From a virus: 37,719 nucleotides of DNA. The notes beneath the pieces were generated by a model. It saw only the letters and a list, made by a program, of their open reading frames with translations, was not told the origin of the DNA and made no database searches. The DNA lies in IMG/VR virus record IMGVR_UViG_3300036978_000587, positions 1-37,719 of that record. The stretch is one strand, 5' to 3'. Made by a program: the position numbers and the translations under genes. Numbering within the stretch: the first letter of the stretch is position 1; every line of letters begins with the position of its first letter. Positions 1 through 37,719 of this stretch are shown one piece after another.

Positions 1-2
1 GC

Positions 3-137
3 ACATGGGAGGGTAAGCCGGACTGGTGGCGGGAGGAAGTGGCGTATGAGGTCTGCGGACGTTCGGATTTGATGGCCGCGCGTAAACGCCACAAAATTCT
101 TAAAAAGGGTGGTAAGACACAAAAGAAAAGGGTCTAA
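3..137 (+). CDS. C-terminal fragment of an unidentified plus-strand ORF entering the left edge (possibly host)
   Basis: An open frame enters from the window edge and stops at TAA 135-137, giving 44 residues. The first half is Trp- and Glu-rich (DWWREEVAYEVCGR). The last half is very basic (ILKKGGKTQKKRV) and is encoded by the terminal repeat at 92-134. The simplest reading is a host gene whose 3' end was replaced by phage sequence on insertion. It overlaps the antiparallel small ORF 100..249, and both need not be real. I do not recognise a family. Confidence 0.35.
   Translation, partial: TWEGKPDWWREEVAYEVCGRSDLMAARKRHKILKKGGKTQKKRV
92..134 (+). repeat. Left-end transposase-binding-like repeat (inverted partner at 36852-36894)
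   Basis: CAAAAT is followed by 6 variable nt, AAAGGGT, a 16-nt link and AAAAGGGTC. The reverse complement of 36852-36894 aligns without gaps at 32 of 43 positions, with identical spacing of CAAAAT, AAAGGGT and AAAAGGGTC. Within the repeat, AAAGGGT recurs 23 nt apart, similar to the roughly 22-bp MuA sites set side by side at Mu attR. This is inferred to be a pair of transposase sites. Confidence 0.7.
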
Positions 138-249
138 AAACAGATGGTGCCACGGTGCAGAGAACGCACCAGATTGACCGATCAACGGACAGCACGCGGC
201 GGCACGCGGTATCGGGGTCGGCCTGGGGGTTGTGGTAGTAGCAGTTCAT
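100..249 (-). CDS. Small Cys-containing protein, last gene of the left arm (49 aa)
   Basis: ATG at 247-249 overlaps the TGA of the upstream gene as ATGA, the coupling used repeatedly in this phage. An AGGAG sits 9 nt upstream of the start. The product begins MNCYYHNPQADPDTACRR, has a hydrophobic, Cys-containing middle (SIWCVLCTVAPSVF) and ends YHPF. Its last third is encoded by the left terminal repeat, so the gene runs to the very end of the element. No family is recognised. The good start signal supports translation; the product could also be a by-product of read-through to the end. Confidence 0.5.
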   Translation of the reverse strand: MNCYYHNPQADPDTACRRVLSVDRSIWCVLCTVAPSVFRPFSFVSYHPF

Positions 250-830
250 GGCTGGAACTCCTGTGCGCGGGAGCGCACGGCGGTGCGGAGGCCGTTGGTG
301 GTGATCGGAGTATAGGAGGGGAGCGCGGCGACGCGGGTTTGGAAATTGGCTAGGGTTACGGAATTGCTGACGGCGGATTTGAAGTCTACGATCCAGGCGC
401 GCAGGAGGTTGAGCTGGTCCATGGTGCAGAACGCGACGCCCTTTTCGATCGCTATGGCTTGTTCAAGGTCAGACGCCATTTCGGCCCAGAGCACGGCGTT
501 GCTGGAGTTGATGGCGGCTTGGTTGGCGGCTGCATTCGTGGCCGCGATGTAGGCGGCGGCTGCTGCGGCGGCTGCGTCGGCGGCTTCCTGTGCATCTTGC
601 GCGGACCTCTGGGCGGCGGTGAGCGCTACGATTGCGCCGTTGGTATAGCGCAAGTACTTGACCGGCGTGCCTGCGAAAACAGCGGCAGCGGCTCCCGGCG
701 TCTGGAGTGGTGAGCGAAAAAAATACACTTGCCCCAGGGTGTTTGTGTTAGCGCCCCAAAAGAAGAAGTCTCCGGCCTGTGCTACAGTGGTGACGATGGT
801 CAGTGCGAGGAATGCGATACTGCGTTTCAT
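246..830 (-). CDS. Secreted-style Ala-rich protein in the tail-fibre cluster (194 aa)
   Basis: The N-terminus reads as a Sec signal peptide: MKRSIAFLALTIVTTVAQAG, with charged n-region, hydrophobic core and AQA-type cleavage site near residue 19. Residues 75-105 are almost pure Ala with Gln/Asp/Glu, probably helical or coiled coil. The remainder is mixed, with TNG/TNA motifs shared with the neighbouring fibre genes. The start overlaps the stop of the Gly-rich gene upstream (ATGA). Position after the fibre genes suggests a fibre accessory, chaperone or tip protein. A surface protein expressed by the lysogen is the alternative. No family is recognised. Confidence 0.75.
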   Translation of the reverse strand: MKRSIAFLALTIVTTVAQAGDFFFWGANTNTLGQVYFFRSPLQTPGAAAAVFAGTPVKYLRYTNGAIVALTAAQRSAQDAQEAADAAAAAAAAYIAATNAAANQAAINSSNAVLWAEMASDLEQAIAIEKGVAFCTMDQLNLLRAWIVDFKSAVSNSVTLANFQTRVAALPSYTPITTNGLRTAVRSRAQEFQP

Positions 831-1786
831 GGTCGGCTGCTCCCTGCTTTGATTGTGATGCCGCTGAGGTTCAGGAGTTGGTTTAGGTTAAGAAGGTCGG
901 AACGATTTATCGTGGATGCGACGCTGCCGCCCGCGACATACCGAACAATCACGATGCCGCTGCCGCCTGCTCGGCTGACACCACCAGCGACGCCGTATAC
1001 TCCGCCAGCGCCCCCGCCGCCACCGCCTGTATTCGGAGCGCCCACGGTAGACGCGGCATACCCAGTTTGCCCAGAGACGTTGGCCTCGCCGTCTCCACCA
1101 CCGCCCAAACCTCCTACGCCTCGCACGACGGCGCTTTTGTTCGTCGCGTATTCGGCCCCACCACCACCACCTCCACCGTAATACGTGCTAACCCCCGAAA
1201 TACTCGACGCATAACCTATACCGCCATTGCCGCCCGTGTTTGCCGCTGCATTTGTTCCGACTCCGCCTGCACCACCGCCGCCGCCGCCAGCGCGACGCTG
1301 AAACGTGTTGTTAGCGGCACCTCCGGCGTAACTATTAGTCACGTTAAAAATGATGTTAGATCCTGCTCCACCAGCGCTAGCACTACCACTACCAACAACG
1401 CCTTTGGCCCCGCCACCAGCGATGATGCTTCCCATCTGGGAAACGCCCCCGTTGAAGAATGCGGGACCTCCGCCGCCGACAGTCACACTGTAAGCACCAG
1501 AGTCCATGGAGAGGATATTCGCCACGACTTGCCCGCCACCACCGCCGCCCGCGCCTGCATCGCAGTTGCCGCCACCGCCACCGCCGCCGACGACCAGGTA
1601 CTCCACATTTCCGCCGCTGGTCACCGTGAATGTAAGCGTACCGCTGTTCGTGAAAATGTGCGCCTGCCAGTTCGTTCCGCCCAGCGTGTAGTTGGTCACG
1701 GTGCCGCCCGTGGCAGACACAGCAACGGCCTCGCGCGCGGTCAGGCACGCGAGCGCAAGGGCGAGTATGGAGGTGAGTTTGCGCAT
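827..1786 (-). CDS. Gly-rich fibre or adhesin-like protein with signal peptide (319 aa)
   Basis: A likely Sec signal (MRKLTSILALALACLTAREA) is followed by a short beta-rich head (residues about 25-68) leading into VEYLVVGGGGGGG. Long poly-Gly stretches spaced by NTGGNGG, AGSN and YGGGG blocks fill most of residues 68-285. The motif YLVVGGGGGGG followed by glycine runs ending GSGIVIVRYV is the signature of the glycine-rich domain found in many phage tail fibres and adhesins, where stacked polyglycine helices form the receptor-binding tip (known for the S16-type adhesin). It follows the long fibre by 2 nt. The export signal is unusual for a virion protein. Confidence 0.75.
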   Translation of the reverse strand: MRKLTSILALALACLTAREAVAVSATGGTVTNYTLGGTNWQAHIFTNSGTLTFTVTSGGNVEYLVVGGGGGGGNCDAGAGGGGGGQVVANILSMDSGAYSVTVGGGGPAFFNGGVSQMGSIIAGGGAKGVVGSGSASAGGAGSNIIFNVTNSYAGGAANNTFQRRAGGGGGGAGGVGTNAAANTGGNGGIGYASSISGVSTYYGGGGGGGAEYATNKSAVVRGVGGLGGGGDGEANVSGQTGYAASTVGAPNTGGGGGGAGGVYGVAGGVSRAGGSGIVIVRYVAGGSVASTINRSDLLNLNQLLNLSGITIKAGSSRP

Positions 1787-1788
1787 GG

Positions 1789-4700
1789 CTAATTGCCGAA
1801 CTTGCGGACCTTGGTGATTTTGGTGATCGTGTTGGTGCCAACGGTGTTGAACGCGACGCTATAGTACAGGTTGCTGGTGCCGTCGGATGAGGCGTAGACG
1901 AATTGACCAACGGCGTTGATGAGACTGATTTTTGTGCCGTTGGCAGACCATGCGAATTTGTTGGTGCTGCACGGTCCACTACAATTTGCGCGGCCCCAAT
2001 ACAACGTCGTTGCACTATTAGACACGCAGAACTTGGCCTCGTAGTTGACGCCATCAGTAATCATGTAGCGGTAGCCGGGGATGACTCCAGAGGCATCGGC
2101 GATGACATTGGACGTTGCGCCGACGACGCTGGCGACTGTAAGCGGTGCGGCCCACCAAAGTCGATTTGTCCACTCGGAGTGGAGCATGTTTTCGGCGAGG
2201 CGGGCTGGGGAGTCAAAAAGCTGCAATGAACTGCGGAAAGAGCGTGCGCCCTCATTGGTATTGGATAGCCAGGCCTCGATCTTGTCTATGTAGCAGACGC
2301 TGGACGGCAAGCCAGATAGAGTGTAGTCGCCGGAGTTGGTGCAGGTGAATGAGTTGGTGAGCATGACGGATAGGCGCATGCCGGAAAGGACGCCGGTGAC
2401 GATGTTGGTGGCCTGATCGAAAGTCGGGCCAGCGCCTGCTGCCGTGGTGAACGTGGGGTTGGTATCTAGCGCCTTTGTAGTGCCGTCGATTGTGATCGTG
2501 CGGTTGGTGGGGACTGCGCCGACTTGCGCGGCGGTGATGCCGGTGAGGGAGGAGCCGGAACCGTTCACAGTTCCTCGTAGATTTACTGTACCCGTCGGCC
2601 TACCGAGATAGAGATTGGTCGTGTTTCCGTTTATCACGATGTTGTCGTTTGTTGAACTATATCCGGTCCCTGGATCAGCGGAATACGAATCAATAAACAA
2701 CCAGTATTTTCCTGTCGCATTACGACCTGCATAGCGGCCTAAGTATGTTGAATTTGAAGAAACAGAACCGCTTCCAGGCCCCCACCCGCCATAATAATTT
2801 TCATTACCTGTGGAAGCACTTCCCGACCACCACCCGCCAAAATAATTATCATTCCCGTTTGCAGAATTACCAGCCGCGAGTCCTACGTAAATATTTTTGT
2901 TTCCGGCCGCCCCACTGCCTGCGTCCCAACCCAGATACACGTTTTCATCTCCAGATGCGCCTGGGCCAGATGCATAACCAGCGTATATATTTCTAGTGCC
3001 AGAGGCATTCAACCCTGTGTCATATCCCAAGTAGATATTCTGCACACCAGACGCATTAATGCCTGCTTCGTAACCCAAGGCGATGCAGTAGGTCTTATTA
3101 TCGCCACTTGCTCCATATCCGGCCATTAAATTTGCATTACTATCGCTAGCAAGTCTAATATTGCCAGAGAGAGTAACATTATTTGTTGCAGTACCACCAA
3201 CCGTAACGACCTGTTGTAGCGTTGGTGTGTTCGTCAGACCGCCAGCCGCCGCGATGCCTGCCGCCGTGTTGCTGACAGCGCCGATATCTGCGGCAACGAC
3301 GGAAACCGTCGCAGTGAAGTTGACTACGACGCCGGTCTTGCTGTTCACCGATCCGGCAAAGAGGATGTTGCTGATGCCGCTGCCTGCGCCGCCGGACACG
3401 GTAACATTGCTACCGGGGCCGACCACGACATTGTTGATGGTGAAGCAGTTGTTTGTCATGCCGCCGGCCGCCGCGATGCCTGCGGAGGTGTTGGACACAG
3501 CGCCGACCTGCGCGGCGGTGATGCCGGTGAGGGAGGAGCCGGAACCGCCGTTAGTAACGACGTTCCCGCCAATGATGTTGCCAGTCACCGTCAGATTGCT
3601 GGCGATGATTGCGTTACCAATAACGTGTAAGCGTTCGTCGGGGGCAATTGTGCCGATGCCGATATTGCTGTCTAATATTGTCAGCTTTGTGCCTCCCGCA
3701 GTTTTTAGCAACAAAGTACCGCCCTGAGCATTTAAAGTGTTGTGCGTTAGTGTGGAATAATTTGCAGCGTCGTACTCGACCTTTACCTGAGGTTCATTGG
3801 TCGACAGAATGTGCAACTTACACACTGGATTTGTCTTGCCGATGCCGACGTTGCCGCTCCCCAATATTCTCAGTTTTTCCGAAAAAGAAGATCCTAAATT
3901 CCAAAAAGATATATCAACATCCTTGCCAGCGTTAGAAAGTGGAAAACGTATAGCTGCATAATTTGTGGTAGTTTCACTGTTCATTACATCTAACGAGGGA
4001 ACCTCTGAACCAATATTATAACCGGCGTGCCATTGTTGAAGCGAACGAGTTTCACCAGGATTTAATACGCCTACATCAATGGATAATTTTGCGGTGGGGT
4101 TAGTGGTGCCGATGCCGACGTCGCCTGCGCTGGTGATCCTGACTTTTTCCGTTGCTGCACCAACAGTCGTTACGGTCGAAAATCGCAATGCGCTTTTTGC
4201 ATCGCCATCTACATCGGATTCCTTGATCCCTGAGATGCTTCCCAGAGAACCGTAACCTCCTGCGGAGGTCACCTTGCCAGCAAAAGTTAAAATCGTAGTT
4301 GGTGAATCGTTATAGGCACTGGTGTCCCAAATGCTTATACTGGGATGTGCCGATTGAACTTGTAATGTATCTGAAGGGTTCTTCGTCCCGATTCCGACCT
4401 TGCCATCCGCCGCCACGTACAAGCCACCGTTGTGGTTGTTGGTCAATCCGCCAGCCGCCGCGATGCCTGCCGCCGTGTTGCTGACTGCCGACAGGTCAGC
4501 AGCGACCAGCGTGACTGTCGAAACGATGTTGCTGCCGCTGCCACCAAGCACGCCGGTCTTGCCGTTGACGATGACATTACTGATGCCACCGCCACCACCA
4601 CCTGCCCCGGACGCGGCAATCGTAACGGTACTGCCATTGGCAAGCGTCACGGGGGAGCTGCCGCCGTTGAGCGTAACGTTTAGACCAGGGGCGAGGATTG

Positions 4701-5835
4701 GTCCGCCGTTGGTAAGTCCGCCTTTGGCCGCGATGAACGCGGCGTTGATTCCATTCGTGGCTGCTGCCGCTGCGCCTGCTGCGTCGAATGCCGCCGCGTT
4801 AGTGAGTGCGGCAAGGTAGCGGGCATCGTTGGTCGCTACACAGGAGTTTGTGATCGAGGCCGTAACTAAGCCCTGAGTGTTTGCGGCAGTTAGAAAACTG
4901 GCGTGACTACCGACCACCCAATCGTTCGTCTGTGCCGGCTGCACCGCCGTTGCGCCCGCAGCCGCCCCGGTCGTCAGCGTGTTCGAGGCCGCTCGCCACG
5001 TCGGGTCAACAGCGTTCGTGCGGGCTGTCTCTGTCTGCGCCGTGGTTGTCAATCCCGCATGGCTTCCGACTTCCCATCCGTTCGTATCAGTCCGCGCAAC
5101 GTCCCGCGCCTTGGTTGCAATGTCTAGCAGGTTCGTGCGCGTGTCCGCATACGCCCGGTCGCCGTGAGGGTCAGACGCGATGATATGCGCGGCGTTCGTC
5201 AGGCCGGCCACGATGCTGGCAATGTTGGTCACGGTGGCCTCGCTGGTGCCTGATCCGGCGCCGCCCATGTCGGTGCCCCAGGCGACTCCGCCGGCGCCGT
5301 CGGGCTTGAGGACAAGATCGGTGTCGGTGGTGCCGGTCTTGAGGGCGAGGATGTTGGTGGGGACGAGGGTGGCGGGGAACCAGGATGGAGGTGCGGCGCC
5401 GTCGGAAGTCCAGCCGGGAGATGCGCGCATGGTGATCGTGCCACGGGCGCGGTACATGGCGCCGCCGGGATCGGAGACGCCAACGAAATACTGGTACTGG
5501 AGTGCGCCGGCGTCGCAGGAGGGGGTCCAGGTGACGGTGACACGGCCAGTCTCAGTTGTGCTGACGGTGCCGTTGGTGCCCCAGGGGGCGGTGGCAAAAT
5601 TGTTGGTGGACCAGTAGAGCACGGCCGTGGCGTTGGTCGCAATGGAATACGCGAGGCCGTCGCGCATAAACCGCGGGGATAGCGCGACAGTCTCGCCGCG
5701 GTAGATGTCTAGGTTTTTGGCGGCTGGGGCGGGCAAGGAAACGTCCCAGGAGACGGGCACCTGAGCGCCTATATATAAGGAAAGAGAAAAGAAGGCCAGA
5801 ATCGCCAGGCGAAGGGTGGTGTGTGGTGCGTTCAT
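1789..5835 (-). CDS. Long tail fibre with beta-repeat shaft and N-terminal signal-like segment (1348 aa)
   Basis: The first 24 residues contain a hydrophobic stretch (LAILAFFSLSLYIGA). A beta-sandwich-like region follows (residues about 28-130, with IYRGETVAL and VTVTWTPSC), resembling the N-terminal domains of phage baseplate and fibre proteins. The shaft holds four VGIGTTNP-type repeats (KVGIGTKNP, DVGIGTTNP, NVGIGKTNP, NIGIGTIAP) and several AAGGLTN/GSSLTGITAAQVGAV repeats. It also holds a run of Y.G..AG.NA.G..NIY.G units near residues 900-1040, like the head repeats of trimeric fibres. The C-terminus is globular with a Cys cluster. No S74 autoprotease motif is visible. It probably forms the trimeric host-binding fibre. 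Confidence 0.85.
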   Translation of the reverse strand: MNAPHTTLRLAILAFFSLSLYIGAQVPVSWDVSLPAPAAKNLDIYRGETVALSPRFMRDGLAYSIATNATAVLYWSTNNFATAPWGTNGTVSTTETGRVTVTWTPSCDAGALQYQYFVGVSDPGGAMYRARGTITMRASPGWTSDGAAPPSWFPATLVPTNILALKTGTTDTDLVLKPDGAGGVAWGTDMGGAGSGTSEATVTNIASIVAGLTNAAHIIASDPHGDRAYADTRTNLLDIATKARDVARTDTNGWEVGSHAGLTTTAQTETARTNAVDPTWRAASNTLTTGAAAGATAVQPAQTNDWVVGSHASFLTAANTQGLVTASITNSCVATNDARYLAALTNAAAFDAAGAAAAATNGINAAFIAAKGGLTNGGPILAPGLNVTLNGGSSPVTLANGSTVTIAASGAGGGGGGISNVIVNGKTGVLGGSGSNIVSTVTLVAADLSAVSNTAAGIAAAGGLTNNHNGGLYVAADGKVGIGTKNPSDTLQVQSAHPSISIWDTSAYNDSPTTILTFAGKVTSAGGYGSLGSISGIKESDVDGDAKSALRFSTVTTVGAATEKVRITSAGDVGIGTTNPTAKLSIDVGVLNPGETRSLQQWHAGYNIGSEVPSLDVMNSETTTNYAAIRFPLSNAGKDVDISFWNLGSSFSEKLRILGSGNVGIGKTNPVCKLHILSTNEPQVKVEYDAANYSTLTHNTLNAQGGTLLLKTAGGTKLTILDSNIGIGTIAPDERLHVIGNAIIASNLTVTGNIIGGNVVTNGGSGSSLTGITAAQVGAVSNTSAGIAAAGGMTNNCFTINNVVVGPGSNVTVSGGAGSGISNILFAGSVNSKTGVVVNFTATVSVVAADIGAVSNTAAGIAAAGGLTNTPTLQQVVTVGGTATNNVTLSGNIRLASDSNANLMAGYGASGDNKTYCIALGYEAGINASGVQNIYLGYDTGLNASGTRNIYAGYASGPGASGDENVYLGWDAGSGAAGNKNIYVGLAAGNSANGNDNYFGGWWSGSASTGNENYYGGWGPGSGSVSSNSTYLGRYAGRNATGKYWLFIDSYSADPGTGYSSTNDNIVINGNTTNLYLGRPTGTVNLRGTVNGSGSSLTGITAAQVGAVPTNRTITIDGTTKALDTNPTFTTAAGAGPTFDQATNIVTGVLSGMRLSVMLTNSFTCTNSGDYTLSGLPSSVCYIDKIEAWLSNTNEGARSFRSSLQLFDSPARLAENMLHSEWTNRLWWAAPLTVASVVGATSNVIADASGVIPGYRYMITDGVNYEAKFCVSNSATTLYWGRANCSGPCSTNKFAWSANGTKISLINAVGQFVYASSDGTSNLYYSVAFNTVGTNTITKITKVRKFGN
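2516..2563. repeat. 48-bp direct repeat inside the fibre gene (partner 3500-3547)
   Basis: The two copies differ at one base. They encode the GSGSSLTGITAAQVGAV module, in the same frame. Near-identity at the DNA level points to recent in-gene duplication or conversion and makes unequal recombination of the shaft possible. Confidence 0.85.
3239..3276. repeat. 38-bp perfect direct repeat inside the fibre gene (partner 4448-4485)
   Basis: The copies are identical and encode the VSNTAAGIAAAGGLTN module. A diverged third copy lies near 3461-3501. These repeats mark module borders in the fibre shaft. Confidence 0.8.
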
Positions 5836-5893
5836 GGTGATAGCCTATATGGTGGAGGGTTGGAGCGCAGAGCGAAAGGCAAGGTCTGAAAGG

Positions 5894-7636
5894 CTAGCGA
5901 ACGGGGGCGTGCTGCGTGTAGTTGGTGAGGGATTGGAACACGGGGCGATACGTAACGCTCATCGTTCCCAACGGTTCCCACCCAGAATATGAGGTGCCGA
6001 TATACCATCCGTAGAATTTGTAGTGATCCGCTTCTACCGGCACATCTGCCAGCCACCCGGCGCAGGTGGTTTCAAAGTCGTTGGTGATCCATGCCGCTGT
6101 GGGCAACGTGGGGGACGTAGCGGTGATCCAATTGCTCGTGACCCATTCGCCGGAACTGCCAAAGTTTTTGGGGCCAATGCAATTCATGATGCCATTCGTG
6201 AATGGAGGATCGGCAATGGTCGGAAATGGTCCTGCGTAGGTTTCCATAATGCCGCCGTATGCTTCGCGTTTTATGCCCACGGTTTCGTAAATATATCCGT
6301 TGGTGAGCGCAAACGTGCTGCCGGATACGTGAGCCACGTCCACGACTGCGCGCCCGTTGATGTAGTACCCGACAAAACCGCGACTCGTTACGCCAACGCC
6401 GTTGTGGTGCATGTAGTAAAAAAGTGTAGCGCGTGGAGACTTTCCGTATGCTGTCGTGGACCATCCCGCCGGGGGCGTCCCCCAAGTGCCAACATCCTCA
6501 TATTCAATCTTCTTGCATTCGTTGGTATCACCGTTATAAGACTGGTCAGGAATCGCAATCCACTGCATTAGCGACAGTGCGCGCGCCATGTCGTTATAGG
6601 TGTTGGTTGACCAATAAAGTCCCGTCTGGTCGCGCTCAAACGCAAATAGCTTTCGGTCCCATACGGCATTCGTAGACGTGACCGTGTAGAGTTGAGATGT
6701 ACAGGTGACGTTGGTTTGCCACGGCAGATCGGTCGTAATGACGTTGGTGATGGCGCTATTGGTAGTAACGTGCAAGACGCCGTTGGATAATGTGACGTAG
6801 TTTGTCCAACAAAAGGCATCGTTTTTGAGCAGTTGTATGGCAGTATTCGTTGCGCCTGAAAAATCGCCATCCCATGTGCCTGTCGTCATAAAAGTGTTGG
6901 AGGGGGTGATCCAATCTATGCTTGGGTCGGCATATTCGCCCGGATGCCCCGCTAATGCGTCGCGGATGGATTGTGGGTATCGGTAGGAAGCGTTGGGGAA
7001 AAAGCCGATAGTGTTGGTGTCGGTGTGCGCTGGCGAATTGGTGAGGTATAGCAGATCGGTACGCGGAATGCGCGTCAGCGTGATCACTCCGCCATCTGGC
7101 ACGTCATACGTGATGCCGGTGTATACGTTTGCGACCGTGTAGGCTGGGGCTATGTACCATGTTGTAAATTCGCCATATGACGAAAAAAGCCATCCTGCAT
7201 AGTTTGCCGATAAATCGTCGCCGTTTTCTGATGCTATGACATTCGTGAGTACTGCGGTACCGTAACCACCTAAAAACGGCATCACGAGGCGCGTGCCGTT
7301 GGTCCAGGCGCAATACAGTGTCTCGCCGCGCACGATGTAATAATTCGTGCCGCCCCAATTGGTCGTGAGTGATGAGGTGACCGCAAAGGCATCGGCAGGG
7401 ACGCCAGAGGTCATGACAAGGGACACATTTGCCGCATAGGCCTTGGTAAAAGCAGTGTTGGTGCGGCCCATGGCGTAGTGACGCTCCAGGATCGCGTGCA
7501 TGATCTCGGCTTCGTCTTGTGGCCGCGGGATGTCTACCGGGGCTGGGGTGCGCGACCACCAGAGGACGCCACCTGCCACAGCCAGGGCGCTGACGACCTT
7601 GGCGGCGGTGGTACCGATGGATTTGTAGTCGTACAT
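5894..7636 (-). CDS. Large tail-region protein with N-terminal membrane segment (580 aa)
   Basis: The start at 7636 is two bases past the upstream stop. Residues 9-27 form a hydrophobic segment (TTAAKVVSALAVAGGVLWW), then a Pro-rich link. The rest is a long beta-rich Asn/Thr/Tyr/Trp-rich region (TNYYIVRG, WTNYVTLSNG, TNVITTDLPW) with no family that I recognise. It lies between small tail genes and the long fibre, so a baseplate hub, tip or adhesin role is likely. The membrane anchor or uncleaved signal is odd for a virion component. Confidence 0.75.
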   Translation of the reverse strand: MYDYKSIGTTAAKVVSALAVAGGVLWWSRTPAPVDIPRPQDEAEIMHAILERHYAMGRTNTAFTKAYAANVSLVMTSGVPADAFAVTSSLTTNWGGTNYYIVRGETLYCAWTNGTRLVMPFLGGYGTAVLTNVIASENGDDLSANYAGWLFSSYGEFTTWYIAPAYTVANVYTGITYDVPDGGVITLTRIPRTDLLYLTNSPAHTDTNTIGFFPNASYRYPQSIRDALAGHPGEYADPSIDWITPSNTFMTTGTWDGDFSGATNTAIQLLKNDAFCWTNYVTLSNGVLHVTTNSAITNVITTDLPWQTNVTCTSQLYTVTSTNAVWDRKLFAFERDQTGLYWSTNTYNDMARALSLMQWIAIPDQSYNGDTNECKKIEYEDVGTWGTPPAGWSTTAYGKSPRATLFYYMHHNGVGVTSRGFVGYYINGRAVVDVAHVSGSTFALTNGYIYETVGIKREAYGGIMETYAGPFPTIADPPFTNGIMNCIGPKNFGSSGEWVTSNWITATSPTLPTAAWITNDFETTCAGWLADVPVEADHYKFYGWYIGTSYSGWEPLGTMSVTYRPVFQSLTNYTQHAPVR

Positions 7637-7638
7637 GG

Positions 7639-8211
7639 CTATGCGGGGGCGAAAACGGGCAGCACGATGATGCCGCATTGCTGGTAGTCGGTGAGCGTGG
7701 GCAGGTAGTTGGTGACGGAAAACACAGCGATAACGCCATAAATATAAGAGGAATCGTCCATGGGGTCGTTGGTCTGGGGCGCGGTGAGGATGGAGAGTCC
7801 GGCCGGTGACCAGCGCCAGACGATCTTCTGGCCGGCGCCGTTGCCGGCAAAGGTGACCTCCGTATCGCTGCAGGTGTAGTAGAGGGATGCGCCTTGCGGA
7901 TCGCCGTAGCGGCGAGCCTTGGCGTTGTAGACGGTGATTTTATTGGCGCCAGTGCGTGCCAGGCCAAAGGTGTATTGGGTGCCCCAGGGGTAGCTTGAGC
8001 TTGATCCGCCGACGCTGGAGCCAGGGGGCGGAGATTCGTCGCTGGTGCCGTCGTTGATGATGCGCCAGGGTGTGCCGTCGGTGTTTTTCTCGATGCGCAG
8101 GCCAACGCCGACGATGTCTTCGAGTATGCTGGCGACGCGATTGTGGTGCGTGGTGTTGCAGACTTTGGCAACTGGATCGCCACGCTTGAAACGCCAGAGA
8201 TATCCGCGCAT
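7639..8211 (-). CDS. Tail-region protein of unknown function (190 aa)
   Basis: ATG at 8211 has AGGAG 9 nt upstream. The N-terminal half (MRGYLWRFKRGDPVAKVCNT, then an IEDIVGVGLRIEKN-like stretch) is followed by a low-complexity linker (PPPGSSVGGSSSS). A beta-rich C-terminal domain contains Trp and Cys residues (YYTCSDTEVTFAG, KIVWRWSPAG) and ends in a hydrophobic VLPVFAPA. Its position downstream of the tape measure fits a minor tail or baseplate protein. The linker suggests two domains. No family is recognised. Confidence 0.7.
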   Translation of the reverse strand: MRGYLWRFKRGDPVAKVCNTTHHNRVASILEDIVGVGLRIEKNTDGTPWRIINDGTSDESPPPGSSVGGSSSSYPWGTQYTFGLARTGANKITVYNAKARRYGDPQGASLYYTCSDTEVTFAGNGAGQKIVWRWSPAGLSILTAPQTNDPMDDSSYIYGVIAVFSVTNYLPTLTDYQQCGIIVLPVFAPA

Positions 8212-8222
8212 GGCAATAACTC

Positions 8223-8516
8223 CTAGGCCCAGGTGCCGAAAACCTTGTCAAAGACCTCGACATACCAGGCATCGGCGTCGTTTTGGCGTTTGGCGCAGAC
8301 GGTGCGTTGGGTTCCAGATGGGCACGCAGCTTGCAGCTCGGTGACGCAGGTCTGGGCGGCGGCAAAGGTCATGTTGACGTAGCGGTACTTTTCTTCGGTG
8401 TCGGTGCGCGCATACGTGGTCCAGGTGCTGCCAGACGCCACCCATGTCGTACCGGGATAGGAGTTGTATTCGTCGGTGATCTTGTTGTCGGGGCCGTATG
8501 AGGTGAGCCAGGACAT
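8223..8516 (-). CDS. Small tail-region protein (97 aa)
   Basis: It lies 10 nt downstream of the tape-measure gene. Composition is Thr/Trp/Tyr-rich at the N-terminus (TTWVASGSTWTTYARTDTEEKYRYV). The middle helix carries two Cys residues (TCVTELQAACPSG) and the C-terminus is DAWYVEVFDKVFGTWA. A minor tail role is likely from position only. The ribosome-binding site is weak, which suggests coupling to the gene upstream. Confidence 0.7.
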   Translation of the reverse strand: MSWLTSYGPDNKITDEYNSYPGTTWVASGSTWTTYARTDTEEKYRYVNMTFAAAQTCVTELQAACPSGTQRTVCAKRQNDADAWYVEVFDKVFGTWA

Positions 8517-8526
8517 GGGGGGGCCT

Positions 8527-10173
8527 CTATTTGGCGGTCAGCAGGTCGGGAAGATCGTCAGTGTTGGCGGCGATCTTGTCGAGAGCGGCTTGTTTTAGGC
8601 GGTTTACTTCGTCAAGTTTACGTTGCGATTCCTGGACCTTTGCGTCCTGTGCATCGCGTTTTTTTTGTGCATCAGCCTGGGCTTCTTTCCATTCTTTGCG
8701 CTGTTTCATGAAGTCGGAGTCGGTGCGGTTAAGTTGGCCACCTTTTTCAACCACGTTTTTCAGCCGTTGCTCGCGACGCTCTTGGGCCATGGACAGTGCG
8801 TGCGGATCAATGGCGGCTTGCTCGGCGGCGGAGAGCTTTTTGCCTTCCAGCACCTTGTTTGCGAGTCGGGACATGGCTTTGTCGGAAAAGCCTTGGGCGT
8901 CTTTCAAGTCAAAGCCGCGACCGACTTCGTTGCGAGCCTTCATGGCATCCATAGCCTGGCGCTCGCGCGCTTGCCCGGCATCCAAGGCCAGACTGGGTGC
9001 ATGGCCAGCGCGATTCTCCACGCCGATCCGGGCGAGCGCCGCCTGATAAGCCTTGCCTTTGCCGGCATCAGCCATTTCTCCGGCCGTGGCGCGCAATTCG
9101 GGGTGTTTGGATGCGAAACGGTCGAAACCACCAGGTGCCTGCAGGTCCTGGAGTTCTTTGTCCATGAGGCCAAACATCTCGTGACCTTGCTTGGCCTTAG
9201 TTTGCAAATTGCGCAGTTCCTCAATTTTGCCGACGGCGCGGTTTTGCTTTTGCTGCGCTTCCTCCAAATAGGATGCCTTTTTGGCCTTGGAAACTTCTTC
9301 CGCGTCCACATCAGCCTTGGTGCGCAGAAGGGGGTCGCGGGGGATAAGTGCTTTGTCCACGGCGGCGGCCAAACCTTCACCGCCTGCCAAACGGCCAAGT
9401 AAACCGGCGGCTTCTTTAATTGCATTGATAACAGGCATCAAACCTTTAGTCATCCAAAGTCCGAAGGTTTCCAAGATTTCATTGGCTTCGTTTTTGAGTT
9501 GCGTCATACCACCTGCACCACTATTCGCTAAATCTGCTATTCCACCTTTGTATCTCGCGAGCGCCGCCTCGATGACATTCCACATCTCGGCGGTGCTGGC
9601 ACCTTGGCGTTCGAGGTCTTTTAATTGCTTGATGGCGTCTGGTCCAAGCACGCCGAGTTGCTGCAACTGCATCATGGCGCGATCTATGGGCATTCCTTGC
9701 GCGAGTAGCCCAAAAGCTCTACCAACCGCAAAGCTCACAGCATCCATGGTGTTGCCTGTGGCGGCGGCCACATCGCCAAGCATATTTAATGCGGCTTTAC
9801 CACTGAGCGCGCCTTCCGTAAGACGCTCCAGATTCATGGATGCTTTGCCAACATCCGCCATACCAAACTGCCCTTTACCTTCCTCGTTTTTCCATGATGA
9901 AAGCTCGCGCATGCGTTTGGCGGCTGCTTCTGTACTGCCGAGCAGGGTTTTGAGTTGTGCTTGTACACTTTGAAATTCAAAAGCTTCTGCAAACGCCTTT
10001 TGGATAAGAGCAGCCGCTCCGGTAATGACGCCGAAGCCAACGGCTACCTTTCCAACCGCGCTCAGGAAGCCGGATGCCAGGTTCTTGCCCATGCCTGAAA
10101 TGGTAGCTTGGGCGGAGGAAAGGCCTCGTCCAGTCTCGTCTTTGGCGCGGATGATGTATTCAAGGATGTTCAT
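8527..10173 (-). CDS. Tail tape-measure protein (548 aa)
   Basis: The N-terminus (MNILEYIIRAKDETGRGLS) with repeated SSAQATISGMGK is typical of tape-measure openings. A hydrophobic Gly/Ala segment follows at about 35-62 (FLSAVGKVAVGFGVITGAAALI). Then come long helical stretches, a second hydrophobic part (GLMPVINAIKEAAGLLG) and a Lys/Glu/Gln-rich coiled C-terminal half. The ATG overlaps the TGA of the upstream gene as ATGA, the usual tail-chaperone/tape-measure junction. From the usual 1.5 angstrom per residue rule, 548 aa implies a tail of roughly 80 nm. No lysozyme domain is visible. Confidence 0.9.
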   Translation of the reverse strand: MNILEYIIRAKDETGRGLSSAQATISGMGKNLASGFLSAVGKVAVGFGVITGAAALIQKAFAEAFEFQSVQAQLKTLLGSTEAAAKRMRELSSWKNEEGKGQFGMADVGKASMNLERLTEGALSGKAALNMLGDVAAATGNTMDAVSFAVGRAFGLLAQGMPIDRAMMQLQQLGVLGPDAIKQLKDLERQGASTAEMWNVIEAALARYKGGIADLANSGAGGMTQLKNEANEILETFGLWMTKGLMPVINAIKEAAGLLGRLAGGEGLAAAVDKALIPRDPLLRTKADVDAEEVSKAKKASYLEEAQQKQNRAVGKIEELRNLQTKAKQGHEMFGLMDKELQDLQAPGGFDRFASKHPELRATAGEMADAGKGKAYQAALARIGVENRAGHAPSLALDAGQARERQAMDAMKARNEVGRGFDLKDAQGFSDKAMSRLANKVLEGKKLSAAEQAAIDPHALSMAQERREQRLKNVVEKGGQLNRTDSDFMKQRKEWKEAQADAQKKRDAQDAKVQESQRKLDEVNRLKQAALDKIAANTDDLPDLLTAK

Positions 10174-10991
10174 GGCGTGGGGGCTGATTTGCTGGCGCTC
10201 GCGGACGCGGATGGGGTGGCGCGAGTTTTAATGATGGCGGTGATTTCGTTGCGCAAAGCGATAATGGCCTTGGTTTGCGCGGTGTTGTCAGGCTCAGATC
10301 CAAGCTGCGTGCGAGCCATATCGATGCGCTTGGCGCGGATCCAGGCGCGCAGGACGATCTGGCGGCTTTCATGGAGCCAATAGTCGGGAGCTGTGCCGGT
10401 CGAGAGGCTCAGATCGTGGGCGATCGCTTCCCAATCCACAGGCGTGTTGCGGGCTGGCAATTGCTTGTCGCAGAACGGGCGCAAGATCTCTTCGAGTTTT
10501 GGCAAGGTTCCGCCGCAAAGATCAATCAAGCGGCGAGACAACATGACGATTTCGTCAGCGCGGTCGTCGGATTCGTCCGCGAGCGACTCCAGGATGGCAG
10601 CGTCGAGTTGGGCGCGGTTGACGGTGAGCGTGCGATACCATGCCTTGACGGCGGCTTGGGCAGTGTCGCGTAAGAGCGGCAGTGCGCCCGGCGTGCGGCC
10701 ATGCGCCATGGCAAACGCCAGGCTGGCAGTGAGCCAGGTGTCATTGCCTACCCACCAATTGCATGCCAATTCTTTCCACCACAGGCTTCCCGTGATCGTC
10801 AGCCGAAACAGCACGGCATTGCCACACTTGACGGGGCAGCCAAGCAGCGCCAGGCGTTCGCCGGGTTCGGGATCTTCGACGCGGGCGCCCAGTTCGTGCA
10901 GGCGGACAATCTCGTCGGGCGTCGGCTCGATCGAGTGTTCGCCACGAAGTTCCGCGATGGCGGCAAGAGCGGTTTGGCAAATACCGGGCAT
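10170..10991 (-). CDS. Probable tail assembly chaperone-position protein (273 aa)
   Basis: A perfect AAGGAG lies 4 nt before ATG 10991 and directly abuts the 8-copy heptamer repeat. The protein is mostly helical, has Trp-rich patches (GSLWWKELACNWWVGN) and ends in a low-complexity Ala/Ser/Lys tail. Its place between tube and tape measure, overlapping the latter by ATGA, matches tail assembly chaperones. No slippery frameshift was searched for exhaustively. The function is inferred from synteny alone. Confidence 0.7.
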   Translation of the reverse strand: MPGICQTALAAIAELRGEHSIEPTPDEIVRLHELGARVEDPEPGERLALLGCPVKCGNAVLFRLTITGSLWWKELACNWWVGNDTWLTASLAFAMAHGRTPGALPLLRDTAQAAVKAWYRTLTVNRAQLDAAILESLADESDDRADEIVMLSRRLIDLCGGTLPKLEEILRPFCDKQLPARNTPVDWEAIAHDLSLSTGTAPDYWLHESRQIVLRAWIRAKRIDMARTQLGSEPDNTAQTKAIIALRNEITAIIKTRATPSASASASKSAPTP

Positions 10992-11001
10992 CGGACTCCT
11001 T

Positions 11002-11057
11002 ATTGAAGATTGAAGATTGAAGATTGAAGATTGAAGATTGAAGATTGAAGATTGAAG
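11002..11057. repeat. Eight perfect tandem copies of ATTGAAG
   Basis: The 7-bp unit is repeated eight times without change and borders the Shine-Dalgarno of the gene at 10170..10991. On the mRNA the tract reads CTTCAAT repeated. Such a heptamer array is prone to slippage and does not alter reading frames here because it is intergenic. Confidence 0.98.
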
Positions 11058-11084
11058 ATTGGAAGAACGGAAAACAAACGCGGG

Positions 11085-11789
11085 CTATACGGTGCGGGCG
11101 ATGTGGTGCTCCAGGGAGATGGTTTGAGTATCGGCGGCGGTGTTGGCTTTGGCGGTGCCGTCGGAGAGTTTGGCCCAGGTGGCCCCGACAGTGACGCTGG
11201 CGGGAATGCCAGTAAGGCCGATGTCGAGCTTTTCGACGCCGTCGCGGTTTTCGCCAGCCAGGTGGTCGCCAGTTTCGCCGTCTTCGTCGAGGTGCGTGCA
11301 GGAGAGCGAGTACTTCATGCTCTTGATGCCGATGGTGGAGTCGTCGGTGCCGAGCTTGAAAATGTCGGCAGGTGTGGGCGTGGCGGTGTCGGTGAGCGCA
11401 CGCGGGATGCCAAACTGAGCAGGCAGTTTGACTGTGGCGGTAAACTCGTTTTCAGCGGTGTGGGCCTTGACGGCGTGGTTGTGGCAGGTGATGGTGATCT
11501 TGGGCCATGATGTCGGGGAGTACTCGATTTCGACAGAATCTATGTGCAGGCTTGCCACCACGTCGCCAACCAATGGCGGAGTGATGTAACCAGAGGCGGC
11601 TTGATGCTCGTAAACAATCGTGCGCTTGGTATCGGTGCCGTATGTAACGTTGATGCCTTCGTCGCCGTTGGCCTTAAGACCTTGGGCGCGTTTCAGCGTG
11701 GTGACGGGCATGTCGGACTGCGGAATGAATGATCCGCCGAGTGAAAGCACGTCGGTGGGGGAGAAGAAACCGAGGTTTGTGTCTGCCAT
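11085..11789 (-). CDS. Probable major tail tube protein (234 aa)
   Basis: It starts with AAGGAG 8 nt upstream. The protein is beta-rich, starting MADTNLGFFSPTDVLSLGGS, with conserved-looking tube features: an acidic DSVEIEYSPTSWPKITITCHNH stretch and repeated Thr/Val strands. No sheath gene sits beside it. It follows the gene at 11835 (tail completion position) and precedes the chaperone and tape measure, the usual place for a siphoviral tube protein. The call rests on position and secondary-structure impression, not on a recognised motif. Confidence 0.65.
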   Translation of the reverse strand: MADTNLGFFSPTDVLSLGGSFIPQSDMPVTTLKRAQGLKANGDEGINVTYGTDTKRTIVYEHQAASGYITPPLVGDVVASLHIDSVEIEYSPTSWPKITITCHNHAVKAHTAENEFTATVKLPAQFGIPRALTDTATPTPADIFKLGTDDSTIGIKSMKYSLSCTHLDEDGETGDHLAGENRDGVEKLDIGLTGIPASVTVGATWAKLSDGTAKANTAADTQTISLEHHIARTV

Positions 11790-11834
11790 GGTGAACTCCT
11801 TGTGTGGTCAGGGGGATTGGGAAAACTAACGCTT

Positions 11835-12323
11835 TTATACGGGCTGTGCTGTGGTGAGAACGGTGCCGACAAGGTTGAAGGTGAGGCGAAAAGCGGCGAG
11901 GCGCAGGCCGTTGGGTATCTCGAACGGTTCGTCGCCCTGGTAGAGAAAACGCGGCGTGGTGGTGCCTTGCGATGTGTTGGTCAGGTTGATCTCGGCAACT
12001 TTCTGCGTGAGGGTATCGAGCAGATCGGTGAGTGCCTCGCGGTCGCCAATAGACTGGTAGACGGCGGCGCCGGTGTTGGCGTCGAGGCCCATGCCGTTGC
12101 CAAGGACGATCTCGAAGCGCATTTGCGCCAGGGGGTTGCCTTGGGGAGAGTCGAGCAACGCGCGGCCGCCGTAGCCGATCACGCAGATCAGGCCGTGGGG
12201 TCCGGAGGCGATCAGCTCGTAAGCGTGCCAGGGATCTTTGGCAATGGTGCAGACGCCGCCGTTTTCAGTGATCCAGGGTTCGATGGTTTCGCGCAGGACG
12301 GCGATGATGTCGGAAAGTTTCAT
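11835..12323 (-). CDS. Head-tail joining / tail terminator-position protein (162 aa)
   Basis: The start is taken at MKLSDIIAVLRETIEPW (12323), with GGAG upstream; a slightly longer frame exists. The protein is mixed alpha/beta with an N-terminal helix, then ICVIGYGGRALLDS and a C-terminal strand pair (GLRLAAFRLTFNLVGTVL). Genes here, right after the gp36-like adaptor and before the tube, usually encode the tail terminator or Mu gp37-like protein. It is not identified by motif. Confidence 0.65.
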   Translation of the reverse strand: MKLSDIIAVLRETIEPWITENGGVCTIAKDPWHAYELIASGPHGLICVIGYGGRALLDSPQGNPLAQMRFEIVLGNGMGLDANTGAAVYQSIGDREALTDLLDTLTQKVAEINLTNTSQGTTTPRFLYQGDEPFEIPNGLRLAAFRLTFNLVGTVLTTAQPV

Positions 12324-12384
12324 GGGGGTCTCCAAAGTCAATGGTCAATGGTCATTGGTCATTGGGGGGAGGCGGGGAAGTAAA

Positions 12385-12840
12385 TCAGTTTAAGAGTCGC
12401 GGTGAGGCGGTCACGTCGGGGTCGGTCTCGTCGCTGCTGCAGGGGACCAGTCGGGAAGCTTCGGCAATGATGACGCCAGGGGCGTGGGCTTTAGGCGTGT
12501 CGGATGTGAGCGGGTCGAGGCCGCGGCCAATGCGGTCGAGCTTGAGGCGGATGGCAGAGGCCAGGGCGGAGAATGGATTGGCATCGGAAGCGACGCCACG
12601 GCGGTGGTAGAGGGCCTCGGCGCGCAGAATAAGTGCGGCTGAGAAAACTACAGACGGGATCGTGCCAGTGAAGGGGACGCTGTAGCGCTGCCCCAGGAAG
12701 CCGTCTATCTCGCCATCTACGGACGTTTCCCAGGCCGCCTGCACGTCGGCGTCAATCTGGCCGTCGCGGTTATCGTCGAGCGCCTGGAGGACAATGGCGT
12801 GCGGTACGCGGGCCTCGACTTGTGTGATGGTGCAATACAT
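12385..12840 (-). CDS. gp36-like head completion protein (DUF1320 family, 151 aa)
   Basis: MYCTITQVEARVPHAIVLQ, with its Asp-rich DDNRDGQIDADV and a helical C-terminal part (SAALILRAEALYHRRG), matches the DUF1320 family of Mu gp36. That family connects capsid and tail in Mu-like phages. It sits just after the major capsid gene, as in Mu. There is no Shine-Dalgarno before the ATG; the 40 nt upstream are a TTCCGTC-type simple repeat. Translation may depend on that A/U-rich unstructured tract. Confidence 0.8.
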   Translation of the reverse strand: MYCTITQVEARVPHAIVLQALDDNRDGQIDADVQAAWETSVDGEIDGFLGQRYSVPFTGTIPSVVFSAALILRAEALYHRRGVASDANPFSALASAIRLKLDRIGRGLDPLTSDTPKAHAPGVIIAEASRLVPCSSDETDPDVTASPRLLN

Positions 12841-12945
12841 GACTGACGGAAGAACGGAAAGACGGAAGAGAACTGGGGAAGATGGCCGACGGAATGGAAA
12901 ACGAAACAAAACCATTCCGCCGGCCGGGGGGGTGCGGGAGACAGA

Positions 12946-13836
12946 TCAACCAGCGGAAACGATGCCGGCGTAGATCAGGTGGGGCATGGTGGGGGCTGCG
13001 GCGGCCCGTCCGGTGGACAGGACGTCAAAGTACCCGGTGCGCTCAACTTGCTCGACGCGGGCGTCCATGAAGGGCGAGGCCTCTTCGCGGATCTGGCGGC
13101 AGATCGCCTTGATGGGCTTGGATCGGTCCACCAAGAACCAGTAGTTGGCGTAGTCTCCAGCCAACTCGCCGACCTCAACCGGGATGACCTTCTTGTAGTT
13201 GGGGTTGGCGGAGAACTGAGCGTCGGTATACTGGCTGTCGATCAGCGAGGCCACGGTGCTGCGCAGAGCCGCGCCATGTATTAGGTGCGTCCAGCGCGGG
13301 CGAATCTGCGTGCCGTCGGCGAACTTCCAGGCGCCGGTGGTCGTATAGGCCGTGTTGAACACAGCGGCCGTCAGGGCCGTGGTGACCAGATTGCCGACGG
13401 TGTTCTTGCCGTACTTGTGGTCCGTGGCGAAGATTAATTTGCCATCGAAGCACTTCGGGTTGCCCGTGAGGATTTCGATCACAAGCTGATACTTCATCTC
13501 CTGCCAGCTCAGGCCGGACATGCGCACCGTGTCGCCGAAGGCGCCGAAGGTGTCGTCCTTGATCGCATTGCGGGGCAGGCGATCTGTCTTTTCAAACGTC
13601 CTGTGGTCTACCTGGTACTTGTTGAGCAGCACGTCGTTGAAGACGCGGTCGCCGACCCACTCGCGGAATCCGGCGGCGTTCTGTGCCCAGAAGTACATAT
13701 TGGACGCGCCAGCGCCGGGGACATCCCAGAACAGGATGTCGGCCAGGTCTACAGGCGGTGTCCATTGCATGCCCTGCTTCCAGCTTGCGCTGAGGTTGCG
13801 GGCGAGTTCGGCGAGGGTGGCATTGGTGAGTTCCAT
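12946..13836 (-). CDS. T: Major capsid protein, Mu gpT family (296 aa)
   Basis: The start at MELTNATLAELARNLSASWK is chosen because a GGAG lies 7 nt upstream. The longer frame reads through a spacer of TTGGTTCT repeats. Family hallmarks are present: an N-terminal helix followed by WKQGMQW, a central DRLPRNAIKDDTFGAFGD region, DHKYGKNTVGNL, and a C-terminal strand pair ending in the VERTGYFDVLSTGRAAA motif. Mu gpT is the main head subunit. It is encoded downstream of the I/Z protease-scaffold gene, with one decoration-like gene between, as expected for capsid genes. Confidence 0.9.
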   Translation of the reverse strand: MELTNATLAELARNLSASWKQGMQWTPPVDLADILFWDVPGAGASNMYFWAQNAAGFREWVGDRVFNDVLLNKYQVDHRTFEKTDRLPRNAIKDDTFGAFGDTVRMSGLSWQEMKYQLVIEILTGNPKCFDGKLIFATDHKYGKNTVGNLVTTALTAAVFNTAYTTTGAWKFADGTQIRPRWTHLIHGAALRSTVASLIDSQYTDAQFSANPNYKKVIPVEVGELAGDYANYWFLVDRSKPIKAICRQIREEASPFMDARVEQVERTGYFDVLSTGRAAAAPTMPHLIYAGIVSAG

Positions 13837-13937
13837 GTGAGGCTCCAGGGGTGTGAGGTTTGGAAAGTTCTTGGTGCTTGGTTCTTGGTTCTTGGTTGCA
13901 AAAATGGCGCGTGGGGTTCCTACCACGCGCCTGGTGG

Positions 13938-14777
13938 TTACGGTGTGCGCGTGATGGCGGTGATGATGCCGCCGGTTACCACGATGATGTTGGTCGTGGT
14001 CAGCGAGTTGGTATAGGTGGCGGAGACGCCTGTGCCTGAGCCGCAGAGGTAACCGCTGGCCTTGCCAGTGCCGGTGACTACCAGCGTGCCGGCGACAGTC
14101 GCGTTGTTCGTGACTGCGACAGTCGTACCGCCCAGCGTAGTTGTGCCGGTGGTCGTGAGTGCGCCGGCAGTCGTGGTGCCGGTAACGCCGAGCGTTCCAG
14201 CGACCGTGCTATTGCCGGTGGCGTCGAACGTGCCGCCGACGCTGGCATTGCCGCTGACCGCGAGCGTGGACAGTGATCCCGCAAGCACCTTGCTCAAGCT
14301 CGTGGTGTCTACCCAGACGCCATCAGAGTCTACTTCGACGATGATCCCCACAGGGATGTCGTATGTGGCGCTGGCGGCCTTCTGGACGGTGTGGTCGTCT
14401 TCGATGTAGCAGACCTGTCCGACGTCGGCAGCGGTATAGCTGTCGCCGTTATCCCAGCGGAACACGCCGCGTGTGGCCGGAACTTTGCGCGTGGCGCTGT
14501 ATTTGCTGGCGTCAACGCCGCCGTTGTCCGACGTCTGGCGGACGCAGCCCACCACCATCATACTTGCGGTGGAGTCCGTGGCCGGGACAATCTTGCCGGT
14601 GGCCGTGCTGATCGCGGCGATGGCGCCGCCGTACACCACGTTGGACGCCTGCAGGTAGCCAGTGGCTACGCCAGCGCGAAACGGAGTGCTGACCGCTTCC
14701 GTGAGGGCAGCGGCGTGGATGTAGATGGCCGCGAGCGTGCAGACGGCCAGGAGGGTCATGAGTTTGCGAAGGTTCAC
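13938..14777 (-). CDS. Capsid decoration-like protein with signal peptide and beta-repeat tail (279 aa)
   Basis: A GTG start at 14777 has AAGGA 9 nt upstream. Residues 1-23 are a Sec-like signal (MTLLAVCTLAAIYIHAAA). Residues about 24-160 resemble capsid decoration/cement proteins (VVYGGAIAAISTATGKIVPA, YIEDDHTVQKAA, VGIIVEVDSDGVWVDT) and lie at the decoration position between protease and capsid genes. Residues 165-250 are a Thr/Gly repeat (AGTLGVTGTTTAGALTTTG) typical of beta-helical spikes. This looks like a cement protein fused to a spike. The signal peptide is unexplained for a head protein. Confidence 0.75.
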   Translation of the reverse strand: MNLRKLMTLLAVCTLAAIYIHAAALTEAVSTPFRAGVATGYLQASNVVYGGAIAAISTATGKIVPATDSTASMMVVGCVRQTSDNGGVDASKYSATRKVPATRGVFRWDNGDSYTAADVGQVCYIEDDHTVQKAASATYDIPVGIIVEVDSDGVWVDTTSLSKVLAGSLSTLAVSGNASVGGTFDATGNSTVAGTLGVTGTTTAGALTTTGTTTLGGTTVAVTNNATVAGTLVVTGTGKASGYLCGSGTGVSATYTNSLTTTNIIVVTGGIITAITRTP

Positions 14778-14860
14778 TGTGAGTTTCCTTGTGTGTGAGT
14801 GTGTGGGTTGGTTTGTGGGTGGGTTGGTTGGTGAGTGAGTGCGTGAGTGAGTTAGTGGGC

Positions 14861-15394
14861 TTACACGCCGAGCTTAGTCAGATCCTCCGGCTTGCGGCCG
14901 AACATGGCAGCGACTTTGGCAGTGATGCCCGGATCGCCGGCGGCGGCGCGGTTGTCGGCGCTGAACGCCTCGACGTTGTGCGTGCGCTGTTCGAGCGGCA
15001 CTGTGGCAGGTGTGTTCTTGGCGACTTCGCGCAGCGTGGCGAGGTCCACAGACTTGATCGCTTCGGCGCTAAACGGCAGCACCTTGCCTTCGCGAGCAGC
15101 CTGTGCGATCACGTCGGCGCGTTCCTGCGCGACGCGTTCGGCGCTGAACGTGACGATTACGCCTTCGGCCTTTTCCAGGCGCTTGGCAATCTCTTCGATG
15201 CCAGACTTGTGCGCGTCGCCCGTGGCGCTGAAGGTGACAATCTTTGACTGGAGATCTTTGATTTCCGCCGACATGGCGGAGATGCTGCCGGCGCTGGCCA
15301 GCAACGTGCCGATGTTTTTGGCCGCGCCGAGCATCTGATCATCCGAGGCGGTATCGCCCAAGCCGAGTAGCGCGAGCAGTACTTTGTGTTCCAT
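14861..15394 (-). CDS. Z: Scaffold protein from an in-frame internal start within the protease gene (177 aa)
   Basis: ATG at 15394 (codon 179 of the protease gene) has a strong AAGGA about 9 nt upstream, in frame. The product starts MEHKVLLALLGLGDTAS and is helical, Ala/Glu/Lys-rich. It corresponds to the Mu gpZ scaffold nested in I and to lambda Nu3 in C. Both products share one stop. The strong internal ribosome-binding site is seen directly; the scaffold role is known for the family. Confidence 0.8.
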   Translation of the reverse strand: MEHKVLLALLGLGDTASDDQMLGAAKNIGTLLASAGSISAMSAEIKDLQSKIVTFSATGDAHKSGIEEIAKRLEKAEGVIVTFSAERVAQERADVIAQAAREGKVLPFSAEAIKSVDLATLREVAKNTPATVPLEQRTHNVEAFSADNRAAAGDPGITAKVAAMFGRKPEDLTKLGV

Positions 15395-15928
15395 GGTGAG
15401 ACTTCCTTGGTTGGTTGTGGATTCGTCGGCCTCGTCGGCAATATCAACGCTAAACGCTCGCAGACCCGCAATGGCTCCGGCGCGACAGAGCGCCGTGCTG
15501 TGCATCCCCTGCACGGTGCGCGTGCCAGGGATGAAGCAGATCGCGGGGCTGAGGTCGCAGAAGTTCGCGACGGATTTGATTCCGCCGGGTGTCCACTCCA
15601 GGGCGTCCAGATACAGGCCTTCGCCAGGCACCAGCGTCGGGACGCCAAAGGCCGCGACTTCGCGAGGCTCCGTGGTTTCCTTGTGCGCGGGTGTGCCGGC
15701 CACGGTGTTATGCTCGTAATCCAGCGCCACGCGATCCCAACCACGCGCTTTTTGCGTGGCGGAGAAAACGCGGACGGATGAATCGTCGAGCGTAACGGGG
15801 CCGTCAATGGCCTGACTGGTGCCCCAGGGGAGCACGAGTTTGCGGACCGGAAGCGGATCGCCGCTCAGCCGCGCGGGGATCCGCACGGAGAAGCAGTGAA
15901 CGTTGATTTTGCTGGCTGGTCCTTTCAT
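14861..15928 (-). CDS. I: Head maturation protease/scaffold, Mu gpI family (355 aa)
   Basis: The N-terminal half matches the Mu I protease family: WDRVALDYEHNTV, EVAAFGVPTLVPGEGLYLDALEWTPGG and a C-terminal ALCRAGAIAGLRAFS. The protease cleaves scaffold during head assembly. Residues 179-355 form the helical scaffold part, made separately from an internal start. The C-terminus (AAMFGRKPEDLTKLGV) repeats the end of the scaffold. It lies between G and the decoration gene. Confidence 0.9.
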   Translation of the reverse strand: MKGPASKINVHCFSVRIPARLSGDPLPVRKLVLPWGTSQAIDGPVTLDDSSVRVFSATQKARGWDRVALDYEHNTVAGTPAHKETTEPREVAAFGVPTLVPGEGLYLDALEWTPGGIKSVANFCDLSPAICFIPGTRTVQGMHSTALCRAGAIAGLRAFSVDIADEADESTTNQGSLTMEHKVLLALLGLGDTASDDQMLGAAKNIGTLLASAGSISAMSAEIKDLQSKIVTFSATGDAHKSGIEEIAKRLEKAEGVIVTFSAERVAQERADVIAQAAREGKVLPFSAEAIKSVDLATLREVAKNTPATVPLEQRTHNVEAFSADNRAAAGDPGITAKVAAMFGRKPEDLTKLGV

Positions 15929-15998
15929 GACGCCCCCAGCATCTCATGTGGACGGGAGACGCAACTGGACGGAAGAAAGGTCTGAAAGGCTGGATGCG

Positions 15999-16138
15999 CG
16001 ATTGAAGATTGAAGATGGAAAATTGAAGATTGGCGGATGAGAACGGATTGAAGATTGAAAATGGAAAATTGAAGATTGGAGGATAAGAACTGAAAACTAG
16101 AAGCTGAAAATTTTCAATTTACAATCTTCAATCTTCAT
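15999..16138. repeat. GAAGATT/ATTGAAGA tract with inverted copies between I and G
   Basis: Several ATTGAAGATTG units at 16001-16078 are followed by GAAAATTTTC and then two reversed units near 16123-16138. About 14 nt at 16001-16016 pair with 16123-16138, so the spacer could fold into a long imperfect hairpin. No gene is present. The 3' copy reaches the stop codon of G. Confidence 0.85.
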
Positions 16139-16638
16139 TTCTTAATCATCGCCGCCAGCGCGGCTTCGGCTGCTTGTTGCATGCGGCGGGCCGCGGCGGG
16201 CACAAGCGTGCCGGCAGAAGTGACGGGGAAGAATGGGCGCGGGGGCAGACCAGGATGCGTGACGCTCTTGACGGGATGCTTGCCGCCGGGCCAGGCGAGG
16301 GCCTTTTTGTTTTTCGGGGTGATCTCGTATGGGCCGCGCGTGCCGAGCTGGTGAAACGCTGCGTACGCGCGATCTGTGCCGATAGTGACGCTGGTGTCCG
16401 CGAAGTTCACCACGCGGATGCTACGCCGCAAAAGCCCTTTGAGCACAAGCATGCGGTGGCCGGTCTTGGTGGCCGCCCAGGGAGAGGGGCGCAGGGAGGC
16501 GTCGTCAAAGGCGTCTTTCGTGGCCGTGGCAAAGGCTGTGCCGAGGGCGCGCATGATCTTGGCCGGGCGCGCGCATGCGTGCTGCATGCGATTTAATTCT
16601 GGTGTGACGCCGTCGCGAACTGTGAGCTGGATTTGCAT
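16135..16638 (-). CDS. G: Virion morphogenesis protein, Mu gpG family (167 aa)
   Basis: The start at 16638 overlaps the F stop as TAATG. MQIQLTVRDGVTPELNRM, then a helical part, a tail-completion core (VLKGLLRRSIRV, AAFHQLGTRG) and a proline-rich PGLPPRPFFP motif are typical of the Mu G/P2 S-type phage virion morphogenesis family. Known roles are in head-tail joining. It follows F directly, as in Mu. Confidence 0.85.
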   Translation of the reverse strand: MQIQLTVRDGVTPELNRMQHACARPAKIMRALGTAFATATKDAFDDASLRPSPWAATKTGHRMLVLKGLLRRSIRVVNFADTSVTIGTDRAYAAFHQLGTRGPYEITPKNKKALAWPGGKHPVKSVTHPGLPPRPFFPVTSAGTLVPAAARRMQQAAEAALAAMIKK

Positions 16639-17546
16639 TACGCCTCCGGATTTTCTTCCGCCGCAAGCTTGGCACCTTGCAACCACTCTTGCAAGGTCAC
16701 GTTGTTTTGCAGTTTCGTGCGACGTGCATACGCCAAGAACGCGTCGGCAATTTCCGCGTCGTAACGCGAGAGGATGCGTTCGATCGGTAGACGCAGATCG
16801 CCGGGCTTCCATGTGTAGGCGTTTTCTTTGCCCTGGTTCAGCGGTGAACGGATGTCGAGTGTGTGACCGTCTTCTTGCAGTTGGCCTTTTTCAAGCATCT
16901 TCACCACGTGGTCGTCGGCGACGCGCTGCTGGGTGACGATGGCGTTGGGATCTTCGGGGTTGATGGGGCGCTTGCCTTCGGCGGCAATCTCGCCGGCCTC
17001 GGCAGCAGTACGGGGGCGCACTTCGCAACGGCAGCCCCAGTCCCACGGCGGGAAGTGGTCGGCCCAGAAAGGCGAGTCGCAGGGGATGATCAGGCCGTTA
17101 AGTGCGGCGTGAGCGTCGCGCACGCGGTCGTCGCGCATGGAAACGTACTCCCAGTACGGAAACACGTCGCGCTGTTCGTCGAGGGCCTGGTATTCGGCGG
17201 CGGCATAGGCTTGGTAGCCGTGTGTGCGCAGCAGCAACTCGGCGCGGGCTTCGGCGGCGGCGAGTTGCTGATCCATCTCGGCAGGATCCGTGGATGTGAC
17301 CAGGCCGCCGAGATTTTCGACGATCTTATCCTTGGCTGTTTCCCAATCTCCGCCCATGGGCACTTCCGCGATCGCGTCGCGGACGCGCTGCACGGCGGCC
17401 AGATTTTCGATGCCAGTCACACAGATCGCGCGGGCTTTGAGTTCCGGCAGCAGCCTGTCGAATGTGGCGCGCAGCATAGGCTGCTTGTCGGAGACAAAGG
17501 CCGCGGCGACTTCGTTGGGGACGGGGGTGGTGAGGATGGATGGCAT
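16638..17546 (-). CDS. F: Head morphogenesis protein, Mu gpF/SPP1 gp7 family (302 aa)
   Basis: The core family motif is clear near residues 130-190: YWEYVSMRDDRVRDAHAALN, then IIPCDSPFW and PPWDWGCRCEV with conserved Trp/Cys residues. These minor head proteins act with the portal in head assembly. The N-terminal 22 residues (ILTTPVPNEVAAAFVSDKQ) are copied at the start of the upstream Lar-like gene. In Mu, F follows portal gp29 directly. Here portal is on the other arm, 18 kb away on the opposite strand. Confidence 0.9.
   Translation of the reverse strand: MPSILTTPVPNEVAAAFVSDKQPMLRATFDRLLPELKARAICVTGIENLAAVQRVRDAIAEVPMGGDWETAKDKIVENLGGLVTSTDPAEMDQQLAAAEARAELLLRTHGYQAYAAAEYQALDEQRDVFPYWEYVSMRDDRVRDAHAALNGLIIPCDSPFWADHFPPWDWGCRCEVRPRTAAEAGEIAAEGKRPINPEDPNAIVTQQRVADDHVVKMLEKGQLQEDGHTLDIRSPLNQGKENAYTWKPGDLRLPIERILSRYDAEIADAFLAYARRTKLQNNVTLQEWLQGAKLAAEENPEA
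17473..17539. repeat. 67-nt direct repeat: 5' end of F (partner 17872-17938)
   Basis: The copies match at 60 of 67 positions by direct comparison and are in the same strand and reading frame. One encodes the N-terminus of gpF, the other the N-terminus of the Lar-like protein. Substitutions are largely conservative in the protein (NEVAAAFVSDKQ versus NDVAAAFVSEKQ). Confidence 0.9.
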
Positions 17547-17552
17547 GGGGGA

Positions 17553-17948
17553 CTACTTTCTCTTTTGCGTTGGGCGACGATTCCACGCCGCCAATTCCTT
17601 GTCAAAATCAACCAGCGGGGAAAGAGCGGGAGGAACGCGTCCTCGGCAGTCCGCAGTTTCGCAGGAAACAGACGCATGCCCCCACATGTGGTGCGTGCTG
17701 GCGTCTCGCGTTCCGCCCCAGAAAACATTTGCTTTGCCTCCGCAAAAAGGACACGGCCTTACGCGTCCGCGCATCAGGTCCAGAATGCGATTGACTTCTG
17801 GTGGATTGCGCGATCGCAAATCAACAAGCATCTGGTGGACCTTGTCTATTTTCTCTTTTACGTCAGATGCTAGCATGAACTGCTTTTCGGATACGAAGGC
17901 CGCGGCGACGTCGTTGGGGACGGGGGTGGTGAGGATGGCACTATTCAT
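17553..17948 (-). CDS. Lar-like zinc-ribbon protein with a gpF-derived N-terminus (131 aa)
   Basis: Residues 1-25 copy the gpF start (ILTTPVPNDVAAAFVSEKQ). A helical linker follows. The C-terminal part has the Lar restriction-alleviation pattern: PCPFCGGKANVFWGG, then HASVSCETADCRG and a final AAWNRRP. Lar proteins modulate type I restriction and modification in lambdoid phages. ATG at 17948 overlaps the upstream TAG as ATGAATAG. A GTG three codons earlier is possible. The N-terminal chimera could be a spare translation-start module or an unsuspected functional tag. Confidence 0.8.
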   Translation of the reverse strand: MNSAILTTPVPNDVAAAFVSEKQFMLASDVKEKIDKVHQMLVDLRSRNPPEVNRILDLMRGRVRPCPFCGGKANVFWGGTRDASTHHMWGHASVSCETADCRGRVPPALSPLVDFDKELAAWNRRPTQKRK

Positions 17949-18141
17949 TGCACGCACCCCAGTAGCCGCTCACCAGGAATTGGTACGGGCGCATCGCGAA
18001 CAGTTTGCGCTCGATCATTCGCTTCTTCTCGTCCGTGCTTTCCACGGGGTCATGGCGGATCAACACGGTCTCCTCTAGGAAACCGGCCGCAAGCGCCAGC
18101 TTCTTCGTTTTGTCCGACGCCGCCAGAATTATCGCTACCAT
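17941..18141 (-). CDS. Small unknown protein (66 aa)
   Basis: GGAGG lies 6 nt before ATG 18141. The sequence is a short hydrophobic start (MVAIILAASDKTKKLALAAG), then a charged helix (STDEKKRMIERKLFAMRPYQ). It is coupled to the Lar-like gene by an 8-nt overlap. No family is recognised. Confidence 0.65.
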   Translation of the reverse strand: MVAIILAASDKTKKLALAAGFLEETVLIRHDPVESTDEKKRMIERKLFAMRPYQFLVSGYWGACNE

Positions 18142-18142
18142 G

Positions 18143-18493
18143 TCACGCCTCCCTTGGAGCGGTCACGCTCCGTTTCGCTTGGTCGCTAGAAAGCCCCCGA
18201 ACATCCGCGTGCAGTACGGCTGCGTGACCCTCAGTGTTCTGCAGACGCACCGTGATGCGCGTTCCACCGTCAAGCGTAATGTCGTATTTCTCCGCGTTGC
18301 TTTCGCGGGCGACACGCTCCAGTGCCAGCGCGGCGGCCATGCCGGTAATCCCGTCGAAGCCCACGCTATCATGCAGCTTGGCGGCCAGGACGCGGACCCC
18401 GCGCGCCAGCGAGGCGTCGCGCCATTCCATAAACGTCGGCGCAGCGCGCTCTTCCGTGGTCAAGGTTGCGTCGAATGCGTCGAAGTCATCCAT
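18143..18493 (-). CDS. Unknown phage protein (116 aa)
   Basis: The start at 18493 is coupled to the gene upstream through an 8-nt overlap (ATGGATGA). The N-terminus is acidic (MDDFDAFDATLTTEER), followed by helices and a C-terminal beta part (YDITLDGGTRITVRLQNTEG). The last third (HAAVLHADVRGL) resembles the end of the neighbour at 18486..18746 (LHANVRQ). No function can be assigned. Confidence 0.65.
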   Translation of the reverse strand: MDDFDAFDATLTTEERAAPTFMEWRDASLARGVRVLAAKLHDSVGFDGITGMAAALALERVARESNAEKYDITLDGGTRITVRLQNTEGHAAVLHADVRGLSSDQAKRSVTAPREA

Positions 18494-18746
18494 GGTCCAC
18501 CTCCTGCCGAACATTCGCGTGCAAAAGCGGCTGCAGATCGCGCGCGGACGCAAAGGCATCCAGGGCGCGCTGGGCCAGATCGGGATTTTTGCAGGAGGGC
18601 AGGTTCGGGGTATGCAAAATGCGCGGTCCGGCCGGATGGTAGACCACAGCAGCCCAGTGGTCCGGACCGATCTCTGAAACGCAAATCCGGCAAAGGCCGT
18701 GGTTGGGGGTCGGGTAGAGGTACGCGGTGCCTTGGAAGGTGTTCAT
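18486..18746 (-). CDS. Unknown small protein (86 aa)
   Basis: AGGAGG lies 5 nt before ATG 18746, so the upstream frame extension is rejected. The middle is Cys/His-bearing (NHGLCRICVSEIG, HWAAVVYHPAG), with a helical C-terminus (LAQRALDAFASARDLQPLLHANV). It might bind metal, but only two spaced Cys are clear. No family is recognised. Confidence 0.65.
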   Translation of the reverse strand: MNTFQGTAYLYPTPNHGLCRICVSEIGPDHWAAVVYHPAGPRILHTPNLPSCKNPDLAQRALDAFASARDLQPLLHANVRQEVDHG

Positions 18747-18922
18747 GGGGGCCTCCTGACGGAAAACGGAAGAACGGAATTGGGCGTTTGGGGGTGTTTG
18801 GGGGTTGGGCGGGAACGCGCAAAGGTCGCCAAGTGCCCTTCGCGGCGTTCCGCGGGGCATCTTTTGGCGTTTTTGGGTGGGGGGGGGCATAGACGGTATG
18901 GGGTAAAGACGCAAAAGGCTTT

Positions 18923-19147
18923 TTAAGACGCAACAGTGCGCCCTGGCGCAGTTTCAGGAACGTCGGCGTTGTAAGCCAGACGGGTACGTGCGCGGTAGGG
19001 ATAGAGGGCGCAGTTGAAGCTGGTACATTCCGAAGGATTCTCTTCAAAGCCCATGCACTCGGTGCAGTGGATGCGGATAGCCTTCCATCGCGCGTAGTTG
19101 TGCATTTCGAGGGTGCCTCCGTCACGGGTTCTAACTGTGTGTTTCAT
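18923..19147 (-). CDS. Small Cys-rich phage protein, paralogue 1 (74 aa)
   Basis: It carries the pattern WKAIRIHCTECMG, then CTSFNCALYPYRARTR, as in the small proteins with a CxxC and a C...LYPYR tail common in phages. Zinc binding is probable. The start overlaps the stop of its neighbour as ATGA. It is a diverged tandem copy of the gene at 19144..19338. Confidence 0.75.
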   Translation of the reverse strand: MKHTVRTRDGGTLEMHNYARWKAIRIHCTECMGFEENPSECTSFNCALYPYRARTRLAYNADVPETAPGRTVAS

Positions 19148-19338
19148 GATCGTCCTTTCTTGGGGGTTTGCAAAAATCTTGTACGGCCGCGGAACGGAAA
19201 GAGCGCGCAAAGCCGGTTTTGACAGTTCAGGGGGTTGGGGCCGAAGCAAAAGACGCAGTGGAGCTTTATGGCCTTCCACGCGGCATAATCGGGGATCGGA
19301 CGTTCGTAACCTTGGCGGGTGAGGATGGTATGGGTCAT
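19144..19338 (-). CDS. Small Cys-rich phage protein, paralogue 2 (64 aa)
   Basis: AWKAIKLHCVFCFG, then CQNRLCALFPFRGRTRF reproduces the architecture of the gene that follows it, with the same Cys spacing and the ALFPFR version of ALYPYR. It overlaps both neighbours by ATGA. Tandem duplication is inferred from shared motif order. Confidence 0.75.
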   Translation of the reverse strand: MTHTILTRQGYERPIPDYAAWKAIKLHCVFCFGPNPLNCQNRLCALFPFRGRTRFLQTPKKGRS

Positions 19339-19886
19339 GGGCGTCCTTTCTTGGGGGTTGGTTTGGGGTTTGGTTTGCGCTTCGATCCGGATGCCTCTTT
19401 GCGGGTGTCGCGGTCTATCCAGCCTTGGGCTTGCCGGTAGGCGCGCAGGTTTTTGCCGTCCGGATCCCAGAACTCCGGATCCTCGGCGCAGCGGCGAAGG
19501 TGGCCGAACCAGGAATCGAGGTTGAGCATGTAAATGTGCGGCGTGAGCTTGATGCACTCGACATATCCGGCCCGGCCAAGGCGCCGGATCGTCTCGAACT
19601 GACCGGGAAAGCCCAGCAGCGTGGTGAGCTTGCGGGTGAGCTTCACCATGCGCTCGGTCATGGGCGTAGGCGTGTATGTGCCGTCGGCGTTCTGCTGCCA
19701 GGTGGCGAGCGTCACGTCCGGGGCTTTGCGGCCGGGACGTGGCGCCCAGCGATCCGGAGCCACCTGGATCATGTCCGGGCGCGCAGCGTCGAGGAGCCGC
19801 TGGTTGATGGGCGGGCGCGTGGTAGCGTCGGCGGGTGGTGCCGGAATCTGGAGGTCGAACGCGAGTTGTGTGGCAGTAGCGGGCAT
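19335..19886 (-). CDS. Unknown phage protein with basic C-terminus (183 aa)
   Basis: AGGAG lies 8 nt before ATG 19886. The N-terminus is low complexity and Pro/Ala-rich, then come MVKLTRKLTTLLGFPGQF and a helical core (IRRLGRAGYVECIKLTPHIY) likely to hold a helix-turn-helix-sized bundle. The C-terminus is basic and proline-rich (KPNPKPTPKKGRP). It may bind DNA. No family is recognised. Confidence 0.7.
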   Translation of the reverse strand: MPATATQLAFDLQIPAPPADATTRPPINQRLLDAARPDMIQVAPDRWAPRPGRKAPDVTLATWQQNADGTYTPTPMTERMVKLTRKLTTLLGFPGQFETIRRLGRAGYVECIKLTPHIYMLNLDSWFGHLRRCAEDPEFWDPDGKNLRAYRQAQGWIDRDTRKEASGSKRKPNPKPTPKKGRP

Positions 19887-19890
19887 GGCA

Positions 19891-20442
19891 TTACTCCTGG
19901 AGAACGGCAGACGGAATCACGGAAGACGGAAGAGCTGGCGACTTGCGCTTAAGCTGGCAGACGCGGCGGCGGATGACGTAGATGGCATGCCAGATGTCTT
20001 TGGCGTGGGCCTCGCCGATGTCCACATCGCGCTTGTGGCGCAAGAAACCGGCAGCGTATTGCATGGCGTCGGCAGACGAGCCGAACCACTCGCCGGCATG
20101 GTCGCACTCGATGCGGAGCTTGGCGCGGGCTTGGTTGTCGGCGTCCAGCGAGGCACGCATGCGGCTGTCCAAGGCTTTCATGGGGCGGCCTTGCAGATCC
20201 AACCAATGGCTCATCATCGGGCGGTAATGCCGCTGACGCGCCACGCGCAAAGAGCACACGCTGATGCAGCGGAACTGCTCGCGGTGACGCCACGTCTCAA
20301 AATCCTCGCCGGCTTCCACCAGGCCCAGCTTGGTGTGCACGTCGTATGCCCGGCGAGCGGCCATGCAGAGCACGGCATATTGATGCTTCGTGAGTGGCGC
20401 ATTGAGTCCGCCGTCTATCGCGCGGTGTGTGTGGGTGTCCAT
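19891..20442 (-). CDS. Unknown protein, Mu early/middle-region type (183 aa)
   Basis: The start at MDTHTHRAIDGGLNAPLTKH (20442) is preferred because GGAG precedes it. The protein is helical with many His/Arg residues (WRHREQFRCISVCSLRVARQ) and a C-terminal basic helix (IWHAIYVIRRRVCQLKRK). It lies among the small genes between Gam and head genes, where Mu carries regulatory and GemA-type genes, but I see no GemA signature. Function unknown. Confidence 0.7.
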   Translation of the reverse strand: MDTHTHRAIDGGLNAPLTKHQYAVLCMAARRAYDVHTKLGLVEAGEDFETWRHREQFRCISVCSLRVARQRHYRPMMSHWLDLQGRPMKALDSRMRASLDADNQARAKLRIECDHAGEWFGSSADAMQYAAGFLRHKRDVDIGEAHAKDIWHAIYVIRRRVCQLKRKSPALPSSVIPSAVLQE

Positions 20443-20446
20443 GGTG

Positions 20447-20821
20447 TTACTCCGTTTTTGATGCCAGTCGTTTGACGTCTTCCAGCCCGTGCTGTCCGAT
20501 GGCGTCAGCGATCTTGCTGTAGAGTCTGCCAATCTCGACTCCGCCATTCGCGCGACACGCGCGGACCTGTCGCGCATAATCCGCGACGGCCGGATCCGCG
20601 TGCGCGCCAGGCGTGGGCTGCCCTGCCCACTCTGCCTGATTGCGCTGCCAGATGCGCACCGCCGCGCGCCACGAAACCATGGGCGTGCGCGCGCGGCCAA
20701 TCACCCACCCGACGGATTCGTAATGGTCGAGGAACGCCTGTGGGCGGAACCCGGCAAAGCCGATTTCGCGGGCGTAGGCGGAGAGTTCGGGGACGGTCGG
20801 TGGGGTGAATGTGCGTTTCAT
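20447..20821 (-). CDS. Phage protein with a replication-protein-type C-terminal motif (124 aa)
   Basis: The first 60 residues (VPELSAYAREIGFAGFRPQA, then FLDHYESVGW and SWRAAVRIWQRNQ) resemble the short domain often found at the end of phage replication or DnaT-like proteins (YCRERG...FFDYYEARGW...MKDWKAAVRTW). It may be a loader or adaptor of replication factors. It stands alone here. Confidence 0.7.
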   Translation of the reverse strand: MKRTFTPPTVPELSAYAREIGFAGFRPQAFLDHYESVGWVIGRARTPMVSWRAAVRIWQRNQAEWAGQPTPGAHADPAVADYARQVRACRANGGVEIGRLYSKIADAIGQHGLEDVKRLASKTE

Positions 20822-20836
20822 GCTTTGGGTTTCCTG

Positions 20837-21151
20837 TCACAACAACTGCATCTGCTGCCCGCACGTTTCGCGGAGTTTGCGACCGGCCACGACATCCATC
20901 CACTCGCCCAGCAGCAAGGCGCGGTAGATCCCCTCGTGACCGTGCGCGCCACAGATCTCCACAGCGCCAAGCTGCACCAGCTCTGTCACGCGCGGACGCA
21001 CCGCGAGTATGTCGCGGGGCATCTGCTCAGCCAGCGCGCGCGTAGTGAGCGGGCCGTGTGCGCGCAGAAATTCCAGGATCTCGGCGCGGTCGCCTTCTAC
21101 GCGCTCCTGGATGTCCTTAAACGTTTCGTTGCGGAAGTCTATGGGCTTCAT
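20837..21151 (-). CDS. Winged-helix DNA-binding protein (104 aa)
   Basis: AGGAG lies 7 nt before ATG 21151. Residues about 20-85 have winged-helix periodicity: RAEILEFLRAHGPLTTRALA, EQMPRDILAVRPRVTELVQL, then GAVEICG and the wing. Probably a transcription factor of the early or middle phase. In Mu, Mor and C occupy this general place between early and late genes, but this is not a recognisable Mor/C homologue. Confidence 0.75.
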   Translation of the reverse strand: MKPIDFRNETFKDIQERVEGDRAEILEFLRAHGPLTTRALAEQMPRDILAVRPRVTELVQLGAVEICGAHGHEGIYRALLLGEWMDVVAGRKLRETCGQQMQLL

Positions 21152-21159
21152 GGTGGCTC

Positions 21160-21591
21160 CTAACGGACGTCCTGTCGGTCGCCCTTGATTTCACTCACCA
21201 AAGAAGTTGGAGTATCAAGAAAGTCGTCGCATACAGCAAACAGCCCCTGCCGTCCGGACCACGGAATCAGCGTGCACTGGCAGGCATCATCCAAGACCCA
21301 GCCCACTGGCCCGGTGAACCATGGGCTGTGGTGCTCGCGCACGCAGTCCAGCAGCGTCACCTCGCCGACGATACCGCCACGTGGCAGATCTTCGTATGCA
21401 GGCATAGCCAGATCTTCGTGGATCGAATCCACAAAGATCCGGCAGGCCTCGTAATCCGCGCGCGTCATGGCCGCCGAAGCCGCGATCAGCAACTGACCGC
21501 GATGCTTGGTGGACCACGTCCGATTTTCGATGTTTTTCCACCCGGCCACGATCAGCCAGGCCCAGGGTTGTCTGACGGACAGGCACTTCAT
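21160..21591 (-). CDS. ASCH-domain protein (143 aa)
   Basis: MKCLSVRQPWAWLIVAGWK, then IENRTWSTKHRGQLLIAAS and GGIVGEVTLLDC form the ASCH/PUA-like fold signature (known to bind RNA or modified nucleotides). It starts inside the Gam stop as ATGA. Phages often carry such genes. A role in RNA-linked regulation or in handling modified bases is possible but unproven. Confidence 0.85.
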   Translation of the reverse strand: MKCLSVRQPWAWLIVAGWKNIENRTWSTKHRGQLLIAASAAMTRADYEACRIFVDSIHEDLAMPAYEDLPRGGIVGEVTLLDCVREHHSPWFTGPVGWVLDDACQCTLIPWSGRQGLFAVCDDFLDTPTSLVSEIKGDRQDVR

Positions 21592-22103
21592 GGCTGCGCC
21601 TCGATTTTGGGTTCTGCGTAAAACTTCTCTTCCTGTTTCACTTCCAGCCCGAGCCGCGCGAGCTTTTCGGCGCCGATGGTCTCGCGATCCTGCAGGAGCA
21701 TCTCCTTGTTGACCTCTTCGGCCTGTCGGACATATGCCTGCATGCCGCGGCACTTGAGCATGTCCAGCACGTGATCCCACTTGACGCCCTTGGCCGGCTT
21801 GATCGCCGGGGGCGTGGTGCGGAAGCCAAGCGTGCCGTGCGTGAGGTCCATGGACTTCTTGGTGCCAAACTCGTCCGGATGCAACACGGCCCAGGCGTTG
21901 AGGTCCGCGAACAAGGCTTCGATGTTTTCTTCCAGTTCGCCCAGTCGGCCCTCGAACTGCGCGCGGACTTCCGTCAGGCGCTTGTCCATGTTGTCCGCAT
22001 ATAGCGATCGAGCGATGACATGCTGGGCCAGTTGGCCCATGGCGCGTTCGAGTTCGTCACGAGTGGTGATGGTGGTAGCGGGTTTCTTGGTGGACTTTTT
22101 CAT
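21588..22103 (-). CDS. gam: Gam-like host-nuclease inhibitor (171 aa)
   Basis: The pattern matches Mu Gam: a long coiled N-terminal half, LNAWAVLHPDEFG, THGTLGFRTTPPAIKP and RGMQAYVRQAEEVNKEMLL followed by ETIGAEKLARLGLEVKQEEK. Mu Gam binds DNA ends and protects them from RecBCD exonuclease. It lies downstream of B, within the early operon. Length is close to the 170-odd residues of the family. Confidence 0.9.
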   Translation of the reverse strand: MKKSTKKPATTITTRDELERAMGQLAQHVIARSLYADNMDKRLTEVRAQFEGRLGELEENIEALFADLNAWAVLHPDEFGTKKSMDLTHGTLGFRTTPPAIKPAKGVKWDHVLDMLKCRGMQAYVRQAEEVNKEMLLQDRETIGAEKLARLGLEVKQEEKFYAEPKIEAQP

Positions 22104-22163
22104 GTGGTCTGTACCTTTCGTTTTTTTGGAGAGTGTTCTGAAATAGCGACCAGCCGGCCGCCC

Positions 22164-23156
22164 TTACCGCGATGCCAGTTCCTTTTCGATGCTGCGCGCG
22201 ATATCTTCGCGCGTGAGGTCTGCTGGGCGCTCGGCTTGCTGTGCCAGGCGCTTGGCGACGTCGCGCACAAAGCTCAGTCCGCCGTGCGTCTGCGCGTCCT
22301 TGTGCAGAAGCTTGGCCGCCATGATCGCCACCTGCTTGTCCATGCCAGGCAGGCGCCGATCCAAAATGCGTGACACATCACGTTCAACCGGGCACGCGAG
22401 TTTGACGCGCTCAGCCAGCCGGTTGGTCGTGAGTTGACGGGCCTCCTCATAGGCCCCACGTTCCAGCTTGCGCCATAAGGTGGGGATGCAGAGGAGGACC
22501 ACGCCCCATGAAGACTGGTTGACCAAGGTCTTGAGCGTGTTAAGACCGCGCAGTCCAAGGTGGTGAGCCTCGTCTACGAAGATCACGCGGCGGCCGTCGC
22601 GCATGTGCGCGAGGCAGGCATCTAGCCGCACAGATGTGGCCGCCGGCAGTTGCTGCACGCCAAAGCGCCGCAAGATCGCACCCAGCAGCGCGCCCGGCGA
22701 ATCTCCCCACGCGTCTGCCGCCTCGATGATGATGACCTGCGACGCGAATCGCCGGGCGATCATGCGCGCGGCCGTGGTCTTTCCTGATCCCGGATCGCCC
22801 TGAAAAATCACCACGCGGTCATTGCTGTCTGTGCGGAAAAGCGGGGCCACCACGCGAGCCAGTTCGCTCACGGGCAGCAGATCCTCGTATAGATCCTCGG
22901 TGGCGATGGCGTATTCGGCCTCAGCTTCGATCAGCGCGATCACGGCGCGGTATTCGGGCAGCCATGTATCGTCGATCGCGAGTTCGTCGGTCTTTTCTTC
23001 CAGGATGGCCCAGAGCACCTTGCTGCTGCCAAGCCCGGAAAACTCGCGCAGCAGATGCGCCTGTGTCCACTTTTTCTGGTTGCGATATTCTTCGATGCGC
23101 TTGGCCAGGGCCACGATTTCGGACTTGGCTTCGGCGGTGTTGGTGTGTGCGCTCAT
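22164..23156 (-). CDS. B: MuB-like AAA+ ATPase, transposition target/activator protein (330 aa)
   Basis: Start at MSAHTNTAEAKSEIVALAKR (23156), with GAGG upstream; the longer frame overlaps A and is rejected. An N-terminal helix-turn-helix-like part is followed by Walker A GDPGSGKT (residues 120-127), Walker B VIFVDEAHH (191-199) and a C-terminal helical domain. MuB chooses target DNA and activates the transposase. It follows A with a 31-nt gap, as in Mu. Confidence 0.92.
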   Translation of the reverse strand: MSAHTNTAEAKSEIVALAKRIEEYRNQKKWTQAHLLREFSGLGSSKVLWAILEEKTDELAIDDTWLPEYRAVIALIEAEAEYAIATEDLYEDLLPVSELARVVAPLFRTDSNDRVVIFQGDPGSGKTTAARMIARRFASQVIIIEAADAWGDSPGALLGAILRRFGVQQLPAATSVRLDACLAHMRDGRRVIFVDEAHHLGLRGLNTLKTLVNQSSWGVVLLCIPTLWRKLERGAYEEARQLTTNRLAERVKLACPVERDVSRILDRRLPGMDKQVAIMAAKLLHKDAQTHGGLSFVRDVAKRLAQQAERPADLTREDIARSIEKELASR

Positions 23157-23187
23157 GTTACCTCGTTTTTTTGTGGTTCGTTTTGGG

Positions 23188-25065
23188 TCACTGGAAAGCC
23201 ATTTCGGCAAGCTCCTGCATAGCCGCCGCACCGGCGGCTTCGGATGCGTCGAGTTCGGCGTCGGTGGGGCCGGAGCAAGCGGGGATAGAGAGCGCGAATA
23301 CGGACACGGATGAGTCGGATGGCGCGGTGTTATTGGTTCTTGGCTCTTCGTTCTTGGTTGCTGACGCCTGTCTCCTGACGCCTGACGCCTGAACTTCAAA
23401 CTCTCCCTTGACCGCCTCGCGGCGCAATCCGCCGGCGCCGTCGCGCTCTTCCAGGATGCGGCGTCCGCGCGATCCAGCCAGGCCAGAGGCAAAGTACACG
23501 CTACGAAACGCACGGGTGTAACGCTTGCGCTGTTCGCTGGTTTCCTTGGCCCCCATGCCAAACTGCGGCGCAGGCTCAGACCATTCGGCAGTGCCGATGT
23601 GCGCGCCGATAGTCAGGCTCAGCACATTACGCGTGCCTTGCTCCAGGTTAAACAGCTCGGCGCCGCGCCACGGATCGCTCGGATCAAAGCACGCAAACAC
23701 GCGGTAGCCGTTGCCCAGGCGTGCCGTGATCTCCGGCGCGCCAAAGAAGTACTGCGTGCCATTGATCGTCTTGGAGACGTGGCCGCCACGCAGAGCAGTC
23801 TCAAACTTCTCTGGCAGGAACACGCCCGCATGCTTCATGTGCAGCTTGCGCAGCGGTTTCGCGGCGACAGACGCCTGCCACAGTTCATCCGGCACGCCCT
23901 GGAGCAAGCGACCTTCTTTCGCGTGCGTGTTCAAAAAGCCGATGGCCTCCTGATAGGCCACGCCCAGATCTGCCTGATGCGGAAAGCCCGCGTCGCGCGG
24001 ATGCACCACGCCATCCTTGACGCGCATCATCGCTTTGCTTTCACGTTCCTTGGCACCTGCCTCGCGTCCAATATCCTTCCATCCGCGCAGTGTGGCTTCG
24101 ATCGACATGCGCGTTTGTAAATGGTCGAAGGCGCCTTCGACAAACGGCTTGCCGCGGCTTTGGTAGCAGTACTCGATGTGGATCCCCAGATCCCGCAACG
24201 AGTTCACGACCACCTTGCGCTGATCTTCCGGCATCTCGATCTTCTCGCCAGTGATAGCGCGGGCTTTCCAGATACCACGTTCCAGCCGCAGACCGCACCG
24301 CGGCAAGCCATGATCCTGGAAGAGACGGAAGATGAAGCGCAAGATGTCTTCGGCCCGGTACGCATCCCGCGGGCGCCCGATCAGCTCGCCCGAGAGCCAC
24401 TTGCCGCTGGCGATGTCCACGCAAAACAGCCCCTGACGGCCCAGCGCCACGCCATGCCGCTCAGCCAGACGGTCGGACGTGCCCTGCCTTGTAAAGTTCT
24501 GGCCTGCCGGCAGCTCGAACCAGAAAGGCTCGTTGGTGCTCTGGTCATCCAGTTCCCACCAGTCACCAGGCGTGACCGGCACACGCTGGCCGGTAGCGAT
24601 GTCCATCATCGTCATGTCGCGACGCTGGATGAATGCGGACTCGGCGAACTGCTTTGGCCCATTAAACATGGCTTGCGCCTCCGGCGTCAGGCAGACAGCG
24701 CGACGGATCGAGAGCGGGATATGGTGTCTCGATCTGCGTGCCGCCAGCACGCCCTTCAGTTCTGGCGGGCACAAATCCGAAAACTCGAACTGGTCAATCA
24801 CACTCGCCAGCGATCCACAGCCAGCCATCAGCTTTTTGAGGTATTCGATCGCTTCCGGCGAAAGGTGCCTGGCCGCCGGCCGCCGCCCTGTCCGCCCCGC
24901 CCGGCGATCTTCGAGCGCATCAATGCCGCCGGTGCGGTAGGCTTCTAGCCAGCGGTGGTAGGTTGTGTAGGAGATGTCGGCGGCGGCCAAGACTTCCTGC
25001 TTGGAGAAGTCCGATATCTGTTCAGCCACGCAGTGCAGTATGGCAAGTTTGTCGGTGGCGGTCAT
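23188..25065 (-). CDS. A: MuA-like DDE transposase with apparent D-E-E triad (625 aa)
   Basis: Start at MTATDKLAILHCVAEQ (25065), with AAGGA 8 nt upstream. An HTH sits at about 15-50. The catalytic core contains GDWWELDDQS (Asp173/174), an aligned second site LRLERGIW (Glu262, where Mu has Asp336 in VDNTRG) and SRGKPFVEGAF (Glu310). So the second acidic residue looks like Glu, not Asp. The C-terminal domain ends in low-complexity sequence encoded by GCCTGAC and TTCTTGG simple repeats. It cuts and joins phage ends in replicative transposition. Confidence 0.9.
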   Translation of the reverse strand: MTATDKLAILHCVAEQISDFSKQEVLAAADISYTTYHRWLEAYRTGGIDALEDRRAGRTGRRPAARHLSPEAIEYLKKLMAGCGSLASVIDQFEFSDLCPPELKGVLAARRSRHHIPLSIRRAVCLTPEAQAMFNGPKQFAESAFIQRRDMTMMDIATGQRVPVTPGDWWELDDQSTNEPFWFELPAGQNFTRQGTSDRLAERHGVALGRQGLFCVDIASGKWLSGELIGRPRDAYRAEDILRFIFRLFQDHGLPRCGLRLERGIWKARAITGEKIEMPEDQRKVVVNSLRDLGIHIEYCYQSRGKPFVEGAFDHLQTRMSIEATLRGWKDIGREAGAKERESKAMMRVKDGVVHPRDAGFPHQADLGVAYQEAIGFLNTHAKEGRLLQGVPDELWQASVAAKPLRKLHMKHAGVFLPEKFETALRGGHVSKTINGTQYFFGAPEITARLGNGYRVFACFDPSDPWRGAELFNLEQGTRNVLSLTIGAHIGTAEWSEPAPQFGMGAKETSEQRKRYTRAFRSVYFASGLAGSRGRRILEERDGAGGLRREAVKGEFEVQASGVRRQASATKNEEPRTNNTAPSDSSVSVFALSIPACSGPTDAELDASEAAGAAAMQELAEMAFQ

Positions 25066-25075
25066 GGCGGAATCC

Positions 25076-25267
25076 TTACGGCAAAAACGGGCATTTTCCA
25101 GGGTGGCAGATGCAACGGGCATCCTGGCAGTTGGCGCAAGGCGGCTTTTGTGGATGGCGGCGATCCAGCCACCAGGCCAGCAGGCGGGTGCCGAACAGCC
25201 CCAGAAAAAGTAGCATCATGCTCAAAACAAGCATGACAACGCCAGAGAGTGCGGTGGTATCGTTCAT
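25076..25267 (-). CDS. Small membrane protein with Cys cluster (63 aa)
   Basis: A single transmembrane helix (residues about 8-32, VVMLVLSMMLLFLGLFG) leads to a basic stretch (DRRHPQKPP) and CANCQDARCICHPGKCPF with six Cys and one His, a likely metal-binding or redox-active site. ATG overlaps the ParB-like stop as ATGA. A membrane-anchored Cys protein between ParB-like and transposase genes is unusual. Function unknown. Confidence 0.75.
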   Translation of the reverse strand: MNDTTALSGVVMLVLSMMLLFLGLFGTRLLAWWLDRRHPQKPPCANCQDARCICHPGKCPFLP

Positions 25268-26322
25268 GCGACACCTCTTGTTTTGGCTAGTTTTGTGCGA
25301 CGGGTCTTAAGTTCCCTGATGGCGGCATCGGAAATGGTTTTAAGCTGGCTGTTGGACCACTTTGGTAGAACTTTGGAAATTTCCTTGATGCCATCATCAG
25401 GGATGTAGGCGAGGGACTTCGCAAAGGCAGAGCAGAATTTTTCGCGTTTATTGGGTCCAATATCTTCCCAATGCTCCCAGCAATGCCCAAGCGTGATTGC
25501 GCTCTTATCCACCAACTCATACCACTTGGGGTCGCCGCGCTTTTTGCCCAGCGTCTTAATGCGGCTTCCCATACCCGCCTTGGCCCTCGCTGTTGACACA
25601 GCCCCTGACGAGATTGCGGCCACGGCCTCGCCCCAATTCTCTTTTGCTTTGTCCTGGTCTTCGTCCTCCTGGCACATGCGCAAGATGTCCGCCAGGTCAA
25701 GCAAAAGTTGGCAGTCGAATCCGTACTTTTCGGAAAGCGACCGCGCAGAAACCCCAATGTTTTCCCGTTGTCGAATATTCGACAACGGGGAACTACCCTT
25801 TTTCAAACCGGCGACTTGTTTGGCCTTTCCCGCCTCCCCCGCCACCAGCTCCGCCCGGTAGTACAAGAACACCTGCAGCGCGATCGCGGACTTGGTCCTT
25901 GCCCGCCCCAAAACGTTGTCCGCGAGCATGACGGAAACCGGATCTTCGGCCTCGATAATCTCGACCGGTATTTTCTCCAGTCCGACGACCTTAGCCGCCT
26001 TGAGCCTCTGGTTGCCGGCAAGTACTTCGTACCCCACCTCTGCCTGGGCAACCAGCAGCCGATTCGTGACGCCATTGACGTGCACGTCATCGCAAAGCGC
26101 CTCGAACGCCTCGGTGTCCATGGGCATATCCAGGTGCTGTGGGTGCTCGCGCAGTTCTCCGATCAGGACCGTGTCGGTCCGGATCCTGGCGAAGTTGGGT
26201 GTGGCGGGGGTGGCGGGTGTGGCGGCTGGGGCTTTTGTTGGTGTCATCTTGGATTTCCTTTTTTCCGTTTCCTGTACAAAGGCGACGGTCAGTTTTCGTT
26301 TTATCGTTTCTCGATCGTTCAT
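25264..26322 (-). CDS. ParB-like protein with GxxRxxA motif (352 aa)
   Basis: The ParB N-terminal fold is seen at about residues 45-130: REHPQHLDMPMDTEAF, YEVLAGNQRLKAAKVVG (GNQRLKA fits the GxxRxxA CTP-binding motif) and PVSVMLADNVLGRART. A helical C-terminal region with no clear HTH follows. ATG 26322 overlaps the upstream stop as ATGA. A second start at 26247 has a better AAGGA and would remove 25 residues. ParB-like proteins beside PAPS-reductase-like proteins recall the IbrA/IbrB pair. It could act in regulation, partition or DNA cleavage/modification. Confidence 0.8.
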   Translation of the reverse strand: MNDRETIKRKLTVAFVQETEKRKSKMTPTKAPAATPATPATPNFARIRTDTVLIGELREHPQHLDMPMDTEAFEALCDDVHVNGVTNRLLVAQAEVGYEVLAGNQRLKAAKVVGLEKIPVEIIEAEDPVSVMLADNVLGRARTKSAIALQVFLYYRAELVAGEAGKAKQVAGLKKGSSPLSNIRQRENIGVSARSLSEKYGFDCQLLLDLADILRMCQEDEDQDKAKENWGEAVAAISSGAVSTARAKAGMGSRIKTLGKKRGDPKWYELVDKSAITLGHCWEHWEDIGPNKREKFCSAFAKSLAYIPDDGIKEISKVLPKWSNSQLKTISDAAIRELKTRRTKLAKTRGVA

Positions 26323-26501
26323 GCGCGGATGCTTTCGACCACTTCCAGTGTGTTGTCGCGGAGCCACTGCTCCAACTCCGACTTCGCCATCTGCGGATCC
26401 GGACATGTCAGTGCCAGCCGGATCGTGCTGTCGCCATGGATCAGCACCAGATCGTGCATGTCGCCGGCGGAGGTGGGGATGGTTTCTATTTTAATCTGCA
26501 T
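26319..26501 (-). CDS. Small unknown early protein (60 aa)
   Basis: The start at MQIKIETIPTSAGDMHDLVL has AGGAG 5 nt upstream; the longer frame reads through the repeat spacer. Beta strand, then HGDSTIRLALTCPDPQMAKS and an acidic helix (ELEQWLRDNTLEVVESIRA). Coupled to the ParB-like gene by ATGA. No family is recognised. Confidence 0.7.
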   Translation of the reverse strand: MQIKIETIPTSAGDMHDLVLIHGDSTIRLALTCPDPQMAKSELEQWLRDNTLEVVESIRA

Positions 26502-26550
26502 GCTGTCTCCTGCTTCTTCCGTTTTTCCGTTTCTTTCCGTTTCTTCCCGT

Positions 26551-26581
26551 GGGGCGCTTGCGAGCGCAGCGAGTAAGCCCC
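26551..26581. repeat. 31-nt REP-like element, copy 1 (copy 2 at 28231-28261; partial copy 33715-33735)
   Basis: GGGGC and GCCCC arms enclose TGCGAGCGCAGCGAGTAA. The copy at 28231-28261 matches at 27 of 31 positions. The 21-nt core recurs in altered form at 33715-33735, just before the large terminase gene. Copy 2 lies in the coding frame of the 59-aa ORF 28203..28382. Confidence 0.85.
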
Positions 26582-26586
26582 GAAAA

Positions 26587-26621
26587 GGCGCATATAATGC
26601 CAACTGCGCACTATATGCGCC
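26587..26621. promoter_or_regulatory. Perfect 10-bp inverted repeat with 15-nt centre
   Basis: The arms GGCGCATATA (26587-26596) and TATATGCGCC (26612-26621) are exact complements. It lies directly downstream of the 40-aa basic ORF and next to REP-like copy 1. It may be an operator for a dimeric protein or a mRNA hairpin. No U-tract follows on either strand, so a simple terminator is unlikely. Confidence 0.75.
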
Positions 26622-26627
26622 GTCCGC

Positions 26628-26750
26628 TTAACGCCTTCGCGATCTTGCGCTTCGCGCGGGCGCTGCTTTCGCTCTGGCGCGGCCGCCGCTGGTCTTGCGC
26701 GCGTTTTTTCCGCGAGCAGGTGCGCGTGAATTAGCTGCACTGCCTTGCAT
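26628..26750 (-). CDS. Very basic 40-aa protein
   Basis: ATG 26750 is one base past the upstream stop and has AGGA about 7 nt before it. The product is MQGSAANSRAPARGKNARK, then Ala/Arg/Ser-rich to SARSRRR. Thirteen of 40 residues are Arg or Lys and there is no Asp or Glu. It resembles histone H1-tail-like DNA-binding peptides. The position in the early operon fits a DNA- or RNA-binding accessory. A spurious ORF in GC-rich spacer cannot be excluded. Confidence 0.5.
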   Translation of the reverse strand: MQGSAANSRAPARGKNARKTSGGRARAKAAPARSARSRRR

Positions 26751-26751
26751 G

Positions 26752-27168
26752 TTATTTCCTCTTTGATGTCACAGGACGATAAATCTCAGGGTAGACATCC
26801 ATACCCATCAATTTTGCGACGGACCGCCCGTCCACAAACCTCGTATCCGTACCGCCCAGTTTCGCTTTCTCCACAAACTCGTCGCGCATTTTCCGCGACG
26901 CAAACACGAGCGTCAGCGTAAATTGCCCCTCGTTGGTCATTTTTATGACATCGGCCATCTTTTTTTGCTGCTGATTTAGGTTGTCATACACTGCCCGCAT
27001 TTGCTCCGAAACGCGTTTATCCACCGTCGGTGCCACCGATTCCTTTGGCATCGCCGCCGGCTTTACTCCCATGTTATGCAGCAGCACGTCATTCGGATCT
27101 TCCCCAAACTCGTCAAAAGCTCCAATCTCCAGCGCATTATCAAAGTCCAAATCATCATCCGGTTTCAT
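26752..27168 (-). CDS. Unknown early protein with acidic N-terminus (138 aa)
   Basis: ATG 27168 overlaps the PAPS-reductase-like stop as ATGA and has GGAG upstream. Residues 1-30 are strongly acidic (MKPDDDLDFDNALEIGAFDE). The middle helix (VSEQMRAVYDNLNQQQKKMA) is followed by a beta-alpha module (TLTLVFASRKMRDEFVEKAK) near the C-terminus. The acidic N-terminus beside the basic neighbour hints at protein pairing. No family is recognised. Confidence 0.75.
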   Translation of the reverse strand: MKPDDDLDFDNALEIGAFDEFGEDPNDVLLHNMGVKPAAMPKESVAPTVDKRVSEQMRAVYDNLNQQQKKMADVIKMTNEGQFTLTLVFASRKMRDEFVEKAKLGGTDTRFVDGRSVAKLMGMDVYPEIYRPVTSKRK

Positions 27169-27863
27169 TGGAATATTTCTCCTCTCATTAACTCGGCTTC
27201 CACCAGCGGAAACCACGTCAAAATACGCCTGTAATCGTTCGGTAATTTCTCCGCAATCGGCTTCAAGTACCGATAGCTCAACCCGTCAAACGATCTTCCA
27301 AAAAGCTCATAATCAATCGATTTCGGCGCCCCATGCCCGACAATGCAATCCTCTACCTCGCGCTTGCTCCACCACGCCAGCGGAAACGCCTTCCGCTTTT
27401 TCCTGCGGACTTCTCCAAACCGTGCCATCACGAATCGCCGCATCACCGAATCAAACGCTCGCACCCCCAGCACTGTATATGCGCCTGCCATCCCGATCTC
27501 GCGCAAATAGACGTTCGTCAACTCGTCATAATCTTTCCCCGCCGGCCAATTCAGCTTATACATCGTCCGATAGCCCGCCGGGTCCTGGTAGTCGCAACAA
27601 TGCAGCCGTTTTTCCAGCACCGGATGCGGCAACCGCACGATCGGCGTCGCAAAAAAATCCTCATACATAGCCAGCGTCCGCTCCACAAACTCAAGTTCAG
27701 GCACCAGGTAAAAGTAGATCGGCACGCACCTAAACCCAGCGTCCCTCATCGCCAGCCATGTCGCCAAGCTATCGCGCCCCGTCGAAAACGACAGCGCCAC
27801 GGTCTCCCCGCCCGCCTCCCGCAACTCCGCGAGAATTTCCTCTGTGGTTCTGTGTGTTTTCAC
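27165..27863 (-). CDS. PAPS reductase/ATP pyrophosphatase family protein (232 aa)
   Basis: The PP-loop SFSTGRDSLA (residues 25-34) follows a short helix and strand. HCCDYQDPAGYRTMY and LGVRAFDSVMRR match the later parts of the fold. Family members activate substrates by adenylation (PAPS reductase, DndC, IbrA, tRNA thiolation enzymes). It carries a Cys pair at LHCCD but no obvious Fe-S cluster motif. Overlap with both neighbours is ATGA. A DNA- or tRNA-modifying or regulatory role is more likely than sulfate assimilation in a phage. Confidence 0.85.
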   Translation of the reverse strand: MKTHRTTEEILAELREAGGETVALSFSTGRDSLATWLAMRDAGFRCVPIYFYLVPELEFVERTLAMYEDFFATPIVRLPHPVLEKRLHCCDYQDPAGYRTMYKLNWPAGKDYDELTNVYLREIGMAGAYTVLGVRAFDSVMRRFVMARFGEVRRKKRKAFPLAWWSKREVEDCIVGHGAPKSIDYELFGRSFDGLSYRYLKPIAEKLPNDYRRILTWFPLVEAELMRGEIFQ

Positions 27864-28210
27864 AGTCCCAGCTCCCCTTTCGCCAGCGCCCGCAGCGCCT
27901 TCTGCGCCACTCCCGCAAGCGTTCCATCCGGATAAATCAGCCTATACCCCCTCAGCGACTCAATCTGCCGCCTACAATTCCCGGCCCCCGAAATCTCCCC
28001 GATCCGATCCACGTCTATTTCCACCCCCTCCCATGCTGCTTCCCATCCTTCTCCCACCTCCGCCCCCATATCCCCCTGCACCGGCGTTTTCGCGTACGCC
28101 AGCGCCACTCTCCGCAATTTATCCTGCGCCGGTCCCTTCCCGGTCAGCACCAGCAGACTCTCCACGTCTTCGTTTTTCCTATACTCCTCGATCGCTGCTT
28201 TCCTATTCAT
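27860..28210 (-). CDS. Unknown early protein (116 aa)
   Basis: The start at MNRKAAIEEYRKNEDVESLL (28210) overlaps the upstream stop as ATGAATAG. The helical first half is followed by a Trp/Glu-rich middle (GEGWEAAWEGVEIDV) and a C-terminal helix-turn-helix-sized part (CRRQIESLRGYRLIYPDGT). It lies upstream of, and overlaps, the PAPS-reductase-like gene, so co-translation is likely. No family is recognised. Confidence 0.7.
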   Translation of the reverse strand: MNRKAAIEEYRKNEDVESLLVLTGKGPAQDKLRRVALAYAKTPVQGDMGAEVGEGWEAAWEGVEIDVDRIGEISGAGNCRRQIESLRGYRLIYPDGTLAGVAQKALRALAKGELGL

Positions 28211-28382
28211 TGTCTTTTCCTTCCCCTCTAGGGGCATCTGCGAGCGTAGCGAGTAAGCCCCGCTCGACTTTTCCTTTCTTTCCCCAGCCTCTTTCCCGTC
28301 CCCGCTCGCCTATCCCCATCGCTCGCGCATACGCCCTGCGCAGATCGTCGGCAGTGGCTGGTCGGTTGCGATAGAGGATCAT
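28203..28382 (-). CDS. Small basic ORF that includes a REP-like copy (59 aa)
   Basis: MILYRNRPATADDLRRAYAR, then a Gly/Arg/Lys-rich stretch (MGIGERGRERGWGKKGKVE), then LLATLADAP encoded by the repeat at 28231-28261. The stop and the next start overlap as ATGAATAG, which supports it as a gene. The Shine-Dalgarno is weak (GGA). The frame stays open further upstream but no better start was seen. Confidence 0.55.
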   Translation of the reverse strand: MILYRNRPATADDLRRAYARAMGIGERGRERGWGKKGKVERGLLATLADAPRGEGKDNE

Positions 28383-28446
28383 GGTCTTTTTCCAGTTGCG
28401 GCTATTTCGTGATAGGTGTAGTATTTCCGTTGTTGCGCGTGGAGCG

Positions 28447-28662
28447 TTACAGGCCGATTTCCTTTTTCACAACCGATACGATGTGTTGCGCTTTAGGACC
28501 GCGACGCACGCCGCGTAGCGCCTGATCGACGTAGCCGATCTGAAACCCCTGGGTCTTAACCCAACCGTAAAGGGAATCACCGCGAAGGATAAAAGCCGCC
28601 CGTACCTGACGAAGGTCTACTGGCGGTTCTCTTTTTGGAAGAAAAGCTGAATTGTTCTTCAT
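28447..28662 (-). CDS. Ner-like / BcepMu gp16-like DNA-binding regulator (71 aa)
   Basis: LRQVRAAFILRGDSLYGW, then VKTQGFQIGYVDQALRG and RRGPKAQHIVSVVKKEIGL form a compact helix-turn-helix like Mu Ner or BcepMu gp16. It is the first gene of the left arm and is divergent from the repressor across 50 bp, the Mu arrangement where Ner limits early and repressor transcription. There is no Shine-Dalgarno before ATG 28662, and the predicted transcript may be leaderless. Confidence 0.8.
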   Translation of the reverse strand: MKNNSAFLPKREPPVDLRQVRAAFILRGDSLYGWVKTQGFQIGYVDQALRGVRRGPKAQHIVSVVKKEIGL

Positions 28663-28670
28663 GGAAACAG

Positions 28671-28697
28671 ATTATTACTTCTGCGTAACTCCGTCAA
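28671..28697 (-). promoter_or_regulatory. Candidate leftward early promoter
   Basis: On the minus strand, TTGACG (28692-28697) is followed by AATAAT (28671-28676) at 15-nt spacing; TAATCT two bases further on gives 17. The start site would lie at or within a few bases of ATG 28662, so the early mRNA may be leaderless. Spacing is not ideal. Confidence 0.45.
28675..28688. promoter_or_regulatory. Possible operator half-site pair TTAC-N6-GTAA
   Basis: The palindrome TTACTTCTGCGTAA lies inside the 50-bp divergent region and overlaps the candidate -10, so binding there by the repressor or the Ner-like protein would block transcription. Only one clear copy is present, and the call rests on symmetry and position. 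Confidence 0.4.
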
Positions 28698-28712
28698 CAG
28701 GAAAAATCACTA

Positions 28713-29195
28713 ATGAGTAATTTATTTTCTGAACGATTAAAAGGGCTGCGCGGAGACCGCAATAAAGCTGAATTTTCAAGGGAATTAGGCATTCCTGCGC
28801 CGATGTATCATCGGTATGAAGCGGGCCAAATTCCAAAGAGTCATTACCTTGGAGTGATTGCAGACAAGTGTAAAGTAACGGTGGATTGGCTGCTGCATGG
28901 ACCTCCGGACAAGGACGTCCAGCCGCCCATCCGCACGCAATATGCGGCGCGTTCTGCACTGGCGACGTTGCCACCGCGAGAGTGGCTTAAGGAAGTGGGC
29001 GAGTTTGCGGACCGCTTTGCGGCGCGTGTGAGCGTGCCATTGACGGAAGAGCCGCTCAGGCTGTTCTTGACAAAACTGGAGATGGAAATATACGGCATTG
29101 GAATGCCCGAAGAAATCCGTGCGCTTGTGGAACGGCTATTGCAAATCGCCGCAGAGGCGCGGGCGGAGGAAAAGCGAAAGGAAAAAGAGAAATGA
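28713..29195 (+). CDS. Xre/CI-like repressor (160 aa)
   Basis: An N-terminal HTH (residues about 5-55) reads FSERLKGLRGDRNKAEFSRE, then LGIPAPMYHRYEAGQIPKS and KVTVDWLLHG. The C-terminal half is helical and charged, without a LexA-type Ser-Lys protease motif, so SOS-type self-cleavage is unlikely. It is divergent from the Ner-like gene and probably holds lysogeny. The membrane zinc-ribbon gene follows with an ATGA overlap. Confidence 0.85.
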   Translation: MSNLFSERLKGLRGDRNKAEFSRELGIPAPMYHRYEAGQIPKSHYLGVIADKCKVTVDWLLHGPPDKDVQPPIRTQYAARSALATLPPREWLKEVGEFADRFAARVSVPLTEEPLRLFLTKLEMEIYGIGMPEEIRALVERLLQIAAEARAEEKRKEKEK

Positions 29196-29536
29196 CACCG
29201 ATACTGGCGGAGATTCAGAATGTTGGTTTGGCGGCATCAGGCTTTGTGCTGGTGTTGTTCAGCATAATGATGTTTGCTTTATGCGTCTGCCTGATCATCG
29301 CGCCGCTGATGATTTGGATGCACGTCAAAGGCATGCGCGCAGAACTGCGCGACCTGGCGACGCAGATCAATTTTGCCGTCAAGCAGGTAGGCGCGGACGT
29401 GAAGCAGATCCGCGCGACGATGTCGACCCCGGCTCTGGGCGTGGACTGTCCAGGCTGCGGCAAAAAAGTGCAGCCCAACGCGAACGGCACGGGCCGGTGT
29501 GTGGCGTGCGGGCAGATGTTCCGGGTGGAGCGGTAG
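29192..29536 (+). CDS. Membrane protein with C-terminal zinc ribbon (114 aa)
   Basis: A long transmembrane segment (residues about 14-44) is followed by an amphipathic helix (MRAELRDLATQINFAVKQ) and a CPGCGKKV...CVACGQMF zinc ribbon at the C-terminus. Coupled to the repressor by ATGA, so it is probably expressed in the lysogen. Membrane position next to the repressor suggests superinfection exclusion or a host-signal sensor. That is inference. Confidence 0.75.
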   Translation: MTPILAEIQNVGLAASGFVLVLFSIMMFALCVCLIIAPLMIWMHVKGMRAELRDLATQINFAVKQVGADVKQIRATMSTPALGVDCPGCGKKVQPNANGTGRCVACGQMFRVER

Positions 29537-29626
29537 CCCTTCCGTTCTTCCGTCTTTCCGTTCTTCCGTCGTCTTTTCCACAAAAACCCCAATAAAATCA
29601 TGGTGAAATATTTCCGCAAATAGTTG

Positions 29627-29655
29627 TTGCACCCTTTTCGGAAATGTGCGATACT
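29627..29655 (+). promoter_or_regulatory. Sigma-70-like promoter upstream of an RNA unit
   Basis: TTGCAC (29627-29632) and GATACT (29650-29655) are separated by exactly 17 nt. They lie in a gene-free stretch between the repressor operon and the next genes. The start site is expected near 29662. Confidence 0.65.
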
Positions 29656-29661
29656 GATCTT

Positions 29662-29810
29662 GTTTTCAGGGCATCAGGAGGTCTGGTTCCCCGGAGACAA
29701 AAAAGAGCCTGACAATGTGTCGGGTGAGCAACGCGCGAGGCGCGCGGTAAGGAGACGGAAAGAGAAAAAGCCGAAATTGGGTTAAGTGACCTGGTTCGGC
29801 CTTTTTGTTT
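29662..29810 (+). ncRNA. Putative phage small RNA or structured leader (about 150 nt)
   Basis: Between the promoter and the terminator there is no ORF with a good start. The sequence is built of hairpins: CCTGACA-ATG-TGTCGGG at 29708-29724 (7-bp stem, 3-nt loop), GTCT...AGAC around 29681-29698, CGCGC-GAG-GCGCG near 29732-29744, then the terminator. It could be a free small RNA. Alternatively it is the leader of the operon that begins at 29840, with the terminator as an attenuator. I do not recognise a known RNA family. Confidence 0.6.
29765..29810 (+). terminator. Rho-independent terminator/attenuator before the right-arm operon
   Basis: AAAAAGCCGAA (from 29766) pairs with TTCGGC (29795-29800) and the CTTTTT that follows. 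The 19-nt loop can itself form a GGGT/ACC pair. A U-rich tract TTTTTGTTTTT follows. It ends about 25 nt before ATG 29840, so read-through would be needed for any transcript from 29662 to reach that gene. Confidence 0.75.
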
Positions 29811-29839
29811 TTCCGAATCCAGCCGCAAAGGACAAGACC

Positions 29840-30709
29840 ATGAAAATCACAGCTACTATCGAATCCAAAATCGCACTGGCCGCCGGCAAGAGCGTCGCGG
29901 GGAAACAGGAGATGGATCTGGATGTCGCGCTACTCACGGATGCAGAGCGCGCGCTGCTGGGCCAGGTGTCCGCCTCCCGGCCAGACGGCCTGGAAATCTG
30001 CCACTACCAGCATATCGCGCACGATATGCCAGCCCTCGAACTAGAGAGCCTCCGCGCATATCTCGCGCGGATCTCCGCCAAGCAGGCAGCGGAGGCGGCG
30101 CGCAAAACAGAGTGCTGCCAAGAGCTGCGCAGGCGCGTCCTGGCTGGTGATCTGCCAAATGAGCTGTCCGTGGGCTACGGCAGCGGGCACAGCACATCCT
30201 ACGATCAGTGGAAGGAGCTGATAGCGATGGAGCAGACGCAGGCACTGCTGGCCGCAGACGCCCAAGCCGCCGCCGACAGCGCCGCCGCGCGCAAAGCCGC
30301 CGCCGACAAGGACGCCGCCGACAAAGCCGCCGCTGAGGCCGCCGCCCGCGACGAGATGCTCGCCTGGATCGCCGCCCACGGCAGCCCCCGCCTACGCCGC
30401 TGCGTCGCCGAGGGCATCGAGTGCCGCGCCGCCTACCGCGACGAGCGCCTCGCCGTGGATCGCCCCGGCTGGCGCTGGTACGAGGCCGTCCGCGGCGAGT
30501 TCGACGCCCCCCGCAACCCACCCGAGGACGCCTTCGCGCAACTCGACGCCGCGCGCAAGACCTCCCCCGACGCGCAACTCGGCTGGCACACCGCCGACGA
30601 AGAGACGGACAACGAGACCGGCGACGTGACCGCCGACGCGTGGCAGGGCTACATCGCCCACGCCGAGTTCCTGGGTCGCACCATCATCCTCGGCGGCCCG
30701 CAAGAGTAA
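29840..30709 (+). CDS. Unknown Ala-rich coiled-coil protein (289 aa)
   Basis: The start at MKITATIESKIALAAGKSVA has AAAGGA 8 nt upstream; the longer frame begins inside the terminator loop and is rejected. The N-terminal domain is mixed alpha/beta. Residues about 145-175 are a pure Ala/Asp/Lys coiled coil (AARKAAADKDAADKAAAEAA). The C-terminal part is Trp/acidic (GWRWYEAVRGEFDAP, ETDNETGDVTADAW). Composition is strongly C-rich at codon third positions, as in the right-arm late genes. No family is recognised. Confidence 0.75.
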   Translation: MKITATIESKIALAAGKSVAGKQEMDLDVALLTDAERALLGQVSASRPDGLEICHYQHIAHDMPALELESLRAYLARISAKQAAEAARKTECCQELRRRVLAGDLPNELSVGYGSGHSTSYDQWKELIAMEQTQALLAADAQAAADSAAARKAAADKDAADKAAAEAAARDEMLAWIAAHGSPRLRRCVAEGIECRAAYRDERLAVDRPGWRWYEAVRGEFDAPRNPPEDAFAQLDAARKTSPDAQLGWHTADEETDNETGDVTADAWQGYIAHAEFLGRTIILGGPQE

Positions 30710-30764
30710 CCAAACCACCGCGCGCCGGACGTCCACGGCGCAAACACAAAACGAGGATACGCCC

Positions 30765-31160
30765 ATGCGAGTAACATGCACCACCTGCGGAGAGCAAGAC
30801 AGCGTACGCGATATTACGATCCCCACTCAACACGACGGACTGATTTTTTTGGCCGACGAAGCCCCATTCCAAGGCGCACGCTATGCGCGTCTCGACCTGG
30901 CCCGGCGCCGGGTAGTAAGCTGGCACGAAAGTTACCCGACTCCCGCGTACCGCGAGTGCGGATCGCACAAGACCATGCGCAAGCATTACGAGGCAAAATA
31001 CGGCGCCTTGACCGACTCCGGCCAGTTTATTTTTGTGGACGGAAAACTTTTTGACTGCGAAATACGGACGCAGAAAAAGACCTATGTGTACTCGCTCTTT
31101 GGCGGCCACACCAAGACCAATGGCGGCCGTAAATATGACGAAAAAGGGCAACTGCGATAG
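30765..31160 (+). CDS. Unknown Cys-bearing protein (131 aa)
   Basis: Begins MRVTCTTCGEQDSVRDITIP, with a CxxC and further Cys at about 65 and 97. The rest is mixed, with VSWHESYPTPAYRECG and a C-terminal YVYSLFGGHTKTNGGRKY. A metal-binding fold is possible. A strong terminator follows the stop, so this gene ends a transcription unit of two genes. No family is recognised. Confidence 0.7.
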   Translation: MRVTCTTCGEQDSVRDITIPTQHDGLIFLADEAPFQGARYARLDLARRRVVSWHESYPTPAYRECGSHKTMRKHYEAKYGALTDSGQFIFVDGKLFDCEIRTQKKTYVYSLFGGHTKTNGGRKYDEKGQLR

Positions 31161-31177
31161 TTAGCTCAATGCCCCAC

Positions 31178-31210
31178 GGCCGCCCGTCCCCCGGGCGGCC
31201 TTTTCTTTTT
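31178..31210 (+). terminator. Strong Rho-independent terminator
   Basis: GGCCGCCCG (31178-31186), a 5-nt loop and CGGGCGGCC (31192-31200) make a perfect 9-bp stem, followed by TTTTCTTTTT. It separates the 29840-31160 genes from the lysis and packaging genes, which therefore need their own promoter or antitermination. Confidence 0.92.
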
Positions 31211-31260
31211 CCGTTCTTCCGTTTTCCGTTCTTCCGTCTTTCCGTTCTTCCGTCGCGCAT
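31211..31260. repeat. TTCCGTTC/TTCCGTCT simple repeat spacer
   Basis: Imperfect repeats of CCGTTCTTCCGT fill the stretch after the terminator. The same motif, on either strand, occurs at 12842-12868, 18757-18780, 19908-19930, 26513-26548 and 29539-29572. No gene and no clear promoter were seen between 31161 and 31318. Confidence 0.85.
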
Positions 31261-31318
31261 CCTTTCACATCATTCCTTCCGCGCGCGCCCCGCGCGTCGT
31301 CTGCGGCATACTCTCCGC

Positions 31319-31609
31319 ATGACACCAACCACCCTCCTGCTTTTCGGCCTCATCATCCTCCTTTCGGCCACCGCGCTCGTGCTCTCCTCCGTCGCGCTAA
31401 TGCAAACCAAAGCCCTCTGGTCGGCCCTCAAGCGGCACGAAACCGATTGCCGTAGCACCGACGAAGAGCTTTTCCGCGAACTGCGCAAACAGTTCGATAG
31501 CCTCAATAAAGTCCAACAAGATATTCTCACTGGTATTTCCCGCCTCGAAGGCATAGACGAAGCGCAACGCCGCATCACCCAGGGAGGTTCGCGCAAGCAT
31601 GGACTCTAG
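31319..31609 (+). CDS. Small membrane protein with coiled coil, lysis-cassette position (96 aa)
   Basis: The N-terminal transmembrane helix (TLLLFGLIILLSATALVL) is followed by a polar helical tail (LWSALKRHETDCRSTDEELF, LRKQFDSLNKVQQDILTGIS). This topology fits an i-spanin or a class II/III holin. It overlaps the patatin gene by 11 nt, so co-translation is likely. Confidence 0.7.
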   Translation: MTPTTLLLFGLIILLSATALVLSSVALMQTKALWSALKRHETDCRSTDEELFRELRKQFDSLNKVQQDILTGISRLEGIDEAQRRITQGGSRKHGL

Positions 31610-32426
31610 GCGCATACTCTTCTGCAGGTCCGGCGGCGGACTCCCAGGCCTCGACATCCACATCGGGATCTGGGCGGCGCTGCATTCCTGCGGCGTGCAC
31701 GCCACGCACTGCCACGGCACCAGCGCCGGGGCGATCATCTCAGCACTCGACTCTGCCGAGTGGTCCCATAAAGCCGCCGAGGAGCTGATCCGTAGTTTTG
31801 CCAGCGATGACGTGGTAGACCACCGCACGCTCTGGCGCCTGCGCGCCGCGTTCCTCGCCAACATCTGTAGCGGCGACGCCGTACTCGATCTGCTACACAA
31901 GCACCTGCCAGTCACATGGGCGGCCTATGACAAGCCGCTCTCCTGCTGGGCCACTCAAGCCGGCACTAGCCGCCGCATCAACGCCTTCCGCCCCACCATC
32001 GCCCACGATCCTGCCGAGGCCATTGCCATGTCCAGCCGGATACCAGCGGTCTTTCCTCCTATAGAGGGTGTGGACGGACTCTACTACGTGGACGGCGGCA
32101 TGCGCCACAACCTACCGCTGCCGGCAGACTGGCAGAGTTACGACGAGGTGTGGCTCCTGATCGCCTCTGGCGCGCCTGGCGACACCCAGCCGGCCAACAC
32201 CACCATCGGCAATCTTCTACGCGTTTTTCGGCACCTGATGGCAGACCAGATACTCGACGTGCTGGAGGAAGTCCAGGACGCCAAAAACGTGCGCGTGGTA
32301 TGGCCGCGGCTGCCCACGCCGTCCATGCTGGAATTTGACCATGGCTTGATAGACAAAGCCTATACCGAGGCTTTGCGGCAGATTCAGTTTCCAGTTGCCC
32401 CCAAAAAGGAGCATGCCGATGAATAG
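31599..32426 (+). CDS. Patatin-like phospholipase in the lysis position (275 aa)
   Basis: The oxyanion-hole loop GGGLPG (residues 12-17), the nucleophile elbow GTSAG (Ser42) and the DGG motif (Asp165) are all present, the Ser-Asp dyad of patatins. These hydrolyse phospholipids or lysophospholipids. The gene is flanked by two small membrane genes and followed by gp26-, gp27- and gp28-position genes, exactly where Mu carries lys. No peptidoglycan hydrolase is recognisable anywhere in the element. It may act in lysis, though a defence or virulence role is possible. Confidence 0.88.
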   Translation: MDSRRILFCRSGGGLPGLDIHIGIWAALHSCGVHATHCHGTSAGAIISALDSAEWSHKAAEELIRSFASDDVVDHRTLWRLRAAFLANICSGDAVLDLLHKHLPVTWAAYDKPLSCWATQAGTSRRINAFRPTIAHDPAEAIAMSSRIPAVFPPIEGVDGLYYVDGGMRHNLPLPADWQSYDEVWLLIASGAPGDTQPANTTIGNLLRVFRHLMADQILDVLEEVQDAKNVRVVWPRLPTPSMLEFDHGLIDKAYTEALRQIQFPVAPKKEHADE

Positions 32427-32727
32427 TCTCGCCATCGCAACCTGGCTAATTAAGTCCCTGTTAGGCTCGCACAACGGCACGATCAGCCAGTGCTCAGGCA
32501 CGCTCGCGCGGGCCGCGCTGATTGGCTTTGGTGTACACTCCGCCACTGTCGGCGACAGCGAAATCGAAATGCTATCCGGCAAGCTCGTGGCAGGTGTCGG
32601 GATCGCACTTGGGCTGGCCCATAAACTATGGGAAAAGCACGGCGCCGCGATCCGTCTGCGTCTCGACGCCTGGATAAACCGCCGCGCCTTGCCGCCGGGA
32701 GCGGGACCGGCCACAAAAACACCGTAA
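32419..32727 (+). CDS. Small holin-like protein in the lysis cassette (102 aa)
   Basis: The start at MNSLAIATWLIKSLLGSHNG (32419) has AGGAG 7 nt upstream and overlaps the patatin stop as ATGAATAG; an ATG six bases earlier is too close to the Shine-Dalgarno. One or two moderately hydrophobic helices (ARAALIGFGVH, LVAGVGIALGLAHKLW) are followed by a basic C-terminus, as in small phage holins. The hydrophobicity is marginal, so the holin call is based on neighbours. Confidence 0.6.
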   Translation: MNSLAIATWLIKSLLGSHNGTISQCSGTLARAALIGFGVHSATVGDSEIEMLSGKLVAGVGIALGLAHKLWEKHGAAIRLRLDAWINRRALPPGAGPATKTP

Positions 32728-32758
32728 ACCAAGCAAAAACCACCCAAAGGACTTACCT

Positions 32759-33046
32759 ATGGCCACCGAACTAACCGCCCTTGAACGCGAAGAATTGCGC
32801 ATGGTAGTGCTCGGCTACCTGGCCCCCCGCAACCCCGGCGCTTTCACCGCCGCGCAGATCGCTCCGATCCTGCGCCGCCGCCGCGCCGTAGACTTCCCCT
32901 TCGCAGACCAGGATGTTCTCGGCGCCCTTTCTTTCCTTTCCGACAAAAAATGGGCCGTCTCTGTTTCCTCCGACTTCGGCATTTCCGAATCCTTCCGCGT
33001 CACCGCCGACGGCATTCTGGAAGCCGAGCGCCGCGGCCTCTGCTGA
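32759..33046 (+). CDS. Winged-helix-like protein, Mu gp26 position (95 aa)
   Basis: MATELTALEREELRMVVLGY, then AFTAAQIAPILRRR and DVLGALSFLSDKKWAVSVS fit a small winged-helix fold. It lies between the lysis cassette and gp27, where Mu has short genes of unknown function. DNA binding in packaging is possible. Confidence 0.7.
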   Translation: MATELTALEREELRMVVLGYLAPRNPGAFTAAQIAPILRRRRAVDFPFADQDVLGALSFLSDKKWAVSVSSDFGISESFRVTADGILEAERRGLC

Positions 33047-33080
33047 TCCCCCTCCGCTTTCCTTATATAGGAGTACTCCC

Positions 33081-33707
33081 ATGCCCCGAGCCAGACGCGG
33101 AAAGATTGCGAAGTTGCCGGCGAACATCCGCGCGGAAGTCAACCGCCGCTTGCACGACGGCCAACCCGCCGGCCAGATCCTACCCTGGCTAAACAACCTC
33201 TCCCCCGTGCGCACGATCCTCACGGCCCAGTTCGACGGTGCCGACATCAATGACCAGAACCTGACCGAGTGGCGCCAAGGCGGATACCTAGACTGGCTGG
33301 AAGAGCGCGAGCGCCTCGACGCCCTCAAAGAGCTTTCCCTTTTCGCCTCCGACGCCGTTCGTGCCGGCGGCAGCCTGGCCGACGGCGCCGCCGCCGTGGC
33401 CGCCGGGCGCCTGATCTCCGCGATCGATGGCTCCGACGACGAACAACTCCTCAAACTTTCCTCTGCCATTGCCAGCCTGCGTGGCGGCGACCTGGAAGTC
33501 AAGCGCGTCAAACTCCAGGAAGCCAAGGTTAAGCAAGACGAACGCAAACTCGTCTTTGAAGAAAAACGTTGGCGTATGCGCACCACCGAGCTTGTCCTGG
33601 CTCAGCTCAAAGACTCCGAAACCATGCGCCTCGTCGCCCAACCAGGCCTCGACAACGACGCCAAGATTCAACTCCTCGGCAAACGCCTATTCGGAGAAGA
33701 CTGGTAA
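33081..33707 (+). CDS. gp27: Small terminase-like protein, Mu gp27/DUF3486 family (208 aa)
   Basis: AGGAG lies 8 nt before ATG 33081. The opening (MPRARRGKIAKLPANIRAEV, then NRRLHDGQPAGQILPWLN) is the DNA-binding N-terminus of the DUF3486 family. The coiled-coil middle is Lys/Glu-rich (VKRVKLQEAKVKQDERKLVF) and the end is KRLFGEDW. It is followed by the large terminase, as in Mu, and probably chooses phage ends for packaging. Confidence 0.88.
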   Translation: MPRARRGKIAKLPANIRAEVNRRLHDGQPAGQILPWLNNLSPVRTILTAQFDGADINDQNLTEWRQGGYLDWLEERERLDALKELSLFASDAVRAGGSLADGAAAVAAGRLISAIDGSDDEQLLKLSSAIASLRGGDLEVKRVKLQEAKVKQDERKLVFEEKRWRMRTTELVLAQLKDSETMRLVAQPGLDNDAKIQLLGKRLFGEDW

Positions 33708-33746
33708 CCGCGCCGCGAGCGCAGCGAAGCAAGCCACCACCCACCC

Positions 33747-35378
33747 ATGTCCGATCTCCTCACAATGCGCGCCGGCCAACGCCGCTTCATGAAGCTGGTA
33801 GACGAATACCGGCTCGTGGCCTTCCTCGCGCGTCGCCAGTACGGCAAGACCACCACCTTTGCCCGCATTGCCCTGCGCAAGATGCTACGTCACAAAAACC
33901 ACACCGTCATCTTTGGCTCCGCCAAACTCAACCTCTCCCGCGAAATCGCCCGCAAAGAGTCCGAGATTCTCCAGGCCGCCATCCGCGCCATCATCGCGGA
34001 GACCTCGCGCGACGGCGCCGAGGTCGTCACCGTCAACGACATCCAGACCGGCAAGCGCCCCGACAAGCTCACCCCCGACGACTTTGCCGACCTCTTCGAG
34101 GCCCAGCGCCTGGAGTTCCGCCTCTACCACGACCGTGGCACATACTCGCGTACCAAGATCATCGCTCTTCGCCCCGACGCCGTCGGCGAAACCGGCGACC
34201 TTATGGCCGATGAAATCGGCCGTATTGGCAACTGGCGCGAAGTCTGGGAAGCCATTTCCCCTATCATCGCATCCAACCCTGAGTTTCGCCTCTGCATCGC
34301 CACCACGCCCCCGCCAGACGACACCCACTACAGCTTCGAAATGCTCTCCCCCCCCGTCGGCACCATCTTTTCCCCCAGCAAATCCGGCAACATCTACCGT
34401 TCCGACTTCGGCGTCCACGTCCTCCGCCTCGACGCCGCCGACGCATACCTCGACGGCGTCCCCGTCTACGACATGGATACCGGCGCCCCCCTCACTCCCG
34501 ACGAAGCCCGCAGTCGCGACCCCGACAAGGATGCATGGGATCGCAACTACGGCTGCAAATTCGTACTCGGTGGCACCGGCGCTTGCGGCCTGATGCAGCT
34601 CGACACCGCCCAGCATCGCGGCATCGGCACCACCGTATTTGCCAACATCTCCTGCGACGAAGATTTCGACTCCGCCTTGGCCGCCATGCGTCCCATCCTT
34701 GGCCCCGGCAAGGTCGGCATCGGCGTGGACGTTGCCACCACCACCGGCGGCGTCTCCAACCCCACCGCCGTCACCATCGCCGAGCAGGTTGGTGTTGATT
34801 ACATCGCCCGCGCCATCCTGATCTGGAAAACCGCCGATCCGGACGTAGCCAACGACCGCATCAAACGCATTGTCCAGACCGTAGCCATCCGCCCCGCCGG
34901 CGGCCGTGCCCGCCGTCTATGCGTAGACGCCACCAGCGAGCGCTACTTTGCTGTTTCCCTGCGCAAACTGCTGGCCGGCCTGGTGCCCGTCGAACTTGTC
35001 ATCGCCAGCGTCACCGTAGATCGCCCTGGCTACGGATCACTCACCCTCAAACAGATTCTCGGCACCAACGCCATAGACGTTCTCGACAACAACCGCCTTA
35101 CCCTTCCCCAAGACCGCTACGTCCGCGCTGACTGGCGCCTCGTCAAAAAAGAAAAAGGCATGCTCTATTGCGATCCCGACCCAGACGGCAAGCACGGCGA
35201 CACCTTCGACTCCACCAAACTTGCCATTCACGCCCTGGCATCCAAGGCCGGCGTGGCCTGCATCGACATTACCGTCGGCATCGGGACCGACATCATGCAC
35301 ACACAACACCGCGATCCGCGTCACATCGAGACATGGATCGACGACAACGCGACGCGCGAGCGGCGCATGGCGGGCTAA
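33747..35378 (+). CDS. gp28: Large terminase subunit, Mu gp28 family (543 aa)
   Basis: The ATPase has a modified Walker A ARRQYGKTT (residues about 28-36) and an acidic GDLMADEIGRIG near 155. The C-terminal RNase H-like nuclease is marked by VGIGVDVATTTGGVSNPTAV and LCVDATSERY, with a further LAIHALAS motif. It powers headful packaging. The stop is 2 nt before the portal start. A partial REP-like copy sits between it and gp27. Confidence 0.93.
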   Translation: MSDLLTMRAGQRRFMKLVDEYRLVAFLARRQYGKTTTFARIALRKMLRHKNHTVIFGSAKLNLSREIARKESEILQAAIRAIIAETSRDGAEVVTVNDIQTGKRPDKLTPDDFADLFEAQRLEFRLYHDRGTYSRTKIIALRPDAVGETGDLMADEIGRIGNWREVWEAISPIIASNPEFRLCIATTPPPDDTHYSFEMLSPPVGTIFSPSKSGNIYRSDFGVHVLRLDAADAYLDGVPVYDMDTGAPLTPDEARSRDPDKDAWDRNYGCKFVLGGTGACGLMQLDTAQHRGIGTTVFANISCDEDFDSALAAMRPILGPGKVGIGVDVATTTGGVSNPTAVTIAEQVGVDYIARAILIWKTADPDVANDRIKRIVQTVAIRPAGGRARRLCVDATSERYFAVSLRKLLAGLVPVELVIASVTVDRPGYGSLTLKQILGTNAIDVLDNNRLTLPQDRYVRADWRLVKKEKGMLYCDPDPDGKHGDTFDSTKLAIHALASKAGVACIDITVGIGTDIMHTQHRDPRHIETWIDDNATRERRMAG

Positions 35379-35380
35379 TC

Positions 35381-36862
35381 ATGAAATTTTCCAACCTCCT
35401 AGACTTTCTTCGTCCACGCACGCGCGTGGATAACAGCCGTGAGCAGCCATCCATGGCGTCTGAAATCGATGCCAATGTGCTCTACAACGCCATCACCATG
35501 GCCGAACAACAAGGTCGCACTCGCGAACTATTCTCCCTGTACCGCGACATGCTCGTCTCCGACGGCCACGCCCAGAGCGAATTTGCCAAGCGCAAACTCG
35601 CAGTCATTAACGAACCCTTCCTTGTATTGCCCTTCGACAAAAAAAACGCGCAAGATATTCAAACTGCACAAGCCGTCGAGGCCGCCATTGCCGACGCTGA
35701 CGACCTTGTACGCTCGTGGTCGCACATGCTCGACTCTTCCCTTTACCCTATCTCTGTAGTCGAAAAAGTCTTTACTGTCGATGCCGGCGGAACCTTTCGA
35801 CTTGCCCGCTTAGTCCCGGTCCCTCACACCCTCCTGGATTTTCAATCTGGCGTGCTGAAAATTCGTGACGGACTCGACCCAGAAAACAACGAAAAAGCTG
35901 CTATTGCAGACCCAGACCACTACATCGTTCACCGCGGCAACTTGATGTCTCTTCCAGATCAATGGGGCGGCCCGATGCGTTCGGTTTTATTCTGGTGGTT
36001 ACTCTCCACATGCAACCGTGGCTGGTGGTCGCGCTTCCTGGAAAAGTACGGTGCTCCCTTCATTGTTGGGAAATACGATCCAAACGACGACGCCAGCAAA
36101 ACTATCCTTGAACGCGCCTTCCGTTCTTGTTGCCGACTCGGAGGTCTGGTAGTCACCAACGAAACGGAAATCGAACTAAAGCAAGCCGCCGCTGGAGACA
36201 CCGGTTCAGCTTTCAACGCCTTTCACGACATTTGCAACCGCGAAAAATCCAAGATCATTATCGGCCAAACCCTTTCCGCCGAAGCCAGCGCTTTAGGCCT
36301 CGGAGGTTCCGGCGCTGCCACCACGCAAGAGACTGTCCGTGCAGACATTCGCCGCTTTGACGCGCTCTCCCTGTCGGCCACCATTACCAAACACTTGTTC
36401 GTTCAAATCTGTCGCATTAATCGGCTGACTGGTCGCGTTCCCAAGGCTCAGTTCGGCACACTCCAAAATCAAACTCAAGCCGATGCTATGGCCTCCATGC
36501 TCCAGAAGCTGAAAGGTGCCGGCATCGAAATTGACGACTCTGGCTTTTCCGATCTGTCCGACCTTGCCGGCATGCCGTTACGCAGATCTGTTTCTATCGG
36601 TCCTGTTACTCCGTTTTCAGTTTCAGCCAGTCAATCGTCAAATATAGATTCAGTAGCACATAATGCTGCACCGGATCTTGCGCGCGCGTTTCGCGGGTCG
36701 CATGCGGAGATTGCGCGCATCATCCGCGAGTCATCATCAGCGACCGAGTGCCAACAACGTCTCACTGTTTTTTCTGCGTCTATGCGCCCCGGCCAAGCCG
36801 CCGAAATCCTTGAATCTGGCCTTACCGCCTACGCCGCAAACGGTCTTGTCCGACCCTTTTAG
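35381..36862 (+). CDS. gp29: Portal protein, Mu gp29/DUF935 family (493 aa)
   Basis: MKFSNLLDFLRPRTRVDNSR opens the gene; the longer frame that begins inside the terminase gene is rejected. The family core is WGGPMRSVLFWWLLSTCNRG, then RFLEKYGAPFIVGKYDPNDD and KIIIGQTLSAEASALG. The C-terminal part (residues about 430-493) is extra, ending LESGLTAYAANGLVRPF. It is the last gene of the right arm, and its final codons overlap the right terminal repeat. F, its partner in Mu, is on the other arm. Confidence 0.93.
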   Translation: MKFSNLLDFLRPRTRVDNSREQPSMASEIDANVLYNAITMAEQQGRTRELFSLYRDMLVSDGHAQSEFAKRKLAVINEPFLVLPFDKKNAQDIQTAQAVEAAIADADDLVRSWSHMLDSSLYPISVVEKVFTVDAGGTFRLARLVPVPHTLLDFQSGVLKIRDGLDPENNEKAAIADPDHYIVHRGNLMSLPDQWGGPMRSVLFWWLLSTCNRGWWSRFLEKYGAPFIVGKYDPNDDASKTILERAFRSCCRLGGLVVTNETEIELKQAAAGDTGSAFNAFHDICNREKSKIIIGQTLSAEASALGLGGSGAATTQETVRADIRRFDALSLSATITKHLFVQICRINRLTGRVPKAQFGTLQNQTQADAMASMLQKLKGAGIEIDDSGFSDLSDLAGMPLRRSVSIGPVTPFSVSASQSSNIDSVAHNAAPDLARAFRGSHAEIARIIRESSSATECQQRLTVFSASMRPGQAAEILESGLTAYAANGLVRPF

Positions 36863-36894
36863 TTTTTGTCCCACTACCCTTTCCATCTATTTTG
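36852..36894 (-). repeat. Right-end transposase-binding-like repeat (inverted partner at 92-134)
   Basis: Read on the minus strand, CAAAAT, AAAGGGT and AAAAGGGTC occur with the same spacing as in the left-end copy. The first bases lie inside the portal coding region. A further CAAAATAGAG near 36957-36966 may be an extra outer half-site, 72 bp further out. Confidence 0.7.
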
Positions 36895-36972
36895 CAACAC
36901 ATCCCCTCTTTTTTTTCAAAAACTCTCTGTTTAGCCAGTCTTTTAAACTAATTCAACTCTATTTTGGCCTAA

Positions 36973-37719
36973 TCAAGTGTTTTGTGGCGGCTGTGAAGCG
37001 GCGATCTTGCCGCCTTGCGCTTGCGTCAGGTCCGTTACATTCACCTTCAACCCCTTGATCGCCTGATCGGAACCAACCACCAACCGCCCGGAAAACACGC
37101 CGTTGCGCGGGGCGCTGATTTGGATCGGCCGCAAGGGGGGTTCCGCCGCCATGCCGCGATCGAAAACGCTGAGCGTATCGCAGGGACCGCAGTTCCATAC
37201 CTGGATCCGACGGGTCACCGCCGTTCCCGCTGGCGATACGGTCAAGCGCGCGTTCAGTAAGCCCACCGGCGGCCAGCCTGCGAAAAACGAACCGTATCCG
37301 CCGGTTAACACCCGGGCATTCACCGGCGCGGCATGGGTTTCGACGGCAATGACATTTACGCCCTTGCGTAACACGGCGGCTGGAATCTGCACGTCTCGCA
37401 GTTGCCGGTTGCGCAGCGCCAGGCGATTCGCATTCTTATCGTCATCGGTTGCCAGCACCTTGCCCTGCGGTGTCAGGAAGGCTTCCTCGGGGTAGTCCAT
37501 GGCCGGCGAGGCCAGGTCCGGTCTCTTATCCGGCATGTCGCCGCGGGCCACTTCCTGTCCGTTGACATAGACGACGACCCCGCCCCAGTAATCCAGCGAG
37601 AGGACGCAGGCCTTCACCTGAGCGGGATCATTGATCTCGAATCGGGTGCGCGCCAGCAGCAGAACCGTACTGTAAATGTTGTAGCAATTGTCCGACCCGA
37701 CCGGACCGCCGTTGGGATG
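36973..37719 (-). CDS. Host gene, C-terminal part (249 aa seen; carbohydrate-acting-enzyme-style protein)
   Basis: An open frame enters from the right edge on the minus strand and ends at 36973. It is beta-rich (YWGGVVVYVNGQEVARG, GVNVIAVETHAAPVNARVLT, LKVNVTDLTQAQGG), like galactose-binding and accessory beta domains of large enzymes of PVC bacteria. The end (IAASQPPQNT, stop) looks abrupt after a strand-like stretch. The gene may have been truncated by the insertion, or this may be its natural end. The left flank did not show a convincing continuation in any minus-strand frame. Confidence 0.6.
   Translation of the reverse strand, partial: HPNGGPVGSDNCYNIYSTVLLLARTRFEINDPAQVKACVLSLDYWGGVVVYVNGQEVARGDMPDKRPDLASPAMDYPEEAFLTPQGKVLATDDDKNANRLALRNRQLRDVQIPAAVLRKGVNVIAVETHAAPVNARVLTGGYGSFFAGWPPVGLLNARLTVSPAGTAVTRRIQVWNCGPCDTLSVFDRGMAAEPPLRPIQISAPRNGVFSGRLVVGSDQAIKGLKVNVTDLTQAQGGKIAASQPPQNT

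Follow-up and report, generated by a model that had tools for sequence, protein, structure and literature searches.

It is assumed that tailed phages make their structural proteins, and put them together, in the cytoplasm. Export of virion proteins by Sec signals is familiar from the filamentous phages, where it applies to pIII and pVIII. In phage lambda, Lom is encoded between the tail spike and the tail fibres (PMC12309495). A review of capsid decoration proteins mentions neither signal peptides nor the periplasm (PMC7602432), and in the open-access literature we found no description of Sec signals on capsid or fibre proteins of tailed phages, an absence that does not amount to proof. Here we analyse a viral DNA of 37,719 nucleotides (the window), in which a predicted capsid decoration protein and proteins of the tail end appear to carry such signals. 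The comparison with its relatives suggests that the particles of this phage and of at least 14 relatives are finished outside the cytoplasm.

Results

The window, a 37.7-kb viral contig, is a Mu-like prophage. Its products include a MuF homologue, the protease I, a Gp36 neck protein and T, the major head protein, and match the Mu-like head and neck families PF10124, PF10123, PF04233 and PF07030 of Pfam. A terminase with a weak Pfam match and a gene in the portal position are also present. By analogy, the role of transposase A may fall to 23188-25122, which has HTH/transposase-type Pfam matches at its N-terminus only, and a B-type role to 22164-23561, an AAA_22 ATPase in Pfam. At the right end (36973-37719), a host gene fragment shares 57-61% identity with proteins of the class Kiritimatiellia, and the prophage host is probably a member of Kiritimatiellia; this class is given because two of the genomes in the same class search, those of L087 and L088, are a Verrucomicrobia MAG and Kiritimatiellaeota bacterium B1221. 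A search of the phage collection gave no close DNA relatives of the window. Scanning viral contigs with T and the terminase as single proteins returned no relative either, whereas an alignment query recovered relatives. Relatives from all scans are designated below by L numbers.

The original prediction held that five genes of the window (246, 827, 1789, 5894 and 13938, named by their lowest coordinate) start with a signal or an anchor. All five N-termini are present, that of 5894 as an anchor from a corrected start at 7636, and the broader claim of Sec-type leaders on virion-type proteins holds, with Sec/signal peptidase I signals predicted for the other four. The leaders of 246 (MKRSIAFLALTIVTTVAQA/GDFF, with the slash at the predicted cleavage point), 827 (MRKLTSILALALACLTAREAVA/VSAT), 1789 (MNAPHTTLRLAILAFFSLSLYIGA/QVPVSW) and 13938 (MNLRKLMTLLAVCTLAAIYIHA/AALTEAV) combine a basic n-region, a hydrophobic core and a small-residue (-3/-1) cleavage motif. 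Scored by our own heuristic, which was calibrated on eight Escherichia coli Sec signals, these four leaders fall in the range of E. coli OmpA, MalE, PhoA and DsbA. As listed, the open reading frame of 5894 begins at 7678, inside the upstream gene 7639-8211, and its likely start is M15 at 7636, directly behind that gene; from there the N-terminus (MYDYKSIGTTAAKVVSALAVAGGVLWWSRTP) has a single anchor and no AxA site and, on this start, is likely to be a membrane anchor and not a cleavable signal. The features are compiled in Table 1.

Table 1. Predicted leader-bearing and anchored structural features of the window, with leaderless ones as controls
Feature	Coordinates	Strand	Description
Predicted capsid decoration protein, 279 aa	13938..14777	-	Sec leader, gpD-like domain (aa ~23-158) and, over aa 159-279, a fibre-like C-terminus rich in T/N/G
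Predicted Sec leader of the decoration protein	14712..14777	-	22 codons, MNLRKLMTLLAVCTLAAIYIHA; missing from homologues
Large baseplate/tail-fibre-like protein, 1348 aa	1789..5835	-	Leader 5764-5835, then conserved (V/I)P..W ... YRGETV domain
Glycine-rich tail-end protein, 319 aa	827..1786	-	Leader 1721-1786; PF21722 Gly_rich_2, E 6e-17; phrog_2295, E 1e-36
Tail-end protein, 194 aa	246..830	-	Leader 774-830; 4-nt overlap with the stop of 827-1786
Tail-region protein with predicted membrane anchor, 580 aa (start M at 7636)	5894..7636	-	Hydrophobic segment at about aa 8-27
Major head protein gpT	12946..13836	-	No leader; PF10124, E 2.6e-27; M31 of the ORF is the start by alignment
Head maturation protease/scaffold gpI	14861..15928	-	No leader; PF10123, E 3.7e-24
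MuF-like head morphogenesis protein	16638..17546	-	No leader; PF04233, E 5.6e-19
Probable tape-measure protein	8527..10173	-	No N-terminal leader; assigned by position and length only; no Pfam/PHROG match

The family phrog_1731 ('virion structural protein') matches 13938 over aa 23-158 only (E 5e-21), and in tblastn the decoration genes of D3112-type phages align with it from aa 24 at an identity of about 34-36%. Leaderless phage homologues begin with a methionine of their own (M-ALTxxRNTP) at the point where 13938 is predicted to be cleaved. In the window as well as in its relative L184, cleavage would leave AALT, which is the N-terminus of the leaderless homologues once their methionine has been removed. 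The position of 13938 between protease I and T matches that in five reference phages (Fc22, RC1, Mushuvirus, B23 and a Klebsiella Mu-like phage). For the core of 13938, modelled by AF2 with a pLDDT of about 90, Foldseek returned as best neighbours the decoration proteins of Pam3, T1, lambda (gpD) and TW1, together with phi29 gp8.5, a head-fibre base. The best of these matches have probabilities of 0.97-1.00, but even the lowest E value, 3.5e-3, is weak, for which a disordered C-terminus is the probable reason. As modelled, the mature domain keeps the capsid-decoration fold. The PHROG match, the starts of the homologues, the gene position and the fold therefore argue for a capsid decoration protein that has gained a leader of 22 residues, and in the alignments this leader is an exact N-terminal addition to the conserved domain.

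Several scans traced the leader beyond the window. A set of 78 decoration matches, covering the window, reference phages and 80 viral loci, contains no leader besides that of the window. When 387 genomes of the phylum were scanned with T, about 40 prophages emerged, several of them with decoration leaders, and a scan of the class, the order and viral contigs added the nearest relatives (T identity 40-50%) and further leaders. The decoration leader is thus seen in the window and 14 relatives, that is, in 15 of the 142 distinct domains compared. All 15 fall into two clades of Verrucomicrobiota-type Mu-like phages, with none among homologues from other hosts. On the T tree, one group consists of the window, L184, L185, L186 and L266, the other of L146, L147, L148, L150, L158, L160, L188, L189, L263 and L264, and at least two changes are needed. 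Comparison with close relatives had been proposed as a check on the original prediction, and the leaders are not consistently absent from them: they are present in the nearest relatives L184-L186 (T 44-50% identical) and in L266, L188 and L189, and absent in L187 (T 40%). The leader sequences vary yet retain the signal-peptide pattern, and an acceptable cleavage site lies 0-5 residues ahead of the conserved (A)xRxTP motif in 15 out of 15. The hydrophobic stretch of L155 could be one of the domain's strands, and L155 is not counted among the 15.

A wrong start codon as the origin of the 13938 leader was rejected, as no internal start has a Shine-Dalgarno sequence (SD); translation would begin at a GTG with the SD AAGGA. 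Across the 15 leader sequences, no in-frame internal start near the decoration domain is preceded by a strong SD, and good SDs are located at, or at most two codons from, the leader start. In five close copies the pN/pS ratio is 0.33 for the leader and 0.42 for the mature part, and by this measure the leader is under purifying selection. Since leaders occur on 15/142 distinct decoration domains, all clustered phylogenetically, a chance hydrophobic N-terminus is ruled out for 13938. No second, leaderless decoration copy was found in the window or in six related viral records, several of which are partial.

At the tail end, the mature N-terminus of 1789 is homologous to the sequence behind the leaders in L185 and L189. 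Behind leaders, it is also recognisable in L184 and, at a greater distance, in L146, L148 and L150. Because 1789 has no Pfam or PHROG match, its label as a tail fibre follows from position and composition; the fibre families likewise have no Pfam domain, and BppU offers at most a resemblance. In L184 and L185 a leaderless gene of similar type adjoins the 1789 homologue. Protein 246 has no family match in Pfam or PHROG. The anchor of 5894 and the ..PQDEAE.. region that follows are kept at the same position in L184, L185 and L189, and L272 has a similar anchor; the AF2 model of 5894 (pLDDT 26) offers no usable fold.

Under the same predictor, the share of signals in the region from T to the tape measure is 2/58 in the leader-decoration phages and 1/296 in other phages, and at the tail end it is 18/49 versus 2/160. 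Tail-end signals in other verrucomicrobial prophages amount to 14/148, ordinary lipoproteins included. Counted by phage, all 10 leader-decoration phages with enough flank carry a tail-end or fibre signal, compared with 2 of 22 other verrucomicrobial prophages (Fisher p 1e-6, a value that rests on only two independent contrasts and on tail flags set by hand). The coupling of decoration and tail signals is backed by two independent origins only. Tail-end proteins with signals also occur in another three viral contigs, of which at least some have a head module of another kind, so that the tail trait extends beyond this head lineage. A phage phospholipase was rejected as a shared export partner: a patatin is encoded in the window only and is absent from L184-L189.

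Discussion

Because the leaders are present and conserved, Sec export of the leader-bearing proteins and their cleavage by signal peptidase I are well supported; that the proteins are then stored in the periplasm and join virions at lysis is what we infer beyond this. The explanation that we favour, with a probability of roughly 0.45, is that in this lineage the outermost, host-facing virion parts are exported, cleaved, stored in the periplasm and joined to heads and tails at lysis. More tentative is a full two-compartment assembly, in which DNA-filled heads and tails would form in the cytoplasm, whereas the fibres that decorate the head and the tail adhesins would be exported, undergo processing in the periplasm and become attached to the particle at lysis. 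The decoration (head-fibre) protein and the distal tail and fibre proteins would be made as Sec precursors, cross the inner membrane and lose their leaders to signal peptidase I, and the 5894 protein would remain anchored in the membrane. The cytoplasm would still be the place of DNA packaging and of heads, necks and tubes. The mature decoration and fibre proteins would be held in the periplasm until the inner membrane opens at lysis, and would then bind the finished heads and tails. The envelope assembly envisaged in the original prediction is best recast in these terms, as completion of particles from periplasmic parts at lysis.

Phage heads are smaller than the 340-nm hole of the lambda holin. 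Such holes measure about 340 nm on average (PMC10865782), and decoration proteins attach when assembly is ending or complete, with Dec of phage L binding finished P22 capsids in vitro (PMC7602432). Late decoration binding and holes of this width therefore make a late meeting of heads and tails with periplasmic proteins physically possible. Among the points against the favoured explanation, decoration proteins of other phages can act as capsid cement while DNA is being packaged, a role closed to a periplasmic protein, and the close relative L187 has no leader.

The exported proteins might no longer be virion parts and might instead be secreted or displayed on lysogens or infected cells, acting Lom-like in superinfection block, receptor binding or as adhesins. 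Lambda Lom, a signal-peptide-bearing outer-membrane protein made in lysogeny, provides the precedent (PMC12309495), and the mature parts of the signal-bearing set are rich in T/N/S/G and poor in charge: T/N/S/G make up 38% and charged residues 12%, against 24% and 23% for the non-signal proteins of the same phages. We nevertheless regard this loss of a virion role as unlikely, given that the decoration gene lies between I and T with its decoration fold kept, that no other decoration gene was found, that proteins of the 1789 family open with a conserved domain, which is what an assembly base should have at its N-terminus, and that neither protein resembles an outer-membrane beta-barrel. Surface display by the lysogen, which the original prediction had entertained, is likewise a poor fit for a decoration gene embedded between protease I and the capsid protein T. 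Another reading leaves the leaders uncleaved, as hydrophobic anchors that tie assembling heads or tails to the membrane or insert at entry. The unprocessed anchors of the original prediction do fit 5894, which shares with its relatives a conserved anchor lacking an AxA site. They do not fit the decoration protein: a cleavage motif closes its leader just where the ancestral N-terminus lies. Decoration leaders have n/h/c architecture and acceptable cleavage sites at the N-terminus of the homologues, and a Sec-inserted anchor would leave the domain on the periplasmic side, separated from the heads in the cytoplasm; as a general account, uncleaved leaders are quite improbable.

Passage through the periplasm could also serve mainly for modification by disulfides or O-glycosylation, with joining secondary. 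The mature parts are T/N/S-rich, and there are 6 Cys in the anchored 5894 and 10 in its L184 relative; yet Cys makes up 0.67% of the signal-bearing set, not above the 0.72% of the non-signal proteins, and no glycosyltransferase is linked to the leader genes, so that modification as the main purpose is quite improbable. That wrong starts, chance hydrophobic N-termini or decayed prophages produced the pattern is scarcely credible: two starts in the window (5894 and T) needed correction, but the SDs at the leader start, the purifying selection, the 15 distinct sequences and a near-zero control rate speak against an artefact.

If outer parts do join the particles from the periplasm at lysis, an assembly step would be added outside the inner membrane, and it would be explained how decoration with adhesive fibres could wait until lysis. 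A conserved Sec signal on the decoration protein in two clades, together with the tail-end signals, would contradict the cytoplasm-only assumption for a whole phage group. Gene annotation would be affected as well, because virion genes with such signals would be wrongly classed as coding for host or secreted proteins.

The phrog_1731 proteins of B3/D3112-type phages (such as Pseudomonas phage Fc22, Rhodobacter phage RC1 and Mushuvirus) share with 13938 a homologous domain, the position between I and T and the (A)LTxxRNTP motif. They start at the domain and are leaderless, whereas 13938 adds a predicted Sec signal and a fibre-like C-terminus. The base-domain fold predicted for 13938 resembles that of phi29 gp8.5 and of proteins of the lambda gpD fold, and gp8.5 also has a C-terminal fibre; to our knowledge, no export signal has been reported for these proteins, which are made and bound in the cytoplasm, unlike what the model proposes for 13938. 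Lambda Lom, the product of a signal-peptide gene in a tail operon, as found here, is the nearest precedent in position. However, Lom is an outer-membrane barrel and no virion component, whereas the signals described here are on conserved virion-type proteins. Filamentous coat proteins, finally, assemble at the membrane during extrusion, whereas the phage of the window is tailed, has a dsDNA genome and encodes a terminase, a putative portal and a protease.

Decoration proteins and signal-bearing tail genes

Long C-terminal extensions are frequent in the decoration proteins of this group, occurring in those of the window, L089 (3442-4179), L184, L185, L186, L188 and L189. As these extensions are either fibre-like and TN-rich or collagen-like (GADGAAG), the proteins look like head fibres. 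In the window, a terminator-like hairpin separates the decoration gene from T, the major head protein gene.

Tail proteins with a predicted Sec signal are also encoded by the viral contigs L271, L272 and L273, at least some of which have another head module, comprising a phrog_328 protease and, in L271, a phrog_1005 capsid. In L272, the likely capsid gene is immediately followed by a further small gene whose product bears such a signal (near 3190-3585, MRKFIIILLAFAATFSAQA). L134 and L147, two dissimilar Mu-type prophages of one genome (G118), have in common a signal-bearing fibre gene (..RAVMVDTN..) located between the neck and tail-tube genes, which suggests module exchange.

Gene layout of the prophage

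Features of the window
Feature	Position	Strand	Remark
Decoration gene	13938-14777	-	
Hairpin	13906-13931	-	9 pairs, 8 GC, then ATTTTT
PAPS-reductase/DndC-like ORF (presumed)	27165-27863	-	early-gene region
Patatin-like phospholipase	31599-32426	+	adjoins small membrane-type ORFs and terminase
Terminase and portal-position genes	32913-36862	+	strand opposite to MuF (16638-17546, -)
Host gene fragment	36973-37719	-	at prophage end

The patatin-like phospholipase, which a search of six related viral records did not find there, is possibly an unusual lysis gene. One early-region ORF (SFSTGRDSLATWLAMRD) we take, by eye only, to be PAPS-reductase/DndC-like. The flanking host gene belongs to a large paralogous family (~900 aa) of Kiritimatiellia genomes. 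The terminase and portal-position genes lie at the far end of the phage from the head morphogenesis gene MuF and the remaining head genes, with the transposition genes in between; this split layout, on opposite strands, differs from that of Mu.

Follow-up and report, generated by a model that had tools for sequence, protein, structure and literature searches.

Late genes of phage Mu use activator-dependent promoters with a poor −35 element. The Mu late promoters are described as C-dependent (PMC4461284). Q-dependent late leaders require a Q protein, promoter binding repeats (QBE) and, within the first transcribed nucleotides, a −10-like pause element (PMC6606751). The put RNA of phage HK022 is about 70 nt long and forms two stem-loops that meet at a single junction nucleotide (PMC9378689). 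In prophage RNAs of the IsrK type, one promoter can give rise both to a short RNA that ends at a terminator and to an mRNA formed by read-through (PMC4825925). Furthermore, terminators are established as insulators of integrated elements, for example in Tn916 (PMC11658703).

Here, we describe an element from a 37,719-base virus record (the window, i.e., the whole stretch of DNA analyzed), which contains a Mu-like prophage. The element consists of a candidate promoter (P1), three hairpins (H1–H3) and an intrinsic terminator (T1; Table 1). It is ordinary in kind, and the reading we favor, at roughly even chances, is that of an insulating terminator preceded by a structured untranslated leader, in a style already known. 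The locus resembles lambda PR'-tR' in its succession of promoter (here a candidate), short untranslated leader (here about 150 nt), terminator, and lysis and packaging genes downstream (PMC6606751). However, it has no Q gene, Q binding repeats or well-placed pause, and a second terminator (T2) follows. As in Tn916, a strong terminator would keep transcription in the integrated state away from lytic or transfer genes (PMC11658703), but here the guard, read from sequence alone, would be against the element's own repressor operon and not against a host promoter at the end. With Gifsy-1 IsrK the locus shares a short RNA that would end at an intrinsic terminator before a phage gene reachable by read-through, whereas no sequence relation is apparent and an antiterminator neighbor is lacking. 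The likeness to HK022 put, drawn in the preliminary description, is limited to a phage leader RNA with stem-loops and was rejected beyond that: the two stem-loops of put abut, while the element has three hairpins with linkers of 6 nt, as between H1 and H2, and its own terminator.

Table 1. Features of the element, its neighborhood and the surrounding prophage.
Feature	Position	Strand	Remarks
XRE-type HTH repressor	28713-29195	+	transcription regulator families PHROG 8 (7e-9) and PHROG 4 (1e-6)
Small protein, second gene of repressor operon	29192-29536	+	no family
32-bp pyrimidine-rich repeat	29540-29571	+	identical copy 31224-31255
Inverted pair ATTTCCG-N22-CGGAAAT	29610-29645		across the −35 region; possible operator
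Candidate promoter P1	29627-29655	+	TTGCAC (29627-29632), 17-nt spacer, GATACT (29650-29655), extended −10 (TGn; TGC-GATACT); not above chance alone
Hairpin H1	29660-29700	+	loop GAGGU, internal mismatches; 9/500 shuffles
Hairpin H2	29707-29725	+	8 pairs including two G-U, loop AUG; 0/500 shuffles, for a short stretch picked afterwards
Hairpin H3	29732-29746	+	6 perfect G-C pairs; 19/500 shuffles
Long-armed intrinsic terminator T1	29751-29820	+	core stem 29770-29800, U-tract 29802-29812
Shine-Dalgarno AAAGGA of p29840	29827-29832	+	14 nt behind the T1 U-tract
p29840, orphan, 289 aa	29840-30709	+	no relatives found
p30765, orphan protein, 131 aa	30765-31160	+
Second strong intrinsic terminator T2	31178-31210	+	2nd best in window
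Patatin-like phospholipase	31599-32426		1e-17; position of a lysis cassette
Terminase small subunit		+	weak match
Terminase large subunit, Mu portal		+	profile matches
gpT-like capsid	12946-13926	−
Mu-like protease	14861-15928	−
Protein F	16638-17546	−
AAA ATPase		−	at the Mu B position
Large transposase-like protein		−	HTH domains
ParB-like protein		−
Mu Gam		−
TTCCGTTC/TTCCGTCT repeats	29540-29571, 31209-31255, 26517-26531, 18765-18779 (−), 12845-12869 (−)

Prophage context and neighboring genes

Both prophage ends carry the same imperfect inverted repeat (about 92-134 and 36852-36894). Each terminal repeat contains two AAAAGGGT/AAAGGGT copies 23 bp apart, an arrangement that none of 500 shuffles equaled, and these repeats with their paired sites are probably the prophage ends to which the transposase binds. 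Beyond the right end, a host-type gene starts with a weak match to a beta-galactosidase sugar-binding domain. Given the Mu-like genes, the matching inverted repeats at both ends and this host-type gene, the window looks like it contains a Mu-like prophage in full, terminal repeats included. The gene order is unusual for a Mu-like phage, the repressor gene and the early promoter being placed centrally. The leftward arm contains the early genes, F, G, protease, capsid and tail and the rightward arm the small and large terminase and the portal, so portal and F lie on opposite arms.

The element lies in the rightward arm, at the passage from the repressor operon to the lytic genes. The lysogenic side, to which it had been assigned, is represented by the upstream repressor operon only; the downstream genes are lytic (lysis, packaging). 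The repressor, whose Pfam HTH_3 match (0.0002) is just below the cut-off, is encoded by the first gene of an operon (28713-29536) running towards the element. The second gene product has a membrane-helix-like N-terminal stretch and a C-terminal CxxC..CxxC end resembling a zinc ribbon. Downstream, p29840 is predicted with low confidence to be mostly helical, and single-sequence AlphaFold models are poor for both p29840 (pLDDT 52) and p30765 (pLDDT 39). Three apparent relatives of p29840 in IMG/VR were dismissed as chance low-complexity matches. T2 closes the p29840-p30765 unit, and to its right follow a small membrane-type protein, the patatin-like phospholipase, terminase and portal.

DNA, exact-pattern and protein searches of IMG/VR, INPHARED and species genomes, collections that may omit records very near the window, and a search of Rfam returned no relative with the element region. 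This applies to the DNA of 29400-30100 against phages, to exact H1 DNA patterns in species genomes and IMG/VR, and to protein searches in IMG/VR with p29840, the zinc-ribbon protein, the large terminase subunit, portal and transposase. The nearest portal in an alignment shares only 32% identity (29-30% in species genomes), and none of the loci fetched via this alignment holds the element.

Terminator, hairpins and candidate promoter

T1 fits an intrinsic (Rho-independent) terminator, with a G+C-rich hairpin directly followed by the U-tract (GCCGAA..TTCGGC-C-TTTTTGTTTTT). Its core, GCCGAAATTGGGTTAAGTGACCTGGTTCGGC-C-TTTTTGTTTTT, occupies 29770-29812 and ends, as had been described, just before the next gene, whose ATG is at 29840. 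With a z of −5.64, T1 is the fifth best terminator in the window and among the few that are intergenic, and under a terminator model derived from E. coli only 9 of 1000 gap shuffles reached its score. T1 thus looks real as a sequence feature and would be expected to terminate in the host. The A-rich 5' arm pairs with the U-tract, and hence T1 may also stop leftward transcription.

Upstream of T1, H1–H3 are probably real as a sequence feature. The stretch 29655-29812 folds at −60.5 kcal/mol (z −4.25), and the three hairpins without the terminator give a z of −3.36, moderately above chance and matched by 4 of 500 shuffles. Comparable folding is uncommon but is found elsewhere: a 150-nt stretch at 29701 ranks 10th of 1504 in the window, and nine or more further stretches are folded just as strongly when compared with their shuffles. 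Of the several perfect hairpins reported earlier, three hairpins exist, but H3 alone is strictly perfect. The reported lack of a convincing open reading frame was borne out: gene finding by codon usage selected none on either strand of 29537-29839, and the small open reading frames in this gap are without a good Shine-Dalgarno sequence. One of them, a candidate leader peptide (MCRVSNARGAR, 29715-29750), was rejected, as it has hardly any Shine-Dalgarno sequence, its start codon lies in the H2 loop and it contains no codon run.

P1 is plausible as a working promoter. The hexamers, spacer and positions given in the preliminary description are exact, but the strength of the promoter is not above chance. 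P1 matches the sigma-70 consensus at 7 of 12 positions and is absent from the list of a strict consensus scan. It ranks 46th among 75,318 window positions with a simple E. coli weight matrix built on approximate frequencies of our own. A promoter as good as P1 occurred in 280 of 1000 dinucleotide-preserving shuffles of the 303-base gap (29537-29839). A promoter and a terminator in the right order and at the right distance occurred together in only 2 of 1000 gap shuffles, a rarity that is nearly all due to the terminator.

The frequency of P1-like sites in shuffles (28%) and the equally folded stretches elsewhere in the window are what would be expected if the locus did no more than terminate the repressor operon and form its 3' untranslated region, with P1 and the three hairpins lacking a role. 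We regard this as improbable, as H1–H3 jointly exceed all but the few shuffles given above and P1 combines a 17-nt spacer with an extended −10.

Across the −35 region of P1, the inverted pair listed in Table 1 might serve as an operator; 0.01 such pairs are expected in the window, but this one was first spotted by eye. A block, GGTGnAnTATTTCC..GTTGTTGC, is common to 28415-28436, close to the early region, and 29602-29630, upstream of P1, and in both copies a GAT stands 27 bases after the start of GTTGTTGC. Shuffles with the gap allowed gave such a block in 7 of 1000 cases, although it was noticed post hoc and its ungapped core is unremarkable in the window. It is a possible site of a common regulator.

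Transcription across the element

If the element is an insulating terminator, polymerase leaving the repressor operon, or possibly started at P1, would transcribe H1, H2 and H3, and most of it would stop at T1, at about position 29812. T1 would shield p29840 and the lysis and packaging genes further right from transcription in the lysogen, and T2 would guard the lysis and packaging genes a second time. Only the fraction reading through T1 would express p29840. The position of T1 suggests such an insulating role, and the gene order, with the repressor upstream and patatin, terminase and portal downstream, supports it. In this reading, P1 may be used, and read-through would be simply constitutive and low. 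On the plus strand, the best promoter-like score in 29661-29837 is 3.6, as compared to 7.5 for P1; scores do not exceed 2.6 in 31201-31318, and none is above 0 in 30710-30765. Since neither room nor promoter-like sequence is found behind T1, p29840 would be reached by read-through, unless an activator-dependent promoter was missed. Promoters of that kind with a poor −35 element escape a sigma-70 score, and p29840 or the genes from 31319 may thus own promoters. H1–H3 and P1 are superfluous to an insulator, yet the hairpins are more stable than most shuffles. If T1 insulates, it would be an ordinary but necessary part of silencing the lysis and packaging genes in the lysogen.

The arrangement, with p29840 behind T1 and without a promoter, would also suit a regulated attenuator or antitermination leader, in which T1 halts transcription from P1 in the lysogen and some signal or phage factor permits passage in lytic growth. 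Passage would then activate p29840 and p30765, and perhaps the right arm as well. We consider this possible but doubtful. The attenuator previously proposed for the genes from 29840 agrees with the locus as far as an attenuated or insulated leader is concerned, but a regulated switch is hypothetical. The record contains no match to the Q-family profiles PF06530 and PF03589, although it may encode an unrelated Q-like protein, and the spacer lacks direct repeats. A −10-like pause element (A2, T6) is absent from the first 20 transcribed nucleotides save one overlapping the start; the only candidate for a Q-type pause element, GATCTT at 29656, lies before the expected start. No competing antiterminator fold argues for a switch either. 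A candidate antiterminator pairing 29693-29709 with the U-tract was rejected as far weaker than the T1 fold: the best alternative fold reaches −33 kcal/mol vs. −71 kcal/mol for the terminator fold, and forcing the pairing costs more than 35 kcal/mol. In prefix folding, H1–H3 form and persist while T1 forms, and hence there is no built-in fold competition. Moreover, T2 separates the p29840-p30765 unit from the late genes as well.

Late control in Mu-like phages is otherwise known via activator proteins. If read-through at T1 were regulated, the locus would exemplify control by antitermination among Mu-like phages, from a lineage without a close relative in the collections searched. The far-reaching form of this idea appears quite improbable to us: in it, the 150-nt leader would act as an RNA control element, with no relatives in the libraries searched, through which a Mu-like phage from an unsampled lineage retains or releases the right arm at T1, antitermination replacing the Mor/C activators of Mu. 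A search for a Mor/C-family activator (PF08765) gave a single hit, which covers 26 residues within another gene and falls below threshold.

An independent small RNA had also been suggested. A stand-alone trans-acting RNA, roughly 150 nt long and transcribed from P1 in the lysogen, would agree with the candidate promoter, the terminator, the lack of an open reading frame and the fold of the whole stretch, and Gifsy-1 IsrK exemplifies prophage small RNAs whose terminator is partly read through (PMC4825925). We judge it less likely than a regulated attenuator, and unlikely overall, because P1 is not above chance, the element matches no Rfam family at gathering score and GGA motifs are not in excess. 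The nearest Rfam hits, among them the S15 leader (12 bits vs. 39.5), were set aside as chance, and a CsrA-type sponge was rejected with 4 GGA motifs observed against 4.4 expected.

Repeats and folds elsewhere in the window

The perfect 32-bp repeat pair brackets P1, T1, p29840, p30765 and T2, and the segment between the copies resembles an exchangeable cassette. The pyrimidine 8-mer repeats TTCCGTTC/TTCCGTCT occur in most of the larger intergenic gaps, often beside terminators. Other word-like repeats (CAATCTTCAATTTTC, AACCAAGAACCAAG) are found between or upstream of structural genes on the minus strand (15929-16134, 11009-11061 and 13870-13905). The first of these, a 206-bp repeat, sits between the G-position gene and the protease, the place where Mu has its strong gyrase site. 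When compared with shuffles, no local RNA fold in the window is stronger than that on the minus strand at 21401-21550 (z −7.8), inside a gene for an ASCH-domain protein.
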